Part shown: positions 1-38,870 of the stretch, one piece after another
Numbering within the stretch: the first letter of the stretch is position 1
Layout of the letters: the number at the start of each line of letters is the position of its first letter
IMG/VR virus record: IMGVR_UViG_3300047550_002356
Span: 1-38,870 of that record
Direction: 5' to 3' (one strand)
Length of the DNA stretch: 38,870 bases
Source of the DNA: a virus
The notes under the pieces: generated by a model
The model's input: only the letters and a program-made list of their open reading frames with translations
Database searches by the model: none
Told to the model about the DNA's origin: nothing
Program-made: the position numbers and the translations under genes

Positions 1-122
1 CTTCCTGATGCTTCAGTAATTGACGTTACATCGCTATACCCTATAAACCAAACCGCTTTTACGCCACCGACATTATCCTTACAATCGAATGTACTAAATC
101 CCTGTGTTAATGCGCAAGGCAT
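1..122 (-). CDS. 5' fragment of virion protein gene (duplicate of 38334..38849)
   Basis: The first 40 codons of the 171-residue virion protein are repeated here because the contig ends overlap. The start codon is at 120-122, 29 nt downstream of the major capsid stop. It is not a second gene: the bases are identical to the right end, and the reading frame runs off the window edge. This copy shows the true upstream context of the gene, which the right end lacks: an AT-rich leader directly following the capsid gene. Confidence 0.9.
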   Translation of the reverse strand, partial: MPCALTQGFSTFDCKDNVGGVKAVWFIGYSDVTSITEASG

Positions 123-126
123 AATT
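1..126. repeat. Left copy of 126-bp terminal direct repeat
   Basis: These 126 bases are identical to positions 38728-38853, so the molecule is circular or circularly permuted and the contig ends overlap. The match breaks exactly at an inverted repeat (ATAATT-N9-AATTAT, 121-141). After circularisation the major capsid gene lies directly upstream of the gene that starts at 38849. Confidence 0.95.
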
Positions 127-151
127 GTAGTATTTAATTATTTAAAAAATA

Positions 152-1099
152 TTATACAGTAAACTTTACAATCTCCTCGGGGAAAGCAAAGTTTACACCC
201 ATCTTAAACTCTGTCACAAATCTGACTTGGTCAGCCTCTTTCGCATAGAACAATTCGAATTTTTCCTCCTCGTTTACAAGGTCAGTTCCAAGATACAAGT
301 TAGAAAGCCTTGCGCCATAAAGTTTCTTTGTTCCATTCAATCCGGTTACAGGAATTACTTTAATTGTAGTACCGGGATACACAAAATCTTCCAAAGTTTT
401 TTGGTCCATATAGTAATGGAACAAATTAGCAGCACGAAGTTTTAAAGAATAGATGCGGAAAATATCTGTACCCAAGAAAATTGCAGTATCATCTTTATCT
501 ACAATTTCAGCAGGGAATGCCTTATAGATTGCATCCAATACATCAAGAATATTTGATGTTGTAATATCTGTTGCAGGAGTTCCGTAGTATGTTGATGTGT
601 TAGCATTTACAACAGTTCCGGCTGCACCAATCAATTTAATGAAACCGTCAAACTTATTCAAATTACCGTCTCCGCTTGTAGTATCGCCTTGCCAAATCGC
701 TTTCTCAAGTTGAGCAGCAATTTTTTGCACTTTCCTCTCTGTATATTCTTGAGCAAAAATTGTACTGTCATAACGGCTTCCGGCAGGCAATGCCTTTTGC
801 AAATAATAAGCCTCAAGGTCTTTAGGACATAGAGCCTCGTTTACTTTAATCTTACCAACAGTTACAGTACGTTGCGTGAATGTTGTAGTTCCACTTGCGT
901 TAAAACCACAAGAAGCACCTGATTGAAAGAAAGCATCAGTATCCATTATATTAATGGTTTCGCTGCTTTTAATCCCAACCATTACATTCCCTTGCGACTT
1001 AATAAGGTCAGCCGTTTTTGCACTCAATACGGAAGATGCAACAAGTTGTTGAGCATTCTGCTCCGTATATGCAGTCAATGTTCCAAGTGAAAAAGACAT
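152..1099 (-). CDS. Major capsid protein
   Basis: A 315-residue protein that probably forms the icosahedral head shell. I base this on its length, on the arrangement (protease, small membrane protein, scaffold-like protein, then this gene) and on its general look: an N-terminal helical/extended arm, a central region with Asn/Thr-rich loops, and a C-terminal part with a VxFVTEFKMG segment (about residues 291-300), as in capsid proteins of Bacteroidota phages. An HK97-type fold is expected but cannot be proven from sequence alone. The gene has a separate A-rich leader (AAAATTAAAAACTATG) and lies 11 bp after the scaffold-like gene. It is followed across the circle junction by another virion gene without a visible terminator, so the two are probably co-transcribed at high level. 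Confidence 0.8.
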   Translation of the reverse strand: MSFSLGTLTAYTEQNAQQLVASSVLSAKTADLIKSQGNVMVGIKSSETINIMDTDAFFQSGASCGFNASGTTTFTQRTVTVGKIKVNEALCPKDLEAYYLQKALPAGSRYDSTIFAQEYTERKVQKIAAQLEKAIWQGDTTSGDGNLNKFDGFIKLIGAAGTVVNANTSTYYGTPATDITTSNILDVLDAIYKAFPAEIVDKDDTAIFLGTDIFRIYSLKLRAANLFHYYMDQKTLEDFVYPGTTIKVIPVTGLNGTKKLYGARLSNLYLGTDLVNEEEKFELFYAKEADQVRFVTEFKMGVNFAFPEEIVKFTV

Positions 1100-1110
1100 A
1101 GTTTTTAATT

Positions 1111-1704
1111 TTAATTTTTCTTAATTGTTTTTACAAATTCAAGGTATTTAGCAATTTTATCTTGCTTGCTTTCAACGTGACGAAAATTATTAGGCGATGC
1201 TTCTATTGGGTCACTTGATGGAGTATTAATTAACCCAATAATTACATCTTTTAATCCAATCATTTGATTATTCTGTTCAGCAAATTGACTTTGAGTTGTG
1301 CCAATAAGATTTTTTAGAACACTTATTTCTGCTTCAAGTTTTTGTATTTGAGCAGCAAGTGGATTTTGTTGTGTCTCTACGATAGGCTCAACAGTAGCAG
1401 GAGTTTCGGGACTTGTAATAGCAGTTATTTTGCTGCTTTCATCAACAGTCAAAATGCTCCCATCTGCCAAAACATATTCTCCCGTTGGTGCTGCTATTGA
1501 ATTTCCGCTTGTATCAACAAGCATAACAGTTCCACCAACCTCATATTTATCAATCATTATTTTACTGCCATCAGCCAAAGTATATTCTTTTGGGGCTTCT
1601 GTTGGTGCTACGCTTGGAGTTTGCTCCGGAGTTGATACCGGAGGAGGAATAGGCGCATCAGCAAATAGTTGCTGTATTTTTATTAATGCTTCTTGGGCAG
1701 TCAT
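1111..1704 (-). CDS. Putative scaffold / capsid assembly protein
   Basis: A 197-residue, Pro/Glu/Thr-rich protein immediately upstream of the major capsid gene, the usual place for a scaffold. Residues about 41-54 and 77-90 are two copies of a short unit, EYTLADGSKIMID and EYVLADGSILTVDE, separated by a Gly/Thr linker. A predicted coiled coil follows (about 119-160: IQKLEAEISVLKNLIG...), then a basic C-terminal tail ending KTIKKN, which could bind capsid subunits. The low-complexity N-terminus, tandem unit, coiled coil and charged tail fit a scaffold, but the repeated units could also make it a minor or decoration protein. It is the first gene after the terminator at 1762-1781, and an AT-rich leader with an AATCTATTTA element precedes the start, so it may begin its own transcript with the capsid gene. 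Confidence 0.55.
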   Translation of the reverse strand: MTAQEALIKIQQLFADAPIPPPVSTPEQTPSVAPTEAPKEYTLADGSKIMIDKYEVGGTVMLVDTSGNSIAAPTGEYVLADGSILTVDESSKITAITSPETPATVEPIVETQQNPLAAQIQKLEAEISVLKNLIGTTQSQFAEQNNQMIGLKDVIIGLINTPSSDPIEASPNNFRHVESKQDKIAKYLEFVKTIKKN

Positions 1705-1761
1705 ATAGATTATTTATAGTAAATAGATTAAATAAACCTATTGACCAAATAGAATAAAAAA

Positions 1762-1781
1762 AAGGGAGTAGAAACTCCCTT
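1762..1781 (-). terminator. Intrinsic terminator after the small membrane protein gene
   Basis: On the minus strand an 8-bp perfect stem AAGGGAGT / ACTCCCTT with a TTCT loop is followed by eight T residues (plus-strand A run at 1755-1762). It lies between the 81-residue gene and the scaffold-like gene, so it separates the tail/protease transcript from the capsid transcript. Confidence 0.9.
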
Positions 1782-1844
1782 ACAAACAAAACCAAAATTT
1801 ACACAATAAACTAAAAACCGAAGACAAAACAAAATAACACAAAA

Positions 1845-2090
1845 CTAATCAACATTTTCTTTTTCTCTTGTAAAAATCTCGCCACTTGAATTTGTAAAAA
1901 GATTTTTAATAAGGTACGAAAATCCGGCACTTAATGCCACCCATCCAATTGAAGATGCTTCATCTACATTGGGTATTCTACCATCTTGAAAAATTTCTTG
2001 CAATCCTTTTAACAAAATGGCAAGTAATGAAACAACTGCTCCCTTTAATACATCCTTGTAATCTAAATTCAAAAATTTACTCATTGTCAA
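1845..2090 (-). CDS. Small membrane protein, holin-like
   Basis: An 81-residue protein with one clear hydrophobic stretch (about 17-31, GAVVSLLAILLKGLQ) and a second, weaker one (about 48-62, IGWVALSAGFSYLIK), joined by a polar loop and ending in a charged tail. The two-segment, short, basic-ended layout resembles class II holins, but the position between the prohead protease and the scaffold-like gene is not a lysis position, so a capsid-assembly role is equally possible. The start overlaps the protease gene by 14 nt; the second Met (residue 3) is an equally good start. A strong terminator follows at once. I do not recognise a named family with certainty. Confidence 0.6.
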   Translation of the reverse strand: MTMSKFLNLDYKDVLKGAVVSLLAILLKGLQEIFQDGRIPNVDEASSIGWVALSAGFSYLIKNLFTNSSGEIFTREKENVD

Positions 2091-2685
2091 TTTGTTTTAA
2101 TATGTTAATAATAGTTTCAATTTTTCTTTCGTGTGCATTCAGTTTTTGAGGAATGTATTTAAATATGCCCTCAACACTAAATCCTTTTACTCTGCCTTCC
2201 TTAATCATATTCCATACATCTTCATTCTCAACCTTGAAACTACCAAACCAACTTCCATCCGGTACATTCTCAAAACCATTCATTGCGTGTACTCCACGCT
2301 TACCATCTTTAATCCAACTCTCAAACATAGTCAATCCTTCGACAATTTGACCGCTATCGTGCATTAAATTTACATTCCGTTGATAACCTTTTTTGAAAAA
2401 CTTTAATGCTATTTTTTTAATATCATCTGCTTGAAACAACACATAATACTCACCGTTTGCATCAGAACGATAAATAGGAGTATTTGCTAACATCAATGCC
2501 CCTGTTATAATTCGTTGTTCTTCATTCTGAATAGCAAATAAATTTCTATTCTGTTGCATTTCGTCATTAAATGCAAGAAAGTTTTTTTCTATTGCGGGTC
2601 TATCAACAAGTGCTACATATTGCACTTCAGCATCACTATCTACATTCTCGTCTATTATAAGACGGTAAATTGGTAATTCTTTCAT
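2077..2685 (-). CDS. Prohead serine protease, XkdF-like
   Basis: A 202-residue protein predicted to mature the prohead. The N-terminal YRLIID...VQYVALVDRPAIEKNF, the middle GEYYVLF and the C-terminal half GSWFGSFKVENEDVW and GFSVEGIF are the pattern of XkdF-like / S78-type phage proteases. The probable catalytic residues are His109 (NLMHD) and Ser170 (GFSVEG). I start it at 2685 (MKELPIYRL), directly behind a TGCTATTTATAGTT element; an in-frame ATG 15 nt upstream at 2700, touching the tape-measure stop, is possible. The last 14 nt overlap the small membrane protein gene. Its position between tape measure and scaffold/capsid genes, away from the portal, is unusual. Confidence 0.75.
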   Translation of the reverse strand: MKELPIYRLIIDENVDSDAEVQYVALVDRPAIEKNFLAFNDEMQQNRNLFAIQNEEQRIITGALMLANTPIYRSDANGEYYVLFQADDIKKIALKFFKKGYQRNVNLMHDSGQIVEGLTMFESWIKDGKRGVHAMNGFENVPDGSWFGSFKVENEDVWNMIKEGRVKGFSVEGIFKYIPQKLNAHERKIETIINILKQIDNE

Positions 2686-2699
2686 AACTATAAATAGCA
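2686..2699 (-). promoter_or_regulatory. TGCTATTTATAGTT element before the protease gene
   Basis: The same 14 bases occur at 38242-38255 upstream of the portal operon. Here the element directly abuts the preferred start codon of the protease gene. It may be part of a phage promoter or a translation signal; see the motif finding. Confidence 0.4.
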
Positions 2700-2700
2700 T

Positions 2701-5169
2701 TTATGATAATCTTGCCGCACGATTTATTCTCCTTTGTTTTTCTTGACTGTCTGTTACATCACTTTCAAGAACATACGAACGTGAAGCCTGACCTATTTTA
2801 TTAATTGTTTGATTATCCAATTTTGTTGTTGCAACTTGTGGAACAGGGGGAGCAATTGGAGCGGGTGCAGAAATAGATGGTGCGCTCCCACCATCTCCTC
2901 CGGGAATTTTTACCTTTGTTATTTCTCTAATATTCTTTATTCCCGTTGCAACTGCAACGGCAGCATTTGCTGCACCAAGTATTTGACCAACAGGCGGAGG
3001 AATGCTTTGCGCTGCTGCAAATGCTTTTTGTGCAGCAGTAAATGTTGATATTGTCGCTTCAGCAATTGCAAATACTTTCCCGGCCCTTGTATTTTTACCA
3101 AATAAGTTTGCAAGTCCTCCCAACGTTCCTGCAATTGCATCGGCTGTTGCTATTGTAGATTTTATTTTTTCTTCTTCTAATTTCTTTTCTGCATCTGCTA
3201 TATCTTTTCTCTTTGCTAAATATTCTTCTTCAGTAATTATTTTTTGATTAAATGCATCCTCTACTAATTGAGTTTCTTTTGCTAATGCTTCTTGCCTTGC
3301 TGCAAATTCTTGTTCGGGGTCATTTGCAATCCCTTCTAATTTGGCAACGTCCTCCCCTAATTGTTTTTTCTTTGCTTCTTTTATTGCTATTGTTTCATCA
3401 ACTGCTTGTTGTACTCTTAATTCAGCAAGTAGTTTATCTCTTGCAATAATTTGTTCGGCAGTTAAATTTTCTTCTGCTAATATCTGTTCACGTTGTTTTT
3501 GATATTTATATCTTACATTCTCTAATGCCTTTTGTACTTCATCTTGTATTGCATTAATGCGAAGCGTTTCTTTTATATCATTTGATTGCTTTTCAAACTC
3601 TGCAATCTTTTGCAATTCCGCTTTTCTCTTTTCTTCATCTGCTTTTAATTTTGCTTCTTCATTCGCATTATTTAATTGAGTATATTTATCCTTTATTGCT
3701 GCAATTAACTTTTGTTTAGTTTCTTCAGATAATTTTGCATTTGCTTCGACTAAATTTATTTCATCTGATAATTGAAATTCTAATTCTTTTTTCCGTCTTT
3801 TAAATTCATCTTTTATGCTTGATAAATCAAGTTCTTTTTTTATGTCTGCTAATTTTTTCGCCGCTTCTAATTCTGCTGCGTCTCTTTCTTTCCTTGCTGT
3901 TGCTGCTTTATCTCCTGCTGCTTTATCAATTGATGCAATTTGATTTTGAAAACCCGCTTTCTGATTTTTTAATGCAGTCAAAGATTTCTCTGCTTCTTTT
4001 ATTGTTGCATCTCCTTCCTCTGCTGTTTTTTTAGGGTCAAATAACAACCCTGCTAATGCATCAGTTCCTTCCTCTAATAATTTGTCATTAACTCTAAAAT
4101 CAATATTAACGCCCGGAATTTTATTTATTAATCCTATTAATCCATTAATGGCGTTTGTTCCAAGTTTAAATAATAACTGTATTGGTAATGTTACAAACTC
4201 AATAAACCCTTTTAAATATTTCTTATTTCTTTCCGCTGCTTCAACTGCAAGTTTCTTATTTGTTTTTTCTGCTTCAATGGAAACCTCTTGTGCTTTTATT
4301 GCAGCATCAATCTGTTTTATTTTAAGTTCTAATATTTCCCTTTCTGATTTCCCTTGTTGCTTTAATATATTTTCTTGCTCTCCAATAGCATCTAATTTTT
4401 CTTTCTCCGCTACTGCATTCTTTTTACTATCCTCTGCTAATTTTTTTTGCTCACTACTTACGCCACCAATTAACGTTTTTATTTCTTCCCAATACGCAAC
4501 AATACTTCCCAATGCGACAACAAGTAATCCAATACCCGTTGAACCTATTGCAGCCTTTAATGATTTAAACGCATTAACAAGCCCTGTCCCAACTATGCTT
4601 TTTAATCTATTAAAAGACTCCGCTGAATTTGCAATTGTTGAAAGACCTTGCGATAATGCTAATGCTGACTGAACTTTTAATAAAGATTTTTGCACATTCT
4701 CGCTTTCTACACCAACTAATCCTAACGCACCTTGAACGGCACTAAATCCTCCCGCAACACTTGACAATGCCCCTGCAAATACTTGGAATTTTTTTTCGGG
4801 ATTAAATAAATCAGCGGTTTCTGCTGCTTCTTTTACTTTGTCTTTTAATGCTGCGACCTTTTTCGCTGCGTTAATTGCCTCCTTTGAATAATCGCCAAAC
4901 TGTTCCTGTGCTTTTATTAATTCTAAATTGGCTTCCTTTATTTGCGACTTTAAACTGCCAACACTTTTTTTAGATTGTTCACCAACTTCACTTACCTTTT
5001 TCTTAAATGCTTCGGCTGTGTTTGCGGCTTTTTTAAATTCTTCGCTGCCTTCACCAAATTCCTTTTTTAACTTTTCCGCTTCCTTCTCTGCTGCTTCTAA
5101 TCCGATTTTTAATTTATCTAAATCATTTGTGTTTATATCTATCTCAACACCTATTTTTTCTGTTGCCAT
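2701..5169 (-). CDS. Tape measure protein
   Basis: An 822-residue, Lys/Glu/Ala-rich protein that sets tail length and is probably ejected with the DNA. Long heptad-like coiled coils fill about residues 10-120 and 425-680 (for example AEELEAAKKLADIKKE-type runs). A hydrophobic Gly/Ala/Val segment at about 209-229 (GSTGIGLLVVALGSIVAYWEE) is the membrane-active stretch typical of tape measures, and a second Ala/Ile-rich region lies near 700-770. The C-terminal 60 residues are Pro/Ala-rich and then basic. At about 0.15 nm per residue the length would suit a siphovirus tail of about 120 nm (a rule of thumb, not a measurement). The gene is flanked by tail proteins and the protease. Reading frames on the other strand inside it arise from its biased composition. 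Confidence 0.9.
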   Translation of the reverse strand: MATEKIGVEIDINTNDLDKLKIGLEAAEKEAEKLKKEFGEGSEEFKKAANTAEAFKKKVSEVGEQSKKSVGSLKSQIKEANLELIKAQEQFGDYSKEAINAAKKVAALKDKVKEAAETADLFNPEKKFQVFAGALSSVAGGFSAVQGALGLVGVESENVQKSLLKVQSALALSQGLSTIANSAESFNRLKSIVGTGLVNAFKSLKAAIGSTGIGLLVVALGSIVAYWEEIKTLIGGVSSEQKKLAEDSKKNAVAEKEKLDAIGEQENILKQQGKSEREILELKIKQIDAAIKAQEVSIEAEKTNKKLAVEAAERNKKYLKGFIEFVTLPIQLLFKLGTNAINGLIGLINKIPGVNIDFRVNDKLLEEGTDALAGLLFDPKKTAEEGDATIKEAEKSLTALKNQKAGFQNQIASIDKAAGDKAATARKERDAAELEAAKKLADIKKELDLSSIKDEFKRRKKELEFQLSDEINLVEANAKLSEETKQKLIAAIKDKYTQLNNANEEAKLKADEEKRKAELQKIAEFEKQSNDIKETLRINAIQDEVQKALENVRYKYQKQREQILAEENLTAEQIIARDKLLAELRVQQAVDETIAIKEAKKKQLGEDVAKLEGIANDPEQEFAARQEALAKETQLVEDAFNQKIITEEEYLAKRKDIADAEKKLEEEKIKSTIATADAIAGTLGGLANLFGKNTRAGKVFAIAEATISTFTAAQKAFAAAQSIPPPVGQILGAANAAVAVATGIKNIREITKVKIPGGDGGSAPSISAPAPIAPPVPQVATTKLDNQTINKIGQASRSYVLESDVTDSQEKQRRINRAARLS

Positions 5170-5179
5170 TATTTATATT

Positions 5180-7384
5180 TTATACGTATGACAATTCAAT
5201 TACTTTTAATAACTCTACTTTAGTTGTTTCATATTCATTCGGGTTATAGTCAATTATTTTATTTAACCTCCACAATGCGCCGTCAATGAATATTAGAAAT
5301 GTAAAATTCAAATTGTATATGTCAACGTTGTTTAATTTTACATTGCACGTTAATAATTTACTGTCTTTATCGCTTATCTCCGCAACGTATTCACTCCAAT
5401 ATCCATTATATAAATTTGCCGAAGGGTAACTTGATACTCCACTAAAATACAATTCATTCGGTGCGCCGAAATTTATATCAGCCAAAGGCAAATCTGGGTC
5501 ATCTAAATGTCCCGCATAACCGTATGTATTCAATGTGCCTAAAACAGTTGCACCGTTTTTTACATCGTAATTATTTACGCCTGTAACTTTTTTCCGCTGC
5601 ATTATTCTTACAACGTGGTCGGTGCTTTCTTCAACTTTAGGTATTACGTTGCTATTTGTAATCTTTAATATTGTTGGATATATTTTATCTTCGCCTGTAT
5701 AACCCACTAATGGAGTTGCTGCAAATATTACTTCAGCAGTTTGTTTCTCTTTTGCAAACTCATATCCTGTATCAACTATTGTATCGCCGTAACCCTGTGT
5801 GTATTTTTTTTGATACTGTTCATTATAATAATCATTATCCGGCTTATACTTGTATTCAAAATACCTTCCATTAATTTCACTCATTGGCTTTAATCGTATC
5901 GGTTTACTTCTATCTACTTTATATGTCCAATCTAATGCAATACCGCTACCATCTCTCAATAAAAGAAAATCGTTATTATCTACTTTAAACAAATCATCTG
6001 AATGCAATAGTAATTCAGCATCTTGAACATAAAAAGTAATAAATGGTTTTATTATAAGATGCTTTGATTTTTCTTTACTTTCTACAATGTATAAATTGAA
6101 CATCTTCACAAGAGATGCAATAAATTCCCTCATAAATATTCCTTTTGGAATAAGGCTGTTTATGTCTATCGCATCTCCATAGTTTAATGGTGCAATTACG
6201 GCAACATTACTATCAATATTTAATGAAGCATTATATAAAGTCACATATCCCGATGAAACAGAATTAGGAGGGAACATTTGTATATTGACAGATATTTCAA
6301 CCCTGTATGTGTCGTTCTGATTTATTGTATCTGTTGGCGTTCCATTAAAATACATTTGCCTTGTTTGTGTACCCGAAAACAATACATAACTTAATGAAGG
6401 GAACTGATAAAGCAATACATTGTTTTTATACAATTTGCAATATGCAAACATATTACCACCTCCATTCGTGGTAACAGTTATTGCTCCGGCAACAAATATT
6501 GCAAACGTTCCTGTAATTGGGTCAACATTAGTTGAAGTAAAGTTTGTTCCATTACTTGTAAAATTGCTCAATGTATATGTTGAGTACGTTATATCTTTTA
6601 CAACAGTCAACGTACTACCAGCATTTATATTTAACCAATTGTTAGAAACAAATGAATAAGATGCTCTAACTAATGCCGTTGTCTGTTTCAATAACTGCTT
6701 TGAGTTATTCGGTATGATTAGTCTTTTGAATAAATCAGTATTAAAGAAAGTGCTTTCGTATGTATATCCTGTAAACTCAAATATTTTGTCAACATAATCT
6801 TTTACATATAACGCAGGTCGCAATGCTTTTATGTCCCAATCGTGTTTATTAGTAGAGCAATTACCGTAATCTATTAATGGATAATAATAACCACTTGCAT
6901 TATCCCAACTTTGTGTGGCATTGCTTAATGTCCAATTGTGTGTAATATTATTTCCATTTATTACACTCATATCCAAATCCTCCAATCTTGCGTTACCCAT
7001 TGCAGACACAAAGCCACCTAACTCACCGAATACAACGCACTCATATTCTATTGCATCTCCGTCAATGATAATTTCAAGCAATCGCAATATGCCTTTAAAT
7101 ATTTGCGTCTTCTCTATAAACACAATACAAGCAGCGGACTTTGCAGCGTTGAAGTTGTTACCCACGTTAATGACAGAGGGGTTGTATGGATTACTGCTTC
7201 CAAATTGGAATATATGACCGAATATCTTATTGTTAATTGCATTGCCCGGAATTACTATTGTTTTTGAATATGAAGTATTTCTTGACGCAAAATCTTTTAC
7301 ATCGTCAATATTAAATGAATACTCACTTGATATATCTTTTGATAAATCAAGTTGAATGCCCTCTATGAATATTTCTGTTCTCAC
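5180..7384 (-). CDS. Large tail structural protein (baseplate/hub position)
   Basis: A 734-residue virion protein. The N-terminus (FIEGIQLDLSKDISSEYSFN...DFASRNTSYSKTIVIPGN, residues about 6-49) reads like the opening domain I associate with tail-tip proteins in Bacteroidota siphophages. The middle is Asn/Ser/Thr-rich, like beta-sandwich adhesin modules. The C-terminus (VAEISDKDSKLLTCNVKLNNVDIYNLNF) again looks like beta structure. It overlaps the upstream gene by 4 nt (stop/start ATGA-type coupling) and is followed 10 bp later by the tape measure. This position corresponds to distal tail or hub proteins in other siphophages, but gene order here is inverted relative to the usual TMP-then-tip order, so the exact role stays open. 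Confidence 0.6.
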   Translation of the reverse strand: MRTEIFIEGIQLDLSKDISSEYSFNIDDVKDFASRNTSYSKTIVIPGNAINNKIFGHIFQFGSSNPYNPSVINVGNNFNAAKSAACIVFIEKTQIFKGILRLLEIIIDGDAIEYECVVFGELGGFVSAMGNARLEDLDMSVINGNNITHNWTLSNATQSWDNASGYYYPLIDYGNCSTNKHDWDIKALRPALYVKDYVDKIFEFTGYTYESTFFNTDLFKRLIIPNNSKQLLKQTTALVRASYSFVSNNWLNINAGSTLTVVKDITYSTYTLSNFTSNGTNFTSTNVDPITGTFAIFVAGAITVTTNGGGNMFAYCKLYKNNVLLYQFPSLSYVLFSGTQTRQMYFNGTPTDTINQNDTYRVEISVNIQMFPPNSVSSGYVTLYNASLNIDSNVAVIAPLNYGDAIDINSLIPKGIFMREFIASLVKMFNLYIVESKEKSKHLIIKPFITFYVQDAELLLHSDDLFKVDNNDFLLLRDGSGIALDWTYKVDRSKPIRLKPMSEINGRYFEYKYKPDNDYYNEQYQKKYTQGYGDTIVDTGYEFAKEKQTAEVIFAATPLVGYTGEDKIYPTILKITNSNVIPKVEESTDHVVRIMQRKKVTGVNNYDVKNGATVLGTLNTYGYAGHLDDPDLPLADINFGAPNELYFSGVSSYPSANLYNGYWSEYVAEISDKDSKLLTCNVKLNNVDIYNLNFTFLIFIDGALWRLNKIIDYNPNEYETTKVELLKVIELSYV

Positions 7385-8526
7385 CTATATTGAGAGTTTA
7401 TGTTCATCAAATCAGCATCAATAGTCAATACTTTATTTTGTCTATCTTGTTTGTATTTTTCTTCCCAATTAGTTGTCTTTACTACTAATGGATAAAAAAA
7501 GTTATTGTATTCTAAATACGCTTCAGTTGAATTGATTAATTCTGAAAACCAATTATAATCTTTCATTGATAACATATCGGTTTGCAGTTTAATGCTTACA
7601 ACTTTTTTAACTGCATAACTATTACCACCACCGAATAATACATTGTATTGATTATAATTTTTCATTTGATTAGAACCATTCAATTGGTATTCCATACGTT
7701 CAAATGATTTGCGTTGATTTGCCGTTGATAACCTATTCGCTAAATAGAATTGATACGTTTCGTATCCACCTAATGAATTTAAAAAATGTACGTTGTAATT
7801 ATTATATCTATTTGAACAGTTAGGTATAATAAATAATTCCTCCCCTGCTCCTATTTTAACTCCATAGAATGGAGTGCTATCAAGTATAAATGTAGTACCA
7901 AATGTTGTGTTAATTGCAGTTGGCGATAAATCTAATATAGTAATTAAACCGGACGAATTACTTGCAGTTGATGGCGAACCAAATGGAGTTCCATCTGCAT
8001 TGTATCTTTGAACGCTTACTGTTATTGATGCAGAAGAATTTTGTCTATATGTTATAAATAATCTACTATTATATAAAGATTGAATAAATGATTTATCTCT
8101 GTTTGTTAGCCAATTAAATGTATTGTAATAATTAGTTGACCAATCTCTGAATATTGGTTGATAATAATTATATGCAGATGCAGTTGCAGAACTTAAATTA
8201 CTATACGTTACCCCACCATATTCTTCTCCAAATTGTATTGTGTAATCAACTTTATTATCACTCCCGCTATATGCAAATATCCCTTGAGATGTTGTTGGTT
8301 TAAAATAAGAATATAAATAATTTCTTACAATACTTGATACATCAACAATACCATTACTATTCAAGTCTGAAAATATTCGAAGCCTTGTTATTAATGTGCT
8401 ATTGATATATACATCAAATATGTATTTGAAATTTGGCTGCCCAACGTTTGTACTTGTAACAACCCACCACATATCATTACTTGCACTTGGGTATGTTTCC
8501 GGTTGACTTAATACAGTTACCGCCAT
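7381..8526 (-). CDS. Tail structural protein
   Basis: A 381-residue, Tyr/Asn/Ser-rich protein with no membrane segment. Its composition and alternating hydrophobic pattern suggest beta structure. A C-terminal segment (about 310-380: KLQTDMLSMKDYNWFSELINS...VLTIDADLMN) looks like a compact folded domain. It is translationally coupled on both sides: its start shares one base with the upstream stop at 8526, and its end overlaps the next start by 4 nt. The location between the tail-completion-like gene and the large tail protein indicates a virion tail component, possibly a distal-tail-type protein. I do not recognise a specific family. Confidence 0.55.
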   Translation of the reverse strand: MAVTVLSQPETYPSASNDMWWVVTSTNVGQPNFKYIFDVYINSTLITRLRIFSDLNSNGIVDVSSIVRNYLYSYFKPTTSQGIFAYSGSDNKVDYTIQFGEEYGGVTYSNLSSATASAYNYYQPIFRDWSTNYYNTFNWLTNRDKSFIQSLYNSRLFITYRQNSSASITVSVQRYNADGTPFGSPSTASNSSGLITILDLSPTAINTTFGTTFILDSTPFYGVKIGAGEELFIIPNCSNRYNNYNVHFLNSLGGYETYQFYLANRLSTANQRKSFERMEYQLNGSNQMKNYNQYNVLFGGGNSYAVKKVVSIKLQTDMLSMKDYNWFSELINSTEAYLEYNNFFYPLVVKTTNWEEKYKQDRQNKVLTIDADLMNINSQYR

Positions 8527-9245
8527 TATTTTTTATTTATCCTGTTATTAAATGTCTTTAAATATACAGATACATCAGCCCCTGCCGTTTGTGCTAATAC
8601 CTTAATAAACGATTGACCAAAATACTTGTCAACTGCACTATCGAAAAAACTTGTTTTTGGCAATCCTTTTTCTTTTATCCCTACTGCTATTGCGTATGCA
8701 AGACTTTTCATATTACTCGTTTCGCTAACAATTTTTGTTACAGCCTTTCTTTTTTTTTGCAGTTTGCTTAATTTTTTTGTTTGGTCTTCTGCTCTTGCTC
8801 TAATTGAATTATCTTTTAGCCATTGTAGTATTGCATTATTAAATTTCTTCCCTATTAACGGCGCACCGTTTTTTGTCCTATAATCATTAAATTTATAAGG
8901 GCTGTCAGGTTGTTTGCTTACATATCCTTTTACTCCCTTGTTTACAAAATCATAATATTTCCCTGCACCCGTTTTATCATAACCAACAGTAAGTTTAAAT
9001 CCCATTTCTGTTTCTTCAATCTCTCCCTGTCCAATATCATCTTGCAATGCGCCCGTTGATACTTTTCCAAGTTTATTTAAGTTCTCTTTAACTTGTATAA
9101 TAAACTCTCCGGCAGTTACAATAACAAGTTGTTTTGTTATTGGCAGTTTATCTATTTGGTCGTAATCGCTTTTATTTGCTGATAGATTTTTAAAAAAATC
9201 ACCGCCAAGCAATTCATCCTGTAATTGTCTAATACTTTTTGGCAT
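8526..9245 (-). CDS. Tail completion / HK97 gp10-like protein
   Basis: A 239-residue protein with a strongly basic C-terminal half (KKLSKLQKKRKAVTKI at about 157-172). The region YYDFVNKGVKGYVS (about 97-110) next to a short SPYKFNDY segment resembles the core of HK97 gp10-like head-tail joining or tail-completion proteins found in Bacteroidota phages, where one domain binds the tail tube. The family assignment is by pattern only. The start overlaps the second tail-chaperone frame by 17 nt, and the next tail gene begins at its stop, so it is part of a tightly coupled tail operon. Confidence 0.5.
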   Translation of the reverse strand: MPKSIRQLQDELLGGDFFKNLSANKSDYDQIDKLPITKQLVIVTAGEFIIQVKENLNKLGKVSTGALQDDIGQGEIEETEMGFKLTVGYDKTGAGKYYDFVNKGVKGYVSKQPDSPYKFNDYRTKNGAPLIGKKFNNAILQWLKDNSIRARAEDQTKKLSKLQKKRKAVTKIVSETSNMKSLAYAIAVGIKEKGLPKTSFFDSAVDKYFGQSFIKVLAQTAGADVSVYLKTFNNRINKK

Positions 9246-9510
9246 ACGCTTTTTTTCTTAATAATGCCTCATATTCATTTTTACTTTTAAGATATGCAAG
9301 GTCATTTAAAAAATGAACTGTTGGCATATCATATACTTTTGTCAATTCAATTCGTTCATATTGCGAAACCAATTCGGCTTGATAAATCCAACCATACTGT
9401 TCCATAAATCCCGATATGTTTCCTCCGCTTCCTTCCTCGTCATTGTCGTTTCCATTTGCTGCACCAAATAATCCTTCGAAAGATTTATCCAATTTAGATA
9501 TACATTGCAA
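9229..9510 (-). CDS. Tail assembly chaperone, -1 frame part (GT-like extension)
   Basis: A 93-codon open frame lying -1 relative to the preceding gene and overlapping its last 169 nt. It has no good start of its own: the first possible codon is a TTG inside a nine-T run. It looks like the second half of a frameshifted tail assembly chaperone: a Gly/Asp/Asn-rich linker (about 17-33), then a helical part QAELVSQYERIELTKVYDMP and FLNDLAYLKSKNEYEALL, with a basic end. Slippage on T TTT TTT (9516-9510) would join 159 residues of the upstream frame to these 93, giving a protein of about 252 residues. The alternative is a one-base homopolymer sequencing error. Confidence 0.65.
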   Translation of the reverse strand: MQCISKLDKSFEGLFGAANGNDNDEEGSGGNISGFMEQYGWIYQAELVSQYERIELTKVYDMPTVHFLNDLAYLKSKNEYEALLRKKAYAKKY

Positions 9511-9986
9511 AAAAAAACAACGCTTCCCAATACAGATGTTATTGGTGCTGATAACATATCATCCGCATAATCTTCGTGCTTTGTTGCATCGTATTTGTCA
9601 TCAATCCAAACTCCAAGTAGATTTCTTTTTTGAGGAATAACCATTGATGCCATAATCCTGTGCAAATTTCCATTTACATCTTTGTTGTAATATTTGCTTT
9701 CAATATATCTTGCAGCAGGGAGTTTGTTTATATCATATACGCAACGATACCTTCTACCATTTACATACAAATACTTTTTAGGCTCTTGTATCATCTCCTC
9801 CTCAATAAATTTTATACTTGATAGTAATTTATGAAATTGCTCCACATTCATTGCGTTTACTTCATTATCTGTTAAATTGTGCAATATGGCAGCAGTACGA
9901 ATATTTAATTCTAATTCGTCTGTTTCTGTTGTATGCAATACTGCAAGTTGTTGCCATTGAAATACTGTAACATCATTCCAATTCAT
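9342..9986 (-). CDS. Tail assembly chaperone, zero-frame product (G-like)
   Basis: A 214-residue protein directly upstream of the -1 frame part. The opening MNWNDVTVFQWQQLAVL and the helical N-terminal half fit tail assembly chaperones of siphoviruses, which bind the tape measure protein during tail assembly. At codons 157-159 the frame crosses GTT TTT TTT TGC, a possible -1 slippery site. The 55 residues after it (CNVYLNWINLSKDYL...) look less protein-like than the overlapping -1 frame, which suggests the zero-frame tail is either a minor extension or that the true protein is one continuous frame interrupted by a base error. An AATCTATTTATTACTATG leader precedes the start, after a 35-bp gap from the terminase gene. 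Confidence 0.65.
   Translation of the reverse strand: MNWNDVTVFQWQQLAVLHTTETDELELNIRTAAILHNLTDNEVNAMNVEQFHKLLSSIKFIEEEMIQEPKKYLYVNGRRYRCVYDINKLPAARYIESKYYNKDVNGNLHRIMASMVIPQKRNLLGVWIDDKYDATKHEDYADDMLSAPITSVLGSVVFFCNVYLNWINLSKDYLVQQMETTMTRKEAEETYRDLWNSMVGFIKPNWFRNMNELN
9510..9516 (-). promoter_or_regulatory. Candidate -1 ribosomal frameshift site T TTT TTT
   Basis: On the minus strand the zero frame reads GTT GTT TTT TTT TGC, so the heptamer T TTT TTT fits the X XXY YYZ rule with codons in register. A -1 slip continues as TTG CAA TGT into the 93-codon frame. The T run is nine bases long (9509-9517). No strong downstream pseudoknot was identified by eye. Confidence 0.5.
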
Positions 9987-10021
9987 AGTAATAAATAGAT
10001 TTTTTCAAGTTTGTGTAATAC

Positions 10022-11179
10022 CTAAACAATAATATATCTTCCGCTTCCTGCATTTTTGCTATACATACTCCAAGCCAATGCAAGGCTCATAACGCAATCA
10101 TCGTGAAATCCTTTGGGTGCTGAATACTTAACTCCTGTGTTAGAGTATTGATATTCAAACATTTCAAGTTCATAAACTATTGCTCCTTCCGGATAAGATA
10201 TTTTTCTTTGTTGTATGGCAGATGCTATACCTTCCATTAATTGCTGCTTTGTAGTTGCAGAAAATTTATACCCCGTAATATCTAATCCATCTTTTCTTAA
10301 TTCTTCAAATATAGGGTCACCAACCCCTGTGCTATCAATTAATATAGGGGCTCTTTTTAAATTCATTATTTCATTCTTTGTCTGTCTCCAATCCTTTTGA
10401 AATCTATCAAAATAGCAAACAGAACCATTCTTATCAAGACCAATTATTACTGTATAGTCAACTGATTTACCTAAATCTATTCCATAACATACTGCCCTAT
10501 CCGGACTAATAGGATATATACATTGTCTTATGTATGTATATCCAAAAGGATTTGCGCTATTATCGCTTGGGTCTGCCATATACTCTTGATTGAAAACGTG
10601 TTCCGGCAGTTCCTTTTTTGCGCTATCTATTTCTGATTTTTCTATATGCGGATTATCGTATGTACTGAATTTGAAACTCTCCCAATCTTGTTCTTTATTT
10701 AATCCTTTTAGATATAATGAGTGAAAAAACTTTTTACCTTTTGGAGTAGATAAAAACAATGCTCTACCTTTATAATCAGTAAGCGTTGGTCTTATGGCAT
10801 TAAGCCATCCTTCTTCTAAATTATTTATGAATGCAGCCTCGTCAATTACGCATAGATGAAATTTTCTTCCACGAAGATTGTCTAATCTTTCTCCGGTAAA
10901 GAATTCATTTGTTCCTCCTGTTGGATATTCTATTAGTAGTTTATTTACATTATGTGGGAATGGAACTCTCTGTACTAATTTAGAAAAGAATGTTTCAGCA
11001 AGCGCATACGTTGGGGTTATGTATGCTACTGACTGTCCATTTAATGCTGCGGTAATTATTTCAACTTGAGATAATTCAGATTTACCGAAACGCCTTCCGC
11101 ACATTACAACACGAAATCGTGCCGTTGAATTGTATATCCTTTCTTGATTAATATGTGGTTCCGGTAATTCAAGAGTCAT
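10022..11179 (-). CDS. terL: Terminase large subunit
   Basis: A 385-residue DNA-packaging motor. The ATPase domain has a Walker A motif CGRRFGKS (27-34), a Walker B LCVIDEA (109-115, catalytic Glu114) and a coupling-motif-like LFLSTPKGK (141-149). The RNase H-like nuclease domain shows GIDLG with Asp235, LIDSTGVGD with Asp282 and FHDDCVMSLALAW with Asp360/361, the three acidic positions expected. The length is short for a terminase (typically 400-500) but no domain is missing. It overlaps the small-subunit-like gene by 4 nt, which supports co-translation. It is followed by a 35-bp gap with no terminator and then the tail chaperone gene. Confidence 0.95.
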   Translation of the reverse strand: MTLELPEPHINQERIYNSTARFRVVMCGRRFGKSELSQVEIITAALNGQSVAYITPTYALAETFFSKLVQRVPFPHNVNKLLIEYPTGGTNEFFTGERLDNLRGRKFHLCVIDEAAFINNLEEGWLNAIRPTLTDYKGRALFLSTPKGKKFFHSLYLKGLNKEQDWESFKFSTYDNPHIEKSEIDSAKKELPEHVFNQEYMADPSDNSANPFGYTYIRQCIYPISPDRAVCYGIDLGKSVDYTVIIGLDKNGSVCYFDRFQKDWRQTKNEIMNLKRAPILIDSTGVGDPIFEELRKDGLDITGYKFSATTKQQLMEGIASAIQQRKISYPEGAIVYELEMFEYQYSNTGVKYSAPKGFHDDCVMSLALAWSMYSKNAGSGRYIIV

Positions 11180-11547
11180 AATATTGTTTTGCCTTTTACA
11201 AACACAACTTCTATTTTTCCGTCATTAATCAAATTAGTAGTTTCCTTTGGCTTTCCATATACCCTTGTAAGCAATGTATCTATTGAATACAAAGAACCAT
11301 TCTTATATGATTTAAACATTGCGTGTGCAATAGTTTTTTCTAATATGGTAGCATTAGGATTTTTATATACATCTTCTAATTCTTCCATATTCATTTGAAG
11401 CATCACCTGTATAGTATCATTTATTTCAGATAACTTATATCCATTATTTCTTAATAGCGTAGTGAATTTTTTAGGTCTGCCTTTCTTATTAATCCTTTCG
11501 GGATGCGTATGAAATCCTTGTCCTTTTATTGCTTTAGGGTTTGCCAT
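11176..11547 (-). CDS. Putative terminase small subunit
   Basis: A 123-residue basic protein immediately upstream of, and overlapping by 4 nt, the large terminase gene. The N-terminus HTHPERINKKGRPKKFTTLL (about 13-32) carries a GRPKK AT-hook-like element. A C-terminal helical segment (TLLTRVYGKPKET, about 94-107) ends in a beta-like tail, consistent with small DNA-packaging or DUF5681-type proteins near phage terminases. I infer it recognises packaging DNA from location and basicity. The start codon abuts the stop of the IbrB-like gene, so the modification cassette and packaging genes form one continuous operon. Confidence 0.6.
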   Translation of the reverse strand: MANPKAIKGQGFHTHPERINKKGRPKKFTTLLRNNGYKLSEINDTIQVMLQMNMEELEDVYKNPNATILEKTIAHAMFKSYKNGSLYSIDTLLTRVYGKPKETTNLINDGKIEVVFVKGKTIL

Positions 11548-12057
11548 TTATTTAGGTTTCCAAGATTTACTAAATTCTTTATTCTTAAATACTTCGCTTT
11601 TAGGTATTCCTTTTGTATATAAAAGCCTAACTACTTCTTCCTTTTCCATCATCAATCTACTCATTATTTCTTCACCACTTAATCCCTGCTTTATCATATC
11701 ATTTACTATATCACTCATTTGCAATACTGCGTGTGTTCCTCTTGCCCTATTGTGCCTTATTGTAGCCATTTGTTGTTGGGATATATCAGTAGGCTTGAGC
11801 ATAACAGTAGGCACGTAACCGTCTGTAATGGCGTATATCTCTTTGTGTCCGGATACTGTCCAACGATGAAATCCATCAACGATTGTCATATCGGGGTTTA
11901 TTACTATTGGCTGCGTCCAACCATCTTCCGTTATTGATATTTTTAACAGTTTAAGTTCCGGCGGTGCTACCTTGTTTGGGTTATAGTTGTTTGGTTTTAA
12001 TTCGTCTCTGTGCCTCCATACAATATTGCTTAAAGGCTGATTTGCATATTTATTCAT
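11548..12057 (-). CDS. IbrB-like ParB/Srx-fold protein
   Basis: A 169-residue protein of the ParB N-terminal (Srx-like) fold, most like IbrB. Visible marks are the opening VWRHRDELKPNNYNPNKVAPPE (about 13-34), the TQPIVINPDMTIVDGFHRW block (48-66) with the DGFHR motif at 61-65, and the ATIRHNRARG segment (about 97-106) that corresponds to the ParB box II region. A helical C-terminus (ILM-rich, about 125-150) may be a small HTH. In bacteria, IbrB is encoded next to IbrA, a PAPS-reductase-like protein; here the PAPS-reductase-like gene is two genes upstream, separated only by a coupled unknown gene. The biochemical role of the pair is not established to my knowledge. It overlaps the upstream gene by 8 nt and abuts the terminase small subunit gene. 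Confidence 0.75.
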   Translation of the reverse strand: MNKYANQPLSNIVWRHRDELKPNNYNPNKVAPPELKLLKISITEDGWTQPIVINPDMTIVDGFHRWTVSGHKEIYAITDGYVPTVMLKPTDISQQQMATIRHNRARGTHAVLQMSDIVNDMIKQGLSGEEIMSRLMMEKEEVVRLLYTKGIPKSEVFKNKEFSKSWKPK

Positions 12058-12547
12058 ATCTTACATTTATATTTGAATGGTCAATAATATTTTTCCCCCC
12101 ACCGTATATTCTTCTTTCGCTATTCATTAAGAAATCTATCTGTCTTTTATCTTTATCTGTTTTGTTATCTTTATTTAATAATCCGGCAAAGTATATCTCT
12201 CTGTCATTTAATTTCATTTTAAGTAGCGTTTCTTCATCTTCGGTAGGAGCAGGGAATCTATATTCTTTGCTATCATCTATTAATGCTTTATTCAAAACCT
12301 GTACTGCTTTTATGGGTCTGCCCATTTCCCAATATTCATAATCACCTATTTCAAGATATATGTATTGCTTTTTATAGAATGATTTAGCCTTACCGTATAT
12401 TCTTATTATCCTAATAAAGTCTTCGAATAGTTTATCGTTATTAAATAACTTCCTTGTTGTGTATGTATGCGGAAATGTGTTTTGATAACTGACCGCATTT
12501 TTCCATACAGTATTATTTAATATTTCTTCCCAAGGTTTGCTATTCAT
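12050..12547 (-). CDS. Unknown protein of the PAPS-reductase/ParB cassette
   Basis: A 165-residue protein I cannot assign to a named family. Conspicuous segments are YLEIGDYEYWEMGRPI (about 64-79), LNKALIDDSKEYRFPAPTE (about 85-103) and the C-terminal SERRIYGGGKNIIDHSNINVRYE. The YWEMG segment next to conserved-looking charged residues suggests an enzyme or a nucleic-acid-binding protein rather than a structural one. Its start overlaps the stop of the PP-loop gene by 4 nt and its stop overlaps the IbrB-like start by 8 nt. Such double coupling implies stoichiometric synthesis and a shared complex or pathway with its neighbours. No signal peptide or membrane segment is present. Confidence 0.65.
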   Translation of the reverse strand: MNSKPWEEILNNTVWKNAVSYQNTFPHTYTTRKLFNNDKLFEDFIRIIRIYGKAKSFYKKQYIYLEIGDYEYWEMGRPIKAVQVLNKALIDDSKEYRFPAPTEDEETLLKMKLNDREIYFAGLLNKDNKTDKDKRQIDFLMNSERRIYGGGKNIIDHSNINVRYE

Positions 12548-13722
12548 AATCCATATATTTTTTCTGCTTCTTCAAGTGTTATTCCCAAGTCTTTTCTTTT
12601 TTTAATAGCCTCTGCCCTTAATACACTACTTTGTCTTCCTTTAAAATCTCCCCTTATAGCAACTCTGCATAATACTTTATATGATACTCCCGATAATGGG
12701 TGAGCATCTTCTTCTTCTATCTTTGCTTTTGTTTTATTTTTGTGCATACCGATATAAGAGTCTATCGTTGATTGCACTTGTACTTTGTAATCGTGGTCAT
12801 AACTATCTAATATGATATTAAGATATTCACTCCACTTTAAATCATCCGGCTTTACATTAGCATTCGAATATAAGTGAGTGTTACCATATCGCCAAGCGGT
12901 TGCTACTCCTTCAACTCTATTAATCATTTTATGCCATAATTCAGGGAAACATTCTGCATAAACCCACAATCCTCTTAATGGTTCTTCTCCGTATGGAGGA
13001 CATACCCTTTGAGTAAGAAACTTATTATTTAATCTTGTTTGATTAAATATATCATAGGTCTTATTATAATCCCATCCATATTTATTTACGCATAGCCAAA
13101 CATCTTCGCTTGACATATCATAAATAGGGAAACACCTATACTGATTGCTTGATGCCTCGCTTGTTGCCTGTATGTAAGAGTCATTCTTTTTTGTTGCTAT
13201 TACTTGAAACCTCCTTAAACTTTCTTGTGTTCTTATTCCTGTAAGCATAGCAATCCTTCCGTCTTTCCTTTCGTATAAGTATGGAGCAAACTCTTGAAAT
13301 GACATTCCTTTTTTAAAACGTGGATGGCTTGTTATTACATTATCCGGCAAATCCCTACACCATAAATCTTTCTTATCGCTATCCCAACAATACCAAAATG
13401 GTTCTTCATTTGAACAAGCATTACGGTGCTTAAATTCTAAACAAAACCATTTAAGATTTACATCTTTATTTTGCCTTACCCTTTCTACATATTCTATTGT
13501 AGGTGGATGTATTGCTTCCTCATCAAAGAATACTGCTTCTAATGGTAATCTGTTTTTTTCTTTTGCTACTTGTAGCGCAAGATTTAATACAGTAGTGCTA
13601 TCTTTCCCTCCCGAAAAACTAACCACAACTTTATCAAATGAGTCGTATATGTATCTTATTCTATTTAAAGCAGCATCATATACGTTATCCCCATCGTATT
13701 CTTTTTGCCTAATCCTTGCCAT
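12544..13722 (-). CDS. PAPS reductase-like PP-loop protein (IbrA-like)
   Basis: A 392-residue member of the PAPS reductase / adenine nucleotide alpha-hydrolase superfamily, close in layout to IbrA and DUF3440 proteins. The PP-loop SGGKDS sits at 37-42, followed by the beta strand EAVFFDEEAIHPPT (about 63-76) and by LTGIRTQESLRR (about 159-170), the region that binds the nucleotide in this superfamily. Several Cys residues (for example CSNEEPFWYC, WCRDLP, RCFPIYD, RVCPPYGEEP) could bind metal or carry sulfur. Family members activate or transfer sulfur or AMP; the substrate here is unknown. The start shares one base with the cupin stop (TAATG), and the end overlaps the next gene by 4 nt. Confidence 0.85.
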   Translation of the reverse strand: MARIRQKEYDGDNVYDAALNRIRYIYDSFDKVVVSFSGGKDSTTVLNLALQVAKEKNRLPLEAVFFDEEAIHPPTIEYVERVRQNKDVNLKWFCLEFKHRNACSNEEPFWYCWDSDKKDLWCRDLPDNVITSHPRFKKGMSFQEFAPYLYERKDGRIAMLTGIRTQESLRRFQVIATKKNDSYIQATSEASSNQYRCFPIYDMSSEDVWLCVNKYGWDYNKTYDIFNQTRLNNKFLTQRVCPPYGEEPLRGLWVYAECFPELWHKMINRVEGVATAWRYGNTHLYSNANVKPDDLKWSEYLNIILDSYDHDYKVQVQSTIDSYIGMHKNKTKAKIEEEDAHPLSGVSYKVLCRVAIRGDFKGRQSSVLRAEAIKKRKDLGITLEEAEKIYGL

Positions 13723-14516
13723 TATTTTGTTTTTATTGCATCAATATCTTTTGCAGGAATACCATTTACTATTGTCCTATTAATCATAGGATGGAATTCA
13801 TCTTCCGGTCCAAAGTCACTATCCGGATGGAATGCAATAACATCCATACTGCTATCGTATGTATTAAACTTATGCGTTCCGCTTTCATAGTAATTGCCAT
13901 CTAATCCAATCTTTCTGTCTGTTCCTGCATATTCCTTTATAACAAATATGCACCCTTCCACTAATGGTAAATTACCAAATGGAGTTACACATTCTCCTTC
14001 TCCTCTGATTACAATTCCTATTCTATGGCTTGGGTGAGTGTGAGATGTTTGCACAATGCTTTTTGGGAAATGCAAATGATTTAAGCAAGGGTCTCCTTTT
14101 TTTACAGGCGATATTAATAGGCTATCAGTACAACCATCAATATATTTTAATCTACCTTTTTCTTCTACAACACCGCCAATGTTTGTGTATGCTTTATAAT
14201 TATTTTCTGCATACAATCCTTTATCTGTTATCACTTCAATTACTATTGCTTTAAATGTTCCGAATAAATCAAAATAGCCGTGATGAGAAAAGTAAGTGTC
14301 TTTTGGTAAGTCTGCTTTTATTCCATTCTTAATTGTCAATGATGCTTTACCGGAATAGACAAATACAAAATAAGTATGATTGTCTTTAGGTATCATACCA
14401 ACACCATCTATTACATTGTAATAAACAAGAGGATACTTTGGGTGATTTGTCTCATCAAATATCAAACCCGAATTTGATATACCAAAACTTATGAAAGACT
14501 CTGTTTCCTGTTTCAT
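13722..14516 (-). CDS. Cupin-domain protein
   Basis: A 264-residue protein with a double-stranded beta-helix (cupin) in its second half. The QTSHTHPSHRIGIVIRGEGECVTPFG region (about 152-177) provides His-x-His and Glu ligands, and ESGTHKF (about 213-219) the last His. The N-terminal half (YFVFVYSGKASLTIKNG) may be a second, degenerate cupin. Cupins include sugar isomerases, dioxygenases and small-molecule sensors; nothing here picks one. Because it is stop-start coupled (shared base at 13722) to the PAPS-reductase-like gene, I infer a joint pathway, perhaps an oxidative or sugar-related step. It begins 10 bp after the ParB-like gene. It could also be a virion or accessory protein. Confidence 0.7.
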   Translation of the reverse strand: MKQETESFISFGISNSGLIFDETNHPKYPLVYYNVIDGVGMIPKDNHTYFVFVYSGKASLTIKNGIKADLPKDTYFSHHGYFDLFGTFKAIVIEVITDKGLYAENNYKAYTNIGGVVEEKGRLKYIDGCTDSLLISPVKKGDPCLNHLHFPKSIVQTSHTHPSHRIGIVIRGEGECVTPFGNLPLVEGCIFVIKEYAGTDRKIGLDGNYYESGTHKFNTYDSSMDVIAFHPDSDFGPEDEFHPMINRTIVNGIPAKDIDAIKTK

Positions 14517-14526
14517 AATATATGTT

Positions 14527-15099
14527 TTATTGTTTATTATATACTCTGATTATTTCCATTAGTGCATCTTCTATTTTTTCAAATAGAAAATTCTGTTTCA
14601 CTTTATTTATAGTATCAAGCAATAGCAATTTGTTTTCGTGTAGCATTATTAATTCAAATGTTGAATAGCCATCGTCTGTTGCTTTTGGCGAACGCTCATT
14701 ATCATCTTCGCTATCATTAATATCTTCAATCTTTATCTCCGGCATATCTGCGCCCCAATCATCTAACTTTTCAGCATCCCATTCGTTCGCAAGAATATCG
14801 TAATCCCATTCACCGTATGATAGATTGTCCTTTATAGTAAACTCTTTTTGTTGTTCTTCTGTCAACCCAACAACTTTTGATACAGGAACTTTTTTATATC
14901 CTAATTCGATTGCTGCACGATAACGCATATTACCGCCAATGATAACCATATCGTCATTAACTATGATTGGTCTTATCTCAAGCATCTGTGGGAACTCCTG
15001 TATTGACTTGACAAGTTTTTTAAACTTATAATCTTTTATAACTCTTGGGTTATTAGGATTTAGTTTTAGTTTCTTAATATCAATTTGCTGTGTTGTCAT
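14527..15099 (-). CDS. ParB N-terminal domain protein
   Basis: A 190-residue protein with a clear ParB/Srx N-terminal domain: IDIKKLKLNPNNPR (6-19), IRPIIVNDDMVIIGGN (42-57) and the GGNMRYRAA box (55-63). After it comes LSYGEWDYDILANEWD and LDDWGADMPEI (about 93-122), a stretch that in many phage and bacterial proteins links a ParB domain to a DNA methyltransferase. The methyltransferase is missing here, so this may be a stand-alone version that works with the separate methyltransferase of the same cassette (16091-16618). The acidic linker at 125-135 is followed by a helical C-terminus. It overlaps the glycosyltransferase gene by 4 nt. Predicted role: DNA binding or a nuclease-like/CTP-dependent activity; unproven. 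Confidence 0.8.
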   Translation of the reverse strand: MTTQQIDIKKLKLNPNNPRVIKDYKFKKLVKSIQEFPQMLEIRPIIVNDDMVIIGGNMRYRAAIELGYKKVPVSKVVGLTEEQQKEFTIKDNLSYGEWDYDILANEWDAEKLDDWGADMPEIKIEDINDSEDDNERSPKATDDGYSTFELIMLHENKLLLLDTINKVKQNFLFEKIEDALMEIIRVYNKQ

Positions 15100-16103
15100 T
15101 TGATTGTATTTTGGTATAATTGATTACGCTTTATATTTACCTTTTCTAAATTGTAGTTTTCATTTGCCCATTCGTATGATTTTAATCCCTGCTCAATAAC
15201 AAAGTTCTTATTGTCTGCGCAATACTTTATTTGTTTATACCAATCGCTTGCGCTATCAATAGGTATAATAGGACATCCTTTATATGGAGGCACATTTGAG
15301 GCTATTGTAGGGCATTTCTTTGCTGCCCCCTCTAATACCTTTAGGTTAGATTTCATTGAATTAAATCGGCTATAAACAAGCGGAGCAAGGGTAATATCTG
15401 CATCATTGTAGAAATTCATATAAGTATCAACAGGCTTTGCATTTCTTATTGTGCTATTTAGTTTTAATCCGCAAGTAAAGTTGTGTATGATTTTATGCCA
15501 TATAATTTTAGTATATTCATTTCGTTCATCGTATCCGCAAATAACAAATTGAGTTTTGTCCTTTAGCATCCTATCTGATTGTATTCTCTTAAAAGGATTG
15601 CGCAATAGGTCAACATCTTTTTCGTGTGTTATACTTCCGGCATACACAATCGTTGTTTTATCGTTGTTTATTTTCTCATTTGTGAATTGGTCTTTTCCGT
15701 ATGGTAATGCGTTAGGCAGTATTTCTACATTTGAATTTATGCTTTTTATTTCATTGTATAGCAATTCATTTGTGCAAGTAACAAGGTCTGCCTCTTTAAT
15801 GTGTGCTAATATGTTTTGTGTAGGATATGATTGGGCAAGAATATGCCAAGGGTCAAGATGCCAATAATCGTCAATATCAACTATGAGTTTAAAGTTGTAT
15901 TTCTTTTTATATTCTATTATGGTTTGTAGTTCTATGTTGTAGATATAACGATTAATTAAAAGTATATCAAAGTTTTCTGAAAGTATTTCATCGTTTAATG
16001 TATCGGTGAACATTGCATACTCCTTGTTTAGATAGTAAACAGGAAGCATTAATCTATGGTAACCTACTCCGCTATTTCTTTGTGTTACTACTAATATCCG
16101 CAT
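15096..16103 (-). CDS. Glycosyltransferase, GT-B type
   Basis: A 335-residue cytoplasmic glycosyltransferase. It shows a GT-B-like layout: MRILVVTQRNSGVGYHRL at the N-terminus, an IVDIDDYW segment (about 74-81), the inter-domain strand TTIVYAGSITHEKDVDLL (about 149-166) and a C-terminal domain with ADITLAPLVYSRFNSMKSNLKVLEGAAKKCPTIAS (about 235-269), in which the S.LK.LEG...P.IAS block resembles the nucleotide-sugar-binding end of GT4-like enzymes. The acceptor is unknown: modified DNA bases, a virion protein or a host surface glycan are all possible. Its placement between a methyltransferase and a ParB-domain protein favours nucleic acid. It overlaps the methyltransferase gene by 13 nt and the ParB gene by 4 nt. 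Confidence 0.8.
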   Translation of the reverse strand: MRILVVTQRNSGVGYHRLMLPVYYLNKEYAMFTDTLNDEILSENFDILLINRYIYNIELQTIIEYKKKYNFKLIVDIDDYWHLDPWHILAQSYPTQNILAHIKEADLVTCTNELLYNEIKSINSNVEILPNALPYGKDQFTNEKINNDKTTIVYAGSITHEKDVDLLRNPFKRIQSDRMLKDKTQFVICGYDERNEYTKIIWHKIIHNFTCGLKLNSTIRNAKPVDTYMNFYNDADITLAPLVYSRFNSMKSNLKVLEGAAKKCPTIASNVPPYKGCPIIPIDSASDWYKQIKYCADNKNFVIEQGLKSYEWANENYNLEKVNIKRNQLYQNTIK

Positions 16104-16618
16104 TCGAATAATTTAGTATAGTGTGTAGGGTATTTCATATCCCCTATTAGTTTATAATCGAACCCTTCAAACATCTTTACCCAATCTACTTGTGGCTTTA
16201 TGTTTATATGCCCCCAATCCTCATCTCTTGGACTTGTATCGCTTGTGCTACTAAATAGAATATAGTTTGGTTTTATTTTGTTAAATAGATTATCAATTTG
16301 TTTATCAGTCATATGCTCTGCAACTTCAATGAATAGCATCAAATCAGTCGTAATTGGCTCATTAATTATTTTTAGATATGGATAGTTTGATTTGATATGT
16401 TCTTTGTGTATTTTGAATTTCTCCCACACATAAACTTCTTTCCCTTGTTCGTAAAATGTATTTGCATATACTCCCATTCCTGCACCGTAATCAAGAACAG
16501 TATTAAATTTTATAATTAGTTGCTCATAGGTTTTATTTGTTAGACTTACAAAATCGGGGTTTCTTCCGGTAATCCCCATTTCGATTTCTGCCTTGTAAAA
16601 TTCCTGTTCACTTAACAT
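16091..16618 (-). CDS. Class I SAM-dependent methyltransferase
   Basis: A 175-residue methyltransferase. Motif I is VLDYGAGMGVYA (41-52), an acidic residue that would hold the SAM ribose follows in VYVWEKFKI (about 62-70), and the motif-IV region is MLFIEVAEHMTD (94-105), as in small-molecule (UbiG/Methyltransf_23-like) enzymes. It lacks the NPPY/DPPY motif of amino-methylating DNA enzymes and the PCQ motif of cytosine enzymes, so the target is more likely a sugar or small molecule than an unmodified base. It overlaps the glycosyltransferase gene by 13 nt, suggesting the two act on the same product. The 27-bp upstream gap holds part of a TTGTAA-N5-TTACAA palindrome. Confidence 0.8.
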   Translation of the reverse strand: MLSEQEFYKAEIEMGITGRNPDFVSLTNKTYEQLIIKFNTVLDYGAGMGVYANTFYEQGKEVYVWEKFKIHKEHIKSNYPYLKIINEPITTDLMLFIEVAEHMTDKQIDNLFNKIKPNYILFSSTSDTSPRDEDWGHINIKPQVDWVKMFEGFDYKLIGDMKYPTHYTKLFECGY

Positions 16619-16634
16619 CGTAATTTATTTGAGT

Positions 16635-16651
16635 TTGTAATCTATTTACAA
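16635..16651. promoter_or_regulatory. Palindrome TTGTAA-N5-TTACAA (site A)
   Basis: The 17 bases TTGTAATCTATTTACAA have perfect 6-bp arms. The exact reverse complement, also a palindrome with the same arms, is found at 24699-24715, 15 bp upstream of another gene. Here it straddles the stop codon of the 79-residue gene and ends 17 bp upstream of the methyltransferase start, a possible operator position. Confidence 0.4.
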
Positions 16652-16885
16652 TTCATCAAAATGGTACATAAGCCTTGATAACATTTCCATTACGCAATGG
16701 CTACACCAATATGTACATACATAATTGCAATCAATATACTTCCTGTATATCTGTTCGTATTTATGCAATATATCAAATGGAATATTTCTTACATAACCTA
16801 ACTTAATTGTTTCAAAGTTTATACTATTCTGTTCTAAAAATTGTATTTCTTCATCAGTCAAATTTCGTAGCATAACCTTGTTCAA
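16646..16885 (-). CDS. Small Cys-rich protein of unknown function
   Basis: A 79-residue protein with no recognised family. Its C-terminal third has a tight cysteine cluster, CNYVCTYWCSHCVME (about 53-67), with C-x3-C-x3-C-x2-C spacing that could form a small metal site, followed by a helical LSRLMYHFDEL end. The N-terminal part (LTDEEIQFLEQNSINF) is helical and polar. The start overlaps the SNase-like gene by 32 nt. The last two codons plus stop are part of the TTGTAA-N5-TTACAA palindrome. Confidence 0.6.
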   Translation of the reverse strand: MNKVMLRNLTDEEIQFLEQNSINFETIKLGYVRNIPFDILHKYEQIYRKYIDCNYVCTYWCSHCVMEMLSRLMYHFDEL

Positions 16886-17165
16886 TTAATGTTTGGTTCA
16901 TATTTATTCCGGAGTATGTTAGGACTACTATTGGTCTTCCGTATTTATCTAATCTCTTACTTTCTATTTCAACTTCACTTCCAATAGGCATTTTACTTGA
17001 GAGGAAATTTAGAGAACGCTTGCCATCTTCTTCTGATAGTTCCGGCGCATCAATACCTGATAGGCGACAGTTAATCACCCAAAACATTCTAAACCCTAAA
17101 TCAATTTTCAGTTTTACTGTATCTCCGTCAATGACTTTGACAACGGTTGCTTTGTATTTGTACAT
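16854..17165 (-). CDS. Staphylococcal-nuclease-like (SNase) thermonuclease
   Basis: A 103-residue SNase-fold OB nuclease predicted to cut DNA or RNA with calcium. The motif VIDGDTVKLKI (11-21) gives Asp13/Asp15, CRLSGIDAPEL (33-43) gives Arg34, Asp39 and Glu42, and LDKYGRPIV (72-80) gives Arg77; these match the metal ligands and the two catalytic arginines plus Glu of staphylococcal nuclease. It is shorter than the secreted bacterial enzymes (about 150 residues) and has no signal peptide, so it should act in the host cytoplasm, perhaps in host DNA degradation or recombination. The start overlaps a 49-codon membrane peptide gene by 52 nt. Confidence 0.85.
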   Translation of the reverse strand: MYKYKATVVKVIDGDTVKLKIDLGFRMFWVINCRLSGIDAPELSEEDGKRSLNFLSSKMPIGSEVEIESKRLDKYGRPIVVLTYSGINMNQTLIEQGYATKFD

Positions 17166-17263
17166 TTCTTTTTTTGTTTTATGTTCAAAAGTACATAAAA
17201 CACTATTAAAATTACAACCATAGCAATACCGTGCATAATTATAACGTCTGTAACATTTTGCAT
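17114..17263 (-). CDS. 49-residue single-pass membrane peptide
   Basis: A short frame starting at ATG 17263, 6 bp after the preceding stop, and ending 52 nt inside the SNase gene. It encodes one hydrophobic segment at about 8-27 (IIMHGIAMVVILIVFYVLLN) followed by KQKKK, the charge pattern of a one-pass inner membrane protein with a cytoplasmic tail. It fills the otherwise empty gap between two genes. The long overlap with the SNase gene and the lack of a recognised family leave some doubt. Function unknown. Confidence 0.5.
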   Translation of the reverse strand: MQNVTDVIIMHGIAMVVILIVFYVLLNIKQKKKCTNTKQPLSKSLTEIQ

Positions 17264-17269
17264 AGTATG

Positions 17270-17539
17270 TTATTTATTTGAGTCAAAAATTCTATTGTGT
17301 ATTATATTGTACAGGAAATTTCTTACGAATGGGGCAAGTACACAAGACAGGCTAATTACAAATATGTAATTAGTGAACATAACAGGGGCAAAAAAAAGGG
17401 CAGAAGATATGTAGAATGGCAAACAAATAATACAATTAAACGGCTTATAGTTTATCTTTAGTTTCTCCGGCATCCTTGTTTGCTCTATGAAATAGAATGA
17501 AAATAAAATTGATGCCACAATAATCTTAATCGTTATCAT
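17270..17539 (-). CDS. Membrane protein, unknown function
   Basis: An 89-residue hydrophobic protein with an N-terminal segment (about 1-18, MITIKIIVASILFSFYFI) and a second region (about 42-72, YISSALFFAPVMF...VISLSCVLAP) that holds one or two more membrane passes. A CIICLPFY motif (about 36-43) lies between them; small phage membrane proteins of Bacteroidota often carry a Cys pair at this point, as far as I recall. It overlaps the sigma-like gene by 14 nt. A role in host takeover or superinfection exclusion is conceivable but nothing in the sequence proves it. Confidence 0.6.
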   Translation of the reverse strand: MITIKIIVASILFSFYFIEQTRMPEKLKINYKPFNCIICLPFYISSALFFAPVMFTNYIFVISLSCVLAPFVRNFLYNIIHNRIFDSNK

Positions 17540-18044
17540 CTGTTCTTAATTTTGTTTTTAGTATCTTCTTTACTTTGCTTATAGTTTTTATTAGTGACCT
17601 ATAAGGTATCCTTGTTTCCTGTGATAGCCTTACTGCATTCTTATCATTGTTTACATATTCTATGAATAATTCTTTTTCGTACCAATGCAGTTGACCTATG
17701 TACCCATTTACGATATGCTCATTAAAGTTTAATAAGTCACCATCGTTTTTATCAATCATATCTTTTATCTCATCAAACTGCTTTCTGAATTTCATAAAGA
17801 AATTACTTCTATCTGATTTAATCATATTTAACATTGTTCTTATTATAAAGTATTTTATTATCCCGTTAGTGTACATTTCAATTATCCTCTGCTCTTCCAA
17901 TTCGCATAGCACTAAAAATATTTCCTGCTTTAACTCCGACTGCAATTCGATTGGGTGCATCTTCTGTATTGCCCCATTAACATCTTTATCATTATAAAGT
18001 AATTCAATAATCTTATCCCTGTTTATATCGTTTAATGATTTCAT
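17526..18044 (-). CDS. Putative phage sigma factor-like protein
   Basis: A 172-residue protein whose two ends resemble sigma70-family regions. The first half (ELKQEIFLVLCELEEQRIIEMYTNG, then YFIIRTMLNMIKSDRSNFFMKFRK) reads like a region 2 helix bundle. The last third (WYEKELFIEYVNNDKNAVRLSQETRIPYRSLIKTISKVKKILKTKL) reads like a region 4 helix-turn-helix with the recognition helix at about IPYRSLIKTISKVK. Similar proteins in Bacteroidota phages are often annotated as sigma factors. If correct it would direct host RNA polymerase to late promoters, perhaps the TGCTATTTA elements described here. The start overlaps ninG by 32 nt and the end overlaps the membrane protein gene by 14 nt. Confidence 0.6.
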   Translation of the reverse strand: MKSLNDINRDKIIELLYNDKDVNGAIQKMHPIELQSELKQEIFLVLCELEEQRIIEMYTNGIIKYFIIRTMLNMIKSDRSNFFMKFRKQFDEIKDMIDKNDGDLLNFNEHIVNGYIGQLHWYEKELFIEYVNNDKNAVRLSQETRIPYRSLIKTISKVKKILKTKLRTDDND

Positions 18045-18396
18045 TTAGTTCTTCGCTTGACCATTTCTTTATTTCTTGTTTCGACTTTAATGCAATTTCT
18101 TCAAGTTCCTTTACGGCATCTTCTCCGTATCTGTTTACTAATCCTATGCGGTACATTGCTTGATTGCCGTGCTGATAGAGGTTGCACCAACTACATTGGG
18201 AATTCACGTTAATCTCCAAATAGCGAAGGGCATTAAATCCCTTAACGGGGAAATAATGCCCTGCCTGATTTGCCGTAAATTTACCGCACGATATACAAGG
18301 TAAGCCGTAATCTCTTTGCCTAATGTATGCGTTAAACGTGTCCTGCGCTTCCTTTGTCAGTTTCGGTATGCTTTTTTCTTTCTTGCTTTTTTTCAA
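18013..18396 (-). CDS. ninG: NinG recombination protein (Rap-like)
   Basis: A 127-residue homologue of lambda NinG (Rap), a structure-specific endonuclease that helps phage recombination at Holliday junctions and D-loops. The core matches closely: FNAYIRQRD (21-29), LPCISCGK with Cys34/Cys37, QAGHYF with His47, LRYLEINVNSQCSWCN with Cys68/Cys71 and YQHGN, then the C-terminal GEDAVKELEE and basic tail. The four cysteines form the zinc knuckle expected of this HNH-like fold. It lacks the long basic N-terminal extension of lambda NinG, so it is a core-only version. The first 65 nt overlap the previous gene, which is longer than usual, but the conserved core starts after the overlap. Confidence 0.9.
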   Translation of the reverse strand: MKKSKKEKSIPKLTKEAQDTFNAYIRQRDYGLPCISCGKFTANQAGHYFPVKGFNALRYLEINVNSQCSWCNLYQHGNQAMYRIGLVNRYGEDAVKELEEIALKSKQEIKKWSSEELNEIIKRYKQG

Positions 18397-19171
18397 GAAT
18401 ATAGGATTTTAATATGTAACGCTTTGCCTCGTTTACTACACGTTGATAAATTGGCTTTGTTTTATCGTATCCTTTTTCAAGTTCATATAGTTCTGCCCTA
18501 TCTACGCTATTAGGTCTTTCCTGCCATCGTTTTTGCACTTCTGCCTTATATATCCTTTCGCCCATATTCATAGCGTTAACCTTCTCTTTTGCCCCTATAA
18601 TCAGAACCTTGTTCTCTACCATCCAATCATACATTGCCGTTGGTATAATAGGCTCATTGCCTTGCACATATTCGTTTATTAACCATTCTAATGTTTCTGT
18701 CCAATCTACTTCCGGCTCAAATAAAGGCTGCTCAATCATCTTCTGTTCTTTTACATATTTCTTGGCTTCGGTAACAGACCTTATATACGAATTTATAATT
18801 GATGATACATATTTGAAATTAAGTGACTGATAATGTTCTTCGCATTCTAATTGCCCACAAGCAGCCATCTCAAATGCTATCTTTAATTGTTCATCCCTTA
18901 TATTAGGATATACCCTATTCAAAGAACGTATAAGCAATAGGCTTTCCTCTTTATCCGGCAAGTTGCTATTACTTATGCCTACTAATTTAGCCAAAATAGT
19001 AAGTAGTTTATCAAGTTCCGCTATGCTTATATCATTTATGGCTTTCCCTTTTCCTACACTATCAAGCAATTTCCTTTCCAAAACTGTTACCGATTGAACC
19101 CATTCGGCTTCCGGCTTCACGGACTGCACTTCCAAATTTTGGCTTTTGATTATTTCGTTTATCTGTTTCAT
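18332..19171 (-). CDS. Protein in helicase-loader position, unknown function
   Basis: A 279-residue, mostly helical protein between the replication initiator and ninG, the place where lambda has gene P (helicase loader). No AAA+ Walker motif is seen, so it is not DnaC-like. A mid segment (about 99-133: AFEMAACGQLECEEHYQSLNFKYVSSIINSYIR) and LEWLINEYVQGNEP (about 161-174) look like a compact helical domain; the C-terminus is basic (KKQERKKH). I infer a replication-related role from position only. Its first 110 nt overlap the initiator gene in another frame, an unusually long overlap, although both reading frames look protein-like. The last 65 nt overlap ninG. Confidence 0.6.
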   Translation of the reverse strand: MKQINEIIKSQNLEVQSVKPEAEWVQSVTVLERKLLDSVGKGKAINDISIAELDKLLTILAKLVGISNSNLPDKEESLLLIRSLNRVYPNIRDEQLKIAFEMAACGQLECEEHYQSLNFKYVSSIINSYIRSVTEAKKYVKEQKMIEQPLFEPEVDWTETLEWLINEYVQGNEPIIPTAMYDWMVENKVLIIGAKEKVNAMNMGERIYKAEVQKRWQERPNSVDRAELYELEKGYDKTKPIYQRVVNEAKRYILKSYILEKKQERKKHTETDKGSAGHV

Positions 19172-19898
19172 TTTGTATTATTTTGTTTAGGTAGTGAAAA
19201 AAATGTTTCTTTAATGCAGGCATCTTTTTATAATCTCCCTTTAGTTCTATTGACTGTATAAAGTCATTCATTACTTTTTCAAGTTGTTCTAAAGTTATTC
19301 CTTTTGCTTCTATGAACTGTAATTTATATTCTGTGTTATTTAGGAATAATTTTTTAGTTCTTTTAAAGTATCTCTTTCTTTTACTTTCATCTTTACTTTC
19401 ATTTTCATCTTCAATTTCATTTTCATTTTCATATTCAGCGTTTGCGATAGGTTTTGCGATACTGTTTGCGATAGGTTTTGCGATAGGTTTTGCTGTCGCA
19501 AAAGATGATTTTTTATTCCATTTAATATCATTCCCTGCCTTACCGGAACTACTTCTTATCGTACTTAACTCATCATCCTTTACCATTCGCTTTTGGCTTA
19601 ATACATCACCATCTAATTGCAATACCCCTGTACTAACTAACTCCGCTAATCCTATGGCTATTTCATCAATGCAGTATGGCATAAATCTTACCAAGTATCT
19701 TGCAAAGTTTTGATATACTTTATCATTATACTTATATTGTTCCTTTAGTATTATTTTACCATACTGTTCTGATTTGTGCATTATGCACATAATACGAATA
19801 TAGATACCTGTTGCAGATGCGGAGCATTCCATTAGTTTCTCATCAGTTAAAAAGTCTTGTACATACAATGGTATGTACGGTTGGTTTCTTCTGCTCAT
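19062..19898 (-). CDS. Replication initiation protein (DUF1376/DnaD-like)
   Basis: A 278-residue protein that probably binds the phage origin and loads the host replication machinery. The N-terminal 1-115 (YIPLYVQDFLTDEKLMECS, IYIRIMCIMHKSEQYGKI, MVKDDELSTIRS) is the domain of phage replication proteins related to DUF1376. The middle has five 4-residue repeats (AKPI-AKPI-ANSI-AKPI-ANAE, 136-155) and a very acidic run (156-173). These are encoded by 12-bp iteron-like repeats and an AT-rich tract, so the gene may contain the origin, as lambda O does. A C-terminal helical domain (about 182-240) follows, with a Gly/Arg/Ser tail. It is preceded by a terminator and its start has an A-rich leader (AAAACCACAATATG). 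Confidence 0.75.
   Translation of the reverse strand: MSRRNQPYIPLYVQDFLTDEKLMECSASATGIYIRIMCIMHKSEQYGKIILKEQYKYNDKVYQNFARYLVRFMPYCIDEIAIGLAELVSTGVLQLDGDVLSQKRMVKDDELSTIRSSSGKAGNDIKWNKKSSFATAKPIAKPIANSIAKPIANAEYENENEIEDENESKDESKRKRYFKRTKKLFLNNTEYKLQFIEAKGITLEQLEKVMNDFIQSIELKGDYKKMPALKKHFFHYLNKIIQNETDKRNNQKPKFGSAVREAGSRMGSIGNSFGKEIA
19381..19497 (-). repeat. Iteron-like array and AT-rich tract, candidate replication origin
   Basis: Four copies of TTTGCGATA (plus strand) begin at 19441, 19453, 19465 and 19477, exactly 12 bp apart, with a degenerate fifth at 19489. Next to them, 19381-19440 is a strand-biased AT-rich run of TTTCAT repeats. The combination inside a replication initiator gene mirrors the lambda O/ori layout. 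Confidence 0.55.
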
Positions 19899-19931
19899 AT
19901 TGTGGTTTTATTAAACAGTTCAAAGAAAAAA

Positions 19932-19955
19932 ATAGGGGAGCATTTGCCCCCCTAT
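19932..19955 (-). terminator. Intrinsic terminator after ssb
   Basis: On the minus strand ATAGGGGGGC / GCTCCCCTAT forms a 10-bp stem (one G-U) with an AAAT loop, followed by seven Ts (plus A run 19926-19932). It separates the ssb transcript from the replication initiator gene. Confidence 0.9.
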
Positions 19956-19973
19956 CGGTTGTGGATTGCAGTT

Positions 19974-20279
19974 TCAGAATGGTAAATCGCCTTCCCAATC
20001 ATTCTGCCTACTTATTGGTTCTTCATAAATGATAACTTCTTCCGAAGATTGTCTGCCGGGGTATTTAACATTACCAATAATGTTACCTTTCATACCTTGC
20101 TGCCTTTCTTCTTTAGATAGGCTTTCAATTACAAAACCATTATTGCCAAAGTTATCCTTATCATCTGATATGAATATTGTTATATTCATATATGTTCCCT
20201 TCTTTCCTTTGTACAATCTGTCCTTTGTAATCTTTGAAACATCAATCATTCCGGTGATTAGTCTTTGATTTGTCTTCAT
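19974..20279 (-). CDS. ssb: Single-stranded DNA-binding protein
   Basis: A 101-residue OB-fold-like protein. The C-terminus WEGDLPF (about 95-101) is the acidic tip with terminal aromatic that SSB proteins use to recruit partner enzymes. The body has beta-rich segments (LITGMIDVSKI, KGTYMNITIFISDD, GNIIGNVKYPG) with a basic/aromatic surface as expected for ssDNA binding. It is shorter than bacterial SSB (about 160-180 residues), as usual for phage versions. It overlaps the excisionase-like gene by 38 nt and is followed by a strong terminator, so high but bounded expression is likely. It neighbours the annealing protein and the replication initiator. Confidence 0.75.
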   Translation of the reverse strand: MKTNQRLITGMIDVSKITKDRLYKGKKGTYMNITIFISDDKDNFGNNGFVIESLSKEERQQGMKGNIIGNVKYPGRQSSEEVIIYEEPISRQNDWEGDLPF

Positions 20280-20451
20280 TGTCTTGTGTTATTTGGTTAA
20301 GAATTTCATCCTTCTTGAATAGGATTTTTTTGCCGAAGCGATAATGCTTTAGTTTGTTATTGCGTACAAGCGAATAGATTTGCGCCTTTGATACAGGCAA
20401 CATCTGTGTCATTTCTTTTACGCCAATGTAAACTTTCTCGATTGGTTCCAT
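20242..20451 (-). CDS. Small helix-turn-helix protein, excisionase-like
   Basis: A 69-residue protein of the HTH_17/MerR-like type found in excisionases and small phage regulators. VYIGVKEMTQMLPVSKAQIYSLVRNNKLKHYRFGKKILFKKDEI (about 7-50) has the HTH (PVSKAQIYSLVRN) and the wing (KHYRFGKKILF). The C-terminus is charged and probably unordered. There is no integrase in the genome, so an excisionase function is unlikely; a regulator of early transcription or a replication accessory factor is more plausible. It overlaps ssb by 38 nt and begins 2 bp after the preceding gene. Confidence 0.75.
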   Translation of the reverse strand: MEPIEKVYIGVKEMTQMLPVSKAQIYSLVRNNKLKHYRFGKKILFKKDEILNQITQDNEDKSKTNHRND

Positions 20452-20453
20452 AC

Positions 20454-20885
20454 TTACTTGTTTAGTGTTATTTTATATGTTGTTGTACTATCCTTAATAG
20501 GTAAGTCACCACGATGCCATTTCTTCTCTCCATCTTCAATCTCCTTTTGGCGTTCCTTTAATGATTTGATTCGCTCCTCAAGTTTAACCCATTCTTCAAT
20601 GTGTGTGTAATCATACTTGATACTATCAAACCTTGTCATCTTTGCGCCAAGGATTTCTGCGCTTGCTTTCGGGTGCTTATCCAATTCATCCAAAACTATA
20701 TCAAGAATTTTATCCTTTGTTAGTTTGGATAAATTTTCCATTGCATTCAAAATTACGGCAGTTTGTAACACATCGTAATTACCTGTCAATAATTTTTCCC
20801 GAATATCTTCTGCAATCAATTCAAGAGAAAATTTACTTGGTATCAATTCGTTTAGTTTGATACCGGTTAGTGCTTTATTTTCCAT
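20454..20885 (-). CDS. Unknown early protein with coiled coil
   Basis: A 143-residue soluble protein. About residues 24-80 are helical (LIAEDIREKLL, TAVILNAMENLSKLTKDKILDIVLDELDK), and 100-122 form a strong charged helix (WVKLEERIKSLKERQKEIEDG). It lies between the annealing-type protein and the HTH gene, overlapping the former by 11 nt, so it likely belongs to the recombination module, possibly as a partner. I do not recognise the family. Confidence 0.6.
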   Translation of the reverse strand: MENKALTGIKLNELIPSKFSLELIAEDIREKLLTGNYDVLQTAVILNAMENLSKLTKDKILDIVLDELDKHPKASAEILGAKMTRFDSIKYDYTHIEEWVKLEERIKSLKERQKEIEDGEKKWHRGDLPIKDSTTTYKITLNK

Positions 20886-21732
20886 TTGCTATTTCGTTTT
20901 TAGCGTTAGTAAATAATTGTTTTAATGCCTTACTACTGTCAACCATTTTTTGATTAGCAAAATATAGGGTCTTCAATTCAGCAATAGTAGTTGCCGTTCC
21001 CAATGCCATTTCAATATCATCCTCATTATCGTATTGCTTCTCAAATACGGAGGCTTCAATATCCTGTTGGGTATTGGTATCAGCCGGAATATCTGCCCGT
21101 AAATCGGCTGATTTGCGCCTTCCCCTACGCTTTCTAACTTGCTGATTTTCAGCCTGTTGTATAGGCTCTACAACTCGTTGATTTTCAGGCTGTTGCACGG
21201 GCGTTAAAATTGCCCCTGTCGGCTCATTAGGGATGATTAACGGCACGATTTCCCTGTTCTGTGCCGGAATACTATCTAACTCGCTTTCGTCTAAAACGCC
21301 TAATCCAAGGAGGTCTAACGTGGCTCTGCGCTTTGCCTTCGTTTCCGCTTTCATAATGCTATTAGCAAGAGCATCACCTTTCAATGCGGTTACATTTACT
21401 GCGCCAATGCTTTCAGTACATCTTCCATCCGGCAATACGGCTTGGCAGATAACATAATAAACTCCGGCATCTGTCATTGTCTCTCTTGCTACAATCTTGT
21501 GCGAAACCCTATACAGTTTATTCAACTGTTGTGCGCCCGACCTTGTGCAATAAAGAACTTCCTTTCCATTCAGTCTTAAAATTTCAAATGGTTTCGTGTA
21601 GGGGTCAAGACCAAGCCTACTGCAATAACCTCTGTAATAATCTACCTTTTCAACAGCAGTCAGTTTAGATAAATCGCCATAGATAATAAGGTTGGCGACA
21701 ACCTTGTCGTTTTGTCTTTCAATGTTACTCAT
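20875..21732 (-). CDS. Putative single-strand annealing protein (RecT/Rad52-like)
   Basis: A 285-residue protein resembling phage recombination proteins. The first 160 residues carry VDYYRGYCSRLGLDPYTKPFEIL (about 31-53), LYCTRSGAQQLNKLYRVS (about 60-77) and the end motif NSIMKAETKAKRRATLDLLGLGVLDESE (about 123-150), a pattern I know from proteins in annealase positions of phages, although I cannot fix it to RecT, Erf or Sak. The C-terminal part is a Gln/Pro/Asn linker with a near-duplicate unit (QPENQRVVEPI / QQAENQQVRKRR), a basic patch RKRRGRRKSA, and an acidic end. It precedes ssb within the same short operon, which supports a role in strand annealing. A long A-rich leader precedes its start. 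Confidence 0.5.
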   Translation of the reverse strand: MSNIERQNDKVVANLIIYGDLSKLTAVEKVDYYRGYCSRLGLDPYTKPFEILRLNGKEVLYCTRSGAQQLNKLYRVSHKIVARETMTDAGVYYVICQAVLPDGRCTESIGAVNVTALKGDALANSIMKAETKAKRRATLDLLGLGVLDESELDSIPAQNREIVPLIIPNEPTGAILTPVQQPENQRVVEPIQQAENQQVRKRRGRRKSADLRADIPADTNTQQDIEASVFEKQYDNEDDIEMALGTATTIAELKTLYFANQKMVDSSKALKQLFTNAKNEIANGK

Positions 21733-21750
21733 TGTTTTTGTTTTTTGGTT

Positions 21751-22179
21751 TTAAAATAATTGTGTTTGAACAAAATCTTTATCAAGCAATATACTTGTAT
21801 CCTCATTTGATATAGCATACTTCAATTTACTGCTCATTAAATTCAAATATCTTGTCTTGCCCTGCTTCAGCCATTGATGATACATTATCTTTTTCCTTGC
21901 CTCAATCACTCTTTCTCTTTCATCAGCATCATCAACAAAACAGAGTTTGCTATACTTCATACCATTCACCTCTCTTTCACCAATAACTTTAACAAGACCT
22001 TCATCCATTATATTTGAAAGCAATCCGGTAAGAGTTTGATGCGGCATATTAAGAGCATATCTTAATTCATAAACATCTGTGATATTGTTTCTTTTAATAT
22101 AGTCAAGAACCATTACTGTTTTAACTTTTAATATCCCATTGTCTAATTGCCGTAGCCAATTTTGAACGTGTGGTTTCAT
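21751..22179 (-). CDS. Winged-helix DNA-binding protein
   Basis: A 142-residue protein whose N-terminal half folds like a MarR/ArsR-type winged helix: VMVLDYIKRNNITDVYELRYALNM (about 22-45), recognition helix PHQTLTGLLSNIMDEGLV (46-63), then the wing KVIGEREVNGMKYSKL. The C-terminal half is helical and basic. It could be an early transcription regulator, and would be a candidate binder for the palindromes described here; this link is inference. It starts 2 bp after the upstream gene. Confidence 0.65.
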   Translation of the reverse strand: MKPHVQNWLRQLDNGILKVKTVMVLDYIKRNNITDVYELRYALNMPHQTLTGLLSNIMDEGLVKVIGEREVNGMKYSKLCFVDDADERERVIEARKKIMYHQWLKQGKTRYLNLMSSKLKYAISNEDTSILLDKDFVQTQLF

Positions 22180-22181
22180 AA

Positions 22182-22397
22182 TTAATAGTTGTGGGTGATT
22201 AATGTATGTTGTCTTAATATATCATTGTCTTGATACAATGATATAACCATCATTTCATCTGATGGAGGAAATTCATTAAGCGAATAATTTATAACCCTTA
22301 CGCTTTCATCTACTACTTCCTGCCAAGTATCAAACTGCTTTTGAGTTTTAATCTTACTGCGAACATAGTTCACTTTGATTTGAAATTGTGTTTTCAT
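22182..22397 (-). CDS. Small unknown protein
   Basis: A 71-residue protein with an N-terminal basic part (IKVNYVRSKIKTQKQFDTW) and a C-terminal DEMMVISLYQDND. No family is recognised. Its ATG overlaps the stop of the upstream 59-codon gene (ATGA), which supports both as real genes. Confidence 0.6.
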   Translation of the reverse strand: MKTQFQIKVNYVRSKIKTQKQFDTWQEVVDESVRVINYSLNEFPPSDEMMVISLYQDNDILRQHTLITHNY

Positions 22398-22573
22398 TTT
22401 GATTTTGTTTTTAAAGTTAATTTTTGTTTACAATCTTCGCACATTCTATTCATTTGTAAATTGATTACAAACTGCAATCTTTCAATCTTCTTTTCAAGTT
22501 CAGTTATTTCCGCTTGCATCATTGAACGCTGAAAGTTTGCACCGATTTGAAATTGGTCTAATCTTTTTTCCAT
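22394..22573 (-). CDS. 59-residue protein with CxxC pair and coiled coil
   Basis: A gene starting at ATG 22573 and ending in a TGA that overlaps the next start (ATGA). It encodes MEKRLDQFQIGANFQRSMM, a charged helix (QAEITELEKKIERLQF, about 20-35) and a C-terminal CEDCK motif (45-49) with a basic tail. The tight 1-bp spacing behind the upstream stop and the coupled start behind it make it credible. Function unknown. Confidence 0.65.
   Translation of the reverse strand: MEKRLDQFQIGANFQRSMMQAEITELEKKIERLQFVINLQMNRMCEDCKQKLTLKTKSK
22454..22470. promoter_or_regulatory. Palindrome TTGTAA-N5-TTACAA (site B)
   Basis: TTGTAAATTGATTACAA differs from site C by one base in the spacer. It lies inside the 59-residue gene and encodes FVINLQ, so it may be coincidental rather than regulatory. 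Confidence 0.25.
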
Positions 22574-22574
22574 T

Positions 22575-22763
22575 TTAAATTGTTTTGCCGTTAAAAAATT
22601 GGTTTATCATCTGTTCATATTTTTTCAATCGAATACTTTTCCAATCAACATAATAGTATTTAGATTTAGGACAATAATATACTAATATAGTAGTGTCTGG
22701 TATTCGTGAACTTAAAACTCTACCATATTCAATTGCCGTAAACTTGCTATAAAATGCTTTCAT
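22575..22763 (-). CDS. Small unknown protein
   Basis: A 62-residue Tyr/Lys-rich protein (TTILVYYCPKSKYYYVDWKS at about 24-43). It overlaps the upstream gene by 4 nt and is followed 1 bp later by the next gene, as part of a coupled series of short early genes. No family recognised. Confidence 0.6.
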   Translation of the reverse strand: MKAFYSKFTAIEYGRVLSSRIPDTTILVYYCPKSKYYYVDWKSIRLKKYEQMINQFFNGKTI

Positions 22764-23002
22764 CGTATTTCCTTTAATAGTTTTAATAAAAATGAATGCG
22801 TTATTTTATTCAACCAATAATGAACTTCCTTTTTATCTTCAACTGCCAATGCTTCTGCAACCCTATCTACTATCTCATACAATGGACCGTTGTTTGGAAA
22901 TTCCTTTACGGTTAGTCCGCATATACCATTTAAGCGAACAGAAACAAGTTGTTCAGCAATGCCAATGTATTCATCTTCAGTATTAAATTGTTCTTTATTC
23001 AT
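22760..23002 (-). CDS. Small unknown protein
   Basis: An 80-residue acidic then basic protein (DEYIGIAEQLVSVRLNG; C-terminal helix NKITHSFLLKLLKEIR). It is the first gene after the terminator at 23037-23060 and is coupled to the next gene by a 4-nt overlap. No family recognised. Confidence 0.6.
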   Translation of the reverse strand: MNKEQFNTEDEYIGIAEQLVSVRLNGICGLTVKEFPNNGPLYEIVDRVAEALAVEDKKEVHYWLNKITHSFLLKLLKEIR

Positions 23003-23036
23003 CGCAGTAGTTTTTTATAGTTATGAAATAAAAATC

Positions 23037-23060
23037 GGGGATGCATAGAAATGCACCCCC
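23037..23060 (-). terminator. Intrinsic terminator after the DUF932 gene
   Basis: The minus strand folds as GGGGGTGCAT / ATGCATCCCC (10 bp, one G-U) with a TTCT loop, followed by GATTTTTATTT. It lies 12 bp after the DUF932 stop and separates the first early block from the second. Confidence 0.9.
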
Positions 23061-23072
23061 TTGTTTCACTAA

Positions 23073-24086
23073 TTAACACAAATCCAAACAGAGGTCAAAT
23101 GCTTTTTGAATTTGTCTTGAACCCTGCCCGAATGTTATATCCTTCATCTTATCATTGGCATTCTTATAATTCTTCTGCCAACCAAGGTATCCGGATACTG
23201 CATTAAAAGCCCCGAATACTGTCTTCTTTGTAGTATCGGTCTTTTGTGTTTCGTGATTAATTGCGAAATCCATAACGCTATCCATTAGGTTCTGCGCTCT
23301 TGTTGATACTTCTTTGCGTTGTTGTTTGTCTGCAATAAGTTCAACTTGTGGCGCAAATACCTTGCTTAATAATTCTTTCAGCACTTTCTCGCTTATCTTG
23401 GTATTAGCCATCCTTTCATATATCGGCTGAATTGCCTTTACATATTCTGATTGCATACCAAGTACCTTATGCGCTTCGGCTATCTTATCCTTCATATTCT
23501 TTTGGTGATAGATTATTACCTTATATGATGCCTTACCATTAAGCGCAGCCGTTAATGTATTGTTACATACAACTCTTATGGGAGTTAGCATTGCGACTAA
23601 TGCGTGGCATCCATCGTGACCATTAGTTAGTAATACATACTGTTCAATCTTCTCTCCCTTTATGGTAATATCATCAGGCATCTTTGCCGTTAGGAATATG
23701 CGTTCGCCCTTACCTAATGCTCCGGCTGTTTCATATATGGCTTCACCTCTTTCGACTATTGGGTCGAAAAAGTTAAATGCCTCATCATTCTGCAATACTT
23801 GATATTGTGGCGATACTATACCAAGGATTGCTTTTGTATCCATCCTTACATTTGCCACACGATTTTCTACATCGTAGTGCATTGCAGTTGGATGCCCGGC
23901 TTCGTTGACTACAATTTCTTGGGCAAGCAGATTTAATTGCTCTACTCTAAAATTGAGACCGGACAACTCTAATACTTGTACGGCATTCATTGGTTCGTCA
24001 ACGTACTGACCTAATCCATGCCAAGCCTTTTGACCTTTTGCTACAAAAGAATACTTGCCGTTCGTTCTGTTTAAATTGTGTGCCAT
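23073..24086 (-). CDS. DUF932 phage/plasmid-like protein
   Basis: A 337-residue DUF932 protein (the TIGR03299 phage/plasmid-like family), whose biochemical role is unknown. Hallmarks are the N-terminal GQKAWHGLGQYVDEP (18-32), ILGIVSPQYQVLQNDEAFNFFDPI (88-111), GERIFLTAKMP (about 127-137), TNGHDGCHALVAMLTPIRVVCNNTL (about 153-177) and the C-terminal helical half. It is full length. It is the largest gene of the early block. The end is followed by a strong terminator, which suggests it ends an early transcript. Leader AAAACAAAATCAAATG, shared with other early genes. Confidence 0.85.
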   Translation of the reverse strand: MAHNLNRTNGKYSFVAKGQKAWHGLGQYVDEPMNAVQVLELSGLNFRVEQLNLLAQEIVVNEAGHPTAMHYDVENRVANVRMDTKAILGIVSPQYQVLQNDEAFNFFDPIVERGEAIYETAGALGKGERIFLTAKMPDDITIKGEKIEQYVLLTNGHDGCHALVAMLTPIRVVCNNTLTAALNGKASYKVIIYHQKNMKDKIAEAHKVLGMQSEYVKAIQPIYERMANTKISEKVLKELLSKVFAPQVELIADKQQRKEVSTRAQNLMDSVMDFAINHETQKTDTTKKTVFGAFNAVSGYLGWQKNYKNANDKMKDITFGQGSRQIQKAFDLCLDLC

Positions 24087-24122
24087 TTGATTTTGTTTTA
24101 AATGATTAATAAAAATGATTAA

Positions 24123-24446
24123 TTAAACTTTTGCTTTTTTTGTTTTCTTCTCTTTCACTTCCACTTTAGTAACTACCCAGCCGATAAAATACTTTTCAAT
24201 CATATCCTTTTCGCTTTGTTCAATATCGGTGCATTGCATTATATAACCCAATCCCGTGACTCCAAAGCAATTCATCATAATAGTTACTTCTTCGTCTGTA
24301 CAATCATCAAATACCATTTGATAAATAACATAGTTGTAATGCCGTTTTGAATAATGATTAATTAACTCAAATAAATCTGTTGACCTTCTCCAAGTAAAGT
24401 CACCCGCCAATACATAGTAAGCGGATTTTTTCATAAATGTTCTCAT
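24123..24446 (-). CDS. Unknown early protein
   Basis: A 107-residue protein with a basic C-terminal tail (KVEVKEKKTKKAKV). A Met at residue 5 (MKKSAYYVL) is a possible alternative start. The middle (NYVIYQMVFDDCTDEEVTIMMNCFGVTGLGYIMQC) is mixed hydrophobic but has no clear membrane segment. Leader ACACAAAACAAAATG. No family recognised. Confidence 0.55.
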   Translation of the reverse strand: MRTFMKKSAYYVLAGDFTWRRSTDLFELINHYSKRHYNYVIYQMVFDDCTDEEVTIMMNCFGVTGLGYIMQCTDIEQSEKDMIEKYFIGWVVTKVEVKEKKTKKAKV

Positions 24447-24468
24447 TTTGTTTTGTGTTTAATTGTGA

Positions 24469-24684
24469 TTAAAAATCGTTTTCGTTTATTAATTTTACTA
24501 ATTCCATTTTCAATTCGTGCAATCGTACAAGTACATCAGTCGATACGTGAGCATAATCATTTTCCCTGCCATTAAATTTGTCGCTACAATAATATGCTTC
24601 AATTTCTATTAACTGCTTGTAAATATACTTTGCTTGTAATTCACGTTGAATTTTTTCTGCTTGTAATTGTTTAATATAATTCAT
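24469..24684 (-). CDS. Small helical unknown protein
   Basis: A 71-residue protein, largely helical (QLQAEKIQRELQAKYIYKQL; LVRLHELKMELVKL). Its start lies 15 bp after the palindromic site C, so it may be the target of repression there. No family recognised. Confidence 0.55.
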   Translation of the reverse strand: MNYIKQLQAEKIQRELQAKYIYKQLIEIEAYYCSDKFNGRENDYAHVSTDVLVRLHELKMELVKLINENDF

Positions 24685-24698
24685 AAAAAAAAATTGAT

Positions 24699-24715
24699 TT
24701 GTAAATAGATTACAA
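24699..24715. promoter_or_regulatory. Palindrome TTGTAA-N5-TTACAA (site C)
   Basis: TTGTAAATAGATTACAA, exact reverse complement of site A at 16635-16651. It lies in the short gap between a terminator and the start of the 71-residue gene at 24684. Its core also contains TAAATAG, the complement of the recurrent CTATTTA element. Confidence 0.5.
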
Positions 24716-24717
24716 TC

Positions 24718-24804
24718 TCATCTGATATAAAAATCTTGCAGCCTACCGATAAGATAGGCTGCAAGGATTAAAGCGATTATTAATTGCTTTGTTTCTTTTT
24801 TCAT
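24718..24804 (-). CDS. 28-residue single-pass membrane peptide
   Basis: A 28-codon frame whose ATG overlaps the stop of the previous gene (ATGA, 24801-24804). It encodes MKKETKQLIIALILAAYLIG, then RLQDFYIR: a basic start, one hydrophobic segment (about 8-20) and a polar end, typical of tiny inner-membrane peptides. Its second half is encoded by the terminator hairpin at 24735-24765, so coding and termination signals overlap. It could be spurious, but the coupled start argues for translation. Confidence 0.5.
   Translation of the reverse strand: MKKETKQLIIALILAAYLIGRLQDFYIR
24735..24765 (-). terminator. Intrinsic terminator hairpin inside the 28-residue gene
   Basis: An 11-bp perfect stem CTTGCAGCCTA / TAGGCTGCAAG with a 9-nt loop, followed on the minus strand by ATTTTTATA. 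GC-rich with a U run, so a good intrinsic terminator; its stem also codes for LAAYLIGRLQ. Confidence 0.8.
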
Positions 24805-25271
24805 TCCGGTATTGTTAATATTCCGCATTCGCCATCATCTTCAGTAGTTGTGGCATTTTCTAATTCAGAAACGAATTCATCTATTGTATCAGATATTGAC
24901 TGTTGTACAGTATCGTGTATCTGACCTTCATCTATTGAGATATAATCAATCTCAATTTCATTGCCGTGCCGGATACTGAACTCTGCTCCTGACTTGTCAA
25001 GTATATCGTCATCAAAGTTTGTCTGCTCTATTGCATCGTTTAACAATGTTTGCAGTTTCTTGATTGACTCGATTGTTGACTTAATACCATCGGCTGATTG
25101 CTTCGGCTCATCAACTACTTCATTTGACAATGCAGTTTCTAATTGTTGGTAGAATTGATACAGTAGATGATTAACATCTTCTTTGCTAAAGATACTTGGG
25201 AAGGCATCATTAACACGTTGGCTTGTTTGATTGAATAAATTTTCAATCGTTTTGAATGTTTGCTTTTTCAT
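24801..25271 (-). CDS. Acidic unknown early protein
   Basis: A 156-residue acidic protein. The N-terminal half is helical (NHLLYQFYQQLETALSNEV; IKSTIESIKKLQTLLNDAIEQ). The C-terminal half is very acidic (DDDILDKSGAEF, ELENATTTEDDGECG). The composition recalls small anti-host or DNA-mimic proteins, but nothing more specific can be said. Leader AAAACAAAACAAAATG. Its stop is coupled to the 28-residue peptide. Confidence 0.55.
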   Translation of the reverse strand: MKKQTFKTIENLFNQTSQRVNDAFPSIFSKEDVNHLLYQFYQQLETALSNEVVDEPKQSADGIKSTIESIKKLQTLLNDAIEQTNFDDDILDKSGAEFSIRHGNEIEIDYISIDEGQIHDTVQQSISDTIDEFVSELENATTTEDDGECGILTIPE

Positions 25272-25312
25272 TTTGTTTTGTTTTTAATTGTGAAAAATTG
25301 GTTTGTGTATAA

Positions 25313-25627
25313 TTATAGATTTATTAATTCAATATGCCCATTCCAAGGATTGCCATTCAAATACCACATCCAATCTTTTTGATAGATGTTTACGTTAGGT
25401 AGCGCATTGAGTCTTTCCTTGGTTGTCTTTGTAAAGTAGCCACAATTTTGTATTGTTATGTAATCTTTGTCTTTATAATTTGTCGCTATGCAATGACCGT
25501 GCAAGAATAATTGGCAACATATATCTTTCTCATTTGCATCATATACCCTTACTTCGGTATTACTATTTCTATAATTTTCAAAATTTAAAAATGCTTTTGC
25601 TGCCTGTGTTGAAATTTTCGTTGCCAT
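25313..25627 (-). CDS. Conserved Bacteroidota protein of unknown function
   Basis: A 104-residue protein of a type I remember as common in Bacteroidota phages and mobile elements: MATKISTQAAKAFLNFENY at the start, FLHGHCIATNYKDKDYITIQNCGYFTKTTKERLNALP (about 41-77), then YQKDWMWYLNGNPWNG (about 81-96). No function is known to me. It is beta-rich in appearance, with many aromatic residues near the C-terminus. Confidence 0.65.
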   Translation of the reverse strand: MATKISTQAAKAFLNFENYRNSNTEVRVYDANEKDICCQLFLHGHCIATNYKDKDYITIQNCGYFTKTTKERLNALPNVNIYQKDWMWYLNGNPWNGHIELINL

Positions 25628-25652
25628 AATTTTAAAATTTAATTAGTGAATA

Positions 25653-25994
25653 TTAATATATTGTCCATCCGTTAACTTCTGATATATACCAAAGTCTTTT
25701 AAATTTTACTTCCATTTTGTATCCCATAATTTCATTCAACTTGCAGATTGAGTGCATTAAAGATTGTAAATTTTCAAACGTGTACCTGTATTGGTTACCT
25801 AAATACCATTGAATTTTTTTGCCATTATCTAACTGCTCTTTGCAAGTGTTATGCATATCTGCATAAAACCTTATGCTATTTTTAAAATCATTTAATGTTT
25901 CAACGCCATCAAGTATTGTACGGTCATACATCGTAAATCCTTGCTTGTCGTTTGCTGCGTCATAGCACAACTGTTGTAATTTTTGCTTTTTCAT
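25653..25994 (-). CDS. First early gene downstream of the hammerhead, unknown
   Basis: A 113-residue protein with no recognised family, mixed helical and aromatic (FKNSIRFYADMHNTCKEQL; MGYKMEVKFKRLWYISEV). It begins about 33 nt after the predicted hammerhead cleavage site, so its mRNA 5' end would be generated by the ribozyme (a 5'-hydroxyl end). Leader AAATCAAACAAAATG, matching other early genes. Confidence 0.6.
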   Translation of the reverse strand: MKKQKLQQLCYDAANDKQGFTMYDRTILDGVETLNDFKNSIRFYADMHNTCKEQLDNGKKIQWYLGNQYRYTFENLQSLMHSICKLNEIMGYKMEVKFKRLWYISEVNGWTIY

Positions 25995-26021
25995 TTTGTT
26001 TGATTTGTGTGTTATAAAATT

Positions 26022-26077
26022 GGTTTAGACGGATTAGGCTAATCCGTTTCGGCTCATATAAGCCTCATCAGTAAACC
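26022..26077 (-). ncRNA. Type I hammerhead ribozyme
   Basis: The minus strand has the full hammerhead core. Stem I is GGTTTA / TAAACC (6 bp, open end), then CTGATGA, stem II GGCT/AGCC closed by TATATG (with a G-C pair next to the core), GAA, and stem III starting with A15.1: ACGGATTAGCCTAATCCGT, a 7-9 bp hairpin, then cleavage triplet GTC. Every core position (C3 U4 G5 A6 G8 A9, G12 A13 A14, A15.1-U16.1, C17) is present. Open stem I makes it type I. Predicted cleavage is between 26028 and 26027, about 33 nt before the first early gene and at the 3' end of the structured leader RNA. Confidence 0.88.
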
Positions 26078-26470
26078 TTATTGGTCTTCGCAATCCCATA
26101 CCGTTTCCGGTTTATGACCTATACCATCCGATGATTATAAAAATAATCGCTGCGCTTATCCTCTTGCTGATTGGCTGCGCATCATTGATACTGATTAATC
26201 CGGTAGGGCACTTGGTTATCGTGCATCTATTGTACTCCGGCTTTCGGTCATACTTGAGTTAGAGTGAGAGATTGTTACATACCCTATGCAGTAAGTAGGC
26301 AACCTTGTGTATTCCCTTCAAAGGTGGTTGTTACTGCATCGTGCTTTCGCTTTGTTACCTATACTTATAGGGGGTGATTTACATCAGCCTTGTGGGTATA
26401 TTATCCGCTAATCGCCTGTCAAAGAACTTCGGAACGTGGTCACCGTAGCAGCGTTCCATACCACTAATAT
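26028..26470 (-). ncRNA. Large structured non-coding RNA (about 440 nt), leader of the early operon
   Basis: A gene-free stretch of about 44 percent GC by my count (26041-26460), clearly above its neighbours. It has many hairpins on the minus strand: a nested arm pairing 26286-26294 with 26331-26339 (ATGCAGTAA / TTACTGCAT), inside it 26300-26304 with 26326-26330 (CAACC/GGTTG) and an inner CCTT/AAGG; GATTAT-TTTT-ATAATC (26133-26148); ACCG-GAAA-CGGT with a GNRA loop (26100-26111); GC-GAAA-GC (26343-26350); CCTATA/TATAGG (26358-26371); GGAACG/CGTTCC (26431-26457). It begins near a sigma70-like promoter and ends at the hammerhead. Large phage RNAs such as GOLLD or ROOL are the nearest idea, but I cannot match it to either. 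Confidence 0.7.
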
Positions 26471-26476
26471 ACACAC

Positions 26477-26506
26477 ATTATAATAAATAGCACAAAATAA
26501 TACCAA
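26477..26506 (-). promoter_or_regulatory. sigma70-like promoter for the structured RNA and early operon
   Basis: On the minus strand TTGGTA and TATAAT are 18 bp apart, close to the general sigma70 consensus. The spacer contains TGCTATTTA (26484-26492), the element also seen at late gene starts. The start point would be near 26470. It does not match the Bacteroidota TAnnTTTG type, so the reader polymerase is uncertain. Confidence 0.5.
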
Positions 26507-26560
26507 AATTTTATAACTGATTGATATTCAATACGTTAGGAGTGGGCGAAAATAGGGTAT

Positions 26561-26580
26561 TATTACAAGTATTTGTAATA
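26561..26580. promoter_or_regulatory. Palindromic operator candidate
   Basis: TATTACAA-GTAT-TTGTAATA has perfect 8-bp arms. It lies between the late terminator and the promoter of the structured RNA. The half-site TTGTAA is the same as in sites A-C but in the reverse arrangement, hinting at one regulator with two geometries. Confidence 0.45.
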
Positions 26581-26596
26581 TGATATAAATAAAAAA

Positions 26597-26617
26597 AGCG
26601 CATTGTCAATATGCGCT
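26597..26617 (-). terminator. Intrinsic terminator of the late operon
   Basis: AGCGCAT / ATGCGCT stem (7 bp, 7-nt loop), followed on the minus strand by a run of seven Ts (plus A run 26591-26597). It ends the structural and lysis transcript 50 bp after the endolysin gene and insulates the ncRNA region. Confidence 0.85.
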
Positions 26618-26666
26618 AAAAAATAGTTTTCGTTTGTGCTAAATCGTTATATTGTGTTATGTTTAG

Positions 26667-27146
26667 TTATATTTTGTTTGGTTCAAAGTGCATACCATCA
26701 ATCACCTTAATCCAATCAGCACCACATACAAAATTATTATCCCTCCAAACTTGCAAGAAATCCGGTGACCATTTTACATATCGTTTCCGGTATTCAGTAT
26801 AAAGATTATTCAATACTTTTTTATAAGGATTTTCAAATGCGTTTAAATCAATTGCAATACCCCAAGAATGCCTTGAAGGAGCAGAACCGCCACGCATCTT
26901 GCGAATGTTAAAACATCCGTCATAGGTTTTTATTTCAACGTGAAGACCTTTCTTTATAAGTTCAAAAAATACCTTTTCAAGTTTCGGAGCAAGTTCCTTA
27001 TTGCAATACATTTTATTTGGCAATGCCGGAATTTGCTTATTAATTTCTTGTGGAATATCCCATAAAATCATCCATTCTTTAATGAACTTATCTTTATCAG
27101 CAAACGGGTCACCGTATTTTTTGTATAGTTCTGCTGTTTTAATCAT
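26667..27146 (-). CDS. M15-family endolysin (peptidoglycan peptidase)
   Basis: A 159-residue zinc peptidase of the VanY/M15_4 type that cuts peptide cross-links of the cell wall during lysis. SRHSWGIAIDLN (91-102) gives His93 and Asp100, and DGMHFE (150-155) gives His153, the usual three zinc ligands. Glu155 is a possible catalytic residue. It has no signal peptide or membrane anchor, so it needs a holin, which the 69-residue membrane protein two genes upstream could provide. It overlaps the upstream gene by 4 nt, and a terminator follows, so it ends the late operon. Confidence 0.9.
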   Translation of the reverse strand: MIKTAELYKKYGDPFADKDKFIKEWMILWDIPQEINKQIPALPNKMYCNKELAPKLEKVFFELIKKGLHVEIKTYDGCFNIRKMRGGSAPSRHSWGIAIDLNAFENPYKKVLNNLYTEYRKRYVKWSPDFLQVWRDNNFVCGADWIKVIDGMHFEPNKI

Positions 27147-27586
27147 CTTTCGTATGCTTCTTTATATGCAAGTTGTGTTAGTATGACTGCTTCGCTATGT
27201 GATATTTTACCGTCAGACAATGCAATATTTAACTCACCGGCAAACGTAATCCAAAAACCAATCCTTGCCTCTGGATTTAACGTTTGTAAATAGGATATAA
27301 TTTTTGATACGGCTTCATTCATATTATCACTTTCTTGCATTATTTTATGCAGTAATGCAATTCTAAATGCTACCCTTGGAACGTGAAATTTGAGTTGTTT
27401 TAATATAACATCATCCAAATCTCCCGGAATTATATTCACGATTGTATCAGCAGCATTACTCTCAACAAATATTTTTAGATATTGGGTAACCTTTACTGCT
27501 ACTTCTGAATTTTTTTTAAATACACTGAATGCTTTATCAAATAATCCTTTGAAGAAATTATTTATTTTCCGTATTATTTTTTTCAT
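27143..27586 (-). CDS. Unknown lysis-region protein
   Basis: A 147-residue protein with a basic amphipathic N-terminus (MKKIIRKINNFFKGLFDKAF), a soluble helical middle and a C-terminal LNIALSDGKISHSEAVILTQLAYKEAYE (about 118-145). I recall similar proteins next to lysis genes in Bacteroidota phages, but no function. No clear membrane segment. The start overlaps the holin-like gene by 29 nt and the end overlaps the endolysin by 4 nt, so a lysis role is plausible. Confidence 0.6.
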   Translation of the reverse strand: MKKIIRKINNFFKGLFDKAFSVFKKNSEVAVKVTQYLKIFVESNAADTIVNIIPGDLDDVILKQLKFHVPRVAFRIALLHKIMQESDNMNEAVSKIISYLQTLNPEARIGFWITFAGELNIALSDGKISHSEAVILTQLAYKEAYER

Positions 27587-27767
27587 TGCGTTTAATTTCT
27601 TTATACATTCTAATTACGTTATACGTCACAGTTGTGAATGCAGCAGTCCCTGCCATAAATGTTGCAAAATCACTCAATGTTATACTACTTACAATTTGTA
27701 GTAATACGCTGCAAAAATATAAACCAATACTTCGTGTATCTACTGCATCGTCAATGTGTGTTCTCAT
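27558..27767 (-). CDS. Holin-like membrane protein
   Basis: A 69-residue protein with two hydrophobic segments (about 14-30, IGLYFCSVLLQIVSSIT, and 34-51, FATFMAGTAAFTTVTYNV), a short turn and a basic tail (KEIKRNEKNN). Size, two-pass topology, charged C-terminus and position just upstream of the endolysin fit a class II holin that lets the enzyme reach the cell wall. It overlaps the previous gene by 4 nt and the next by 29 nt. Confidence 0.65.
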   Translation of the reverse strand: MRTHIDDAVDTRSIGLYFCSVLLQIVSSITLSDFATFMAGTAAFTTVTYNVIRMYKEIKRNEKNNTENK

Positions 27768-28114
27768 TTATCTATTAATTTAAAGAATACGGGGTAAACT
27801 TCGTTGGTTTCAATATTCTCAAACGCATCAATTGTTAAATCATCTCCCCATAGCGTACGGATATCAACTTCCTTATCTGCGTTCAATAGTTCATTCAGTT
27901 CACTCTGTTCTTTTACATTCTTTTTTTGTTCTTCAAACAAATTGATTTCATCTGATACTAATTTGTTCAATCTGTTTAAATACATTTTAACTTTCAAACT
28001 TAATTTTTGACGTAACAGTCCCTCAAGTAAAACAGTTGGAACTTCATTTTCAATTTTTGTAACGCCATTTAATTCGTAATTCAATTGAATGATTTCGTGT
28101 AGTTTAATATTCAT
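27764..28114 (-). CDS. Unknown protein, DUF1617-like
   Basis: A 116-residue protein (from ATG 28114) with KLHEIIQLNYELNG near the start and a charged helix (MYLNRLNKLVSDEINLFEEQKKNVKEQ, about 44-70). The pattern resembles small DUF1617-like proteins found between tail fibre and lysis genes in some siphophages; that link is tentative. A longer frame begins at a TTG (28135), but I prefer ATG 28114, which has the CTATTTA element (28126-28132) upstream. It overlaps the holin-like gene by 4 nt. Confidence 0.55.
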   Translation of the reverse strand: MNIKLHEIIQLNYELNGVTKIENEVPTVLLEGLLRQKLSLKVKMYLNRLNKLVSDEINLFEEQKKNVKEQSELNELLNADKEVDIRTLWGDDLTIDAFENIETNEVYPVFFKLIDK

Positions 28115-28153
28115 ATTTTCTATTTTAAATAGCAAATTATGAAAAATTGCCTA

Positions 28154-28405
28154 TTAAATCATAACTATATTTAAGGAATTGCATACGTATTGATACGCTT
28201 CCAAATTCGTGCCTGACCAATTTTGATAATCAGCATCCTTCATTTCAATCATATCTGACGCAACAGCCACAGTATTTTCATCAAATATTGTCCAATTAAA
28301 TCTTGCATAAAATTCAAGGTCATCATATACTAAACCAATAAGAATAAATTTTGCATTGTACTCAATGCCTTTATTCCAAATGCTAAATTGTTGTATTTCT
28401 TTCAT
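28154..28405 (-). CDS. Small unknown virion-region protein
   Basis: An 83-residue acidic protein (FDENTVAVASDMIEMKDADYQNW). It lies between virion protein genes and the DUF1617-like gene, with a 15-bp gap upstream and 39 bp downstream. Possible fibre-assembly or accessory role; no family recognised. Confidence 0.5.
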   Translation of the reverse strand: MKEIQQFSIWNKGIEYNAKFILIGLVYDDLEFYARFNWTIFDENTVAVASDMIEMKDADYQNWSGTNLEAYQYVCNSLNIVMI

Positions 28406-28420
28406 TTTGTTATATTTTAT

Positions 28421-29164
28421 TTATCTTATAGAAATATATCTTCTTCTTGCACTTGCTTGTTCTCTTATTATAAAAGAATAGTCAACCCTGTCCGCAGTAC
28501 CAAAACTTGGTTCACTTGAAAAGTTTGTAGTAGCGTTTGCAATACGAAATTCCGCTGCAATGGATATATTTAAGCCACTACCACCGCCACTTGTACCAAT
28601 TGAACCCATTGATGTCCACGCAGCCGATTGAGCAAATGTCGGTGGCAGTGCTTCAATTCCGCATACTCTTATCATTAAATCACCGCTTAATGCGTTTAAT
28701 ACTTGTATTGGTGCAGTTGTATTTAATGCTGCACTATAAATAGGCAAAGATGTCGCAGCAGTATCTTGTGCAGGGAATAATAATGTTTTCGTTGTATCAT
28801 ATGAATATGCCCAACCAACAATACATTTTGGTATTCTATTTACTGAAAATGAAAATGTCAATGTGTTTGTTGTTGTTACTGATGCAGTAGATAAAGAATA
28901 AAATGTTGCAACTGTAACACCAGCAGCATCACTATTACCAATTGTATATTCGTGTAATTTTATGTATGTATTGCCTGCACTACAAACGGGAACATTAATT
29001 GTATTTGTAATTGCACCACCTGCACTTAAAGCAATATTATCTATTGCAATGGTGCAAAAGAATAACTGACCTGCACTTCTCGCAGCAGCATATGTTGGTG
29101 CGAATTGCGTATCAGATGTTCTTATCTGAAATTGAAATAATTGCCCTATTGATGCAAATGCCAT
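28421..29164 (-). CDS. Putative virion accessory protein, beta-rich
   Basis: A 247-residue Ser/Thr/Ala/Gly-rich protein with alternating strands and few charges, suggestive of a beta-sandwich such as decoration or fibre-tip proteins. The C-terminal segment (EFRIANATTNFSSEPSF... DYSFIIRE) also looks beta. It shares its first base with the stop of the upstream gene. The three genes after the fibre are coupled in series, which suggests subunits of one adsorption structure. No family recognised. Confidence 0.5.
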   Translation of the reverse strand: MAFASIGQLFQFQIRTSDTQFAPTYAAARSAGQLFFCTIAIDNIALSAGGAITNTINVPVCSAGNTYIKLHEYTIGNSDAAGVTVATFYSLSTASVTTTNTLTFSFSVNRIPKCIVGWAYSYDTTKTLLFPAQDTAATSLPIYSAALNTTAPIQVLNALSGDLMIRVCGIEALPPTFAQSAAWTSMGSIGTSGGGSGLNISIAAEFRIANATTNFSSEPSFGTADRVDYSFIIREQASARRRYISIR

Positions 29165-29661
29165 TATGGTAAAGTTTGTCCAAAGTTAAGTTGTAACCAA
29201 AATTCATCTACCGTACCACTCACCGCAGTTATTTCAACCCATATATACACATTACCTAACAATGCGGATGCAGTACCAAAGGATGCACCCGCAGTTGATG
29301 TTCCACTCGTTAATGTTGCCAATGCAGTTGCAGTACCCGTTCTTGTAGTGCTTGAATTAATTACTGCACTTACTGAAGCAGACGTACCACGAACAAAATA
29401 GTTGGCATTTAAAAAATAGTATTTATTCGCTTCAACCATATAATAAATACCAACCCTATCAGTATTTACGGGCGAAATGATTGATAAACTCTTTTCAAAC
29501 TCAAGTGGGAACGCTGCACCAACGCTATATAAAACACCAACACCGCTTTCGTTTATATATCTAATTTCATTTAATGTAGGATTGACCCATATGGTTCCAA
29601 TCACCAATTGTGAATACGCTTCGGGTGTGGATGCGGATACAATTATATTTTTACTATTCAT
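29164..29661 (-). CDS. Putative fibre-associated protein
   Basis: A 165-residue protein. The N-terminal SQLVIGTIWVNPTLNEIRYINESG (about 17-40) resembles short attachment segments of phage fibre proteins, while the C-terminal part (TATALATLTSGTSTAGASFG, EFWLQLNF) is Ser/Thr/Gly-rich and beta-like. It overlaps its neighbours by 4 nt and 1 nt. It may be a fibre tip or chaperone; function unknown. Confidence 0.45.
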   Translation of the reverse strand: MNSKNIIVSASTPEAYSQLVIGTIWVNPTLNEIRYINESGVGVLYSVGAAFPLEFEKSLSIISPVNTDRVGIYYMVEANKYYFLNANYFVRGTSASVSAVINSSTTRTGTATALATLTSGTSTAGASFGTASALLGNVYIWVEITAVSGTVDEFWLQLNFGQTLP

Positions 29662-29945
29662 CGAATATCTTTTTGTGGTTGTACTTGACCTTGTATTTCT
29701 CCAATCAATCGTCCATTCAATCCGTTATTATCGCAGCCAAAATATGTTTCTGATATTTGCAACCCTGCATATTTAGGATTATATACATTGTATGTTCCGA
29801 TATATCTTTGATTGTGCGCTCCTCTCATATCAATATAACCGATTGTTGGAATACCTACATTAACCCAAGCGATTAAATCATCAATCAAATTTTGCGACAA
29901 TGTTATATTCGCTTCGCTGCTATTGTTTACAAAATGTATTATCAT
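29658..29945 (-). CDS. Small fibre-operon protein
   Basis: A 95-residue protein (NITLSQNLIDDLIAWVNVGIPTIGYIDMRG; YAGLQISETYFGCDNNGLNGRLIG). It is coupled by 4-nt overlaps to the fibre upstream and the next gene downstream, so it is probably part of the adsorption module. No family recognised. Confidence 0.5.
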   Translation of the reverse strand: MIIHFVNNSSEANITLSQNLIDDLIAWVNVGIPTIGYIDMRGAHNQRYIGTYNVYNPKYAGLQISETYFGCDNNGLNGRLIGEIQGQVQPQKDIR

Positions 29946-32900
29946 CTGATATAATTTCTTAAAGCACTATTAACTGTTATTGACTCCCCAATATATGATG
30001 TTCTTGTTGTTGTCCCTGCTCTTGTAGCGTGAACATTTTTTACATATATAACGTGAGTATCTGTTGGGTTTGTTGAACCAACATCAATACTTGCTGTTGC
30101 ATCTTGATTTACTAAATTGCAGTTATCTAACATTAAATAATTATTAACGGGGTTGTTGTCCCTATCAATTATCAAAACATTCTTTGTTGTACCATACGTA
30201 TAATAATTACCTTTTAAAATCAATGTCATTTGATTTCCATATCCTTTTATCTTAATTGGTTCTTCGGCAGATTGGACATTGCAATTTATTATAGCAATGC
30301 CCTTGCCTGCAACACCAACTGAATTTGGATTTGTTGTAGATATAGCCAAAGCATATTTTGCTGCGGGGCTATTAGTTCCCTCTGCTAATGCATTGATTGT
30401 TGCATTTTGTAATTTTATTACATCGTTTGCATTTATTTCAATGCGATTATTTACATCAGTAGATACAAAAGCAGTATTAGCAGAATTTAAATTTTCAATA
30501 GAAAGGTATTTTACAAATGGTACTTCTGTTTCCACATTGCCTATATTATAAAGGACGCTTGTATTATATGCAGCCATTGAATTAAATATAACGCCACCAA
30601 CGACAGTCGTATTCGCACCGCATCTCCATTTTATATTTCCAATGTTAAATATATACTTACCATTAAATTGCCAACCACCGACACCAATCGCTGGGTCAAA
30701 TTCCGAATTTGATAAAAACGCATCAATGGTTTTAATATTTACAACCGCATCAATTTGGTTGCTGTTACTTGCGTGTGCTTGTGCTGTATATGTAAACGCA
30801 CAGAATGTCCAATAATCCGGATTTACTGTGTTTAAATTTGAAACAACATTATTAACGTTAATATTAATTTTTACTTTTTTATTCCCTCCGCTTAATCTTG
30901 TTGTCTTAAATGCCATTAACATTAAATCATATCCTTCTACATAATCAGCATCTAAATTAAATTCCTGCACACCATTAATCAACGATAATGCAAATGAAGG
31001 CAATATTGCTTTTAATATTCTAACATATAATTTAGCACCAAAATGATTTGCGTATATTGGGTAATTAATATGAGTTAATGTTAAAATAGGTTGCTTATAT
31101 CCATATATGTATCTCAATGTTAAATCACCTTTCAATGAAGACTCCCATACGCTTGTGTCTGCGGTATCTTGTACATAAATCATATATATACCAAATGTAG
31201 AATTGATATATACTAATTCAGTACCATTGTAAAAATACGCATTGATATTATTTTGCAATATACTTGCGACAGAACTATTATTTGTTGAAGAAAATCCAAT
31301 ATCGGCTGTTACGTTTGAATTTGCAGAACTTCCCGCTTCATTACCATTTTGTGCGGGGTTATCACTTCCAACTGTCCATTTGCCTTGCAATACAATAATT
31401 ACCGCTTTAGTTATAGTTCCCGCTTGTAAATCGTCATACGCTGCATTCCTTGCACTCCAAGGGTCAGGGAAAGGACTAATTGTAGAACCTCTTTTAGCAT
31501 TATTTTTTTGTGTATTATATTGCGTATTTGTACTTGTTATACTCGCATAAGTTAATCCCGTTACTATTGCTGCTCCCGCTCCCGAATACCTTTTATCAAC
31601 AAAATAAACTCCTAAATTTGGTTCGCTAATACTTACACTTCCCCAACTTCCATCGCCTCTTAAATAAGTTGAAGCCGATGGCGTTCCCGTAATAGCAGTA
31701 CCAAAATAGGCAACATTCGCTAATGGTACTGAAGTAAATGCAGATGTTCCATTACCAATTGCAAATCCTGTTAATGTACCAACACCGATACCACCTCTTG
31801 AAACTGCTAATGTACCACTCCATCCCAATGTCAATGATGCTGCACGTAGCAAAGATGTTGCCGGAGTGCCTCCTAAAGTTAATGTGACATTCGTGTCATC
31901 GGTTTTTGTTAGTGCTGCTCCTGTTATATCCGAACCTGCTATTGTAAAAAATTCATACGCTGTATTCCCTGCGTTTCTCCGAAGCAATTGCGATGCCGTT
32001 CCCGCTACTCCTGTAAATGCACTTGTGCCGTTACCAATTAATACGCCTGTCAAAGTTGATGCACCGCTTCCACCTCTACCAACTGCAAGAGTTCCTGTCC
32101 ATCCAAGAGTTAAAGATGCAGCACGTAATAATGAAGTTGCGGGAGTTCCTCCCAATGTTAATGTGACGTTTGTATCATCTGTCTTTGTTAACGCTGCACC
32201 CGTTACATCGCTCCCCGCAATAGTGAAATATTCCAATGCAGTTGCCCCTGCATTCACCCTCAATAATTGATTTGCAGTTCCTAATGCTGACAATCCTGTA
32301 CCACCTCTTGCTACTGATAATTGCCCCGCCCAACCAATTGTGTGCGTGCTTGTCGCACTTGTTATTGTTACGTTTGTATCATTAGCAAATGTTTGCGTGG
32401 CTGCAGTTAAAGAATTTAAAGAGGTTATACCGCTACCGCCACTTGGAGTTGCACCGTATGTTACCCTTTTTGTTGTTGCATCGTAATACAAAACATTTGC
32501 AGTTGTTGTATTGGCTATATTTTGCAATTCAAATGCACCGTCAAATCTTACAACTCCATCGTCAACCCAAATTGCGTAATTGTTTGTCGCTCCCGTTGTA
32601 CCTTCAGAAATATATAATGAGGAAGCATTTGTAATAACACCTGTACCCGTTGTAATTGCAAACCCTTTTATTGCAACAGTTGTAGTTAATAAATAAGAAC
32701 CCGTTGCTGGAGCAGTTCGCGCAACCCCACAAAATAAATTTTCAGCAAACGATGATGTCGCAGAGTTTGGCATTGTACCACCAACAGAATTTTGCGTGAA
32801 CGCATTTCTATAACTTGTAGCACTTGACCCCGTCAATAAATAATTCCCCGCTGAACTACTTCCGTTTGTATTTGTAGCACTAAATAAATTATTTGAAAAT

Positions 32901-34840
32901 TGTGTTGATGATTGAAATGTTTTTGAACCTCCAAATGTTTGCGTACCCGTTGTTACTAATCCCCTTGCACTTGCAGATGCATCGGGTATATTGAATGTGT
33001 GCGTATTCGTTGCACTTGCAATGTTAAAATCCGTTCCCGTTGTTCCCGTTGCTAATGTTTGCGCTGCACCCGTTTGCAAATTACCCGCAGTTCCAATGCT
33101 TGTAATTGCGCTTGATATATAGGTTGGGGTAAAATATTCTAACGCTGTAGCACCCGTATTGACTCTTAATAATTGACCTTGTGTACCTAATGCACTTAAT
33201 CCCGTTCCTCCTCTTGATATTGCCAATTGCCCTGTCCAACCCAATGTTAATGATACCGCTTGAAGCAATGCCGTTGAAGGTGTCCCGCCAAGCGTTAATG
33301 TTACGTTTGTATCGTCTGTTTCTGTTAATGCTTGACCGCTTGCAATATCACTTGCAGCAATAGTTCCCCAAGAAGGCAACGCACTTGCAGCACCCGTTCC
33401 CGTTTGTGTTAAAAATCTTTTTGCTGATAATGTATTCCCTGCAAGTCTTATAGGCGTTCCCCCTGTATCTCCTACAATAATATCTCCAAGAGTAGTCATT
33501 GGGTTACTCATTCCGGCAGTTGCTCCATAATTTGGGATGTTTAACGTTGTACCGTTAAACGTTGCAACTCCACTCGTACCCGTTGTTGTTAGAGTGATTG
33601 GGGATTGATAATCTGTATTTGCAACTGCTGAAGATATTGCAGTTCCATTGCCTTTTAATAAACCCGTTATTGTTGTTGTTAATGTAATAGCGGGAGTTGT
33701 TGTTGCAGTCGCTACCGTCCCTGCAAATCCATTTGCAGATACAACAGAAACTGTTGTTACTGTCCCTCCTGTTGGTGCATTATACAATGGGTATTCTGTA
33801 CCCGCTGAATTTTTGAAATATGGTAAGTTGTCATTTTTGGCATAAAATACTCCAAAATTCGGAGTTGCCATTGTGCCCGTTAACGATGATAAATTAAATG
33901 AATTACCCGTTACATCTTGCTGACCAATAATCCTACCCGAAAATGTTTTATCCCCTGCAAATGTTTGTGCAGCAGTTGATACAACGCCTCTTGTACCCGT
34001 TCCCGCAGTTGGTATATTTATTGTTATCGTACCGCTTCCCGTAATTGGTGAACCCGAAACGTTTATATCTGTTCCCGTTGTACCCGTTGCAATCGCAACG
34101 CTTGTAACAGTTCCGCTACCCTTTGAATTAAATGTATTCCAATCGGTAGAACTTAAATAACCGTTCTGCGTTGAATTAGCAACTTGTATGCTAAATGCAC
34201 CCGTTGTATTGTTATACAACAACGGACTTGTCGCAGACAATGATGTTAATGAAATACCTCCTAACCCTGCCAAAGTATAATTTGGTATGTTAAGCGTATT
34301 GGAAACAAATGTTGCAGCACCACTATTACCTGTTGTTGTTAATGTTATAGCATTTTGTTTGTTGTTGAATGTTGTCCAATCAGCAGAAGATAATGCCCCA
34401 CGATTTGATGCAGATGCTGTTGGTAAATTAAATGTGTGAGTGCTTGTTGCAGATGATATATTAAAATCAGTACCACTTGTACCAACAACCAAACTTTGCG
34501 ATGATGCAGAAAGAGAATTTAATGCAGTAATTCCACTTGCAGGGACTGCAACATTTTTCCATTTTGCTGCGACACTATCATATTGCAATATCTGCCCATT
34601 GCTTAATGATGTAAGCAATACATCACTCAATAATGATATTGAATAATCTGAACTTGTTGGCACTACCGCTCCCGTCCTCCCGTTAAATGATGTTACTCCA
34701 CTTGCACTTGCAATTAAATTTTGTAGTGTTTGTAAAGTTGTTTTATATGAAGTTCCTGTGCCGGGGTCACCAACAATCATTAAATCAGTAAGAGTAACTA
34801 ATGTCTTTAAATCTAATTCATTAATTTTTTTATTCGCCAT
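29942..34840 (-). CDS. Tail fibre / receptor-binding protein
   Basis: A 1632-residue fibre, the largest gene. The N-terminus (KINELDLKTLVTLTDLMIVGD, then VTSFNGRTGAVV) is the usual virion-attachment part of siphophage fibres. The middle consists of repeated blocks such as TKTDDTNVTLTLGGTPATSL, LGWTGTLAV-RGG and IGNGTSAFT, including two near-identical units of 93 residues and several partial ones. The last 550 residues lack these repeats and read like a beta-helix adhesin domain (NVVSNL, YIFNIGNIKW, CNVQSAEEPIKI, LMLDNCNLV), the likely receptor or glycan-binding end. It overlaps the next gene by 4 nt and starts 3 bp after the tail-completion-like gene. Confidence 0.85.
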   Translation of the reverse strand: MANKKINELDLKTLVTLTDLMIVGDPGTGTSYKTTLQTLQNLIASASGVTSFNGRTGAVVPTSSDYSISLLSDVLLTSLSNGQILQYDSVAAKWKNVAVPASGITALNSLSASSQSLVVGTSGTDFNISSATSTHTFNLPTASASNRGALSSADWTTFNNKQNAITLTTTGNSGAATFVSNTLNIPNYTLAGLGGISLTSLSATSPLLYNNTTGAFSIQVANSTQNGYLSSTDWNTFNSKGSGTVTSVAIATGTTGTDINVSGSPITGSGTITINIPTAGTGTRGVVSTAAQTFAGDKTFSGRIIGQQDVTGNSFNLSSLTGTMATPNFGVFYAKNDNLPYFKNSAGTEYPLYNAPTGGTVTTVSVVSANGFAGTVATATTTPAITLTTTITGLLKGNGTAISSAVANTDYQSPITLTTTGTSGVATFNGTTLNIPNYGATAGMSNPMTTLGDIIVGDTGGTPIRLAGNTLSAKRFLTQTGTGAASALPSWGTIAASDIASGQALTETDDTNVTLTLGGTPSTALLQAVSLTLGWTGQLAISRGGTGLSALGTQGQLLRVNTGATALEYFTPTYISSAITSIGTAGNLQTGAAQTLATGTTGTDFNIASATNTHTFNIPDASASARGLVTTGTQTFGGSKTFQSSTQFSNNLFSATNTNGSSSAGNYLLTGSSATSYRNAFTQNSVGGTMPNSATSSFAENLFCGVARTAPATGSYLLTTTVAIKGFAITTGTGVITNASSLYISEGTTGATNNYAIWVDDGVVRFDGAFELQNIANTTTANVLYYDATTKRVTYGATPSGGSGITSLNSLTAATQTFANDTNVTITSATSTHTIGWAGQLSVARGGTGLSALGTANQLLRVNAGATALEYFTIAGSDVTGAALTKTDDTNVTLTLGGTPATSLLRAASLTLGWTGTLAVGRGGSGASTLTGVLIGNGTSAFTGVAGTASQLLRRNAGNTAYEFFTIAGSDITGAALTKTDDTNVTLTLGGTPATSLLRAASLTLGWSGTLAVSRGGIGVGTLTGFAIGNGTSAFTSVPLANVAYFGTAITGTPSASTYLRGDGSWGSVSISEPNLGVYFVDKRYSGAGAAIVTGLTYASITSTNTQYNTQKNNAKRGSTISPFPDPWSARNAAYDDLQAGTITKAVIIVLQGKWTVGSDNPAQNGNEAGSSANSNVTADIGFSSTNNSSVASILQNNINAYFYNGTELVYINSTFGIYMIYVQDTADTSVWESSLKGDLTLRYIYGYKQPILTLTHINYPIYANHFGAKLYVRILKAILPSFALSLINGVQEFNLDADYVEGYDLMLMAFKTTRLSGGNKKVKININVNNVVSNLNTVNPDYWTFCAFTYTAQAHASNSNQIDAVVNIKTIDAFLSNSEFDPAIGVGGWQFNGKYIFNIGNIKWRCGANTTVVGGVIFNSMAAYNTSVLYNIGNVETEVPFVKYLSIENLNSANTAFVSTDVNNRIEINANDVIKLQNATINALAEGTNSPAAKYALAISTTNPNSVGVAGKGIAIINCNVQSAEEPIKIKGYGNQMTLILKGNYYTYGTTKNVLIIDRDNNPVNNYLMLDNCNLVNQDATASIDVGSTNPTDTHVIYVKNVHATRAGTTTRTSYIGESITVNSALRNYIR

Positions 34841-34843
34841 CTC

Positions 34844-35269
34844 TTATATTTTTGGTATTGCACACCTATCGGTGACATACAATTGTTCAATTGTTAATGT
34901 TGTTACAACCCCGCTAATTAAATCGGGTATTGTATCTTCTACGAAATTAATAGTTGCTGGGTCTTGTAATTCAACTTCCAATGAAGGATTTCTTAATTCA
35001 GAAATTATATCCAAACAAGTATTTAATTGGTCACTCAATACATCTTCTGAATTACTTCCTTCGGGAGTTACCCTATCTAAAAAAAATAATTGAATACTAT
35101 ATGATATAGTATTGCCACTATATGTACTATTCAAAAACTCATAATTCATTATTGGATAAATAACATCAGTTGACAGTGCATCAATTAGGCTTCCTCGCCT
35201 TACTGTCTTTATCTGTGCGTGGCTTGTTCCCAATGAATTTATCAATGATATTATTTGATTTAGTGTCAT
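34844..35269 (-). CDS. Putative tail terminator / completion protein
   Basis: A 141-residue protein with a beta-rich core (YPIMNYEFLNSTYSGNTISYSIQLFFLDRV, about 37-66), an acidic helical middle (SEDVLSDQLNTCLDIISELR) and a C-terminal EQLYVTDRCAIP. The layout resembles tail terminator or neck proteins, and it sits between a connector-like gene and the fibre. The specific family is not certain. A 56-bp AT-rich gap without a terminator lies upstream. Confidence 0.45.
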   Translation of the reverse strand: MTLNQIISLINSLGTSHAQIKTVRRGSLIDALSTDVIYPIMNYEFLNSTYSGNTISYSIQLFFLDRVTPEGSNSEDVLSDQLNTCLDIISELRNPSLEVELQDPATINFVEDTIPDLISGVVTTLTIEQLYVTDRCAIPKI

Positions 35270-35325
35270 TTTTCTTTTTTAAATACTCTATTAACTTTTG
35301 CTGATTTTTTATGTGATATGTTTTA

Positions 35326-35913
35326 TTACTCACTGCAATCTCTATTTATGTTACCTTGATATTTTTCTTCAAAAGATTTTTTCTTACAACAATCATCATC
35401 TGCTAACCAAAAAGTAGTCGTATATGATTGTTGTTCGGGATACATTGTGTCGTACCTGTTATCGAATACTGTATATTGCGGATATGTGTTATTGCTTGTT
35501 TCTGCTTTTAAATATTTCAATGTTCTTTGTCTATAAAATTCTGCTCTTGCTTTATATCTTGCAGCAACATCTAACACATCTTGCATATCCGGCTCTGTCT
35601 GATTTGCGTCTGTTTTTCTTATCAATCCTTTTGTATAAAATTGAAAAGATAAACCCATTGGCAATTCACTCATTACAAAATACACAAGCGTTGGAACAAT
35701 ATATTCATCAAGCAATTTATTTTCTGCTGTATTAATATTATTATTTTGTATTCCATCTTGCAGCCTATTATACAAAGTTGAACCAAGCAATGGAAGAATA
35801 TACATATCCTGTGCGGTCAATATTTCGGGATGAATTAATTTTTCATCCACATTATTGTGCAATCCAGTTCTGTCTTTTATATCCTGTACTGAAATGAATA
35901 AAATATTTTTCAT
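35326..35913 (-). CDS. Head-tail connector-like protein
   Basis: A 195-residue protein following the portal without a gap. The helical part VDEKLIHPEILTAQDMYILPLLGSTLYNRLQ (about 22-52) and the TLVYFVMSELPMGLSF segment (about 75-90) match the DUF6712-like adaptor proteins that I know from Bacteroidota phages, comparable to gp6/gp15-type connectors. A C-terminal Cys pair (DDDCCKKK) and basic tail follow. It would bridge portal and tail. Confidence 0.6.
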   Translation of the reverse strand: MKNILFISVQDIKDRTGLHNNVDEKLIHPEILTAQDMYILPLLGSTLYNRLQDGIQNNNINTAENKLLDEYIVPTLVYFVMSELPMGLSFQFYTKGLIRKTDANQTEPDMQDVLDVAARYKARAEFYRQRTLKYLKAETSNNTYPQYTVFDNRYDTMYPEQQSYTTTFWLADDDCCKKKSFEEKYQGNINRDCSE

Positions 35914-37896
35914 TTACTTTTTCTTTATTAATACATTACTAAACCAATAATGTCTGCAAGAAGGACTATCACCCCACCAACCACCGCCCCTGTCAAATAC
36001 AGAATAACCAAGTCTTGCTGATATCGTTTCAATCTCCTTTCTTGTCCAATATCTATCAACACTCATTAATTTTTTACAAAAAGGTCTTGATGGATGCGCA
36101 GCACTATCTCTTTGACTTGTTGGTACTTCCGGCTTCCATTCATAAGAATACAATACTTCAATTTTTGTTTTTAATGGTTCATCAATTAACTTACTCATTG
36201 GAGCAGTCAGTTTTCTTTCTTGAGTATTTTCATTAATTGATATTGCTCCATCTTCTACCATTACATTTATTCTATCAACAACTTCGCTTGGTTTAATCTT
36301 AACTGCTTTTGCAATATCTTCATTTGGTATTTTGGGGTCTTTCTTTATTACTTCTAATATCTTTTTGTTTATACTGTCTGATATTTCAAAGTGTTGCTCA
36401 TCAAATCTTATTGGCTTTTTTTTTAAAAGATTATAATCATCTTTTGAAACACCACATTCAGAAAACATTTGTATAACTTCATCTTCACTGTATGAATTAA
36501 ATTGAATTTCTAATTGTGTATGATTTACTCCAAGAAGATTGTTAATATCATTATCACTTAATCCAAGACCCGTTTTTAATAAAGTACAAGCAATTTCTCT
36601 TGTGATTTTACCTTGTGTATATTGCCTAATAATTCTTAATAATTGCTGATGTTGCCTACCTGTTAAATTCTTTACATTCTCGTTTATCATTCCTTGATTT
36701 GGAACAATAGGTTGCTGAACTTGTGTTGGATTTTGCGAAGGATTTTGCGTTGGAAATTGTGATTGTGGTAAATCAATCCCTGCCTTTTGCAATAACCATT
36801 CTTTTGGTGCAATTTGTAATAATGTTTGTTCTGAAAGTTCGTATGAAATTGGTTCAACAGGCTTTATTTTTAAATCAGTTGCTCCTCCATTATATTCTGA
36901 AAGCATATTAAATACTTCTTCAATAAATCTTTGCTTGTCATTTACATAAGTGTTCTTGAAAACTTCATATGCATCTCTAATTTCATTTCTTGTACCCAAT
37001 TTGCCCGGCTCACTAATACCAAATAAAGATGGTGACGTAAGTTGATGAGCAGCAAAAATATTTTGTTGTATCATACTATCAACACGGCTAAAATCTTCTT
37101 TTGTCAAATCACTTGAGCCTAAATCATCTATTATTGGTTTTCTTGTGCTATCATTTACAAATGAAAGAATAAATTTTTTCCCGTCACTACCTGTATAACT
37201 CTTTTCAAATCTTTTTGTAAGATTTCTTTTTTCTTCATCAGATGGCTCACCATTAGGTAATGTAATTAATTTGCTTGGTGAAAATCCTGTTTGCGCATTA
37301 CCTAAAACGTGATTTGAAACTTCAATATCGCTTTCAATATAATTTAGAGCAGCCATATAGTTTGGTAGCGAATAAGTGACAAGCCCCGGTCTATATTCTT
37401 TTACATATAAAATCTGTTTCCCTGTTCTTAAATTAGTATTGAATGCGGATATTTCTATTGGTTTTTCACGATAATTTTTCCAATCAGATTTGTACCAAAA
37501 CATAGTACAATCTTTATTTGTTCTTATTCTTGTATAATCAATATGATTTACTTCTACAAGTTTACCACCAAACTCACTCCATATACATTCAAGATATGCT
37601 CCACCAAAAATTTCGATATCAATACTTACCTTTCTTGTTAATTCAGAAAGTGTTTCATATCTGTTTGGGGAATCTATAAATTGTTCATTTGTTCCATCCC
37701 ATCCATTACCAATGATATAGTTTACTTTGCCACGAATGATAGCAGAATGTTTACTGCTCTTGTTGTATAGGTCAAGCAAATAATTTGGGTAATCATTTTT
37801 TTCGCCGAACTCAATATATCCAACTCCACGTTTTTCTTTGTATTCCGGCTGCTTTGCTGACTGAAAATTTATGATTATGAAATTATCTTGTAACAT
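35914..37896 (-). CDS. Portal protein with C-terminal fusion domains
   Basis: A 660-residue portal. The N-terminal 1-350 has the portal core: YPNYLLDLYNKSSKHSAIIRGKVNYIIGNGWDG (about 36-68), IDIEIFGGAYLE (about 92-103) and a crown/wing region (QQNIFAAHQLTSPSLFGISE). A Pro/Gln-rich linker lies at about 383-405. Residues about 509-560 read as a winged helix (NKKILEVIKKDPKIPNEDIA... VDRINVMVEDGAISI). The last 79 residues end with RPFCKKL, GGGWWGDSPSCRHYW, a Cys/His/Trp domain that resembles C-terminal parts of minor head (MuF-like) proteins. So portal, DNA-binding-like and head-morphogenesis-like domains appear fused. It overlaps the 118-residue gene by 14 nt. Confidence 0.8.
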   Translation of the reverse strand: MLQDNFIIINFQSAKQPEYKEKRGVGYIEFGEKNDYPNYLLDLYNKSSKHSAIIRGKVNYIIGNGWDGTNEQFIDSPNRYETLSELTRKVSIDIEIFGGAYLECIWSEFGGKLVEVNHIDYTRIRTNKDCTMFWYKSDWKNYREKPIEISAFNTNLRTGKQILYVKEYRPGLVTYSLPNYMAALNYIESDIEVSNHVLGNAQTGFSPSKLITLPNGEPSDEEKRNLTKRFEKSYTGSDGKKFILSFVNDSTRKPIIDDLGSSDLTKEDFSRVDSMIQQNIFAAHQLTSPSLFGISEPGKLGTRNEIRDAYEVFKNTYVNDKQRFIEEVFNMLSEYNGGATDLKIKPVEPISYELSEQTLLQIAPKEWLLQKAGIDLPQSQFPTQNPSQNPTQVQQPIVPNQGMINENVKNLTGRQHQQLLRIIRQYTQGKITREIACTLLKTGLGLSDNDINNLLGVNHTQLEIQFNSYSEDEVIQMFSECGVSKDDYNLLKKKPIRFDEQHFEISDSINKKILEVIKKDPKIPNEDIAKAVKIKPSEVVDRINVMVEDGAISINENTQERKLTAPMSKLIDEPLKTKIEVLYSYEWKPEVPTSQRDSAAHPSRPFCKKLMSVDRYWTRKEIETISARLGYSVFDRGGGWWGDSPSCRHYWFSNVLIKKK

Positions 37897-38239
37897 AATT
37901 TAAATTGCTATTTCGTGAAGTATAAGTAAAGTTACCATCAGTTACTACCATAATACCCTGTTCAAGCATATTCTTGTTTACTATATCAGTATTGTTATCA
38001 TTTGTTTCATAAATGTAATATAGCCATTCTCCAAGTGCTGAAAATCCTTGATGAATGTGTAATTGTAATTTATTATAACGATACTTATATTGGCTATAAT
38101 CAGTTGTGATTAGTATCTTTTTCTCCTCTTTAGTTGTTCTATGTATAAATCTGAATATATAGTTAGGGTTTGTTAATGTTTGTTTTTCTGTTAATGTAAG
38201 ATAAACAAACTGCGTTGAATTATAGGATGCGTGTATCAT
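37883..38239 (-). CDS. Small virion-assembly protein upstream of the portal
   Basis: A 118-residue beta-rich protein (FVYLTLTEKQTLTNPNYIFRFIHR, LQLHIHQGFSALGEWLYYIYETND, LEQGIMVVTDG). It is the first gene of the portal operon, beginning 44 bp after a strong terminator, and overlaps the portal by 14 nt. I recall related proteins in Bacteroidota phages; probable neck or capsid-associated role, unproven. The start follows the TGCTATTTATAGTT element at 38242-38255. Confidence 0.5.
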   Translation of the reverse strand: MIHASYNSTQFVYLTLTEKQTLTNPNYIFRFIHRTTKEEKKILITTDYSQYKYRYNKLQLHIHQGFSALGEWLYYIYETNDNNTDIVNKNMLEQGIMVVTDGNFTYTSRNSNLNYVTR

Positions 38240-38241
38240 AC

Positions 38242-38255
38242 AACTATAAATAGCA
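38242..38255 (-). promoter_or_regulatory. TGCTATTTATAGTT element before the portal operon
   Basis: Exact 14-base copy of the element at 2686-2699, here 2 bp before the start codon and directly downstream of a terminator, a natural promoter position. A TATTG lies 18-19 bp further upstream. It could be a late promoter core or a leader signal. Confidence 0.45.
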
Positions 38256-38283
38256 AAAATTAAGATTTAGCAATATAAAAAAA

Positions 38284-38303
38284 CCGACTATTGAAATAGT
38301 CGG
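38284..38303 (-). terminator. Intrinsic terminator before the portal operon
   Basis: On the minus strand CCGACTAT / ATAGTCGG (8-9 bp) with a TTCA loop, followed by a seven-T run. It ends the capsid and virion protein transcript and separates it from the portal operon. Confidence 0.9.
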
Positions 38304-38333
38304 CTAATTACGAATACTGAAACCCACGAAGTA

Positions 38334-38849
38334 TTATGTAGTCAATGTGGCTATTACGCTTGATTGTACTTCGGGTGCAAGTTCTCTCTCGCTTCCGCTA
38401 AATGTCAAAGTAAAGCCATTTCGGTCTGCTGCTGCTGTTCCTGTGGTTGCAGTACCACTCAAAAGGTCAAGACCATTTAATTTCCCTGCCAACCAATAGC
38501 GACCATTTTGGTCTTCAACAACTGCCATCATTGTGTTTCTTGCAAGTAACAAAATTTCATTTCTTGTGTTTGCTTGCATCTTGTTAAGGATTACAGTAAG
38601 CGTATTTTCAAAGAATACAGTTCCATTTTCTATGTTTCCTTGAATGGCTTGTTCATAAGAAGCAGTATTTTTAACAAGAAGATATTTATAAAATACCTTC
38701 CCTGCTGATTTTGTAATTGCTGAAACACTTCCTGATGCTTCAGTAATTGACGTTACATCGCTATACCCTATAAACCAAACCGCTTTTACGCCACCGACAT
38801 TATCCTTACAATCGAATGTACTAAATCCCTGTGTTAATGCGCAAGGCAT
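38334..38849 (-). CDS. Virion structural protein downstream of the capsid gene
   Basis: A 171-residue protein starting with MPCALTQGFSTFDCKDNVGGVKAVWF. In Bacteroidota phages I recall similar proteins (a Cys-containing start with KDNVGG-like segment) as virion components, perhaps tail tube. The C-terminus (NGFTLTFSGSERELAPEVQ) looks beta-rich. It is transcribed directly after the major capsid gene across the circle junction (29 bp gap) and ends before a strong terminator, so it is probably abundant. An alternative is a head decoration protein. Its start codon lies inside the terminal repeat. Confidence 0.55.
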   Translation of the reverse strand: MPCALTQGFSTFDCKDNVGGVKAVWFIGYSDVTSITEASGSVSAITKSAGKVFYKYLLVKNTASYEQAIQGNIENGTVFFENTLTVILNKMQANTRNEILLLARNTMMAVVEDQNGRYWLAGKLNGLDLLSGTATTGTAAADRNGFTLTFSGSERELAPEVQSSVIATLTT

Positions 38850-38853
38850 AATT
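38728..38853. repeat. Right copy of 126-bp terminal direct repeat
   Basis: Exact repeat of positions 1-126. It shows that the contig is circular with a unit of about 38,727 bp. The repeat ends where a small inverted repeat begins. Confidence 0.95.
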
Positions 38854-38870
38854 AAATACTACAATTATGC
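38854..38870. other. Fold-back artefact at contig end
   Basis: The last 17 bases AAATACTACAATTATGC are the exact reverse complement of 119-135. The real continuation should be GTAGTATTTAATTATT (from 127), so the end is read back on itself through the ATAATT/AATTAT inverted repeat. An assembly artefact is the simplest explanation. Confidence 0.8.

Follow-up and report, generated by a model that had tools for sequence, protein, structure and literature searches.

PP-loop enzymes generally adenylate a carbonyl or phosphate oxygen using ATP. Among them, DndC acts in DNA phosphorothioation, in which DndB is a ParB-superfamily protein (PMC10853773); in phage 9g, the GATase/PP-loop enzyme Gat-QueC and DpdA place dG+ in DNA (PMC6884629); and the PP-loop enzymes QatC and Cap9 modify proteins (PMC13329287). 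The IbrA/IbrB pair, present in some 215 phage records, was already known from phages before this work. No biochemical mechanism is given for it in the literature found; the annotation is only “co-activators,” and the published phenotype, as cited in PMC4541368, relates to the Ig-binding (eib) genes of E. coli. Such pairs are carried by phages or prophages of Flavobacterium (FCV-1/FCL-2), Streptococcus (CHPC877), and Rhizobium (L338C), and by mycobacteriophage Akoma. We know of no modified nucleoside in any IbrAB phage.

A longer gene block including this pair is found in the window, a stretch of 38,870 nucleotides of viral DNA (IMG/VR record IMGVR_UViG_3300047550_002356, positions 1 to 38,870). 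The genes are as follows:

16091–16618, minus strand, methyltransferase domain protein, possible accessory (Methyltransf_23, 28.6 bits, cut-off 27)
15096–16103, minus strand, glycosyltransferase, possible accessory (Glyco_trans_1_4, 39.1 bits)
14527–15099, minus strand, ParB2, a small protein of 190 aa with a ParB_N domain (33.6 bits in Pfam, cut-off 26.3)
13722–14516, minus strand, bicupin, 264 aa (alignment and AlphaFold)
12544–13722, minus strand, IbrA-like PP-loop ATPase with PAPS_reduct and DUF3440 domains, 392 aa
12050–12547, minus strand, optional accessory protein of a PHxYxxR...YWxMGRP family, 165 aa (alignment)
11548–12057, minus strand, IbrB-like ParB/Srx-fold protein with DGFHR and RHNRARG boxes, 169 aa
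11176–11547, minus strand, probable terminase small subunit TerS, 123 aa (position and size; weak DUF5681 match under cut-off, E 0.003)
10022–11179, minus strand, terminase large subunit TerL (Terminase_6N, 36.1 bits, and Terminase_6C, 26.2 bits, both above cut-off; PHROG 2, E 1e-47)

The initial annotation had described a set of four minus-strand genes, from the cupin to the IbrB-like gene, joined by overlaps of 1, 4, and 8 nt. These genes and overlaps are all confirmed, while the set itself was drawn too small and comprises at least five genes plus terminase. ParB2, which was absent from it, is a core member with a GGNMRxRAA-type motif; its gene lies upstream of the cupin gene across a gap of 10 nt. 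On the other side, TerS abuts the IbrB-like gene at the stop codon of the latter and overlaps TerL by 4 nt. Most cassettes have a TerS-sized protein in the gap that separates IbrB from TerL; the median length of this gap is 372 nt (129 loci). Further upstream, the glycosyltransferase gene overlaps ParB2 by 4 nt and the methyltransferase gene by 13 nt; a glycosyltransferase homologue lies near one other cassette (L029), and this gene is a possible accessory of the cassette, not generally conserved.

The order ParB2–bicupin–(PPL2)–IbrA–(165-aa protein)–IbrB–TerS–TerL, where PPL2 is a second PAPS-reductase-like PP-loop gene, recurs in about 60 distinct IMG/VR lineages and in nearly all viral loci, and is the same whether loci are fetched with the cupin, the 165-aa protein, or IbrA as the query. 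Conserved linkage, a check named in the initial annotation, is supported, and the arrangement is far beyond chance because it is kept in so many viral lineages. ParB2 accompanies the cassette in 60 of the 66 IbrA clusters (defined at 95% identity), and the viral cassettes always adjoin terminase genes. In phages with TerL proteins that share just 16% identity, the cassettes can still agree at 85%; the cassette is therefore transferred as a whole, while its location is retained. The best distance correlation is that between IbrA and IbrB (rho 0.62; 0 of 500 permutations). The gene block is real, mostly undescribed, and travels between unrelated phages: no description of the cupin–IbrA combination was found in the literature covered, which excluded subscription journals and preprints. 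E. coli genomes gave no match when searched for the isolate provirus type (L059).

The identification of an IbrA/IbrB pair, proposed from the sequence in the initial annotation, holds. IbrA matches PAPS_reduct at residues 32–224 (57.4 bits, cut-off 22.5), DUF3440 at residues 237–330 (42.5 bits, cut-off 25), and PHROG 2302 (E 7e-90). Its SGGKDS motif is intact, with F36, S37, G39, K40, D41, and S42 invariant in 27 diverse relatives; in the alignment of the wider family, no cysteines that could hold sulfur or an Fe-S cluster are conserved. The IbrB-like protein matches PHROG 2159 (E 1e-63) and, in a profile search, solved structures of ParB/Noc/Spo0J (4umk, E 2e-6); Pfam ParB_N alone gives 18.6 bits, under the cut-off of 26.3. 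It is mostly 65–82% identical among cassettes and 38.5% identical to the protein annotated as IbrB in Rhizobium phage L338C; annotated IbrA/IbrB proteins of cultured phages are 30–38% identical to those of the window.

In the bicupin, H159, H161, and H215 of the C-terminal cupin, corresponding to HxH and the motif-2 His, are invariant in 26 aligned sequences and form a candidate 3-His metal site. Also invariant in the family are Cys129, Cys144, and R165, the last at a position where many cupins have Glu. The bicupin is probably a metal-dependent enzyme. Its AlphaFold model (pLDDT 88) is closest in the PDB to DUF861/(S)-ureidoglycine aminohydrolase (Z 17.9–18.9) and BacB (Z 16.6); the match to (S)-ureidoglycine aminohydrolase 4e2q (Z 17.9, 11% identity) is one of overall fold. 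A sequence search of solved structures found nothing, tblastn of 50,697 phage records with the cupin gave no match, and Pfam Cupin_2 scores the window protein under cut-off (a cellular relative, L129, reaches 51.5 against 27.2). Chromosomal relatives with 35–53% identity occur in Verrucomicrobia, Planctomycetes, Acidobacteria MAGs, and others, and in bacteria they often have asparagine-synthetase-like genes nearby. A same-strand PP-loop gene lies within two genes of 21 of 45 cellular cupin genes, vs. 4 of 215 control genes, and the one full-length PP-loop neighbor put through the domain scan belongs to Asn_synthase/GATase_7 (E 6e-71). Some chromosomal neighbors, such as NRPS genes, point to small-molecule chemistry and not necessarily to DNA.

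The 165-aa protein had been called unknown and counted in the set. It is optional, being present in 17 of 66 IbrA clusters (about a quarter of lineages), and relatives also stand beside IbrA/ParB without the cupin (L093–L095). Its AlphaFold model is alpha/beta (pLDDT 90) and has nothing convincing among PDB folds (best Foldseek E 0.45; VIA Z ≤3.0), which does not in itself prove a new fold; a sequence search of solved structures returned a chance match only. A tetratricopeptide reading was rejected, as TPR_8 (E 0.029) is under cut-off and the alpha/beta model disagrees. In relatives, a PD-(D/E)XK nuclease can occupy the same slot. There are further additions: PPL2 is present in 20 of 66 IbrA clusters, and a class-II glutamine amidotransferase gene in six of 66; the window carries no such amidotransferase gene. 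For example, the L202 protein matches GATase_6 (29.4 bits, cut-off 27) and starts with MCGIWGF, including the N-terminal catalytic Cys. A search for the GATase in cultured phages gave weak matches only.

With a probability just short of even, we favor the cassette as one mobile phage module for modification of nucleic acid, most likely phage DNA. Such a role, raised in the initial annotation, has gained plausibility because an amidotransferase, a second PP-loop enzyme, and a nuclease occur in relatives; it is still something that we infer, as are all the chemistry, the timing, and DNA as the substrate in place of RNA, protein, or a small molecule. The intact PP-loop in all aligned relatives, the conserved order, the transfer as a whole with the IbrA–IbrB distance correlation, and the PP-loop/GATase linkage suggest modification, and Gat-QueC/DpdA and DndC are precedents for PP-loop enzymes in DNA modification. 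Counting against it are the non-conserved cysteines, the eib phenotype, the ability of PP-loop enzymes to modify proteins, and the NRPS-type cupin neighbors suggestive of small molecules; the scanned proteins also contain no base-exchange, base-synthesis, or sulfur-donor genes. In the proposed mechanism, the PP-loop of IbrA would use ATP to adenylate the target at a carbonyl (or phosphate) oxygen, opening it to an N or S nucleophile. IbrB and ParB2, which are DNA-clamp-like, would carry IbrA to phage DNA and set the site and time of action, and the bicupin may prepare or reshape either the modified base or the small group to be added. Nitrogen for the same step could come, in some relatives, from a class-II GATase and a second PP-loop ATPase that together make up a split glutamine amidotransferase. 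The 165-aa protein, or the nuclease in its slot, would have an accessory role, possibly on unmodified DNA, and the position beside terS/terL would tie the process to packaging. More specifically, though doubtfully, an undescribed chemistry may be envisaged in which a DNA base receives an amide/amidine-type or thio group made by the bicupin and PP-loop ATPase(s), in some lineages with the amidotransferase. IbrA would install this group where two ParB-fold clamps direct it, and the process would be linked to packaging.

An unlikely alternative is that IbrA/IbrB are a regulatory pair, a transcription co-activator or late-gene switch, for which ParB2 and the cupin would serve as sensor or regulator; the set would then control late genes or packaging initiation with no DNA chemistry. 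IbrAB are indeed annotated as “co-activator of prophage gene expression,” are so described in one report (PMC4490671) and tied to E. coli IbrAB in another (PMC4541368), and E. coli ybdNM, encoding PAPS reductase/DUF3440 and ParB-like proteins, adjoins a LysR regulator (PMC9068703). The constant terminase neighborhood and weak matches of the cupin to AraC_binding sensor domains (Pfam) fit as well. However, a PP-loop that is fully conserved and cupin His residues that are invariant imply catalysis; an amidotransferase, another PP-loop enzyme, or a nuclease in the same operon would be superfluous for a regulator; and IbrAB lie apart from terminase in several cultured phages.

It is rather improbable that the target of the module is a protein, or its product a small molecule, giving an anti-defense or host-takeover agent, with the ParB-fold proteins as NTP-using partners. 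QatC and Cap9 are precedents (PMC13329287), cellular cupin relatives lie near asparagine synthetase-like and NRPS genes, and the nearest folds to that of the cupin are those of small-molecule enzymes; but two ParB-fold proteins of DNA-binding type are core members, and the terminase linkage and the optional nuclease also speak against it.

A phage-borne phosphorothioation system akin to Dnd, Ssp, or type 4 BREX is highly improbable. Of the resemblance to sulfur-based DNA modification in the initial annotation, the PP-loop superfamily common to DndC/SspD/BrxP stands, together with weak PADLOC DndC matches (E 3e-11) and the ParB-superfamily membership of DndB (PMC10853773). In contrast, IbrA scores 31.9 bits against a DndC equivalog (TIGR03183) cut-off of 290.4, and DndD/E, SspB/C, and cysteine desulfurase are absent among the scanned window proteins, the cassette neighbors being ParB2, the cupin, and terminase. 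Gat-QueC-type 7-deazaguanine modification was likewise rejected: IbrA scores 21.4 vs. 22 bits for Pfam QueC and 14.5 vs. 150.3 for TIGR00364, and no DpdA/TGT, QueD/E, FolE, preQ0, or sulfur-donor genes are among the scanned window proteins (some small ORFs were outside the scan). A role for IbrA as an auxiliary metabolic PAPS reductase that boosts host sulfate assimilation beside incidental neighbors, as the PAPS_reduct match and the common annotation of phage proteins would have it, is hardly credible and is rejected because the catalytic C-G-(I/L/V)-H tail is absent (0 of 62 cassette IbrA proteins), with CysH (15.0 vs. 165.1 bits) and APS reductase (15.5 vs. 235.3 bits) scores far below the NCBIfam cut-offs and ParB proteins as invariant company.

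IbrA/IbrB occur in hundreds of sequenced phages, and in the cassette they share a conserved operon with enzyme genes. The company of a bicupin, a second PP-loop ATPase, a class-II amidotransferase, a nuclease, and terminase suggests a definite chemistry for it. If the DNA modification reading is true, the cassette would extend the known classes of phage DNA modification by one, with a modular route of spread between unrelated phages, and would give a biochemical role to a long-unexplained pair.

Compared with known systems, the cassette shares with the IbrA/IbrB pairs of FCV-1/FCL-2, CHPC877, L338C, and Akoma (gp4/gp5) a PAPS_reduct plus DUF3440 protein beside a ParB-fold protein, and in Akoma the pair is also preceded by a ParB gene and directly followed by TerL. 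These pairs differ in having neither the cupin nor the 165-aa protein, and in their identity to cassette proteins of only 27–33% (IbrA) and 37–44% (IbrB). DUF861 bicupins and BacB share the bicupin fold (Z 16.6–18.9 over 194–210 residues), whereas sequence identity is 11–13% and the phage family has its invariant Cys129, Cys144, and R165. The chromosomal cupin clusters with asparagine-synthetase-like genes, of which the literature searched held no description, have a homologous cupin linked to PP-loop/GATase enzymes but no IbrA/IbrB/ParB2, and some neighbors suggest small-molecule biosynthesis. Dnd, Ssp, and type 4 BREX share a PP-loop ATPase of the same superfamily and the ParB-superfamily partner DndB, and differ in the DndC score, in having DndD/E or SspB/C, and in that IbrA has no cysteines conserved family-wide. 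In phage 9g, Gat-QueC/DpdA likewise combines a class-II glutamine amidotransferase and a PP-loop ATPase, with proven modification of the phage DNA (PMC6884629); here, however, the PP-loop partner is PAPS-reductase-like, the GATase is separate and limited to some relatives, and the scanned proteins include no DpdA/TGT or preQ0 genes.

The four minus-strand genes that the initial annotation had joined by overlaps of 1, 4 and 8 nt are all found in the window, and the gene chain runs beyond them, with terminase small and large subunit genes (TerS and TerL) on one side and a second ParB_N gene (ParB2) upstream:

14527-15099, ParB2, a ParB_N protein, 10 nt upstream of the cupin gene
13722-14516, minus strand, cupin-like protein, 264 aa
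12544-13722, minus strand, PAPS-reductase-like protein (IbrA), 392 aa, with PAPS_reduct and DUF3440
12050-12547, minus strand, protein of unknown function (Unk)
11548-12057, minus strand, ParB-like protein (IbrB), 169 aa, PHROG 2159
11176-11547, probable TerS, abutting the IbrB stop codon
10022-11179, TerL, overlapping the probable TerS by 4 nt

The window is 38,870 bases long, an IMG/VR virus record, and the cassette matches it in composition (33.3 and 33.8% G+C, respectively). At 15096-16618, a glycosyltransferase gene overlaps ParB2 by 4 nt and a methyltransferase gene by 13 nt, and a small staphylococcal-nuclease-like (SNase) protein is encoded further upstream, at 16854-17165, separated from the methyltransferase by a few hundred bases. 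Two related loci (L094/L095) encode, between Unk and IbrA, a protein that is GT-A-like by eye and has no Pfam match; together with the window glycosyltransferase, it suggests that glycosylation may be a recurring accessory of the cassette. Elsewhere, a 1632-aa protein (29942-34840) has no PHROG match at E 0.001, and a portal protein match (35914-37896; PHROG 11226, E 9e-37) is separated from TerL by ~25 kb of the linear record, which suggests a permuted assembly or an unusual gene order.

The 392-aa protein has the IbrA layout, with PAPS_reduct (57.4 bits) and DUF3440 (42.5 bits) each above cut-off, and matches PHROG 2302 (E 7e-90); the 169-aa protein falls in PHROG 2159 (E 1e-63). A profile of the IbrB family hits ParB, Noc and Spo0J chains of known structure, the single window sequence being under the Pfam ParB_N cut-off. 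IbrA relatives were found in 215 phage records and IbrB relatives in 226, spread nearly equally by organism (Flavobacterium 90/90, Mycobacterium 55/55, Streptococcus 21/21), and the two genes adjoin or nearly adjoin in most phages opened (for Hendrix, the IbrB end only). Domain layout places the genes with IbrA/IbrB and, with the PHROG matches and co-occurrence, bears out the proposed pair, which is already known; none of the papers found gives a biochemical mechanism for it.

Viral contigs were retrieved with IbrA, cupin and Unk as queries, and the one-strand order ParB2, cupin, (a second PAPS-reductase-like PP-loop protein, PPL2), IbrA, (Unk), IbrB, TerL is nearly exceptionless among them. 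Clustering at 95% IbrA identity gave 66 clusters, with cupin in 61, ParB2 in 60, IbrB in 62 and TerL in 56; IbrA is given by construction in the IbrA-queried set, and the other four linkages are independent of the query. The IbrA linkage is independent in the cupin-queried set (the best 80 of 269 cupin matches): wherever a viral locus continues beyond the cupin, IbrA is present, and the two loci lacking it both stop no more than 50 nt from the cupin.

Two slots receive accessory genes. PPL2 (~210-280 aa; 20 clusters) lies between cupin and IbrA, followed in L171, L202, L204, L207, L208, L211 and L213 by a separate class-II glutamine amidotransferase (GATase; 6 clusters; 6567-7097 in both L202 and L213) starting MCGIWGF or MCGLWGF (L202, GATase_6 29.4 bits, cut-off 27). 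The two form a split asparagine-synthetase-like pair in phages. The IbrA-IbrB slot holds, in place of Unk in other lineages, a PD-(D/E)XK-like protein of ~190 aa (8 clusters; L057 1700-2305, L175 6988-7551, L170, L167 and others), slightly under cut-off for PDDEXK_1 (E 3e-4 to 2e-3). In one locus, L053, a short-chain dehydrogenase gene precedes the cupin. Furthermore, L059 (6001-9639), L060, L061 and L066 are rearranged to ParB2-IbrA-IbrB-PPL2-GATase-cupin (24% identity)-TerS-TerL. Their records look isolate-derived from their names, and a cultured host would make the cassette testable; no match was found in E. coli genomes. Neither the extended cupin cassette nor its relatives with an amidotransferase appear to have been described in the literature within reach.

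Unk is optional (17 of the 66 clusters), and its association is with IbrAB, not with the cupin, because shorter relatives adjoin IbrA/ParB2 without cupin in L093-L095. Its AlphaFold model is confident (pLDDT 90); no PDB fold matches convincingly (best Foldseek E 0.45, best Z 3.0), and one predicted viral relative is significant (A0A516LRX9, E 7e-6).

The block transfers among phages with unrelated terminases, keeping its position. Median identities across 45 distinct complete loci are 67% for IbrB, 59% for cupin, 58% for IbrA, 47% for ParB2 and 23% for TerL, and L175 and L191 share 85% across IbrA, cupin and IbrB, with TerL at 16%. L023 and L051 share 95% in TerL and 86% in cupin, but 61% in IbrA and 69% in IbrB. 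IbrA and IbrB are exchanged as a pair: their distances show the strongest correlation (rho 0.62; 0 of 500 permutations), and those of ParB2 and cupin show none (rho -0.01).

The cupin is a bicupin (AlphaFold pLDDT 88), closest in the PDB to DUF861/(S)-ureidoglycine aminohydrolase (Z 17.9-18.9) and BacB (Z 16.6). H159, H161 and H215 are invariant across 26 relatives, with R165 at the usual Glu position; H215 is the probable motif-2 His, judging from cellular relatives with the context PGxxFIIxxxGxHxFRT there. No cupin match was obtained by tblastn in 50,697 phage records. Bacterial genomes hold 61 relatives, four in clear proviral cassettes (L096, L097, L112, L115) and a fifth, L154, with a ParB2-like gene and cupin at a contig end. 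Among the remaining loci having a called ORF, a same-strand PP-loop gene lies within two genes of the cupin in 21 of 45 (control genes, 4 of 215); the full-length neighbor scanned, in L129, is asparagine-synthetase-like with a class-II GATase domain (Asn_synthase E 6e-71). A membrane-like protein with a TOP6A/Spo11-like Toprim domain (as scanned in L129) joins the cupin and an asparagine-synthetase-like protein in gene clusters that are recurrent in different bacterial phyla (L129 7896-11310, L130, L131, L142, L146, L151), with no description in the literature searched.

The gene set is a sound observation; its chemistry is an unproven proposal. PP-loop ATPases adenylate carbonyl or phosphate oxygens, leading to substitution by N or S, and DNA is the usual target of ParB-fold proteins. 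Every IbrA sequence aligned retains an intact PP-loop, and IbrA would adenylate a target oxygen for such substitution; the amidotransferases, which recur, suggest that nitrogen is transferred in at least some of the lineages. Gat-QueC, a GATase/PP-loop enzyme, acts with DpdA in the proven modification of phage 9g DNA (PMC6884629). On these grounds, DNA modification is tentatively favored as a possible role. Modification of a protein or small molecule is a serious alternative, in line with the QatC/Cap9 precedent and the chromosomal company of the cupin. Sulfur chemistry is less favored, because no sulfur donor gene turned up among the window proteins scanned and no cysteines are shared throughout the IbrA family: C94, C241 and C258 of IbrA are conserved at ≥95% within cassette IbrAs only, and are not kept as a set in Flavobacterium or Mycobacterium relatives. 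The defining features of a PAPS reductase were not found in IbrA, nor those of DndC/Dnd or Gat-QueC/DpdA among the window proteins scanned; amidation in the manner of Gat-QueC, or PP-loop activation of DNA in the manner of Dnd, may still describe how the cassette works. Among known phages, the cluster-B-type mycobacteriophage Akoma (L071 1-4474) encodes ParB (gp1), PAPS reductase (gp4), ParB (gp5) and TerL (gp6), the same scheme as the cassette but without the cupin.

Follow-up and report, generated by a model that had tools for sequence, protein, structure and literature searches.

A type I hammerhead ribozyme at the head of a viral operon and its relatives at phage gene seams

The locus and its ribozyme

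The window, that is the whole stretch of DNA analysed here, is an IMG/VR virus record 38,870 bases long, with nearly all of its coding sequence on the minus strand. Between an operon containing an M15 peptidase gene and the start of the next operon, we find successively a terminator-like hairpin, a putative promoter, a non-coding leader, the ribozyme and a short A-rich stretch (Table 1). The sequence-only reading called this next operon early and suggested that the ribozyme could protect, trim or time its transcript; both are at most possibilities, the genes downstream of the ribozyme being mostly of unknown function. Neither the first operon gene nor the DUF932 gene had a relative in a search of IMG/VR. 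Elsewhere in the window, a PAPS-reductase-like / DUF3440 gene (12544-13722, minus strand) lies near ParB_N-domain and glycosyltransferase genes.

Table 1. Features of the operon head and of the ribozyme in the window.
Feature	Position	Strand	Remark
Terminator-like hairpin AGCGCATATTGACAATGCGCT followed by a T run	26597..26617	-	ends the operon containing the M15 peptidase gene
Sigma-70-like promoter (putative), TTGGTA-18-TATAAT, 10/12 match	26477..26506	-	such sites occur at chance-level number
Non-coding leader, 393 nt, from promoter-like site to ribozyme	26078..26470	-	G+C 0.435 vs 0.338 genome mean
Type I hammerhead ribozyme, complete	26022..26077	-	open stem I 6 bp, stem II 4 bp, stem III 8 bp (from A15.1-U16.1)
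Stem I, GGUUUA / UAAACC	26077-26072 / 26027-26022	-	read from sequence
Catalytic core CUGAUGA (C3-A9)	26065..26071	-	invariant in alignment A1, where the search pattern demanded it
Stem II, GGCU / AGCC, loop UAUAUG	26064-26061 / 26054-26051	-	read from sequence
Core GAAA (G12, A13, A14, A15.1)	26047..26050	-	read from sequence; alignment A1
Stem III, ACGGAUUA / UAAUCCGU	26047-26040 / 26036-26029	-	read from sequence
Predicted cleavage site after C17 (26028) of GUC; 5'-OH product from U26027	26027..26028	-	position from hammerhead fold
Post-cleavage leader on operon mRNA (predicted), 33 nt, A-rich	25995..26027	-	33 nt vs family median 26
First operon gene, 113 aa, ATG at 25994	25653..25994	-	search for relatives negative; DUF3785 matched weakly, under the cut-off

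The sequence-only reading had proposed a complete type I hammerhead here, and our analysis bears this out. On the minus strand, from 26077 to 26022, the RNA reads GGUUUA-CUGAUGA-GGCU-UAUAUG-AGCC-GAAA-CGGAUUA-GCC-UAAUCCG-UC-UAAACC. When we applied the core definition given by Perreault et al. (2011; PMC3088659), every core position was intact in the window copy (C3 U4 G5 A6 N7 G8 A9, G12 A13 A14, the A15.1-U16.1 pair and H17). All 18 stem pairs (6, 4 and 8 bp) are present and Watson-Crick. Stem I carries the open ends and stems II and III are closed, which makes the ribozyme a type I hammerhead. The cleavage site, which had been placed between 26028 and 26027, agrees with the fold, and the position claimed for the element in the operon leader, 33 nt before the first gene, was confirmed, downstream of both the terminator-like hairpin and the promoter-like site.

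When both strands were scanned with hammerhead descriptors of types I to III, this was the single site in the whole window. None of 1146 dinucleotide shuffles of the window reached its score of 20 summed stem pairs, the best being 18 for type I and 19 for any type. Folded alone, the ribozyme adopts exactly the hammerhead shape (MFE -17.8, z -3.63, 0 of 200 shuffles). For fast cleavage, stems I and II of a hammerhead touch through their loops or a pseudoknot. Scoring canonical pairs only, we saw no signal of Watson-Crick pairing of this kind between loop II and the flanks of stem I.

Rfam models and the phage family

An Infernal run with the Rfam hammerhead models had been suggested as a check of the ribozyme. 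The outcome of such a covariance test depends on the model, as Rfam misses the site at its cut-offs while a model of phage relatives matches it strongly. At the Rfam 15 gathering cut-offs we obtained no match in the window, whether to a hammerhead, a tRNA, a pistol or any other Rfam RNA. The two best sub-threshold matches in the window were both hammerhead models, namely RAGATH-1-hammerhead (RF03152; 28.9 bits, gathering cut-off 56.3) and Hammerhead_3 (RF00008; 23.3 bits, gathering cut-off 48.5). By contrast, the covariance model R2, for which IMG/VR relatives were used and the window sequence held out, gave one match in the window, at this site, with 59.7 bits and an E-value of 4e-14, E-values from our models R1 and R2 being rough. 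The held-out match and the shuffles together rule out a chance motif, and the window ribozyme is a real, complete type I hammerhead. By Rfam's rule the window copy is a non-member of RF00008 and RF03152; by core and fold it is a hammerhead. Since Rfam at its curated cut-offs misses this copy, the suggested check would be a false negative in that form, and it is the held-out model that carries it. At the junctions of stems I and III, RF03152 is similar in sequence to the window; however, stem II of that model is a single pair and a hairpin lies upstream, neither of which is a feature of the window's family.

A pattern scan of IMG/VR, in which UUA/UAA, the core and GUC were fixed, gave 48 loci, all sharing one architecture. 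Model R1 found 1-6 copies per record in 34 records. The same model had zero matches in 29 records taken as controls because they share the M15 peptidase gene, and 50 records sharing the portal gene gave no convincing family-model match, so that the family model is specific. Fifteen relatives with intact hammerheads were likewise without a hammerhead match at Rfam gathering, and in the sources scanned no family member reached the Rfam 15 hammerhead models at that cut-off.

We recovered 59 distinct family copies, the window included. In their alignment A2, which was fitted to the model, 98.9% of pair cells are paired and both-sided (compensatory) changes occur at 12 of the 14 pairs. Cells with both-sided changes number 247 against 57.6 in shuffles, and pairing drops to about 30% once the partners are slid. 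Alignment A1 was not fitted to a model; there, 99.5% are paired and both-sided changes amount to 92 against 24.4 in shuffles, and its free pairs agree with A2. Judged from these sequences, the window copy is one of a large set of predicted phage hammerheads at gene seams, most of them uncatalogued. We also noted a same-family hammerhead on an 86-kb bacterial contig, possibly within a prophage (L080:2708-2788; Bdellovibrionales MAG contig JAFEAP010000004.1), which shares the window's GUCUAAACCAA 3' strand.

Placement from stop codon to ATG

In 58 copies the sequence reaches far enough upstream to place the stop of the preceding gene. It lies at the 5' edge of the ribozyme, a few bases from the start of stem I, in 44 of them and inside the ribozyme in 9 (53/58 in total). 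In these 9, the upstream ORF extends 10-23 nt into the ribozyme (e.g., L070:4135-4204, L244:840-911 and L246:885-952), and in some of them the stop is probably one of the UGA triplets in the core CUGAUGA. The cut falls 15-45 nt before the next ATG (ORF of at least 40 aa) in 47/57 copies, with a median of 26 nt, compared to 18% of random positions; these placement counts use mechanical ORF calls on copies that are not independent, and their null is random rather than intergenic positions. That null is generous because compact phage genomes push any intergenic element close to both neighbouring genes. The pattern is plain despite this, and across the family the ribozyme is a seam between two genes. 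As nearly all the relatives sit between genes, intercistronic processing is pointed to as their general job, and the family probably cuts phage messages into shorter pieces.

Two operons of small genes are especially dense. The first 6 kb of IMGVR_UViG_3300023278_000974 (L244) carries 6 hammerheads and 4 pistols within 5 kb, and IMGVR_UViG_3300017773_000009 (L070) carries 5 hammerheads and 3 pistols in one operon. In both, ribozymes alternate with genes at successive boundaries (10 and 8 per operon, respectively). The pistol ribozyme (RF02679) has another fold, yet it takes similar gene-boundary positions in these same operons. At three loci (L244:1211-1281, L070:4445-4515 and L244:47-118), the 3' product begins with a self-complementary stretch, e.g., UAUUGC-AAUAAU-GCAAU; its 5'-OH end would form a hairpin once freed, and this folding also competes with stem I.

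The window copy keeps one half of this arrangement. Its cut lies within the 15-45 nt range of the family. The nearest upstream stop (ORF of at least 40 aa), that of the M15 peptidase gene, is 589 nt before stem I, so the family placement of the stop is absent. Preceded by a terminator and a 393-nt leader and not by a gene, the window copy is an unusual family member. Among the other copies only one is clearly similar (L067; gap of 336 nt, cut 35 nt before the ATG). In L204 (5200-5530), a portal relative, M15 peptidase, terminator and new operon follow in the same order, but the leader is short and there is no ribozyme. As related phages exist without the ribozyme, that phage type can do without it.

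The leader and the proposed role of the ribozyme

According to the sequence-only reading, the ribozyme ends a long structured RNA. We found no support for this part. The leader gains nothing in folding over its shuffles (z -0.76), the z values of 120-nt windows that stop short of the ribozyme range from +1.7 to -1.2, and blastn found no leader homologue in phages or plasmids, nor was there one in the 50 portal-related records. We also looked for a small protein ending at the ribozyme and rejected it, the leader having short frames only, with an 18-codon open stretch before a TAA beside stem I.

Base composition and one motif nevertheless raise the possibility that the leader RNA is the product that matters. 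The hammerhead would then set the 3' end of a non-coding RNA of about 440 nt acting in trans or on RNA polymerase, the mRNA end being a by-product. Where the family has a gene, the window has this non-coding, G+C-richer leader, whose G+C of 0.435 is reached by 3% of genome windows. At 26457-26417 (minus strand) it holds a GGAACG/CGUUCC hairpin followed by a boxA-like GUUCUUUGACA (TTCTTTGACA, 26426-26417), and no other TTCTTTGACA occurs on either strand of the window. The motif resembles the boxA of rRNA leaders, although the boxA consensus of the likely hosts may differ, and it is no more than a lead. Hairpin and motif are a possible antitermination element. However, the motif was not seen at comparable places in relatives, and a wider pattern scan gave two matches, both chance-looking and inside other sequence. 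The absence of leader homologues in the sets searched and the unremarkable fold energy also speak against a functional leader RNA. Finally, the distance from cut to ATG in the window is that of the family, an argument for the mRNA rather than the leader RNA. We consider it unlikely that the leader is the product that matters.

The energy calculations also bear on a regulated switch, in which leader folding would block or allow stem I so that cleavage reports a signal or the speed of transcription. Folded within its leader context, the ribozyme is predicted to prefer other pairings, with stem I unformed (probability 0.03). The 3' strand of stem I, UAAACC, has a second copy upstream, and a leader UCAUCGG can pair with the core CUGAUGA. 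Yet stem I is also blocked in 15-42% of shuffled leaders, and many relatives without such a leader are equally low, with a median stem I probability of 0.06. As shuffled leaders and many relatives behave alike, the low in-context weight of stem I is not specific. The leader pairing does not go beyond shuffles or relatives and we rejected an anti-ribozyme switch; regulated cleavage seems to us very improbable.

The sporadic occurrence of the element suggests another explanation, an inactive or neutral passenger acquired by recombination from the intercistronic copy of another phage and having no present role. The window genome has a single copy, and its 50 portal relatives lack a convincing match. 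On the other hand, all core bases and all 18 pairs are intact, where decay would be expected without selection at such a size, and the spacing to the ATG is that of the family. We regard a passenger as very improbable.

We therefore retain as the likely reading that a type I hammerhead within the 5' leader cleaves itself and in this way cuts the leader off the operon mRNA; it is the same module that lies between genes in the family and here stands at an operon head. Self-cleavage chemistry is established for hammerheads in general. Starting from the observed fold, covariance-based family membership and placement, we infer the following for the window RNA. Transcription would start near the promoter-like site. 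As the polymerase passes, the nascent RNA would fold and cut itself after C26028. This would free a leader of about 440 nt, with the hairpins of stems II and III at its 3' end and a 2',3'-cyclic phosphate as the terminal group. The operon mRNA would begin with a 5'-OH and reach its first gene after an A-rich leader of 33 nt. Elsewhere in the family, the module lies directly at the stop codon and would cut between genes; in the window the cut would be made at the operon head. The benefit may be a defined 5'-OH end and a short leader free of upstream RNA, a 3'-protected leader RNA, or both.

A more ambitious version can be imagined, in which phages possess an RNA-processing system of hammerheads, sometimes with pistols, set in the stop-to-start seams of operons, the core sometimes giving the upstream stop. 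In the window the module would have moved to the operon head and would free a non-coding leader acting on transcription, e.g., by boxA-type antitermination. We find this version as a whole quite improbable.

The window ribozyme is a further member of the phage hammerheads described in 2011 (PMC3088659). That text describes phage and prophage hammerheads of types I-III, with clustering, proposes that they cut long phage transcripts into operon- or gene-length mRNAs, and reports activity in vitro for three hammerhead clusters, one triple array being active in E. coli as well. These hammerheads and the window copy have the same core, architecture class and association with phage genes, whereas the window copy heads an operon rather than lying between two genes. 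The nearest counterpart in the same text is HHphage of the haloviruses HF1/HF2, which like the window copy lies just upstream of the first gene of an operon. Here the distance to the gene is 13 nt, the transcript is early and polycistronic, and its 5' end has been mapped to at most 3 nt from the hammerhead cleavage site. HF1/HF2 is, however, an archaeal virus system with an altered core (inserted bases 2a and 2b), while the window has a consensus core and a 393-nt leader.

In the parts of the open-licence literature consulted, no earlier statement was found of a stop-to-start rule over a large family or of hammerhead-pistol alternation. A 2017 review (PMC6155905) calls the benefit of prokaryotic and phage hammerheads an open question. 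As Rfam cut-offs miss such ribozymes, phage genomes are probably under-annotated for them. Quantified over 59 copies, the placement from stop to ATG gives a sharp position rule, with the stop at the ribozyme edge and the cut about 26 nt before the ATG. With this rule and dense examples, including the multi-ribozyme operons, the role of phage hammerheads becomes directly testable.

Follow-up and report, generated by a model that had tools for sequence, protein, structure and literature searches.

The window, a 38.87-kb virus record, carries nearly all of its genes on the minus strand, in the order portal and head, fibre-like, holin-like and endolysin-like genes, a gap, small early genes, terminase and tail (Table 1). 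Because a 126-bp direct repeat lies close to both ends (1-126 = 38728-38853), the record probably represents an entire genome, either circular or circularly permuted. PAPS-reductase-like and glycosyltransferase genes are also present in this phage (12544-13722, 15096-16103). The gap between minus-strand genes, which is free of ORFs over 672 nt (25995-26666) and is the largest in the genome, separates the lysis genes and their terminator from the early operon, whose small genes run from 25994 onward, the first of them with a weak match to DUF3785, below cut-off. An earlier note, made from the sequence alone, had described about 440 nt without genes between late and early operons and a GC content above that of the surroundings; both descriptions hold, with GC at 0.38-0.46 within the gap versus 0.338 genome-wide.

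The strand, which the earlier note did not state, is minus. Given a promoter-like site, the terminator of the preceding operon and a hammerhead ribozyme at the far end, transcription must proceed on the minus strand from 26470 to 26028, and the predicted start and cut site agree with the limits proposed earlier. The RNA had also been given a sigma70-like promoter of its own, which is plausible (10 of 12 positions at 26506-26477), but such matches are no commoner in the window than in shuffled sequence.

Table 1 Minus-strand features of the gap and of the genes around it, listed in the direction of transcription.
Feature	Position	Strand	Details
Holin-like ORF	27558-27767	-	Late operon
Endolysin-like lysis gene	26667..27146	-	159 aa; last gene of the late operon, upstream of the gap
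Intrinsic terminator	26597..26617	-	AGCGCAUAUUGACAAUGCGCU-UUUUUUU; closes the late/lysis operon
Promoter-like site	26477..26506	-	TTGGTA-18-TATAAT; 10/12 match; start predicted at ~26470
Short hairpin	26431..26457	-	GGAACG..CGUUCC; directly 5' of boxA; from sequence only
boxA	26416..26429	-	AAGUUCUUUGACAG; 14/14 identity to 16S leaders L230 and L231
Conserved 5' domain	26284..26429	-	boxA, UAGCGGAUAA, GGUAACAAAGCGAA and long hairpin with AAGGGAAUA; from the G073 alignment
Long hairpin	26286..26339	-	AUGCAGUAA/UUACUGCAU, inner CAACC/GGUUG, loop motif AAGGGAAUA
Variable 3' RNA body	26078..26283	-	No significant similarity to G073
Hammerhead	26022..26077	-	Type I layout (ends in stem I); GGUUUA-CUGAUGA-stem II-GAA-stem III-GUC/UAAACC (slash, predicted cut)
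A-rich 33-nt 5' UTR	25995..26027	-	Predicted to remain on the early mRNA after cleavage
First early ORF	25653..25994	-	113 aa; function unassigned; ATG at 25994
Terminase	10022-11179	-	

The hammerhead at the 3' end of the gap RNA has every core base in place (CUGANGA...GAA plus NUH) and forms stems I-III, and its predicted cut, between 26028 and 26027, lies 33 nt upstream of the start codon of the first early gene. The Rfam model RAGATH-1-hammerhead (RF03152) matches 26120-26023 at 28.9 bits (E=0.012), below its gathering score of 56.3, and Hammerhead_3 (RF00008) matches at 23.3 bits, below 48.5. We scanned 1.83 Mb of real strands, drawn from the window, from relatives and from other loci, with a strict pattern that required the full core and at least 5 bp in stem I, 4 in stem II and 5 in stem III; the one match was the hammerhead of the gap, and 7.8 Mb of shuffles of the window gave none. 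Judged by its core and topology, the gap RNA therefore contains a hammerhead, though one under the Rfam cut-off, and the ribozyme that had been proposed as its downstream boundary is borne out.

The strongest functional clue, missed in the earlier note, is a boxA about 40 nt past the predicted start. We gathered 16S genes from Bacteroidota genomes and scanned 400 nt upstream of each, and among the 28 leaders obtained 18 contained GTTCNTTGA, typically 80-220 nt upstream of 16S, where ~3 would be expected from the control rate. Two leaders, from two Bacteroidota genomes (L230 and L231), share all 14 nt of AAGUUCUUUGACAG with the window, and outside boxA nothing in them could be aligned to it. 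On the strength of this 14-nt identity and of the enrichment in leaders, the host of the phage is probably a member of the Bacteroidota, and the comparison supports boxA being a copied host site for the Nus complex. In Escherichia coli boxA binds NusB/S10, with SuhB, in a complex that chaperones the folding of rRNA (PMC4807359). The Nus factors of E. coli are not needed against Rho on rRNA and promote Rho termination at suhB (PMC5725501); their effect on termination thus depends on context, and the presence of a boxA is not enough to tell which outcome follows.

The same arrangement is found in one distant relative (IMGVR_UViG_3300012352_000349, here G073; TerL 61%), the sole carrier among ~100 related phage records. 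G073 repeats the order of the window, with a terminator (~802 in its locus, L183), an AT-rich gap, boxA (1038, in the same place and in the form AGUUCUUUGAUAG), a conserved domain of ~145 nt, ~300 nt that cannot be aligned, and early genes from a likely start codon at 1512. The distance from boxA to the start codon is 473 nt, versus 433 nt in the window, and one early gene of G073 (2209-2430) is homologous to window 24469-24684. Local alignment of the two RNAs scored 72 over ~145 nt starting at boxA, compared with a mean of 27.9 (sd 4.1, maximum 49) in 2000 shuffles, while the ~300 nt 3' of the domain scored 27 against a shuffle mean of 24.8, which is not significant. Within the domain the hairpin of G073 at the corresponding place has different arms (GCUCAUCA/UGAUGGGC and CACCUA/UAGGUG) and keeps the loop motif AAGGGAAUA, a pattern suggestive of covariation between these two sequences. 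The search for homologues and covariation proposed earlier yielded one homologue, in which the position and ~145 nt of sequence are conserved, and exchanged hairpin arms in a set of two. A two-sequence model (R1) gives 112.9 bits on G073, which is one of its training sequences.

In G073 neither a hammerhead nor any other Rfam ribozyme was recognisable, so that release by a hammerhead is not conserved between the two phages. G073 instead shows, in the place of the hammerhead (L183:1432-1481) and immediately upstream of the early mRNA, a predicted three-way junction formed by CGACAAUG/CAUUGUCG with two hairpins, which could be a processing element of an unrecognised kind.

Searches for further members yielded none. 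Relatives reached through the endolysin (30 loci) and TerL (80 loci) share structural genes with the window, and the RNA was present in G073 alone; none were reached through the first early ORF or the phrog_1221 ORF, and homologues of the 24469 ORF (L194-L198) have no such RNA. The relatives L153-L192, at 60-73% TerL identity and with common structural genes, often have a different early module, and several carry a homologue of 18013-18396 on the opposite strand. As the boxA-led RNA is missing from relatives whose early module differs, it seems to travel with the early module of the window. Pattern scans of IMG/VR viral contigs and of 84,980 species genomes returned candidates that, G073 apart, were chance-like and mostly in coding sequence; the two-sequence model had a single match in 296 Bacteroidota genomes (E=0.005), within an ORF and attributed to chance. 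Relatives gave weak RAGATH-1 matches that either lay in coding sequence or were no better than chance, and boxA-like sites in G070, G071 and G078 lay in coding ends.

A search of Rfam with the gap RNA returned no family at its cut-off, and the families named earlier for such a check (GOLLD, ROOL, OLE and group I and II introns) gave no covariance-model match even at E up to 10. Visual inspection had suggested a likeness to 23S domain V and to the 3' end of 16S, which was discarded because Rfam returned no rRNA match. With no Rfam family, and with its place and ~145 nt conserved in G073, this is likely an undescribed RNA element, and to that extent the earlier suggestion of a new class is supported.

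The folding energy is ordinary. Minimum free energy (MFE) on the minus strand was no better than in shuffled sequence (z = -0.76; plus strand, z = +0.12), and among 80-nt sub-windows the hammerhead alone stood out (z = -3.05), so that the description of the RNA as ornate finds no support. The nested helices of 9, 5 and 4 bp that had been reported do exist in the sequence and in the MFE structure, the 9-bp helix at 26339-26331/26294-26286, but as helices of a single sequence they do not exceed chance. boxA is partly base-paired in the predicted folds.

We consider the RNA to be, with a probability of about 0.5, an untranslated leader of the early operon built on the rRNA pattern, which would recruit the Nus complex and be freed by ribozyme cleavage. 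RNA polymerase would initiate at ~26470, and within ~40 nt the nascent RNA would present the host-type boxA, which may recruit NusB-S10 and the remaining Nus complex; the latter would carry polymerase across ~400 nt of untranslated RNA and assist its folding, as with pre-rRNA. The hammerhead would then form where the structured part ends and cut after 26028 in the cell. The boxA-led RNA set free in this way, ~440 nt long, would end in a 3' cyclic phosphate, and the early mRNA would start with a short A-rich 5' UTR. Arguing for this reading are the exact boxA, its enrichment in Bacteroidota leaders and its equivalent place in G073; the conserved 5' domain; the order of terminator, gap and early genes, which the two phages share; and the unique hammerhead, sitting precisely where the structured part gives way to the mRNA leader. 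The literature on the boxA chaperone complex (PMC4807359), and on the hammerhead that lies 13 nt upstream of a start codon in haloviruses HF1/HF2 (PMC3088659), is consistent with it. Against it stand the existence of two members only, the lack of a recognisable hammerhead in G073, the ordinary folding energy, the partial pairing of boxA and the E. coli Nus effects (PMC5725501), which leave the outcome unfixed. Three strong intrinsic terminators lie co-directionally in gaps of the early operon (24765-24735, 23060-23037 and 19956-19931, minus strand) and would also fit such a leader, but may merely divide units that have their own promoters.

The strongest rival, which we entertain only tentatively, is that boxA and the 5' domain modify polymerase in cis, for read-through of these terminators, with the rest of the RNA a spacer and the hammerhead merely trimming the mRNA, in the manner of lambda nut, HK022 put or EAR. 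Lambda nut also contains a boxA, and in the window boxA and sequence conservation both fall within the first ~145 nt; the early-operon terminators, moreover, are all on the transcribed strand, none of comparable strength having been found on the plus strand. However, fast hammerhead cleavage 400 nt downstream would sever the boxA tether before polymerase had reached the operon, the early region of G073 has few terminators, and those of the window may have promoters behind them.

The leader reading also has a stronger form, which we think unlikely, in which the RNA would belong to a new, rRNA-like class of large functional phage RNA, chaperoned by Nus/SuhB through the copied boxA, released by its own ribozyme and acting in trans during infection. 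Quite unlikely, too, is a trans-acting large structured RNA of the GOLLD/ROOL kind, with boxA and ribozyme serving only its production: the position between late and early operons, the 440 gene-free nucleotides, the raised GC, the ribozyme-set 3' end and the similar overall length in G073 would suit it, but we found no Rfam match, no folding excess, no tRNA island and no long complementarity or RNA-RNA target in the phage genome beyond chance, and the 3' 300 nt are not conserved in sequence. The comparison with GOLLD and ROOL raised earlier finds no support. The RNA could also be a long 5' UTR of the ordinary kind, with an incidental boxA match and a hammerhead that determines how stable the mRNA is or how it is translated. 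Phage hammerheads directly before start codons offer a precedent (PMC3088659), but this reading is very unlikely given that an exact host boxA occupies the same position in both phages and is followed by a conserved domain.

If the rRNA-style leader reading is true, a phage of Bacteroidota commandeers the host rRNA-transcription complex through a boxA copied from it, so far with no known counterpart of the N-like protein that lambda needs, and couples this takeover to a ribozyme that parts leader from mRNA. A short construct, with boxA point mutants and ribozyme core mutants, could then be used to probe Nus factors outside rRNA in a phylum that is little known.

Like lambda nut, HK022 put and EAR, the RNA is an element near the 5' end of an early (or long) phage operon, but its sequence is unrelated to theirs, it comes without an identified N-like protein, and it precedes 300 more untranslated nucleotides and a ribozyme. 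With GOLLD and ROOL it shares being a large gene-free phage RNA of unassigned function, whereas these measure 600-800 nt against 440 nt here (PMC12286853), and the window shows no match to their models, no folding excess and no tRNA island. The hammerhead has the full conserved core, the type I layout and the position directly before a start codon of known phage hammerheads (RF03152; HHphage of HF1/HF2, PMC3088659), but scores below the Rfam gathering threshold and terminates a long boxA-led RNA. Also close is the boxB-boxA-boxC leader of bacterial rRNA operons: in both, a promoter is followed by a short hairpin (GGAACG..CGUUCC occupying the position of the boxB-type hairpin), a boxA with 14 nt identical to Bacteroidota 16S leaders, and a long untranslated structured RNA freed, as predicted here, by cleavage. 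The window differs in that no rRNA lies behind its boxA, which alone is common to the two while the flanks cannot be aligned, and in that a hammerhead stands where RNases release rRNA. The RNA would thus resemble an rRNA leader in its working without being one, and it unites two familiar kinds of element around a domain of RNA that has not been described.
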